In this document: piece by piece, positions 1 to 26,812 of the stretch
How the letters are laid out: every line of letters starts with the position of its first letter
Numbering within the stretch: the first letter of the stretch is position 1
Virus record (IMG/VR): IMGVR_UViG_3300030099_007307
Location: 1,981-28,792 of that record
Source of the DNA: a virus
Direction: 5' to 3' (one strand)
DNA length: 26,812 nucleotides
Program-made: the position numbers and the translations under genes
Notes under the pieces: model-generated
Seen by the model: the letters and a program-made list of their open reading frames with translations, nothing else
Told to the model about the DNA's origin: nothing
The model's database searches: none

Positions 1-1380
1 AGACTCGTAATCAAACATATCACCTACATTATTAGGAGTGTATTCACCTTGTTTAGACTCTATATGATCAAGAATCGTATCTAATGCATCATTGAGCATC
101 CTTTCATATGATGCATCTCCAGCTGGTTCATCTAGGATTTTATTCATTGCTGATTTTAAAGGATGATTTGCATCAACTAAAAATGCGTGTGCAGGTCCTG
201 CTGTTTCTGCTCCGTATCCTTCAAAGTATTTATCACCGTCATTATACCATCTGTATACCATTCTATTAATAGCTCTTAGCATTTCTCCTTCAACAGTATC
301 AGCTTTACCCATTCCAGGTACTAATTTATCATATAAAGGTTGGTTTCTATCTTCTAAGTCCTTACCTACAAATTCTAACTTAACTCCTCCTGCTTTTAGT
401 GCACCTGTTGCTGCTCCTCTAACTGCTGCCATAGAAGCACCCTTAACTCCTTTCTTAATAAAATTACCAACTTTTCTGATTGCTTTACCTATAAATTCAA
501 AAAGATTAGAATTAAGATTAGAACTATGATCTATTATGTCAATATCATAAACTTTTAAATCCATGGCTAAATCATAAAGATAACTATTAGAATTTTCACC
601 TCCTATTAGGTCAAAATAAATTATTACATTTCCAGCTCCATCGTTATCAACTATATCACTTACTTTTACATAGTTACCGTCTATATTGGTATCTATAATA
701 GACATCGCTTCTTTATAATCTCTTCTTTTTACTTTTATATAGGTTTTTTCATTTGGGGATTCATTTACCTCTTCTTCATTAAGAGATTTAAAATGTTTCA
801 TTAACTCATTTTTTAAAACATCTACATTAACAAAAGGTTCACCAGAAGGTTTAACTCCAATATCTACTAATTTTTTATTAAATGAAAAGTCTGCTAAATG
901 TAAATTTCCGTCTTCTACGTGAAATGCAAATTCATCATCTGTTCCGGCTCTTTCTCCTTTATATATTACTTCTATATCAAAACTATTAGTTTCTAAACGA
1001 TGAGCTTTAACTCTTGCTAATTCATCACCAAGATTTACTAAAGCTTGTGATAATGCCTTGCCAACTTGAGCAATCATCTCTCTCATATCGTTTACAGAAA
1101 ATTCTAGATCTTTCTCGTTTTCATCAATTTTATCAACTAAGTCTACATTTACTCCTTTTTTTGATAACTTTTCTGCCTCTCCTGCATCCGCAGTTCTAAC
1201 AACTCCGTCTTGTTCTTTAAGTAAAGTTAATTTATTTTGAATTGATTCTTTTAGAGTTGAAAGTTTAGTTACTGTCTCCTTAATGTAAGTAGGAGTTAGT
1301 TTAGTATCTTTTGAATTTTGAAGTTTTTTTAATGTCTTCTCAACTACAGATAGACGGGTTTTGAGCTCGTTATATGTCAT
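1..1380 (-). CDS. Conserved phage protein of unknown function, 3' end cut by window
   Basis: The frame opens at an ATG (1378-1380) and stays open for 460 codons to the window edge, so the C-terminus is missing. I do not recognise an enzymatic fold. The first ~65 residues are helical and charged (MTYNELKTRL..., then TLKE and LLKE). A mixed alpha/beta domain follows, with the segment GVKPSGEPFVNVDVL and ending HFKSL. I recall this arrangement from hypothetical proteins of uncultured marine phages, but cannot check it. Residues ~295-335 form a Gly/Ala-rich, possibly amphipathic segment (IGKAIRKVGNFIKKGVKGAS). The LKE/LLKE tripeptides at ~43-45 and 54-56 match the (I/L)xE form of T4-type prohead protease sites, so a head-associated role is possible but unproven. 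It is the first gene of its own unit, behind a promoter-like element. The start is preceded by A/T-rich sequence without a Shine-Dalgarno box. Confidence 0.85.
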   Translation of the reverse strand, partial: MTYNELKTRLSVVEKTLKKLQNSKDTKLTPTYIKETVTKLSTLKESIQNKLTLLKEQDGVVRTADAGEAEKLSKKGVNVDLVDKIDENEKDLEFSVNDMREMIAQVGKALSQALVNLGDELARVKAHRLETNSFDIEVIYKGERAGTDDEFAFHVEDGNLHLADFSFNKKLVDIGVKPSGEPFVNVDVLKNELMKHFKSLNEEEVNESPNEKTYIKVKRRDYKEAMSIIDTNIDGNYVKVSDIVDNDGAGNVIIYFDLIGGENSNSYLYDLAMDLKVYDIDIIDHSSNLNSNLFEFIGKAIRKVGNFIKKGVKGASMAAVRGAATGALKAGGVKLEFVGKDLEDRNQPLYDKLVPGMGKADTVEGEMLRAINRMVYRWYNDGDKYFEGYGAETAGPAHAFLVDANHPLKSAMNKILDEPAGDASYERMLNDALDTILDHIESKQGEYTPNNVGDMFDYES

Positions 1381-1394
1381 TGTTTATTTGTTTG

Positions 1395-1410
1395 TTATAT
1401 AGCTATATAA
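1395..1410. repeat. 16-bp perfect palindrome, candidate operator
   Basis: The sequence TTATATAGCTATATAA equals its own reverse complement. It covers the -7 element (1404-1409) of the promoter-like site for the gene starting at 1380, and extends toward the expected transcription start. A palindrome there could bind a dimeric repressor or activator. In sequence this AT-rich it could also be chance, and no second copy was seen. Confidence 0.35.
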
Positions 1411-1433
1411 ATAAATAGATTAATTTTATCAAA
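1404..1433 (-). promoter_or_regulatory. Promoter-like element TTTG-N20-TATATA
   Basis: On the minus strand TTTG (1430-1433) is followed by exactly 20 nt and then TATATA (1404-1409), with the start codon 23 nt downstream. Spacing and boxes match the other intergenic elements of this window (GTTG-N20-TATATT). They also fit loosely the Bacteroidota -33 TTG / -7 TAnnTTTG type. It would drive the gene starting at 1380. Confidence 0.45.
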
Positions 1434-1441
1434 TAATTAAG

Positions 1442-1642
1442 TTATTGGCAATGGTAGTTTAAGTACCTTTGAAGTGCTTTAGCGAAATGAGTTCCTTTGT
1501 TTTTCAATTTAGACTTTTCTTTTCTAACTTTAGAGCAAGAAAGTTTACCTAAACGTTTTTTCAATATACCTGGTTTTACAGGATCATGTGGTCCTTCATA
1601 AAGGACTTCTAATATTATTTCTTTTAGATCTTTTTTATTCAT
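1442..1642 (-). CDS. Small basic phage protein ending in an RYLNYHC-type motif
   Basis: This 66-residue protein is strongly basic. Its N-terminus (MNKKDLKEIILEVLYEG) contains ILE and LYE, both compatible with (I/L)xE prohead protease sites. A Lys/Arg-rich body follows (PGILKKRLGKL, CSKVRKEKSKLKNKG). The end, HFAKALQRYLNYHC, I recall as a recurrent C-terminal module in marine T4-like phage proteins of unknown function. A nucleic-acid-binding or head-internal role is plausible from charge alone. The start overlaps the 3' end of the lipoprotein gene by 8 nt, which suggests translational coupling. It is the last gene of the unit that begins at 3519. Confidence 0.75.
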   Translation of the reverse strand: MNKKDLKEIILEVLYEGPHDPVKPGILKKRLGKLSCSKVRKEKSKLKNKGTHFAKALQRYLNYHCQ

Positions 1643-2189
1643 CTTTTATTCTTATATTAATATCGTGAGGAGCATATTCGTTACCACCAAAATAAGGGTA
1701 TAAATAATACCTTCTTATCAAACCCCAGTATCCGTCTGGTCTCCTTCTAACTAATGTTGTATCATCATCTATTACTATTTGATAATTAAACGTAGTAATA
1801 TTAATTACAGCATTATATATTTCATTTATTTCTATATTTCTAATCTTGGCTGAGCTATGTCTCCCTTCTTCATGTCTTAACCAGCATAATTCAATCTTAC
1901 CATCAATATACCTCCAACCTAATCTTATAGAGTATTTTTGATGTATTTTACCAAAATCACTAAATCCATAAATCTTATTTACGTCATATTGATTCTCAGG
2001 AATCTCTGTTTGGTAAATAGCAGATTCATCAAGCATAAATTTAAACTCTATTCTAGAATTATCAGGATGATTAAAAAATGTTCCTGAGCTATGCTCTCCT
2101 TCTGGAATAGTATATATTCTAAATCCTAAATCATCCACTTCTTTAGTGCAACCCATGCATAGAAGTATGATTAAGGCTATACGCTTCAT
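1635..2189 (-). CDS. Putative phage-encoded lipoprotein, unknown beta-rich domain
   Basis: The 184-residue product starts with a short lipoprotein signal: Lys-Arg, a hydrophobic stretch and a lipobox-like LCMGC, giving Cys14 as the likely acylated residue. The mature start TKEVDD is acidic, a trait of many exported Bacteroidota lipoproteins. The body alternates polar and aromatic residues and looks beta-rich. It ends with LYPYFGGNEYAPHDI, which recalls lectin- or concanavalin-like jelly-roll domains, but I cannot assign a family. Roles to consider are an outer-membrane lysis component (o-spanin-like), superinfection exclusion, or host surface modification. The neighbouring coiled-coil/membrane protein (3163-3519) makes a lysis link worth testing. 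The gene begins 1 nt after the stop of the upstream gene. Confidence 0.7.
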   Translation of the reverse strand: MKRIALIILLCMGCTKEVDDLGFRIYTIPEGEHSSGTFFNHPDNSRIEFKFMLDESAIYQTEIPENQYDVNKIYGFSDFGKIHQKYSIRLGWRYIDGKIELCWLRHEEGRHSSAKIRNIEINEIYNAVINITTFNYQIVIDDDTTLVRRRPDGYWGLIRRYYLYPYFGGNEYAPHDINIRIKDE

Positions 2190-2190
2190 A

Positions 2191-2388
2191 TTACAAAGCG
2201 TTTCTTTTCTCTAATTCTAATTTTATAACCCTCCTTTTTCTTTTCATAGTAGGGCTGTTATAATATTTTAATAAATCTTTTGTAGCAGTACTAGCAACAG
2301 TATAGTGCTTCCATTCCCATTTAGTAGTTAATCTACCATTACGGTCTCTTTTATATTCTTTAGTACTTGGTTTTAATTTAGGAGCCAT
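2191..2388 (-). CDS. Small conserved basic phage protein (MAPKLKPSTKEY type)
   Basis: The likely start is the ATG at 2386-2388, giving a 65-residue protein beginning MAPKLKPSTKEYKRDRNG. It overlaps the upstream stop as TAATG, the same coupling used elsewhere in this cluster. An in-frame ATG 18 nt further upstream is less likely, because the MxPKLKPSTKEY start is the one I remember from small cyanophage and marine myophage proteins. The body has KWEWKHY, a helical segment, and a basic end (MKRKRRVIKLELEKR). It has no enzymatic motif. The charge suggests nucleic-acid binding or a head-internal role. Function unknown. Confidence 0.7.
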   Translation of the reverse strand: MAPKLKPSTKEYKRDRNGRLTTKWEWKHYTVASTATKDLLKYYNSPTMKRKRRVIKLELEKRNAL

Positions 2389-3017
2389 TATTTTTCTTTC
2401 TTCCAAATTTCACCTCTTCTACATCTAACTACAGCTCCTGAGGCATAAGCTGATGGCCATGTATCGTATTTTCTTTTTGCAATTCTAGTACATCTATCGT
2501 CTTTCTTTTCATCTAAAATTTCTTTACCTTCATGTACCATTCCTACTACTAAGTTTGTAAGATCTTCTTTTGTTATTTTTTTATAACCAGATCCATATGG
2601 TGCTGCTTTATCATTATGGTTAGGAGCTACATTTTCTCCTTTTAATGCCTTACCTGCTTTTTTAGCGTTTTTGTAAGCATTTGAATTTCCATGAGATGAT
2701 TTTTTACCTGCTTTTTTCTTAGCATTAATATTAGCCCAAAGGCCTTCTTTTTTTACTGTTGCTTTTTTAGTATTTTTCACGACTGTTTTTCCTTTAGCTC
2801 CTGCTTTCTTTTTCTTTTGAGCAGTAGCAGCCCTTTGGCTTTTAGTTAGACTTTGTGCTTTTGCTTTTGGTAAACATCTGTCAGGGTTCTTTTTATTTTT
2901 TGAAGTACCACAAGGACCTGCAATGTTACCAGAGGGTGATATACGTACCCATTTTTCCTTTTTAAACCAATCTCTTAATGATTCTTTTACTATTTTAGTT
3001 AACGTATCTTTTTTCAT
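2388..3017 (-). CDS. Lys/Ala-rich multi-domain phage protein with leader-like N-terminus
   Basis: This 209-residue protein is exceptionally rich in Lys, Ala and Gly. Residues 1-18 (MKKDTLTKIVKESLRDWF) form a leader with IVKE at 9-12, compatible with a prohead-type cleavage site. Residues ~22-75 hold a small domain with GPCGTSKNKK and a second Cys at 48, of a type I recall in cyanophage and algal-virus proteins. Residues ~76-145 are low-complexity and lysine-rich. A second leader-like helix (KEDLTNLVVGMVHEG) sits at ~150-164. The end (DRCTRIAKRKYDTWPSAYASGAVVRCR) is another recurrent short phage module. The composition fits a DNA-associated internal head protein; this is inference. Its ATG overlaps the stop of the 49-aa gene (ATGA). 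Confidence 0.75.
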   Translation of the reverse strand: MKKDTLTKIVKESLRDWFKKEKWVRISPSGNIAGPCGTSKNKKNPDRCLPKAKAQSLTKSQRAATAQKKKKAGAKGKTVVKNTKKATVKKEGLWANINAKKKAGKKSSHGNSNAYKNAKKAGKALKGENVAPNHNDKAAPYGSGYKKITKEDLTNLVVGMVHEGKEILDEKKDDRCTRIAKRKYDTWPSAYASGAVVRCRRGEIWKKEK

Positions 3018-3163
3018 TGTGCTGGCATTTCTAAGAATAGAGCGTATGCTTTATGCTTTGCATTTTTATTAAGTAACCTTCTTTCTTTTACTATAGGTTC
3101 TTCTTTTTTATCTTCTGTCCAATATTTTGGATTTTTACTATTTAATTTTCTCTTCTTCGGCAT
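3014..3163 (-). CDS. 49-aa basic phage protein
   Basis: This short frame runs from ATG at 3161-3163 to TGA at 3014-3016. It begins MPKKRKLNSKNPKYW and ends LFLEMPAQ. Translation is supported by context: the start overlaps the upstream stop as TAATG, the stop overlaps the next start as ATGA, and it fills an otherwise empty 145-nt gap exactly. The protein is basic and probably helical, with no recognised domain. Function unknown. Confidence 0.7.
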   Translation of the reverse strand: MPKKRKLNSKNPKYWTEDKKEEPIVKERRLLNKNAKHKAYALFLEMPAQ

Positions 3164-3519
3164 TAGTTTAATTTTATAACTTCAGATAGTAATTTAATAA
3201 CAACACCTGCAAGAACTGTGAAAATAATCCAAAGTGCTTTTTGTACACTATTCTTCCATTTTTTTAATTCTTCTACCTCTGCCATTTTAGCAGTAAAATC
3301 TTTATCTCCAGCTTCCATTTTTTTTCTAAAAGCTGAATTCATATTAGTTTTAACAATTACCCCGTCTTCAGGGTTTAGTAGAGTGTATTTTAAATCAGAC
3401 ATATCGTCTTTTAACTCTTTAACATCTTTAACCATAGCCTTGAGTTCTCCATTAGGCATATGTTTTTTAATGTGTACTAACTCATTAAGTACAGATTCTA
3501 GTAGCTGTTTTTGTGTCAT
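3163..3519 (-). CDS. Coiled-coil protein with C-terminal membrane helix (XhlA/holin-like)
   Basis: The 118-residue product has a helical N-terminus (MTQKQLLESVLNEL, with VLNE at 10-13), then a charged coiled-coil-like region (LKAMVKDVKELKDDMSDLK). One predicted membrane helix (ALWIIFTVLAGVVIKLL) lies at ~94-111, followed by a short tail. Coiled coil plus a single C-terminal helix is the architecture of XhlA-type small phage proteins linked to holins and lysis. Similar short proteins also occur as tail or membrane-anchoring factors. No endolysin is adjacent, so the lysis role is only a suggestion. The leader resembles that of the putative internal proteins, although a membrane helix is unusual for one. 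It is the first gene after a promoter-like element. Confidence 0.65.
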   Translation of the reverse strand: MTQKQLLESVLNELVHIKKHMPNGELKAMVKDVKELKDDMSDLKYTLLNPEDGVIVKTNMNSAFRKKMEAGDKDFTAKMAEVEELKKWKNSVQKALWIIFTVLAGVVIKLLSEVIKLN

Positions 3520-3551
3520 TACTTAAGTATCTAGTTTACTATATATCTATA

Positions 3552-3581
3552 AATATATACTAATCCAGCTTAGTCTTTAAA
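3552..3581 (-). promoter_or_regulatory. Promoter-like element TTTA-N20-TATATT
   Basis: The minus strand has TATATTTATAG with its first six bases at 3552-3557, 32 nt before the start codon at 3519. The -33 position (3578-3581) reads TTTA, a weak match. The -7 sequence is the same as at 4752-4757, which is the main support. The upstream gene ends at 3560, so the -33 box lies inside that coding region. Confidence 0.35.
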
Positions 3582-4135
3582 AAACTTATAGTCTCTTTGA
3601 GTTCTTTTGTATAACGGTTTTTTACTTCTTTAGAATTAGATTTCCAACTCTCTATATCTCCTTGTTCGGTAACATAAGTAGCATCTATATCATTTTCAAC
3701 TTCAACGATTAATTCCTCCATAGCTTTTATGAAATACTTAGCATTTCCTTTTTGTTTAGCTCTTAGGTATTGTTCTAAATGTCCACTTCTTTTTAGTTCC
3801 CCAACGAAAGTAGTATAGCAATCAAAACACATTTTAGATTTTTTATATGTTTCTTTACTTAAATAATATGATAAGGATCCATGGCATTTAGGACAACAAA
3901 GAGGTATTTTGACTGCATCCTTAGCTGAGTCAAACTTGGTAACGTTCTGTTTTATTCCGTCTTTGATAGTCCATGTTTTATTATTTTCTTCCCATATATC
4001 TCCTTCTTTATAATCTTTGATAATCTTTTTGTATCCAGTTTGAGATTTAGTACCAGCTGTATAATCTTTTTTGATAAGATTACGCATCCTTTCTACATCA
4101 GCTTTCTTAAATTCTTTTTTTAACTGGCTACTCAT
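3560..4135 (-). CDS. Conserved phage protein with a C4 zinc-ribbon
   Basis: The 191-residue protein has an N-terminal segment (FKKADVERMRNLI) and a GDIWEE...WTIKDGIKQNVTK element that I recall from hypothetical proteins of cyanophages and other T4-like marine phages. A zinc-ribbon-like site follows: CPKC at 81-84 and CFDC at 103-106. The C-terminal third is helical and charged. The Cys pairs suggest zinc binding and possibly nucleic-acid or protein contacts. No catalytic motif is visible. It is coupled to the HAD gene by an 8-nt overlap (ATGAGTAG). Function unknown. Confidence 0.75.
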   Translation of the reverse strand: MSSQLKKEFKKADVERMRNLIKKDYTAGTKSQTGYKKIIKDYKEGDIWEENNKTWTIKDGIKQNVTKFDSAKDAVKIPLCCPKCHGSLSYYLSKETYKKSKMCFDCYTTFVGELKRSGHLEQYLRAKQKGNAKYFIKAMEELIVEVENDIDATYVTEQGDIESWKSNSKEVKNRYTKELKETISFLKTKLD

Positions 4136-4718
4136 ATCCTAATTCTTTTAATCCATCTAATGCTGGTCCTATATCTCCATCCTTAACTCTAAATGCAATA
4201 CCTCCTGCTGCTTGCCATTCTTCAATATTTGATTTTTTATCATCTATTAAAATGCTATTTTCGTTAGCGTAGTTTTGTTTGTTAGCTGAGTATGCAAAAA
4301 TAACTTTAGGTTTAGGGGATAAGTTATTTCTTACCCATAAATTTTTTCCTAATCTAGAAGTATTATCTCTAGAAGGAGAAGTTAATAAAGATGGATTATA
4401 TTTTGAAATGAAGCTCCATAATTGTTTTCCATCTGGCATCCAATCCATTCCCACCCAAAATGAAACTCCTACGGTTTGGTCAATAAATTTCCAAAATTCA
4501 TCTAAACCAAAAATATTTTCAAAATCTTGAGGTTTATTAATTTTTTTGATATCTTTTAATGGATAGTAATCTGGTCCTATTTCGTTAACTTTTTCGTAAA
4601 AACGTTTTTCAAAATTAGTTAAAACTCCATCCATATCACAATAGATTTTATATTTAGAAGTTTTTTCTTCGACAGTTGGATGATACGCCTCCAATAATTC
4701 CACAATACTTGTACTCAT
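4128..4718 (-). CDS. HAD-superfamily phosphatase, 5'(3')-deoxyribonucleotidase-like
   Basis: The 196-residue protein carries HAD motifs in order. Motif I is DMDGVLT (28-34), with the nucleophile and acid/base aspartates. Motif II is LLTSPS (111-116). A Lys-containing segment (KPKVIFAYSANKQNY) follows, and motif IV is ILIDDKKSNIEEW (156-168). DMDGVLxxF plus a C-terminal IDD fits the 5'(3')-nucleotidase branch, which dephosphorylates (deoxy)nucleoside monophosphates, though substrate cannot be fixed from sequence. The ~20 residues before the fold (MSTSIVELLEAYHPTVEEK) are not part of a minimal HAD domain, and LLE at 8-10 matches a prohead-type cleavage site. The protein may therefore be a packaged enzyme rather than only a cytoplasmic nucleotide scavenger. 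It is first in its unit, behind a promoter-like element. Confidence 0.82.
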   Translation of the reverse strand: MSTSIVELLEAYHPTVEEKTSKYKIYCDMDGVLTNFEKRFYEKVNEIGPDYYPLKDIKKINKPQDFENIFGLDEFWKFIDQTVGVSFWVGMDWMPDGKQLWSFISKYNPSLLTSPSRDNTSRLGKNLWVRNNLSPKPKVIFAYSANKQNYANENSILIDDKKSNIEEWQAAGGIAFRVKDGDIGPALDGLKELGYE

Positions 4719-4751
4719 AACCTTTATTTTTAGTGTATAATACTCTCTATA

Positions 4752-4781
4752 AATATACGAACTTTCATGCTATTTTCCAAC
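4752..4781 (-). promoter_or_regulatory. Promoter-like element GTTG-N20-TATATT
   Basis: On the minus strand GTTG (4778-4781) is followed by 20 nt ending in TTCG and then TATATTTATAG (six-base core 4752-4757), 33 nt before the start of the HAD gene. GTTG overlaps the upstream stop codon as TAGTTG, exactly as at 12780-12785. TTCG-TATATT is shared with the element upstream of the primase gene. TATATTTA is close to the Bacteroidota -7 consensus TAnnTTTG. Confidence 0.55.
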
Positions 4782-6352
4782 TACTTTTTAGAGTTTTTTA
4801 GACGTTGAGTTTTCTTTTTAGAAGCTTCTTTACGTTTTTTAATATATTCAAATCCAGCTTTTAATTTCTTTTTCTTAGCTGGATCTTTAGTTCTTCCTAA
4901 AGCTGCTCTTACTCTTTGATGTATTAAGTTTATTATTTGAGACTGTCTAGCATGTGATTTAGCTTTGAATGACTTTTTATTTAACGTATCCACTATATCT
5001 TGTCTAGTTGAAAATTTTACTCCTACAGTATCTTTAGGATCTTCATCGGTATATAATCTTCTGCTTGAACCTTTAGGTTTTTTACCTGTTCCTTTTTTTG
5101 GTTCATTATTTTCTTTTAATATAGTTGTACCGGAATAAAATTCATTACTTTCACTAAGCAACGTACCTTCATTCTTCAAAGAATCTTCCCAATTTCGGAA
5201 TGTAATATTTCCTAGTAAATAAGCTTCTTTTTCTAACTCTTCTAAATTTTCGTCTTCATTGGTATTAGTAGTTGTAATGTTCTTTAATCTTCCTTCTAAG
5301 TTTTGCATATGATGAATCATTTCATGAGCACAAGATCTTACTATATCTTTAGGATGCCTATTATAAGTGTATAATGCTACTTTTTTATCAGAAGGAGAGT
5401 AATAAGCAGTTCTACCGAAAAAATTTGCTGCATTTATTTTATCTTTTATAGTTACTATTTCAGGTAATGGTAAGATATTCATTTTTTGATCCAGCATATA
5501 TTCTAATAAAGACGCAATATAATCTTTTAGTTCAATATTAGGAACAGTCTGTTCTCCTATTGGTAGATCGTACTTAACTATTATTTTATCATCTATCAAA
5601 TCTATATTTGTACCTTGAGGTATTAAATTTACAAGGTAGTTATATAAGTTAACAAGTCTATTTCTATCAACTGATCTAATAGCGGTGGACCTTTCATCAA
5701 TAGTTGGTTTATCGAAATAATTATCTATAAAACCTTCTAAATTATTAGATAAAATTTCTGCAACTATTGTATCTTTTAAATCAGTTAATATATTTAAAAT
5801 TTGTTCTTTAGATAAATCTTCAGGAAAAAAATCTAATACTTTATCTAAATTGCCAGATAATATATTGTTACGAAAATCTGTTGCTCTAATTCCTGAACCT
5901 GGTGCTGCTGCAAGGGCAAGTCCTTTGACGTTAGGAGCATTTTTATATGTAGTTACTCTTCTTAAATCTACAAAATCTTTTTCTCCTCTGATACCGGTTA
6001 CTGAAACAAACTCTTCTTCAGGATTAGATTGTGCAAAATCTTTTGCAGCAAACATTGGATTATTACCACCATCTAAAATTTCTATATCTCCAAGGTATTG
6101 AGAATATACTTCCCATATAGACATCGATTCTTCTTTAGTTATACCGTTTCTCTCACCTGCTCCTACAAAAACTATAACCTTATCTATTTTAGGTTTTTTA
6201 TTACTGTTGCCACTAAGTAACGAAGCTCCTGTTTCTTTATAGTTATCTTTGTCGTATATGCTTCCATTATAAGATCCGTCAAGTAATGACTTAACTACAT
6301 TGAAATGACCTCTATGAGGTGGTTTAAAAGCTCCTGGGTATAATGCTATCAT
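4781..6352 (-). CDS. Fusion: HxGH nucleotidyltransferase, HExxH metallopeptidase, basic C-terminal domain
   Basis: The 523-residue product has three parts. Residues ~1-165 form a cytidylyltransferase-like domain: GAFKPPHRGH (7-16) holds the HxGH signature, and SGIRATDFR (153-161) fits the second nucleotide-binding motif. This fold includes NMN adenylyltransferase and phosphopantetheine adenylyltransferase; the substrate here is unknown. Residues ~300-390 hold a zinc-peptidase-like site, CAHEMIHHMQ with HExxH at 343-347, and a downstream EKEAYLLGN that could give the third ligand. Residues ~430-523 form a very basic domain (DEDPKDTVGVKF, then many Lys/Arg) that I recall at the C-terminus of other marine phage proteins. 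ILKE at 411-414 sits in the linker before the basic domain and equals the leader end seen elsewhere. It is coupled to the P-loop kinase gene by ATGA. Confidence 0.8.
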   Translation of the reverse strand: MIALYPGAFKPPHRGHFNVVKSLLDGSYNGSIYDKDNYKETGASLLSGNSNKKPKIDKVIVFVGAGERNGITKEESMSIWEVYSQYLGDIEILDGGNNPMFAAKDFAQSNPEEEFVSVTGIRGEKDFVDLRRVTTYKNAPNVKGLALAAAPGSGIRATDFRNNILSGNLDKVLDFFPEDLSKEQILNILTDLKDTIVAEILSNNLEGFIDNYFDKPTIDERSTAIRSVDRNRLVNLYNYLVNLIPQGTNIDLIDDKIIVKYDLPIGEQTVPNIELKDYIASLLEYMLDQKMNILPLPEIVTIKDKINAANFFGRTAYYSPSDKKVALYTYNRHPKDIVRSCAHEMIHHMQNLEGRLKNITTTNTNEDENLEELEKEAYLLGNITFRNWEDSLKNEGTLLSESNEFYSGTTILKENNEPKKGTGKKPKGSSRRLYTDEDPKDTVGVKFSTRQDIVDTLNKKSFKAKSHARQSQIINLIHQRVRAALGRTKDPAKKKKLKAGFEYIKKRKEASKKKTQRLKNSKK

Positions 6353-7278
6353 GCTAAAAATGCTTGTACTTTTTTATCTATTTCTTTTACGTCAGAATGT
6401 TTAAGAAGTTCTTGAAATTCAGCACTAAATAACATTTCTGCTATATTTTCTATAACTTCGTCATTTTGAAATTCTAATTTTTCTTTTTTTTCTCTATATT
6501 TTTTTACTGCATCTCTTAATTTGTCATCTCCTGGTCCTACTCCGTTGTTTTTGAATGTCTTTAAAAATGCTTGTTTTACAGCTTTATCTTCAGATCTACT
6601 ACTTTTATCATAATCTACATCTACTACTGCTTGATTGAAAGCATCTTCTTCTTCTTTAGACATTACGACCGGTGAAAAAAATGAAGAACCTTCTATATTA
6701 TTCTTTTCATTGTAAACTTTTAAATAATCTTTTATACCAGCTACCCCTTTTTCAGCAGCTTTATTAAAATCTTCTATTTCTTTATTGTACTTGCCGCCTC
6801 TATCACTAACAAATATAGATAAATTATCTCCTAACATATCTCTATACTGACCTATAAGTTGATAGACATTCCTCCAGGTTTTAAATACTGCCACTGCAGG
6901 TAGTGCTCTATTTCTGCTGAAGTTTGAAGCGTAAGATATCATTGGATGAGCATATACCATTATCATGTAAACATCATATCCTTGATCTAGCAGATTTTTT
7001 ACTTTAGAAGGATTAGAGGCTGTTGTATCCCAAACAAAACTAGTTTTTTCCTTTGCTGCCGCCGCTACGTCCTTGCCCACTTGAATTGATGCTGGACCTA
7101 GTTTGTTGTAGTACGGGTGTTCCGGATCCTCCACGTATTTGTCTGGGTTGAACTGGTCTAGAGTAGATAGGTTTAGTTGGTTGAGAAGGTACGATTTGCC
7201 TACTCCACCTCCCCCAGCCATTACTACTGCTTTGGGGTTTCCAGTTTGCTCCGTTATTAGGCTTAATAATTCTATCAT
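6349..7278 (-). CDS. P-loop kinase, zeta-toxin-like
   Basis: The 309-residue protein has a Walker A loop AGGGGVGKS (21-29) and a following FNPDKYVED. A WDTTASNPSKV segment leads into a hydrophobic strand (VYMIMVYAHP), and an Arg-rich helix region (FSRNRALP) precedes a DNLSIFVSDRGG strand. This order fits the zeta-toxin/AAA_33-type kinases that phosphorylate small molecules or nucleotide sugars; the substrate is not predictable. The C-terminal ~110 residues are charged and helical. The N-terminus MIELLSLITEQ resembles T4 Alt (MELITELFDE...) and offers LITE as a prohead-type site. The first 239 nt are also the 3' end of the lipoprotein gene in another frame. A start at Met20 would remove the leader but still leave a long overlap. 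Confidence 0.8.
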   Translation of the reverse strand: MIELLSLITEQTGNPKAVVMAGGGGVGKSYLLNQLNLSTLDQFNPDKYVEDPEHPYYNKLGPASIQVGKDVAAAAKEKTSFVWDTTASNPSKVKNLLDQGYDVYMIMVYAHPMISYASNFSRNRALPAVAVFKTWRNVYQLIGQYRDMLGDNLSIFVSDRGGKYNKEIEDFNKAAEKGVAGIKDYLKVYNEKNNIEGSSFFSPVVMSKEEEDAFNQAVVDVDYDKSSRSEDKAVKQAFLKTFKNNGVGPGDDKLRDAVKKYREKKEKLEFQNDEVIENIAEMLFSAEFQELLKHSDVKEIDKKVQAFLA

Positions 7279-7873
7279 TGTTATTACTTAATATAAGTGG
7301 TTTATTATAATTAGTTGGTTTAATTGTGTTTCTTACTATTCTATTTACTTGAAGTCTGTTTTCTATATTTCTTGTGTTTCTGTATCCATTAATGTAAGAT
7401 ACATTGCTATACCTACTGCTGTTCCATATAACGTTGTAACTTTGATTATTAAAAGGTCCTTGATACCAAGAAACTTGATAGTAAGGACTATGATACCACG
7501 GTCTCCACCATCTATTTCCGTACCAAGAGTAAGAATTCCATCCCCAGTAATTCCAAACATCCCATCTATTCCAATAAAAATCCCATGAATTATAAAAACC
7601 TCGATTCCATAATCTATTAGACCAGTAAAAGTCTCTATACCAGTGGTAGTCTTGATTTAAGAGGTAACTTTGGTAATCCCAAGCAAATCTAGAATCAGTT
7701 CTTAATTTCCATTTAAATTCAGATAGTGTAAGGGTGTCAACTGATTGTTGAAAATTAGGTACACTTCTTAAAGTATCTACTTGACTTGCGGTATTTAATG
7801 TACTATACTGCCACTGTACTCCACAGCTTGAAATAAAAATTACTGCAATAATTAATGCAAATACCTTCTTCAT
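7040..7873 (-). CDS. Trp/Tyr-rich putative lipoprotein, 3' end overlapping the next gene
   Basis: The 277-residue product begins MKKVFALIIAVIFISSCG, a clear lipoprotein signal with lipobox ISSC and Cys17 as the acylated residue. Residues ~65-165 are extraordinarily rich in Trp, Tyr, Asn and Arg (stretches such as DFYWNRWDVWNYWGW). The last ~80 residues are Ser/Gly/Pro/Arg-rich and probably disordered. I recall similar Trp/Tyr-rich lipoproteins with low-complexity tails in Bacteroidota chromosomes, so this may be host-derived and expressed on the infected cell. Function unknown; superinfection exclusion or envelope modification are candidates. The C-terminal 239 nt are shared, in a different frame, with the start of the P-loop kinase gene. 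The gene follows the nuclease gene by 3 nt. Confidence 0.75.
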   Translation of the reverse strand: MKKVFALIIAVIFISSCGVQWQYSTLNTASQVDTLRSVPNFQQSVDTLTLSEFKWKLRTDSRFAWDYQSYLLNQDYHWYRDFYWSNRLWNRGFYNSWDFYWNRWDVWNYWGWNSYSWYGNRWWRPWYHSPYYQVSWYQGPFNNQSYNVIWNSSRYSNVSYINGYRNTRNIENRLQVNRIVRNTIKPTNYNKPLILSNNNDRIIKPNNGANWKPQSSSNGWGRWSRQIVPSQPTKPIYSRPVQPRQIRGGSGTPVLQQTRSSINSSGQGRSGGSKGKN

Positions 7874-7876
7874 ACA

Positions 7877-8659
7877 TTATATTTTGAGAGTTGTTGGGTA
7901 ACTATTATAAATAGGTTCAACAGTAGGGTTTTCCAAAGAATATAATTTATAAATCATTTCAAATAATTTAAAATTTTTCTTGATTTCATCAATTTCTAAT
8001 AATTTCCAACCTTTACCTTGCATAGTCTTACCGTTCTTAGCTGGACCTCTTGAATGAGCTTTTAACCATACTATACCTGTTCTATCTATTTTTATACCTC
8101 TAGATTCTTCTAAAGCTGTAGCATATGAAGCTAATTGAAGATCGTATGATTTATGAATACTGTTAGAAGTTTTAATATCTAATAACCAAGTCTCATTATT
8201 TAATTTACAAACTATATCTGCTGTACCAGCATACTTATGTTTATCAGACCATACAAATTCTTCAGAAGATATAAGCTCAGGTTTGTAAGTATTCCAAAAC
8301 TCATAAAATTTAAGAATCATTTCCCATACTATTTGAGAATATCTTGCATTACCGTATTCATCCATCCAAGATACTTCTTCTCCTAATATCAACTTTTCAC
8401 AAGCTTCATGCACTTGGGTACCCTGTTTACCTGCTCTTTTCATAATAAGATCAGCGTTATGCCCAACGTCTTTAAGCCAAGACTCAAAAAACTTATTCTT
8501 GGGCATATACTGGAGTATAGTAGTTACGGACGGGTAGTATACTCCTTCGCTTCTCTTATAAACTCTTCTATCTAAAAAATTAATCTGCTTAAGTTCAGGA
8601 TTAAAATCTAATCTTTTCTTTTTATTCTGATCAAGAATATTCATTCCTTGTTTTATCAT
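7877..8659 (-). CDS. PD-(D/E)XK (RecB/Cas4-like) exonuclease
   Basis: The 260-residue protein shows the RecB-family nuclease signature: RAGKQGTQVHE with His84, GTAD with Asp148, DIKT (161-164) with catalytic Asp and Lys, and QLASY (175-179) as the QxxxY motif. An upstream PSVTTIL is also typical of this phage nuclease group. Such enzymes process DNA ends during phage recombination, repair or replication. No Cys cluster is visible, so it lacks the Cas4 iron-sulfur site. It is coupled to the primase gene by ATGA, supporting a replication/recombination role. An alternative start at Met6 is possible, but the ATGA junction favours the first Met. Confidence 0.87.
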   Translation of the reverse strand: MIKQGMNILDQNKKKRLDFNPELKQINFLDRRVYKRSEGVYYPSVTTILQYMPKNKFFESWLKDVGHNADLIMKRAGKQGTQVHEACEKLILGEEVSWMDEYGNARYSQIVWEMILKFYEFWNTYKPELISSEEFVWSDKHKYAGTADIVCKLNNETWLLDIKTSNSIHKSYDLQLASYATALEESRGIKIDRTGIVWLKAHSRGPAKNGKTMQGKGWKLLEIDEIKKNFKLFEMIYKLYSLENPTVEPIYNSYPTTLKI

Positions 8660-9579
8660 AGGTCTAGTTTGTGCAGCATTAGACCAGACAAGTCTAATTC
8701 TTCTGCTTGTTGTATGTGTTTAGTAAATGCCTTAAAACCCATTTCAGATGGATCTTTATCTTTCATATTAACTAGAAAGACTTTCTTACCTTGATTTAAA
8801 AATTTTTCTGCTATCTCTAATGCTTCACTCTGTGCATCTAAATCTAAAGCAATATAGATATCAGTTAGTTTACTTGTAATTATTTTTTTATATAAGCTTG
8901 TTGAAATATTTTTACCTAATAAAGGTATCGCATTCCTTCTGATAGCTATTGCATCAAATACTCCTTCACAAAGTATTATAGGAGCGTTCCAATTAATAAG
9001 ATTTTCAAAAAATATTATGTCTTTTGATACTTCCGGATTTTTGTATTTAAAGTAGTTGCCATCATAAGCTCTTCCAACAAAATAGTTGAGCCTATTGGAT
9101 TCAGAATAACTTGGGAGTATAACTCTTCCTCCATAGTCTCCAGTTGTACAGTATCCAATACTATATTTAATAAAATCATTGTCGTTAAATCCTCTGTCAT
9201 ATAAATACTTTTTAACTAAATTAGCAATAACTGAAGTTTGAGAAGCTGAATATAAAGGTTGGTATTCTTTCGGCAGCTCTATTATAGATAGCTGTTTATA
9301 TTCTATTTGTGCTCCTTGTGGAAGATACTTTAATATCTCTGCAGCTTCATTTCTTGGTGTTCTTAACTGCTTAAGGAGAGAACGAATAGTTCTTCCTTTA
9401 GTTTGACATACCCAACATTCCCAAGGATTATGTCCTTGTTCATTAGTAGCCATATTTATTTCAAGCTTCTTTTTTCTATGATTGCAAAAAGGGCAATGAA
9501 ATGCATAATTGTCTCTAGCTTTTTTTGAACTTTTTCCTAAGATATTTTCAATAGAGCCTAGTAAGAAGGTATATTCCAT
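8656..9579 (-). CDS. DNA primase, zinc-finger plus Toprim (T4 gp61-like)
   Basis: The ~307-residue protein has an N-terminal zinc-binding domain (CPFC at 29-32, CWVC at 55-58) for template recognition. A Toprim catalytic domain follows: CEGVFDAIA with the conserved Glu near 204, ALDLDA with the DxD aspartates near 245-247, and KDPSEMG with a third acidic position. This is the layout of DnaG-type phage primases that make RNA primers for lagging-strand synthesis. The length is close to T4 gp61, and no helicase domain is fused, so a separate helicase partner is expected elsewhere in the genome. It is the first gene of its unit, behind a strong promoter-like element, and coupled to the PD-(D/E)XK nuclease gene. 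Confidence 0.87.
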   Translation of the reverse strand: MEYTFLLGSIENILGKSSKKARDNYAFHCPFCNHRKKKLEINMATNEQGHNPWECWVCQTKGRTIRSLLKQLRTPRNEAAEILKYLPQGAQIEYKQLSIIELPKEYQPLYSASQTSVIANLVKKYLYDRGFNDNDFIKYSIGYCTTGDYGGRVILPSYSESNRLNYFVGRAYDGNYFKYKNPEVSKDIIFFENLINWNAPIILCEGVFDAIAIRRNAIPLLGKNISTSLYKKIITSKLTDIYIALDLDAQSEALEIAEKFLNQGKKVFLVNMKDKDPSEMGFKAFTKHIQQAEELDLSGLMLHKLDL

Positions 9580-9604
9580 ACAGTATGTCCGTAACTAATA
9601 ATAT

Positions 9605-9634
9605 AATATACGAAAAAATATTTTAAATATCAAC
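9605..9634 (-). promoter_or_regulatory. Promoter-like element GTTG-N20-TATATT upstream of primase
   Basis: On the minus strand GTTG (9631-9634) is followed by 20 nt ending TTCG and then TATATTAT (core 9605-9610), 25 nt before the primase start. The boxes, the spacing and the TTCG next to the -7 core match the element at 4752-4781. GTTG lies within the last codons of the kinase-like gene. Confidence 0.55.
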
Positions 9635-10051
9635 TAATTTAAGGTGATTTTTTTGGTTAACCATCACGTTTGATGGTCTTATGTCTAACTCATCAGGCGA
9701 AATACCAAATCTTTTTGCTTCATTTTCTGTTGCTTCTATCCATTCTTCAGGTATCTCTCCTTTGAATTCTCCTAAAACTTCCATTTGAATAATTCCTAAT
9801 TTTTCATTTATTTCTTCAACATCATATATATGAGCAAAGTTATTAGTTTTCTTACCTTTAAGTATATGTGCATGTTCTAATTCTACAGAGTCAGTAGTAA
9901 CCTTATAAACTCTACCATTAAGCAAGTAAGCAGAACCGTAATCTCCAGAACCTAAATATTTACCGCCTTGATCCTTTACTCTTTCAACTTCTCTTTCAAA
10001 ATCTGGATCATAATAAAGAATTTCTCCTAATATTACGTGCGATAACCTCAT
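9623..10051 (-). CDS. Minimal protein-kinase-like protein
   Basis: The 142-residue protein carries ordered elements of the protein kinase/aminoglycoside phosphotransferase fold. GSGDYGSAY (34-42) matches the Gly-rich loop, VYKVT (48-52) the ATP-contacting Lys50, and MEVL (90-93) the hinge. DIRPSNVMV (123-131) matches the catalytic loop DxxxxN, and LVDI at the very end supplies a DFG-like Asp141. The chain stops one residue later, so the activation segment and most of the C-lobe are absent; kinases are usually ~250 residues or more. Whether it is active is open. The leader MRLSHVILGE matches the capsid-targeting-like leaders of its neighbours. It is last in the unit starting at 12746, 3 nt after the upstream stop. 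Confidence 0.72.
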   Translation of the reverse strand: MRLSHVILGEILYYDPDFEREVERVKDQGGKYLGSGDYGSAYLLNGRVYKVTTDSVELEHAHILKGKKTNNFAHIYDVEEINEKLGIIQMEVLGEFKGEIPEEWIEATENEAKRFGISPDELDIRPSNVMVNQKNHLKLVDI

Positions 10052-10054
10052 GAT

Positions 10055-10402
10055 TTATAAATTAAATGTAAATTTTATTTTAGGAAAATAATCTCTTTCT
10101 CCGATTTCTCTTTCATAATAGTTAGTAGATTGATCTTCTATTACTTCATATCCATTTGAAGCAACTATTTCTTTTGCTTTTTTAAAATCGTCTTCAGGTA
10201 AATCATCTCTATAGAAAAATGTTATAGAACCAAATCCTTTTCCTAACCTTGGATCATTCTTTGCTCTATTTTGATCATAGGCTTGCATAAAGCCATGTAC
10301 TCTATAAGTTTGACTTAGCAAACTAGATAATTCTTTTTCAAGCTTTTTAACTTCAGCTTTATACTCTCCATATTCGTTTAATAATACATTTGATAGTTTC
10401 AT
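10055..10402 (-). CDS. 115-aa phage protein with MKLSNVLLNE leader
   Basis: The protein starts with MKLSNVLLNEYGEY, almost the same leader as two genes upstream in this unit, with LLNE at 7-10 as a candidate cleavage site. A short coiled-coil-like helix follows (AEVKKLEKELSSLL). The rest is a small alpha/beta domain with FGSITFFY, a helix DDFKKAKEIVASNG, and a beta-rich end KIKFTFNL. I do not recognise the family. The strand-helix-strand ending could be a ferredoxin-like fold, which is a guess. Its start overlaps the stop of the cupin-like gene (ATGA). Confidence 0.75.
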   Translation of the reverse strand: MKLSNVLLNEYGEYKAEVKKLEKELSSLLSQTYRVHGFMQAYDQNRAKNDPRLGKGFGSITFFYRDDLPEDDFKKAKEIVASNGYEVIEDQSTNYYEREIGERDYFPKIKFTFNL

Positions 10403-10674
10403 TTTTTTTCTATTTTAAGAGTTAAATTACCTGTTCCTTTTATTAATCGGTGATATACCCCCTTTGGTATAAATAGCTCAGACTCTTGTAAAGAAACGGG
10501 GAGTTCGTTATCGAATTGGAATTGCCAGTCAGTTTTGTGAAGTGATTTAATATAACGATCTTCTCGATCTCTATGCCATACAAACTCTTCTTCGTCTGTG
10601 TGTTGATCGAAATGTCTTATATTACCGTTGTCTACGTACGGTCTACCAGTATCCTGAGAAGTTTCTTTTTCCAC
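10399..10674 (-). CDS. Small cupin-like protein (HRDREDR type)
   Basis: The ~91-residue product has FDQHTDEEEFVWHRDRED, then beta-strand-like segments and IPKGVYHRLIKGTGNL. The His/Glu-rich first part and the IPKGxxH second part fit the two conserved motifs of a single-domain cupin, a small metal-binding beta-barrel. I recall short proteins of this type in cyanophages, where the function is unknown. The only plausible start is a GTG at 10672-10674, since no in-frame ATG exists. It overlaps the end of the upstream gene by 32 nt, so the exact N-terminus is less certain than the body. The substrate or ligand cannot be predicted. Confidence 0.72.
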   Translation of the reverse strand: MEKETSQDTGRPYVDNGNIRHFDQHTDEEEFVWHRDREDRYIKSLHKTDWQFQFDNELPVSLQESELFIPKGVYHRLIKGTGNLTLKIEKK

Positions 10675-11188
10675 CTAATGATTTCCAATAACGTCCAATA
10701 TTACAAGCCCAGTAACCTGGTTTTGTTTTATCTTTTTTCTGTGCACATTTATGACGTGCTGCAAATGATGCTCTAGCTCCAGGTTCATCTATCTTTACAT
10801 TTAAACCTGTTGTACCTCCGAAAGATACTTTAACAACATTTCCTTTTTTATTTTTAGTATAAACAACAAACTTTTTAGAACCTCCTCTTTTTGGTTTATT
10901 TAAAGCAACTTTCTTACCTCTATATTCAGCTTCTTTTAACATAGGTAAATCTAAAGGTACTTTTGTTCCTTCGTATGTTCCATACAATCCAATATCAGTC
11001 GACTCTATTAATTGAGTATCTTCTTCGTTTAGTTCAATATAACCGTCTCTCCACAATTCTCTTGCTTCAGCAAATAGTTGTATAAAGCTTTCGCTAGAAT
11101 AACGGTAGACATTCTCATGTAAGGTAAGACCATTATCTAAATGGTACTGTAATGATGGTAATCCTATTATATTTTTTATCTGTAACAT
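10643..11188 (-). CDS. Conserved two-domain phage protein with basic C-terminal domain
   Basis: The 181-residue protein has two clear parts. Residues ~10-82 include LQYHLDNGLTLHENVYRYSS, a helix LFAEARELW, and IGLYGTYEGTKVPLDLPM, a domain I recall as widespread in cyanophages and other T4-like marine phages. Residues ~90-181 are basic: KRGGSKKFVVYTKNKKGNV, KVSFG, then ARHKCAQKKDKTKPGYWAC. This is another recurrent phage module with conserved Cys and Trp. LKE at 84-86 lies at the junction of the two parts, a possible prohead protease site. The function of either domain is unknown to me; charge suggests DNA contact. It begins 1 nt after the upstream stop. Confidence 0.78.
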   Translation of the reverse strand: MLQIKNIIGLPSLQYHLDNGLTLHENVYRYSSESFIQLFAEARELWRDGYIELNEEDTQLIESTDIGLYGTYEGTKVPLDLPMLKEAEYRGKKVALNKPKRGGSKKFVVYTKNKKGNVVKVSFGGTTGLNVKIDEPGARASFAARHKCAQKKDKTKPGYWACNIGRYWKSLGGKRNFSGYW

Positions 11189-11189
11189 A

Positions 11190-11843
11190 TTATCTAGCGT
11201 TCAAATAATTACTAATTCTTTTGATAGCATAATCATCTCCATAATTACCTGCCATCCAGTTGTTATGAATATAGTAAATTACATCTTCAAATCTATCTTT
11301 ATTTAATCTAGGACCTGCCTTTATTAAATCTTCCATTTTTTGATCATAGCCATCATCTAACTCATCAAATGCCTCAGTTACATTTTCGTCCATTTCAGGG
11401 TGAAATAATAATTTTATTTTTTTAGCATCTTTAGAAACTGATTTACCATCTATCTCTACTTCGATAGGATAAGGTTCAAATTTTCCTGCCCAATATGCTA
11501 CGTCGTAACTTTTATCTTTATTATTAGTAACAAGTAAACCTCTATTGTAAGTATCTTCTTCTGCTTGAAGTACCATTTCTTTTCCTATAGGTAAAATAAC
11601 ATCACCCATAAGCTTGATATTATTTTTTTCATAATTGTCGCCGTGACTTTCTTCTTTGACAGAGCGATCTACTTTACTCATATTCCATTTGTGTATAAAA
11701 TCTACAGCTTCATCTCTATTAAGTCCAAACTCTTTCATAAAGTCTGCAACGTCAATAGTACGTTTGTTATGATTTAAATCATCTAAGAAATTGATCATTC
11801 TTTTTTCAACCCCTTCTTTTAATATAATATCAGTTAGTTTCAT
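11190..11843 (-). CDS. 217-aa phage protein with MKLTDIILKE leader
   Basis: The start is placed at the ATG at 11841-11843, one base after the upstream TAA (TAACATG). That Met begins MKLTDIILKEGVEK, nearly identical to the leader of the preceding gene. A longer frame to 11912 would overlap the upstream gene by 68 nt and bury the leader. After ILKE (7-10) come a helical segment (ADFMKEFGLNRDEAVDFIHKW) that could be a small helix-turn-helix, a beta-rich central part (GKFEPYPIEVEIDG), and an acidic helical end. No catalytic motif is visible. Function unknown. Confidence 0.78.
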   Translation of the reverse strand: MKLTDIILKEGVEKRMINFLDDLNHNKRTIDVADFMKEFGLNRDEAVDFIHKWNMSKVDRSVKEESHGDNYEKNNIKLMGDVILPIGKEMVLQAEEDTYNRGLLVTNNKDKSYDVAYWAGKFEPYPIEVEIDGKSVSKDAKKIKLLFHPEMDENVTEAFDELDDGYDQKMEDLIKAGPRLNKDRFEDVIYYIHNNWMAGNYGDDYAIKRISNYLNAR

Positions 11844-11844
11844 G

Positions 11845-12270
11845 TTATGCGATTGCTTTAGCGTATCTTTCTTGCCATTCTTGAGATATCGAGTCTTTTT
11901 CAATAGGACCACCCTTTGCCCATGTTCTACAGCTTCTGGCTGAGTGACATTTAAAATGATGCATCCAGCAGTAACCTAATCTACCGTCTTTGTCTGAAGT
12001 AACTCCTGGCATACACTCGTCCATTCTTGGTGAAATATCAAAAGCTACACAATTGCTGCATTTAGATAAAAGAGCTGCTTTAACTTCTGTGTTCCAATAA
12101 TCAGCTATGTCTTTCCAAAAACTTCCAGGCTCATCAACGTTCAAAGGTCCATATTGTATATGTTCTGCTTTTATAGCTGCATCTCTGTTTTTAGTGTTAA
12201 GCATTAAATCTTGAGTAGCTGCAGGGCAAGATTTATTGTTTTCCTTTAATATAATATCTCTTAATTTCAT
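11845..12270 (-). CDS. Cys-rich putative metal/Fe-S-binding phage protein with MKLRDIILKE leader
   Basis: The 141-residue protein begins MKLRDIILKENNKSCPAA, with ILKE at 7-10. The remainder contains CSNCVAFD, a further Cys in DECMPG, GYCWMHHFKC, and SCRTWAKGGPI. This CxxC ... C ... YC ... C ... C..W spacing is that of a small cysteine-rich domain I recall in cyanophages and pelagiphages, sometimes described as high-potential iron-sulfur protein-like. Metal or Fe-S binding is likely; a redox role is not established. If the leader acts as a capsid-targeting peptide, the mature protein would start at Asn11. The start overlaps the stop of the GIY-YIG gene (ATGA). Confidence 0.78.
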   Translation of the reverse strand: MKLRDIILKENNKSCPAATQDLMLNTKNRDAAIKAEHIQYGPLNVDEPGSFWKDIADYWNTEVKAALLSKCSNCVAFDISPRMDECMPGVTSDKDGRLGYCWMHHFKCHSARSCRTWAKGGPIEKDSISQEWQERYAKAIA

Positions 12271-12746
12271 TTAGTAAAGTCTTTTCTATAAAATTTACCT
12301 AAAACATTATCGTTAATATAAACGTCTTCATGTTCTAGTACTTCATTTATAAATAGGTATTTACATTCAAAATATGTTAAAAGCTTTTTGTTAGGAACAA
12401 AACAAAGAATCTTTCTTTCAAAATCAAGAGGTGTACCTTCTTTAACAAATTTTAGAATATCTTTATGAGAACCATAATACTCTTTCCAATCAGATTCAGT
12501 GATAACTTTTTGTTTCAAAGGTACTCTTCCTCCTATTCCTTTAGCTTTTCTCTCTTCTTTTAAAGCTTCTAAAGCTCTTTTACCTAACCTTTTATTACGT
12601 TCAAAGAATAAAACTTTTTTACCGATATACTTTTTACCTGTAGGTTGATGTTTAGTTTCATAGATAAAACCGTACGTACCATTAGGCATATCGGATATAT
12701 CTGTTATATATTTACCGTTATATTTCCAGCCGGGAATAGTTACCAT
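12267..12746 (-). CDS. GIY-YIG-type endonuclease
   Basis: The 159-residue protein has YGF at 25-27 as the GIY equivalent and YIG at 40-42 in TGKKYIGKK. A Lys/Arg-rich central region and SDWKEYYGSHKDI (85-96) follow, with a conserved-looking Glu127 in YFECKYL as the likely metal ligand. This matches free-standing GIY-YIG proteins of T4-like marine phages related to T4 Seg enzymes. It could be a homing nuclease or a resident DNA-processing enzyme. It leads a multi-gene unit and has no adjacent intron, which is unusual for a recent homing insertion. The promoter-like -7 core ends only 7 nt before the ATG, so the message may be nearly leaderless. Confidence 0.82.
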   Translation of the reverse strand: MVTIPGWKYNGKYITDISDMPNGTYGFIYETKHQPTGKKYIGKKVLFFERNKRLGKRALEALKEERKAKGIGGRVPLKQKVITESDWKEYYGSHKDILKFVKEGTPLDFERKILCFVPNKKLLTYFECKYLFINEVLEHEDVYINDNVLGKFYRKDFTK

Positions 12747-12753
12747 AACTTAT

Positions 12754-12783
12754 AATATATGAATTAATATTTTAACTTACAAC
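12754..12783 (-). promoter_or_regulatory. Promoter-like element GTTG-N20-TATATT upstream of GIY-YIG gene
   Basis: On the minus strand GTTG (12780-12783) is followed by exactly 20 nt ending TTCA and then TATATTAT (core 12754-12759). GTTG overlaps the stop codon of the tail fibre gene as TAGTTG. The core lies 7 nt before the ATG at 12746, implying a very short or absent 5' leader. Confidence 0.55.
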
Positions 12784-14480
12784 TACCCTGTATAAATAAT
12801 AAATGCTAAAGCGTAGTAAGGAGGTAGAAGGGTAGCAGAAGCTATAGTATGATTATGTGTTTGCCCACTACCTGTAGGGTTTGTTGTATGTAATCTTCCA
12901 TATAAGAAGTTATTATCAGAATCTGTATCACCACTTCCTCTGTATTTATCATCATTAGTTCCTCCTATATAGTCTACAAAGCCTATAGCTCCACCAATTC
13001 CAACATTAGTAGTAATATGCTCTATATGATAAGAGTCTTTATATACGTGAGAGTGAGCAGGAATATCTGCAACAGATAAAGAAGTACCACCGGTAGAACC
13101 TCCATGATCGTGAGTAGTGCTACCACCTGTCGACCCTGTATTGTATGTACTTCCTGCACCAACTATAAATTTATCTGTTAAGTCTGGTATAGTTACCCCA
13201 TTAATTTGAACTCCACCATTACCATCACAAAGAGCGAATCCATTAGGAATTCCTGTGCCAGACCACATAATAATTCCCCCTTTAGGTATAGGAGCTGCAT
13301 TAACTTGTTTGACTACTTGACTTTGTGATATTACTAAGTAATCGTAATGATCTGCAGTAGCTGCACTACCAACTGTAGAAAGGGTTACTGAACCGCTCAA
13401 GGTAGAGCTTCCACTAACATATAGTTTTTGACTTCCTGATATGTTCCCTCCTGCTTTTAAAGCTCCATCTGCTTGTATAAATCCTGAACTAGTTACATCA
13501 CCTTGAACATGTAGTTTAGTAGAGCTAGAACCAGCAAGTGTATGAGTACCTATACCTACTTGTCCATTAGCTTTAAACATAGCTACGACTGAATTATAAC
13601 TAGCGTCAAAGTTAGAACTTGTTAGAGGTGCTCTAAGTATGCTAAAGGTTTGACTTGCTGCTGATGAATTTACATCAGATTTCAGACCTACAATAACATG
13701 ACCTTTGTGAGGTCCATCTAATACAACAGCTCTTGCATTACCAGCATTACCCATTGCAGTCGTAAAAGGAATAGTAGTATCAGAAGAATCTACTGATTTT
13801 ATTCTGAAAGCTCTATTGATATTACCTGCATTACCATCTATTGCTAAAGAACCTGAAACAGTTACATCTCCAAAATCAGTTGTAGCATTTCTAAATGTTA
13901 TTTTACTTGTACCGTATATTTGTAATGCTGGATTAGAAGTACTATTTCTATTGACAAAAAATTTAAATCCTGAATCTTCGATTGCTGAAGAAAAAGTAGA
14001 AAGGTTTCTAAATTCCATTACAGCATCATCTGTTATTAAAGAAATACTACCACTATAATCAACTCCTGTATCGTCATAATTTAGTACCAATCTTGGATCA
14101 TAGGAAGCATTTGTACTTTCTATTCTTATATCTCCTCCTCTAGTAGCTAACCTATCTCCACTTTGTAATGTACTCTGTCCTATACTAACTGCAGTTAATG
14201 CGCTATCAAATATTAAATCGGGTTTAGCACCAAAACTTCCTCCATTATTATACTGTATTTCAGTATCAGAACCTGCTACTGGTGGATTAGATCCTGTATA
14301 AGGGTTTAATGGTATTTGTACAGATGAAGCAGGAGCTACATTTGCACTTCCTGTGAAGTGAAGGTTGAGGAATTCTTGATTTGAACTAACAGATGCTGAA
14401 TAGAAAAAACTTGTAAAGTTTACGTCTAATTCATTAAATGTTAATCTTGCACCTTTGTCTGCTCTTAAAGTTATAGCCAT
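12783..14480 (-). CDS. Tail fibre protein with phage tail collar domain and His-rich tip
   Basis: The 565-residue protein starts MAITLRADKGARLTFNELD, a type of N-terminus I associate with marine phage fibres. It continues as a Ser/Gly/Thr-rich repetitive body with many short SGS/SGSL segments, as in trimeric fibres. A collar-like domain begins near residue 397: PKGGIIMWSG, GFALCDG, IPDLTDKFIVGAG. The distal part contains HDHGG, AHSH, HIEH and THNH, alternating histidines like the metal-binding HxH motifs of T4 gp37/gp12 tips, and ends LLPPYYALAFIIYTG. Its likely role is host receptor binding at the tail. It is last in its unit, after two related structural proteins. Confidence 0.87.
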   Translation of the reverse strand: MAITLRADKGARLTFNELDVNFTSFFYSASVSSNQEFLNLHFTGSANVAPASSVQIPLNPYTGSNPPVAGSDTEIQYNNGGSFGAKPDLIFDSALTAVSIGQSTLQSGDRLATRGGDIRIESTNASYDPRLVLNYDDTGVDYSGSISLITDDAVMEFRNLSTFSSAIEDSGFKFFVNRNSTSNPALQIYGTSKITFRNATTDFGDVTVSGSLAIDGNAGNINRAFRIKSVDSSDTTIPFTTAMGNAGNARAVVLDGPHKGHVIVGLKSDVNSSAASQTFSILRAPLTSSNFDASYNSVVAMFKANGQVGIGTHTLAGSSSTKLHVQGDVTSSGFIQADGALKAGGNISGSQKLYVSGSSTLSGSVTLSTVGSAATADHYDYLVISQSQVVKQVNAAPIPKGGIIMWSGTGIPNGFALCDGNGGVQINGVTIPDLTDKFIVGAGSTYNTGSTGGSTTHDHGGSTGGTSLSVADIPAHSHVYKDSYHIEHITTNVGIGGAIGFVDYIGGTNDDKYRGSGDTDSDNNFLYGRLHTTNPTGSGQTHNHTIASATLLPPYYALAFIIYTG

Positions 14481-14482
14481 AA

Positions 14483-15547
14483 TTAAATATCTAATTTTAC
14501 TACTACCGTCATTTCTGTATTATCAGAAACAGGTACTGGTTGTGCCATTTTAGCAACAGCAATTAATTCATTTGTATCATTATATAGTCCTACAGTAGTA
14601 AAATAAGGTTGGAATTCACTTCCTGTAATATTGTCAGCTAACGAACCTGTTGTTCCGTTTTTAATGGCTGTCGGATGTTGAGTAAAGTTAAATTCACTTT
14701 CTCCTATACTACAGTGGTAACTATATGTATAAATAGGGTGTGATGCCTTCCATTCTACACTACCTGAAAAATAATAAGCATAATAGTTAGCAACATAAGG
14801 ATTAGTGAGTATTAATAAACCATGAGGGTATATTACATTACCTACTACTGTTCTTTCCATTATCTTTCCATCAACAACAGAGCCACTTAAAATTAAGTTA
14901 CCGTTACCGTCATCTATAATATCATCTTGCCATGTAGAGGGAATATTTAAAGAAGCTGAAAGGTAAGACTCTTTATCTAAATTTCTATACCCATTAATAA
15001 AATCTTGTGGATCTATAGTTGTAGTAGGGACAGAACCTGATGCTCCTCCATAAACTTCTTCCTCATCTTCGAAATAATCTTCAAATGTATAACTTGCAGA
15101 AGCATATGAAGCTATATCTCCAGATACACCTGTGTTAAGTTTAACACTACCTGGTTTTATGTGTGTTCCTATTAAGTTTCTTGGTATAGATATTACTGTA
15201 AATCTATCTTCTGCTCTTCTTTGTTGAGAGGTGTAAGAACTTTGTAAGTAATTTTCAACTGCTGAACCTGTTAAATCGTAAGAAGAAGTTGATGGTTCAG
15301 CGTTTTCAAAACCAGAATAATACAAGTGTTTAATACTTCTATAAACTAAATCTTCATAATGAGCATAATTAGTACCTGATAATCGTAAAGGGCTACTGTC
15401 TACACTAAAAGTATTAGAACCTGAAACACCTACATATGTTTCTATACCTGCTATATCATGTTCACTTCCGCTATAAATAAAAGTTTTATGAGCAGTGTAA
15501 GACGTTAGAGACGAATCTTGTTTGTTTAATTTTTTGTAGGCACTCAT
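14483..15547 (-). CDS. Ser/Gly-rich phage structural (baseplate/tail) protein, paralogue of next gene
   Basis: The 354-residue protein is rich in Ser, Tyr, Thr and Gly and lacks enzymatic motifs. Its C-terminus has SEFNFTQHP, then TTVGLYNDTNELIAVAKMAQP and ends VKLDI. The upstream gene's product ends in a nearly parallel way (SEFNYSNNP, TTVGLYNDTNDLLGVAKLSKP, IKLDY), so the two share a C-terminal domain, probably by duplication. Residues ~95-150 (QQRRAEDRFTVISIPRNLIG) look like a beta-rich structural domain. The context, between a conserved structural protein and the collar fibre, argues for a baseplate or fibre-attachment role. The precise position in the virion is unknown. Confidence 0.78.
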   Translation of the reverse strand: MSAYKKLNKQDSSLTSYTAHKTFIYSGSEHDIAGIETYVGVSGSNTFSVDSSPLRLSGTNYAHYEDLVYRSIKHLYYSGFENAEPSTSSYDLTGSAVENYLQSSYTSQQRRAEDRFTVISIPRNLIGTHIKPGSVKLNTGVSGDIASYASASYTFEDYFEDEEEVYGGASGSVPTTTIDPQDFINGYRNLDKESYLSASLNIPSTWQDDIIDDGNGNLILSGSVVDGKIMERTVVGNVIYPHGLLILTNPYVANYYAYYFSGSVEWKASHPIYTYSYHCSIGESEFNFTQHPTAIKNGTTGSLADNITGSEFQPYFTTVGLYNDTNELIAVAKMAQPVPVSDNTEMTVVVKLDI

Positions 15548-15550
15548 TCA

Positions 15551-16558
15551 TTAATAATCAAGCTTAATTCTTATCAAAGCCTCTTTAGTAAAATCTTTCA
15601 ATAATGGTTTTGATAATTTAGCAACCCCTAATAGGTCGTTAGTATCGTTATACAGTCCAACTGTAGTAATATATGCTTGTGGATTATTAACCATTGAACT
15701 ATGTCTTATTTCTCCTGAACCTGATATGTTAGATGGGTTATTAGAGTAATTAAATTCACTGTTTCTTACTCTAACGAAAACATAATTTGATGATACAGTT
15801 TCTTCAGCATTAATCTTAAAGTTTTGACCTAATTCTATAATTTCATATAAGAATGCGTTATTATTTCCATTTGTTGCAGTAGAACTGGTAACAAAAAGAG
15901 TATTATTACCTATTTCAGCATTTACAGCTGCAGCATTCAAAATTATTACACCTATATCTGGTAAAAATTTACCGTATGAACCGTTATTTGCAGAGTAACC
16001 AGTACCTCCATCATGTGATACTCCATTTGAACCTGAAATAACTTCGTATACTCTTCCTGCATCTGTAAAAGTAACTACTGTAGACATTCCGCTGTTATCT
16101 GTTAGTGTTCTTTCTACTGAACCAGATTTGATAGTTAGTTCAAAAGTACCAGGTAGTAGTTTTTCTTTATACCTTGCTCTATCTAATGAAATAGCAAATA
16201 TACCTTTAGCTGAAGTAACTCCACCGAATACGAAATCTGTTTCTTCATCTCCAAGTACTAGAGATCTGTACTGGCCATAGACTGTAGCAGAAGGGGATTT
16301 ACCGGCTACATTTGTGTTAAATGCTGTAGATCCTAAACCGTCTTTATTTCCATATGCTATTGAAAACTGTACTGCTGCGTTAGTAAGGGTTGAACCTGTC
16401 TGGTATACATCTAAGTAGTAATCTCCACTTGTAGAAGAATCTTGTGTTGAGGATGTAAAAAATGTTGTGAGTTGGTAATTACCTGTGCTCCATACTATTG
16501 ATGATATAGAGTCTGCACTTACAACAATATCTTCTGTATCAAATTGTTTAAATGACAT
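15551..16558 (-). CDS. Ser/Gly-rich phage structural (baseplate/tail) protein
   Basis: The 335-residue protein is beta-rich, with many SGS/GSG segments and no catalytic motif. The N-terminal part (SISSIVWSTGNYQLTTFFTS) differs from that of the downstream paralogue. The C-terminal ~80 residues match it (SEFNYSNNP, TTVGLYNDTNDLLGVAKLSKP, end KLDY). The shared C-terminal domain may be the docking part and the differing N-terminal parts distal or specialised; this is inference. It lies 3 nt before its paralogue and after a conserved 219-aa structural gene, probably within one message. Confidence 0.78.
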   Translation of the reverse strand: MSFKQFDTEDIVVSADSISSIVWSTGNYQLTTFFTSSTQDSSTSGDYYLDVYQTGSTLTNAAVQFSIAYGNKDGLGSTAFNTNVAGKSPSATVYGQYRSLVLGDEETDFVFGGVTSAKGIFAISLDRARYKEKLLPGTFELTIKSGSVERTLTDNSGMSTVVTFTDAGRVYEVISGSNGVSHDGGTGYSANNGSYGKFLPDIGVIILNAAAVNAEIGNNTLFVTSSTATNGNNNAFLYEIIELGQNFKINAEETVSSNYVFVRVRNSEFNYSNNPSNISGSGEIRHSSMVNNPQAYITTVGLYNDTNDLLGVAKLSKPLLKDFTKEALIRIKLDY

Positions 16559-16564
16559 ATCTTA

Positions 16565-17224
16565 TTAGTTTGTTTTAGTTATTGTTATAGGAATAGTAAT
16601 TCTTGCACCACTATCTCTACCTACAAGAGTAAGGGTACTAGATAGAGAAGTATTGGTAGCACCAAATAAAGTATTTATAGTTGTTCCTGTTAAATTTATT
16701 GATGTACCTACAACAGTTTTAGATACGTTTGTTCCTAGTGTTGAAGAAGCATTTAATCTTTCTGCTTCTGCAGTATTAATACCAACACCTGTAAAGTTAG
16801 AAAGTAGCCTTACGTCTGCTACAGTAGCAGTATATCCGCTTGATTCAAAAGCTTGGGAAGCTCCTAAAAAGTTTAATGTTTGCGGTGTAATTGTTAAAGA
16901 TGCTCCTTGTTTAAGAGTTATAGAAGCAAACCCTGGTTCCAGTATTGGTAATTTAGCGGTACCTCTAGGAAGGGTAGCTAATTTATATTTCATTATTTGA
17001 GTTTCATCTGCAAATGCTTCTAGAAGAGGCATATTTTCTATAGCTTCTCCGAAAAAAGCAGAACCTGAAGGATGAGTGGTATTATAAAGAGTATAATCTA
17101 TCTCATCATCAGCTAAAGCAAATTGAGTAATTCTAAAAGAGCCATCACCTCTAGCGAGTAATTCTCTTCCTTTTTTTGTTAAGATTGCGTCGACTGTTAC
17201 GACACCATTATTTAAGTATCCCAT
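16565..17224 (-). CDS. Conserved phage structural protein (VDAILTKKGRELLARG type)
   Basis: The 219-residue product begins MGYLNNGVVTVDAILTKKG, continues RELLARGDGSFRITQFALAD, and has MPLLEAFADETQIMKYKL and a LPRGTAKLP element. I recall this N-terminal region from structural genes of uncultured marine myophages, although the function is not known. The C-terminal half is Thr/Ser/Leu-rich and probably an Ig-like beta-sandwich (TLTLVGRDSGARITIPITI). A baseplate or tail-associated role follows from the neighbours. It is first in a unit preceded by a promoter-like element, and its start has no Shine-Dalgarno sequence. Confidence 0.75.
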   Translation of the reverse strand: MGYLNNGVVTVDAILTKKGRELLARGDGSFRITQFALADDEIDYTLYNTTHPSGSAFFGEAIENMPLLEAFADETQIMKYKLATLPRGTAKLPILEPGFASITLKQGASLTITPQTLNFLGASQAFESSGYTATVADVRLLSNFTGVGINTAEAERLNASSTLGTNVSKTVVGTSINLTGTTINTLFGATNTSLSSTLTLVGRDSGARITIPITITKTN

Positions 17225-17247
17225 TTTCTAACTATTTGTTTATTATA

Positions 17248-17276
17248 AATATATTGTTTTAATCTTTTCTATTAAC
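17248..17276 (-). promoter_or_regulatory. Promoter-like element GTTA-N19-TATATT
   Basis: On the minus strand GTTA (17273-17276) is followed by 19 nt and TATATTTATAA (core 17248-17253), 23 nt before the start at 17224. It differs from the best elements by one base and one spacer position. It is the only intergenic gap of useful length within the structural block. Confidence 0.4.
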
Positions 17277-17278
17277 TA

Positions 17279-19186
17279 TTAAGTTCCATCTTGCGATGCT
17301 GATGTATAGGCTTTTACTATAAAACCTCTAAAGTCAGTTTCTACTATTGTCATATCGTCAGGACTATCTTTAACTTCTTCTGGACTTAAAACTGCTCGTA
17401 GCTGTTGCTCAGGTATAATTTTAGTTCCATCTATAGTCAGTAGTCTATCCCCTTGATTCAATGTAAGATCCAATTCATCAGGATCATGACCATTATTAGC
17501 TACACCGTTTTTAGCTCTAATAACTGTTACGTTATAAATATTTAAAAAGTTTTTACCATTAGTAGGATTTAATTTATCGTTCTTGGAAGTAATCTGTACT
17601 ACTTCAACGCTAGCACCAGGGCCACTACCTGAAACAAAAGATATTAAGTCTCCTACTCCAAGTGTATCTCCTATACCTGATACATCTATATCAAAACTTG
17701 TATCTGATGTACCTGTTAATAGGGTAGGGTCAATTGCAAAACTTCCTGAGTAAAACTTTGCTACTACTCCAACTGTAGCTACCGGTTCATCTCTTAGTCC
17801 TGCAAAAAATATATCTTTATACTGCTGTGTATACTCTTGTCTTTCTCCATCAGTTCCTGAACGACCTGCTAGTAAGTCATTCATATTTCCCCAAGAACGG
17901 CCATAACTACCGCTAGGTGCATCAAATGAAGTAGATATAGGCCCTTCAACTAAAGGTAGTACTGTTATAGACTGTGCTGTAAGGGAAGGTTCTAAACCTC
18001 CGTAATCGTTAGCGTCTGTTTTAGATCCGTTATATCTAGCATTACTAAAACCAACTGAGGTATAGTTTGAAGCTGGGGTGCTAGCAGGTGTAGCGTAAGG
18101 TTCAGGTTGATACGTACCTGTAGAGGGTAGGTTAAGGTTAAATCTTAAATCTATACTTTCTTTTGCTTTATCTATTCCAAAAATATTAGGCCTTACAGTA
18201 ATATTATCAGTTATGTCTATTGATTGGTTTGGTATACTTCTTCCTATTATTACATCTAACCTTACGTAAAAGAAAGGGTCGTCTGTACCAGTACCAGGAG
18301 TAGCTGTAGCCATACTGCCGGATGGTATTTCAAATTCAAAAGGTTGTATCAATTGCTGATCATACTGTCCTGCTGAGTTACCAATTCTTGTATAACCTAT
18401 ACCGAAAATTGTATGGAAAAAAGCAAATGGACTATTAAATTCAGGTTCAGCATCAACTGCTAAGACTACGGATATACCGTATCTTCTTTGATCGTTAGGA
18501 CCTGGTTCTATGGTACCATTAGAAAATAAAGAACTAACATCTCCTATTACACTAGATATTTCATCAACTGTTAATGAAAGTGTAATGTCTTTATCATTAG
18601 GAAATCTTACTAATGAACCTGTATAATAAAACTGATGGCCAGAAGCATCATTAAAGTTTGTAACTATAGAACCGGTAGGTATAGGGTTACTTCCTGTGGT
18701 TGCATTATCTGTTCTAAGGGTTCGTGTTTGAATTCCCAATGCTGCTTCAAAGTTTTGAGGATAAGGGTCTCCACTTACTCTATCTAAAATATATCTATCT
18801 GTTGATGGCCTATAGTCTACAGCGTTACTAAATAGCGCATTATAATCGTCATTATCAAAACTCCTTATAACAAAAGGATCAAACGTTACTGATGAAGATA
18901 AGCTTGAAGAGACTGTTGCTAAGGAAATATCTATATTATCTATAAAAAAGTAACCTACTTTTTCAGCTACTGTAAGTTTTTGTAAGTTACTAACTTCTAA
19001 AGAAGAAGTTAATTTCATATTAACAGATTGAATCGATTGTAATGTTGGAACAATATCTACACTATTCAAAGAATTGTTATCTACGGTCAAAGCTCTTATT
19101 ATCTTTGTTCCGTCGATATCTTCTTTTACTAAAGCACGTATCTCTCCGTCACTTGGTGCTGTTTGTGAAAATTGAAATAGATTCAT
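17279..19186 (-). CDS. Phage structural protein, 635 aa
   Basis: The protein begins MNLFQFSQTAPSDGEIRAL and has a segment DDYNALFSNAVDYRPSTDRY followed by YPQNFEA. I recall this pattern in large structural proteins of marine T4-like phages. The chain is long, beta-rich and Ser/Thr/Asp-rich with SGS segments, and has no membrane helix or enzyme motif. A C-terminal part (GTSDTSFDIDVSGIG) and a hydrophilic end complete it. It lies between the giant Hint-containing protein and the 219-aa structural gene, so a baseplate or tail assembly role is likely. The start is preceded by A/T-rich sequence (AAAAGAATAAAAT) without a Shine-Dalgarno box. Confidence 0.78.
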   Translation of the reverse strand: MNLFQFSQTAPSDGEIRALVKEDIDGTKIIRALTVDNNSLNSVDIVPTLQSIQSVNMKLTSSLEVSNLQKLTVAEKVGYFFIDNIDISLATVSSSLSSSVTFDPFVIRSFDNDDYNALFSNAVDYRPSTDRYILDRVSGDPYPQNFEAALGIQTRTLRTDNATTGSNPIPTGSIVTNFNDASGHQFYYTGSLVRFPNDKDITLSLTVDEISSVIGDVSSLFSNGTIEPGPNDQRRYGISVVLAVDAEPEFNSPFAFFHTIFGIGYTRIGNSAGQYDQQLIQPFEFEIPSGSMATATPGTGTDDPFFYVRLDVIIGRSIPNQSIDITDNITVRPNIFGIDKAKESIDLRFNLNLPSTGTYQPEPYATPASTPASNYTSVGFSNARYNGSKTDANDYGGLEPSLTAQSITVLPLVEGPISTSFDAPSGSYGRSWGNMNDLLAGRSGTDGERQEYTQQYKDIFFAGLRDEPVATVGVVAKFYSGSFAIDPTLLTGTSDTSFDIDVSGIGDTLGVGDLISFVSGSGPGASVEVVQITSKNDKLNPTNGKNFLNIYNVTVIRAKNGVANNGHDPDELDLTLNQGDRLLTIDGTKIIPEQQLRAVLSPEEVKDSPDDMTIVETDFRGFIVKAYTSASQDGT

Positions 19187-19208
19187 ATTTTATTCTTTTA
19201 TTTTACGC

Positions 19209-22200
19209 TTATTTACCATTATGAGATAAAATACCATTACTTATATACGTATGTGTCTTTTCAGTTGTTAGTTCTATTACTTCACCATCAGGATATGCTT
19301 CAACTGAAGTAATTGTTTTCTCAGAAATTATATCGCCTTCATTTAATGTATCTACAGCAATGAAATCATCTAAACTATCTAAATACACTCTGTGTTTAGT
19401 GGAAGTTATTAGGTACGTACCATCTTCTAATGTAATTTTAATTTTCTTAACATTGTCAGTACTAGAAATTTTAATTACTATATCTTCTAGCATTTCTTTT
19501 GAATATTCATGTTTACTTCTTATAACATCCCCTACCTTTAGATCTTTTGCTGACTTAGTTAAACCAGTTTTCATTAAAACTTGAGTATCAGGGTCTACAC
19601 AGGTGCTAGGAGGAGCCTGTGTAATAAGTAGATCAGGGTGACTAACACCTCCTGATATTATAGGAAAATTATACTCAAAAGCATCATCTGAAATTAATCT
19701 ATGTACTGAATAAGTAGTACTTCGTGCACTAGATCCAGTATGTTCTTGTAATTCTATTTGAGCTGATGTATCCCCCTGTAGTATATCAGTGCTGTACCCG
19801 CCGTCGGTAGTTACAAAATTTGCCCAACCAACACTAGGGTCTTCTTGAATATTACCGTTAGTATTACTTGCCCAACCTACAACAACTAAACTCGCAGTTT
19901 GTGCAGCACTAGTATATGTTTGATCAACTATTCTACTTCCGCCAGCGTATCCTCTATATTCGAAAAGATGAGGGTAATAAGGTACTGATGCAGATACTAC
20001 CTCCCCGCTACTTCCTTGAGGGTCGGTGAACCATACAAAAGCTCCTACTGTATTACCTACACCGGTATTATTAGGTGCGTTTGACCATGATGCACCGGAT
20101 CCTGTATTACTTATAGCATAAGCTGAACTATCATTATAAACTATACTTGCTGTTCCAGGATTAACTCCTGAACCACTAGATATAGATATATTATTAGAAA
20201 TAATTGAAGTACCTGCATGTGAACCGGATAATTGATAATTAAGAGTACCTGTAAAACTAGGATTATAATGTACAATTATACAGTATTTAGCAGTAACATT
20301 TAGACTTTGAGATTTTGCAGTCGCAGAAATAGCATTTAAGTCTTCATTTATTCTAAAAGTTCCTTCATGAATACTGTAACCTGAAGGTCCTACAGTTTGT
20401 TTATGAATAGTTAACCCAAAATTACCAGCCCCTTGTGTAGCTGTTGCTAAGCTTCCGGTATTACCAGCTGCATCTCTTAATTTTAAAGCTAGAGTAATAT
20501 CATCACCGTCACTTAAACTACTTAAATTAGCAGTAAAAGTAAAAGCACCTCCTGAAGCGCCAGTAGCATACTCCTCTTTAACATCATTACCACTTTCGTC
20601 TGATGCTGTAATGAAAACTGTTGCGTTTGCTTCTACGGTTCCGTCTATTCCTGCAGTAACTGCTGTTACATTATTTGCAGTTATAGCTGATACTTTCCAA
20701 GCTGCTGTATAACCTGAAGGTGCTGTAGTATCTAAAGTGCTACAAGCGACTATATTATACAATTGTCCTGGTTGATTAGAAGCAGAAACTTGAGCAGTAA
20801 AACTTGTAGTTATTCCGTTTACTGTAACTCCGAATGAAATATGATCAGAATTAGTTAATGAAGTAACAGGTGTTGTAGCATTAATGTCTGAGTAAAGTAT
20901 ATCTCCGTCTACAGGTACTGCTGCACTTCCACCATGATAAAACGTTAATGTGCTTGATGGAGAAAAAGCAGTACATGCATTAGCACCTCCAGTGTAAGAT
21001 TCAGGATTAGCACCATTATTCATTACTAAAATAGGAAATAATGCATCAGATATACTTTGATTTACTGTAGTAATATGAAATAAAGTTTCTGGGTGCTGAT
21101 TTCTTTTGAAAGGATTTTCATCATTTAATTCACCGTCTGTTATTAACATACCACTTCCGCTTAATTCTCCATTAAATTTAGGAGATTCATCACCTACTAG
21201 TTTCATTACTGATCCACTCATAGTTTCAATGTCTTTAGAGTAGAAAGTAGTATCATTAATTTGGCTATAAGTTTTAAAGTTATCTTCTCCTCCAATAAAA
21301 TCAGTAGCTGGATAATCTGGGTTTAAAATTCCATTTGTGTATAAGTTTGGGTTAACATACAAAGGCCAGTTACCTCTCAGACCTGCGTTTCTCTGCTGTA
21401 AAATTACTGTATCATTTCTAACTACTGTCGTGCTGATTGAGCAAGTAACTCCGTTGTTATACGTTGATCCAAAAGCAAGGGAATCATTCAAAGCAGCAGC
21501 AAAATTTGCTGTTCTATCTGTTACAGTGCCTCCATCAGCATCAAACCTGGAAGCACCGTTAGACATATCGTATGCTGAAGTATTTGAAGCATCGATTCTC
21601 CTACCAACTGAAGAACCTGATAGTTGCTGTGAACCAGTTATAATAAATCCAGGACCTGTAGCGGTTCCTCCTGAACCTGTTTGAAATACAAGTATAGCAG
21701 AAGCAGTGATTGGGGTATTTTTAACATACCCTGCTAATGATTGATAAAATCTATACCTTTCATCTTTTATACCGAAAGAAGAGCCTGTTGTTTGGAAAGC
21801 TGCTAGTAACACATCGTTAGGAAGTGGATCGAAAGATTGACTGTTAGCACTTGAATTACCTCTAGCTACCCAGGAGTTTTGTCCATGGGGACTATAATCT
21901 ACTGTTATAATGTGTGTATGCTGCCAATCAGTTAAGGAACCTCCAGAATTGTTTACGTCTAAGGACGGAAACCTTTCAAAAATTGATTCTGAAGAAAACA
22001 TTACGTAAAACTTGTCACTACTTCCGGTATTTTCCCCGTAAGGTGTCATTAGTTGTTTACTTTTATCTTGTTTAGTTTCTCTAATATTATAATAGGTACC
22101 GTCAGGGTGATAAAAATCATTACCTTCAACGATTATCTCTCCTTCATCTCCTTGATTAGTATCAGTTCTATAGTCAACTCTAAACTGTAAATCTGAATAT

Positions 22201-25025
22201 CCTCCTACTCTTCCAGGTTTAAAATTAGCTTCTACTTCTGCTAAATCTTTGTTTATTTTTATAACTTTATCATTATATGTACCGGAATCAGACCCTGTCA
22301 TAAATGCTGTATCTATACTACCTGAGTAGGTTTCATCGTTACCGGATAGTTGGGTTGATTTTATTTTATTTCTTTCTAATAAATGAGGTTTGATAATTAT
22401 ACCTGTATCTAAAGAAGTTCTTGCAGGTACAAAATCTTTTACCATTTTAAAGAGAATATTATCATAAAATTTTAAAGACCTAACAAAATCTTTCAAATTA
22501 GGTGGATCTAAAAACGCATCACCGGTTTCATTAAGTAAAGCAGTTTCTCTTTCAGTTTTAAAGGTAGCAGAATGGTACCAAGGGTAATTTTCGTTATAAG
22601 AAGAATCGTAGAGATCTCTAGGATCTCCTATAAAATTATCTATATGAAAAGATGAAGATATTAAATGTGCACTATTACTTAAGTGGTCGTTGATTGCATT
22701 AGTAGGGGAAAATCCGACTTCTAATCTATGTTGATCAGGAGCACTCACTTCATCTTCTCTAAATACCGATTCATTTTGGGTCAATACATAACCATCAGTA
22801 CTGCCAGATGCAAATCTAATCTTATCTAACTGTTTTGTATATTCTTTATCTGGCCCTCTATAATTTTCTTCGTCAAACCTCTGTCCACCAAAAGTAGTTA
22901 TCTGTAAGTAGCTAGATGGAATACCGAAGCAGTTTATTAGAGCTCTCAACCCTCTCTTGGTACCTTTAGATTTAATTAATAAAGGTATATTATGGTAAAG
23001 TCTTTTATATATTTGAGCTTCGTAATCTTTATTTGAAAAAGTAGTTCTTTCAGAACCTAAATCTATTCCCCCTGCAAACTGTACTGGAATGTTTTGGAAA
23101 AGACCAGTTCCTGATCCTATTTCGGGGTTTTGATTTGCACCGGTAGAGTTCATAGAACTATCAGAAACAAGTGAGGTAAAGTTAACTGCACCAGCAGTGC
23201 CAAATTTTGAAGCAGAAATACTATTTAATCCACCAAATCCATGTCCGTGTTGACTATTAAATATATCTAAAAATTGATCTCTTTTTACAGAACCTGATGA
23301 AGGATTGGCAAGGTAAACTAAAATGGTTCCAGTTGAAGAGTTAAAAGCACCGTGACCACTTTGTATTGAAGTAGCTTGATATGTTCTTTCAACACCGTTA
23401 CCGTCAGTAATTTTTAAAAAGTGCTGACTGCCCCATATATTTCCTCCATTTGAAAAGGTTACAGAACCAGATGCAAAACCTTGTGCAGTATATGGCTTTA
23501 TAAAATTATTAACTGTTTCATTAATACTTCCACTGTCATAGCTATCATTGATAAAGTATTTAAATAAATCGTTAGAACCTTCTTTAGAGTTATATATTTT
23601 TACACCAAGACTTTTTACTGCTTCTTGAACTAAATCTTTTGAAATACCTCTGTTTAATCTATGATCAGTATCATACTTATCAGTTATAGCTTTTGTATAT
23701 ATCCATAAATTATCAAAATGCTGACCAATCATATGTGTAAACAGTAATCCTTTTTCATTATTAGAATCATCTGCTAGGTACTCAGGTAAAAAATTTGTGA
23801 GTAAATCGTAGTTTCTAGTATCGTAATTTGAAGCACTAGTTAACTGTTGATTATACCAAGTAATAGCATCTGATGAAGTTGTATGGTAGTTTACATATGG
23901 TTTAGTGGTATTACTTTTAGGCCATGAATTAGAACCACTTTCATAGTATAGGTTTTTTTCATAATGATCAAAGTTATCTATAACTCCTTTGATTAAGTTT
24001 TTAGTAGCTTCTATACTTCCGCTTCTTCCTGTAGAAGTAGTATTAAGTAAAGCTTCTTCAGTATCTAAGTCTGATTGATAAGTTTCTATCAATTGAACTT
24101 TGTATCTAAAGTTTTTTAATCTTTCTTCTGCAGAGGAGAAATGTATAAAGTTTTCGTAATCACTATAATCAATACCTAAATTGATACTTCTATCTTTGAC
24201 TGCTGAGAATAACTCTCTATTACTATTAGTGTTAGAAAAACTAAATAAATCGTTATAATCAAAATACTCTGTAGGTTCTGAATCATCTTCAGTAGTTTTT
24301 GCAGTAAAGTTTGGACCTCTAAGTTTAGGAGTAGATGGAGGATCTAAGGTAACGTCTGCTAATAGCTTAACTGCTGCTGAATCAGAAACTTTTTGTACTA
24401 CTTGAGCTTTGTCTTTTACTGTATACTTTTCTGGTAGAGGTTCGTAAAGTTTTAATGCTATTGTTATTTTGTTATCTAGTTCCCATGTATTAATATTAGT
24501 TACTATAAAAAGATCGTTATTACCTAAGTTAAGTAAATATTCATCAAAATAACTTTCTGATTCTAATCTTTCTTTAAGTTCTTCAGTTCTATTTATTAAT
24601 TCGTTTGTAGATAGCTTTTCAGAATACAGTAATATTTCAGTTCTATCTTTTGAAATTTCATGAATATATAACTCTCTTTTCTGGTTACTTGTGGTATATA
24701 AGTCATCTAAGAAATGAAAAAGTATTTTAATATCAGTTCTAGTGAAACCAAATTCTTGAGCTATAGCAGCAGGGTCTAAAGTAACTTCAGTTGATTTATC
24801 TCCGTCATTGCTGAGAGCAGGTGTGGGTAGTTTGTATTCATAAGAAGAGAATAATCTTACATCATTAACAGAGTAAAAATGAGTTTCAATATAATGTTTA
24901 CTAAAATCATACTCTCTATTGATAGTAAAATTATCTACTAAGCTCAAGTCTTTATCAGAAAACTTTTCTAAATCTTGGAATGAGTTTAAATTCTCATCTA
25001 ATATTTCATATGTTACTTTCGCCAT
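19209..25025 (-). CDS. Giant baseplate/tail-type protein with Ig-like region and C-terminal Hint domain
   Basis: This 1938-residue protein is the largest in the window. The N-terminal ~230 residues (ILDENLNSFQDLEKFSDKDL, KYTVKDKAQVV) match the start of large baseplate-type proteins I recall from far-T4 phages. A central region near 670-705 (YKRLYHNIPLLIKSKGTKRG, ALINCFGIPSSY) resembles the tail protein I/baseplate motif of contractile tails. Residues ~1435-1545 form an Ig-like bacterial domain (VTAGIDGTVEANATVFITA, LKLRDAAGNTGS). The last 130 residues are an intein-like Hint domain starting at Cys1809. Together they suggest a baseplate component that may undergo C-terminal self-processing. 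It is separated by 5 nt from the coiled-coil protein gene and lies in the same unit as the gene after it. Confidence 0.82.
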   Translation of the reverse strand: MAKVTYEILDENLNSFQDLEKFSDKDLSLVDNFTINREYDFSKHYIETHFYSVNDVRLFSSYEYKLPTPALSNDGDKSTEVTLDPAAIAQEFGFTRTDIKILFHFLDDLYTTSNQKRELYIHEISKDRTEILLYSEKLSTNELINRTEELKERLESESYFDEYLLNLGNNDLFIVTNINTWELDNKITIALKLYEPLPEKYTVKDKAQVVQKVSDSAAVKLLADVTLDPPSTPKLRGPNFTAKTTEDDSEPTEYFDYNDLFSFSNTNSNRELFSAVKDRSINLGIDYSDYENFIHFSSAEERLKNFRYKVQLIETYQSDLDTEEALLNTTSTGRSGSIEATKNLIKGVIDNFDHYEKNLYYESGSNSWPKSNTTKPYVNYHTTSSDAITWYNQQLTSASNYDTRNYDLLTNFLPEYLADDSNNEKGLLFTHMIGQHFDNLWIYTKAITDKYDTDHRLNRGISKDLVQEAVKSLGVKIYNSKEGSNDLFKYFINDSYDSGSINETVNNFIKPYTAQGFASGSVTFSNGGNIWGSQHFLKITDGNGVERTYQATSIQSGHGAFNSSTGTILVYLANPSSGSVKRDQFLDIFNSQHGHGFGGLNSISASKFGTAGAVNFTSLVSDSSMNSTGANQNPEIGSGTGLFQNIPVQFAGGIDLGSERTTFSNKDYEAQIYKRLYHNIPLLIKSKGTKRGLRALINCFGIPSSYLQITTFGGQRFDEENYRGPDKEYTKQLDKIRFASGSTDGYVLTQNESVFREDEVSAPDQHRLEVGFSPTNAINDHLSNSAHLISSSFHIDNFIGDPRDLYDSSYNENYPWYHSATFKTERETALLNETGDAFLDPPNLKDFVRSLKFYDNILFKMVKDFVPARTSLDTGIIIKPHLLERNKIKSTQLSGNDETYSGSIDTAFMTGSDSGTYNDKVIKINKDLAEVEANFKPGRVGGYSDLQFRVDYRTDTNQGDEGEIIVEGNDFYHPDGTYYNIRETKQDKSKQLMTPYGENTGSSDKFYVMFSSESIFERFPSLDVNNSGGSLTDWQHTHIITVDYSPHGQNSWVARGNSSANSQSFDPLPNDVLLAAFQTTGSSFGIKDERYRFYQSLAGYVKNTPITASAILVFQTGSGGTATGPGFIITGSQQLSGSSVGRRIDASNTSAYDMSNGASRFDADGGTVTDRTANFAAALNDSLAFGSTYNNGVTCSISTTVVRNDTVILQQRNAGLRGNWPLYVNPNLYTNGILNPDYPATDFIGGEDNFKTYSQINDTTFYSKDIETMSGSVMKLVGDESPKFNGELSGSGMLITDGELNDENPFKRNQHPETLFHITTVNQSISDALFPILVMNNGANPESYTGGANACTAFSPSSTLTFYHGGSAAVPVDGDILYSDINATTPVTSLTNSDHISFGVTVNGITTSFTAQVSASNQPGQLYNIVACSTLDTTAPSGYTAAWKVSAITANNVTAVTAGIDGTVEANATVFITASDESGNDVKEEYATGASGGAFTFTANLSSLSDGDDITLALKLRDAAGNTGSLATATQGAGNFGLTIHKQTVGPSGYSIHEGTFRINEDLNAISATAKSQSLNVTAKYCIIVHYNPSFTGTLNYQLSGSHAGTSIISNNISISSGSGVNPGTASIVYNDSSAYAISNTGSGASWSNAPNNTGVGNTVGAFVWFTDPQGSSGEVVSASVPYYPHLFEYRGYAGGSRIVDQTYTSAAQTASLVVVGWASNTNGNIQEDPSVGWANFVTTDGGYSTDILQGDTSAQIELQEHTGSSARSTTYSVHRLISDDAFEYNFPIISGGVSHPDLLITQAPPSTCVDPDTQVLMKTGLTKSAKDLKVGDVIRSKHEYSKEMLEDIVIKISSTDNVKKIKITLEDGTYLITSTKHRVYLDSLDDFIAVDTLNEGDIISEKTITSVEAYPDGEVIELTTEKTHTYISNGILSHNGK
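19212..19601 (-). other. C-terminal Hint (intein-like) domain of the giant structural protein
   Basis: Residues 1809-1938 show intein/Hint blocks in order. Block A is CVDPDTQVLMKTG followed by AKDLKVGDVI; block B is TSTKHRVY with the T..H pair; block F is VIELTTEKTHTYISNG; block G is LSHN. The domain is about 130 residues, with no room for a homing endonuclease. Only Gly-Lys follows the terminal His-Asn, so there is no Cys/Ser/Thr nucleophile and no C-extein. Normal splicing is therefore not expected. The conserved Cys could still drive N-terminal cleavage or attachment through a thioester, as proposed for bacterial intein-like domains. Similar C-terminal Hint domains occur in other phage structural proteins. 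Confidence 0.85.
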
Positions 25026-25030
25026 ATATT

Positions 25031-26059
25031 TTATTTTTTCAATCTATACCCTACTTTATCTTCTTTATTAGGATCTTTAAACGTAATAACCCTAAAAGAC
25101 ACTCTACCTTTCATATTACCTTTATTCTTTACTGCTTGTACTATAGAAGAAGCTTTATATCCAGCTTGAACTAACTCACTAACAAAAAAGTCTAAAGTCA
25201 TATCGTCAGTTTCATTTCTGCTAGCAGGTATAAAGTAATCCCCTCCATAATTACCATTTCTATTAGAAGGGTAGTCTTTATCCTCTGTATCTTTACCATA
25301 CAGCCAATAAAACCTTTTTGCTAAACCTCTTGCAGCACTTATTCTAGAATGAGAACTCATAGTAAAAATATTGTTTGTACCGTAGTATGTTCTAGAGTAC
25401 CTTTTTCGTATAAATCTAAAGGCTAGACCAACTTTATCTTTTCTCCAGTTTTTAATCATTTTCTCTATTTCAGCTACCTCTTCTGCATCACCGCCTCCTG
25501 CTGCTGCGGCGGCTGCTGCTTTTTTAGCATTTTCTGCCATATCATCAGCATTCTTATTAGCTGCTTCCTGTGCTTTCTGTGCTGCAGCAGTTGCTGTTTC
25601 TACAGCTGCATTAGCGATTGTATTAGCTTTTTCTAGTGCAGCTACTTGAGTTTGAGATGCTGCTAAATCTGCTTGTAAAGTAGCTACTTTTTCTGCATCC
25701 TCAAAGCTTACTTCAGATCCGTTAGCTAATTGAAGTTCTAATTCTAATATTCTCCTATTAGCGTCTAATATCTGTACTCTTAGATTAGCAATTTCATCTA
25801 GTAAGGGCTGTACACTTTCTAAGTTAGTATCTACTTGATACAATTCGGAACTTCTCTCTACTAAATACTGATGAGTTTTTTCCGGTCCTTCTATTGGTAT
25901 AGTAAGGTAGAGTTTATCGTATATTCTAAAAAGCTCATCTATATTATCAGGATCTATAAAAGGTTCAGGTGTAGAATAAAAACTAAATTTTCTATCTACA
26001 GCTGTGTCGAATTCAGTTTTATTTAAAACTGTTTTTTTTATTTCAACCTTTTTAGCCAT
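25031..26059 (-). CDS. Coiled-coil phage structural protein, 342 aa
   Basis: The N-terminal ~70 residues are mixed. Residues ~80-190 form a long heptad-like coiled coil (IANLRVQILDANRRILELE, then ATLQADLAASQTQVAALEK) ending in an alanine/glycine tract (KKAAAAAAAGGGDAEE). The coding sequence of that tract is locally GC-rich compared with its surroundings. Residues ~195-342 form a compact basic domain (RKDKVGLAFRFIRKRYSRTYY, FFVSELVQAGYKASSIVQAV). I recall similar architecture next to large baseplate proteins in marine phages, but know no function. An elongated connector or trimerising role is plausible. The start overlaps the end of the preceding gene by 8 nt. Confidence 0.75.
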   Translation of the reverse strand: MAKKVEIKKTVLNKTEFDTAVDRKFSFYSTPEPFIDPDNIDELFRIYDKLYLTIPIEGPEKTHQYLVERSSELYQVDTNLESVQPLLDEIANLRVQILDANRRILELELQLANGSEVSFEDAEKVATLQADLAASQTQVAALEKANTIANAAVETATAAAQKAQEAANKNADDMAENAKKAAAAAAAGGGDAEEVAEIEKMIKNWRKDKVGLAFRFIRKRYSRTYYGTNNIFTMSSHSRISAARGLAKRFYWLYGKDTEDKDYPSNRNGNYGGDYFIPASRNETDDMTLDFFVSELVQAGYKASSIVQAVKNKGNMKGRVSFRVITFKDPNKEDKVGYRLKK

Positions 26060-26812
26060 TTCTTACTACCTTAAAAATTTGATCATTATCTATCACAATA
26101 TCTGATCCGTCTATTTCTGTCTTAATTAATAACCTATAAAATCTTTCTGGTTGAATACCGTCTAAGTAAAAGTCAAAGTAGTTAGATTTACTATCGCAGC
26201 TTATTTTAGTAAACGTAGTATCAAAATCCACCACCATCTCTTCCGTATATTCATCTCTTAATCCCCAGTACGAAGAAGTCGGTAAATGAAAATTCTTTAA
26301 GAATGCTGAAGATGTTGTGAAAGTTCTAGTTGGATACTTAGGTCTTGCATTTAATCTGAAACGAACTTTACCCTGATCTGCATATTCTCCTTTATTATTA
26401 TTAATAGTAATAACAGCGTCTGAGTCAGTTAGTTCAGGTAAAGAACCAGTGGTATGTGTAAAATCATCCCATTTTATATCTATGTGAGGTGGGTATATTG
26501 TATTTGTATCACTACCGTAATACTTTAACCTAATTGATGATTCAGTAAAGTTTTCATAGCTACTCTGTATCTTTAGAAGAAGTCCGTAATTTGCAAGAGG
26601 TGTAGAACCAGAAGCCCATTGAGATACTAAATCAGTAACATTCATATTAATATCATATGGTGTTGTTTTATCAAACGACTGAGAAACAGTTAAATCTACT
26701 CCGTTATTCAAAGTTACTACATCACCACCCGGTGTAGCCCAATTGTTACCTGAATCACTTGCTGTCCATGAACATCCTGCTTTTTGTAATGGTCTATCCC
26801 CGAACTTACCGA
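26052..26812 (-). CDS. Beta-rich phage structural protein, 5' end beyond the window
   Basis: The frame remains open to the right edge, so the start lies outside. A TTG at 26709-26711 could be read as a start, but coding continues upstream of it (KFGDRPLQKAGCSWTASDSG, NNWATPGGDVVTL), and that sequence is contiguous with the domain. The visible ~253 residues include WTASDSGNNWATPGGD, MNVTDLVSQWASG and NYGLLLKIQSS, resembling DNRLRE-like beta-sandwich domains (W..ATPGGD, VT..V..W). The C-terminal half (FRLNARPKYPTRTF, YWGLRDEYTEEMVVDFD) looks like an Ig-like structural domain. A tail or baseplate role follows from the context. Confidence 0.75.
   Translation of the reverse strand, partial: GKFGDRPLQKAGCSWTASDSGNNWATPGGDVVTLNNGVDLTVSQSFDKTTPYDINMNVTDLVSQWASGSTPLANYGLLLKIQSSYENFTESSIRLKYYGSDTNTIYPPHIDIKWDDFTHTTGSLPELTDSDAVITINNNKGEYADQGKVRFRLNARPKYPTRTFTTSSAFLKNFHLPTSSYWGLRDEYTEEMVVDFDTTFTKISCDSKSNYFDFYLDGIQPERFYRLLIKTEIDGSDIVIDNDQIFKVVRNG

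Follow-up and report, generated by a model that had tools for sequence, protein, structure and literature searches.

Introduction

One route for loading proteins into a phage head together with the DNA is that of T4 and its relatives. The internal proteins of T-even phages have diverse bodies, and the capsid-targeting sequence (CTS) alone is conserved among them (PMC3012670). Residues 4 and 7 of T4 IPIII target the protein, while residues 8 and 10 direct its processing; that the CTS might be a general loading route for varied proteins in T4-like phages has only been suggested by reviews (PMC9026906). The propeptides of SPN3US and phiKZ ejection proteins are likewise N-terminal; a protease related to that of T4 cleaves them behind a Glu, and their cargo is ejected (PMC5694885). 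In the DarB signal of phage P1, an N-terminal stretch suffices for a foreign protein to be taken up into the head (PMC9024508).

Here we describe short leaders on nine proteins of a marine viral genome fragment. They are like the T4 CTSs (IPI, IPII, IPIII, Alt and the gp22 and gp24 propeptides) in comprising 9-13 N-terminal residues with hydrophobic P7, P4 and P3 and Glu at P1, in being joined to unrelated bodies, in occurring in phages (here in relatives) that also have a gp21-type protease, a gp22-type scaffold and a gp23 capsid, and, if a fold suggested by a model is right, in having ADP-ribosyltransferase-type cargo. They differ from T4 in their consensus (MKLSxIILE or MKKSxLxxIIKE instead of MKTYQEFIAE), in the Leu at P2 of most MKL-class leaders, which is not seen in T4 leaders, in the number of cargo families (at least 33 against about four) and in superoxide dismutase (SOD), Zeta-type kinase and nucleotidase cargo, which is not reported from T4. 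To our knowledge, few packaged proteins are known from T4. While the propeptides of SPN3US and phiKZ are mostly longer than 100 residues, end in A-X-E or S/A/G-X-E and have no common short leader, those described here have 9-13 residues and end in (I/L/V)-X-E. For the P1 DarB signal no leader similarity is reported, and capsid and protease are of another type. The CTS concept is already known; what is new is the different consensus, how large and how rich in enzymes the repertoire is, and that the leader allows predictions for uncultured Bacteroidota phages. A literature search retrieved no paper linking "capsid targeting sequence" with metagenomics.

Results

The window, i.e. the whole stretch of DNA that was analysed, comprises 26.8 kb out of a 28,792-base virus record, which is a fragment without head genes. 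The primase of the window is 64% identical to the primase of the Flavobacterium phages vB_FspM_immuto (immuto) and 78-99% identical to its counterparts on the 80 best-matching contigs of marine viruses, and the gene order of the window is common to immuto (160 kb, annotated) and to a 176-kb contig (G001). This order starts with tail fibres, a GIY-YIG-like gene, leader genes, primase and exonuclease and continues with kinase, nucleotidyltransferase and nucleotidase genes, large terminase, portal gp20, protease gp21, scaffold and capsid gp23. Based on the primase relatives and the common gene order, the window phage is classified as a T4-type myophage with a host that most likely belongs to the Bacteroidota, in line with the original prediction of a Bacteroidota phage; the nearest isolates infect Flavobacterium. 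GroEL and GroES are encoded by immuto. Genes were called with a home-made gene caller, of whose immuto starts 181 of 212 match the annotation.

All nine proteins are encoded on the minus strand and begin with a short amphipathic leader that ends in hydrophobic-x-Glu. From the highest coordinates downwards, these are a Cys-rich protein of 141 aa (11845..12270 (-), leader MKLRDIILKE, codons 12241-12270, score 9.9 in the profile described below), a 217-aa protein (11190..11843 (-), MKLTDIILKE, 11814-11843, score 11.4) whose start is an ATG inside a longer GTG ORF, a 115-aa protein (10055..10402 (-), MKLSNVLLNE, 10373-10402, score 10.6) whose relatives form the largest exact-leader family, and a minimal protein kinase-like protein of 142 aa (9623..10051 (-), MRLSHVILGE, 10022-10051, score 6.1). 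They are followed by a Zeta-toxin-type P-loop kinase (6349..7278 (-), MIELLSLITE, 7249-7278), which in relatives has the leader MKLSDIILE or MIKLTDLILE, and by a HAD-type 5'(3')-deoxyribonucleotidase (4128..4718 (-), MSTSIVELLE, 4689-4718). The last three are a coiled-coil or membrane-anchor-like protein of 118 aa (3163..3519 (-), MTQKQLLESVLNE, 3481-3519), the leader of which is kept in 37 of 37 relatives, a basic multi-domain protein of 209 aa (2388..3017 (-), MKKDTLTKIVKE, 2982-3017, score 12.1) with a further leader-like stretch in its interior, and a basic protein of 66 aa (1442..1642 (-), MNKKDLKEIILE, 1607-1642, score 10.7). The original prediction had named these nine starts and described their leaders; each start and each leader was recovered, but the sequence it quoted for 1642 is the end only, and from its ATG this protein reads MNKKDLKEIILEVLYE. 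A tenth leader gene (MHKLEKLILE) is located just beyond the window, at position ~970 of the same 28,792-base record. Replication and most structural proteins had been said to lack the leader, which is true for the primase (8656-9579), the exonuclease (7877-8659) and the tail genes. Several accessory genes of this region have no leader either, namely those at 2191, 3014, 3560, 4781, 10399 and 10643 and the lipoprotein genes at 1635 and 7040.

Genes were called in 93 sources, the bodies of their products were clustered, and 21 families taken from other contigs served to train an E-anchored profile, from which the window, immuto, G001, T4 and the own family of each tested protein were left out. 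At a score of at least 8, 7 of the 28 window proteins were detected, while 0.4 were expected from shuffled N-termini and 0.03 from internal segments; at a score of at least 6, nine proteins were detected against 1.2 and 0.26, respectively. Of the nine leaders named originally, eight reach this lower score; the remaining protein above 6 is the one at 3560, which had not been named. The weakest named leader, MSTSIVELLE, scores below 6, but 91% of the relatives of its protein keep a leader. With the threshold of 8, 11 proteins were obtained in immuto (2.6 expected from shuffled N-termini, 0.9 from internal segments) and 10 in G001 (1.7 and 1.6). Enrichment against shuffled controls, proposed as a check along with the original prediction, thus holds in the window and in both relatives.

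The leaders might be a product of chance, as in an AT-rich phage N-termini with many Lys, Ile, Leu and Glu residues would often resemble them. A hand-made phi-x-E rule, which misses the MKLxxIILKE form and was kept for the comparison of gene blocks only, would fit such an origin, as beyond the head block it fires at the rate of shuffled sequences; so would a profile built from the nine window leaders alone, which was too weak genome-wide, gave only weak enrichment in immuto and was replaced. Due to the shuffled rate of phi-x-E N-termini outside the head block, single weak leaders are not trustworthy individually. For the leader set as a whole, however, chance is already refuted: apart from the excess in the window, 20 leader proteins were observed against 1.24 expected when one protein per body cluster was counted, and a degenerate nucleotide pattern encoding MKL[S..][N/D/S/G][I/V]ILE, representing the MKLSNIILE-type leader, matched at least 120 viral contigs, whereas a control with the same codons in permuted order matched 3. 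A chance origin is therefore considered extremely improbable.

The leader motif sits at protein starts, as in 84 of 85 distinct proteins matched by the pattern an in-frame stop is found at most 21 codons upstream. After a second pattern, the strict MKL-class leader proteins comprised at least 33 body families that are mutually without detectable BLAST similarity. Leader sequences follow the consensus forms MKLSxIILE and MKKSxLxxIIKE. Comparison of individual proteins indicates that bodies shift relative to leaders. The body of the window protein 11190-11843 has more than 50 extra residues between the leader and its NNIKLMGDVILPIGKEM core, where relatives read MKIKDILLEEYEKGNVKLMGDVILPIGKQM; the GLWANI and DRC..RRKYD domains, fused in the window protein 2388-3017, are separate in L058 and immuto, where each has a leader of its own. 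In a single phage (G004), the leader codons of ten genes differ freely, which suggests selection on the peptide and makes it unlikely that leader DNA was recently duplicated or copied from gene to gene in the same phage. Within families, conservation of the leader relative to the linker was mixed and was therefore not counted as evidence: in small families such as 6, 12, 17 and 46 the leader was the better conserved of the two, and in 9, 13 and 36 the linker was.

Two of the cargo enzymes have known starts and allow the clearest check of the leader as an extra piece. An Fe/Mn SOD encoded by relatives of the window exceeds the cut-off for both PF00081 and PF02777 and keeps the His and Asp metal-ligand motifs in an alignment with PDB sequences. 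Its Pfam domain starts at residue 12, behind MKLSKLILE|NK; solved bacterial SODs start flush, with their residue 2 aligning to phage residue 13. Among 22 SOD copies that were inspected in phages, 21 have a leader, and its sequence varies between them (MKLSKLILE, MKMSDILLE, MKIKDILFE, MRFSKLSNIILE and NYSELSNLILE; it is uncertain where the L327 copy starts). The sole leaderless copy is located on a 70-kb contig, possibly incomplete, in which gp21 and gp23 were not found. In G016, G017 and G021, which belong to another T4-like lineage, the leader-SOD gene directly follows gp23 in the order gp21-scaffold-gp23-SOD. The window nucleotidase, for which a PDB sequence search returned nothing, is matched by phrog_2643 from residue 19 at profile position 3. 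In Atu_ph07 and OLIVR1, phages outside the T4 group, the nucleotidase starts flush with the catalytic domain, and in the T4-like phages HTVC008M and Melnitz it has an N-terminal extension ending in phi-x-E. As judged from these alignments, known enzymes bear the leader as an added piece.

Among the other cargo, the Zeta-type kinase of the window matches Pfam Zeta_toxin with 38.2 bits (cut-off 22.3) and had no match among isolate phages. The mini-kinase of the window gave weak HipA_2 and T7 kinase-like matches; its invariant residues are the GSGDYG glycine loop, K50, the D123-x-R-P-x-N128 loop and a final D141, and its AlphaFold model is poor (pLDDT 59). For a 162-aa leader cargo of a relative (L006:7178-7666), a model with a pLDDT of 80 was obtained. 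The top rows of VIA-align were nearly all ADP-ribosyltransferase (ART) folds, with Z of 6.2-7.4 for RES/ParT toxins and 4-5 for PARPs and thus below 8, and Foldseek E-values were not significant. This cargo probably has an ART fold, as far as the model indicates, and would then repeat a T4 theme, given that T4 Alt is a CTS-tagged ADP-ribosyltransferase.

The leader is also present on head proteins. When the profile was applied to T4, the gp21 substrates gp68, gp24 and gp22 were among the top 5 of 247 proteins (p = 5e-4 against 10 gp21 substrates). The E-anchored leaders are hydrophobic at P3 (1.0, by definition), P4 (0.84) and P7 (0.73) and mostly polar at P5, P6 and P8 (0.30, 0.17 and 0.27 hydrophobic). 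In IPIII, Y4, F7, I8 and E10 correspond to P7, P4, P3 and P1, a pattern that is also found in Alt and gp24, and the leaders of the clade have the same Glu at P1, hydrophobic P3 and hydrophobic residues at P7/P4.

As the gp21 gene lies outside the fragment represented by the window, cleavage specificity was taken from relatives. A Peptidase_S77 prohead protease gene (T4 gp21) was identified in the contigs of 11 relatives and in immuto, where its product is gp070, and in the clade of the window the protease has a propeptide with (L/I)xE|S at its end. The capsid precursor of relatives starts with MEINNLLE|S or MELNQLFE|G. Its sites comprise NLLE|S, GLLE|G and IVAE|A, the last of which (IVSE|A in immuto) stands where the T4 cut FLTE|A occurs. 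The scaffold of relatives starts with MANKDLFKQAIAE|A (T4 gp22: MLKEQLIAE|A), and genes adjoining gp21 start with MKLSELILE|S or MKLSQIIFE|N. The protease and its sites, which the original prediction had proposed to look for, are thus present in relatives, with the same specificity in propeptide and capsid precursor.

Leader genes are concentrated in the block from tail fibre to capsid, where they account for 16 of 32 genes in immuto against 22 of 196 elsewhere (p = 1.6e-6) and for 12 of 28 in G001 against 22 of 163 (p = 7e-4). Leaders of immuto include MKKSELVKLIKE| at the N-terminus of gp095, MISIYNILKE| on the kinase gp093 and MKKVMGNLADLLLE| on the nucleotidase gp087; gp080 and gp082 are further predicted leader proteins. 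In the interior of cargo bodies, phi-x-E sites reach 0.92 of the expected number, which is little less than the 1.12 seen elsewhere. A virion proteomics paper on immuto or HTVC008M was not found in a literature search.

Amphipathic helices at the N-terminus commonly serve as addresses, and the leader might direct proteins to a site other than the head, such as the host membrane, the replication compartment or a chaperone such as the phage GroEL, which is encoded together with GroES by immuto. Such a destination is very unlikely, since head precursors bear the same leader class, prohead proteins of T4 are picked out by the profile, gp23 is immediately followed by the SOD gene in another lineage, and gp21 and gp23 were not seen on the only contig with a leaderless SOD.

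Discussion

Taken together, the leaders are very likely T4-type CTSs. The sequence-level checks that came with the original prediction were all in favour of a capsid-targeting role, and packaging of the leader proteins into the head is strongly supported by the comparisons with T4, by the head genes of relatives and by the leaders on SOD. The leader would form a short amphipathic helix with P7, P4 and P3 on its hydrophobic face, by which a freshly made protein would dock, while the prohead grows, on its gp22-type scaffold core. Upon activation, the gp21-type protease would cut after the Glu at P1 and set the body free inside the head, where DNA would be packed around it; retained in the virion, the body would leave with the DNA at infection. 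Cleavage of the leader is likely, judged by T4 and the matching sites, and delivery with the DNA, for which T4 is the model, is reasonably likely. The same 9-13 residues would in this way serve the dozens of unrelated bodies to which they are joined, and with such a portable leader a phage lineage could swap its payload.

Docking on the prohead core need not end in delivery, as leader proteins might serve assembly or be chopped there like T4 gp67 and gp68. The scaffold, the capsid precursor and the gp21 neighbours carry the same leader, a number of the cargo families consist of small proteins, basic or helical, that have no known domain, and some tagged proteins (the scaffold and the gp21 neighbours) must indeed be assembly components and not effectors. 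As an account of the whole set this is nevertheless unlikely: many of the bodies are enzymes without a plausible role in assembly (SOD, Zeta-type kinase, mini-kinase, nucleotidase and a probable ART fold), and T4 Alt and IPI, which belong to the same class, enter the host (PMC3012670, PMC9026906). We lean towards a head-loading tag that dozens of unrelated proteins, stand-alone metabolic enzymes among them, bear in at least two T4-like lineages and through which exchangeable, ready-made enzymes (superoxide dismutase, kinases, nucleotidase and an ADP-ribosyltransferase-like protein) would be carried in the head and delivered before phage gene expression.

With a readable leader of this kind, the sequence would suffice to predict which proteins are packaged by a large group of marine phages, including enzymes that nobody would seek in a phage head. 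What a phage injects besides DNA would thereby become a question of genome annotation that is directly testable in the isolate immuto. Many phage genes without an assigned role would gain a first one, and the leaders offer short tags that may be used for loading proteins into the heads of Bacteroidota phages.

A second class of leader, MENFDLKKFLVENKLTxNSxLLKE, which likewise contains phi-x-E sites (hydrophobic residue, any residue, Glu), was found on several unrelated proteins, including products of genes adjacent to that of the prohead protease gp21. It occurs in Flavobacterium phage vB_FspM_immuto (genes at record positions 103806, 117631, 118632, 125241 and 1803) and in the related viral contigs L093, L094, L097, L098 and L341. 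The N-terminus of the protein encoded at 10643-11188 (minus strand), MLQIKNIIGLPSLQYHLDNGLTLHENVYRYSS, resembles a leader in its hydrophobic pattern and lacks the early Glu. This protein is retained by nearly all relatives, and its relatives carry phi-x-E sites further in (LTLSE). In T4, the DNA-end protector gp2 (record positions 76061-76885) begins with MAIFQIINES, whose I-N-E site resembles the leaders of the window; we know of no listing of gp2 as a capsid-targeting sequence.

The nucleotidyltransferase-like protein at 4781-6352 (minus strand; MIALYPGAFKPPHRGHF) lacks a leader, and the genes on either side are both leader-bearing; it has an internal metalloprotease-like HEMIHH motif and a basic tail. 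A Trp/Tyr-rich lipoprotein ORF (7040-7873, minus strand; signal ending in ISSCG) overlaps the kinase gene at 6349-7278 (minus strand) out of frame by 239 bases; in the related contig G004 the two ORFs merely abut. At its C-terminus, the 1938-aa structural protein (19209-25025, minus strand) carries a Hint/intein-like stretch, CVDPDTQVLMKTG...TYISNGILSHNGK. Its residues 1809-1902 matched a PHROG helicase profile, presumably via its intein.

The kinase-like protein at 9623-10051 (minus strand) comprises only 142 aa. Because the chain stops directly past the presumed metal-binding Asp (ending in LKLVDI), the C-lobe is mostly absent. The protein is conserved in 28 relatives.
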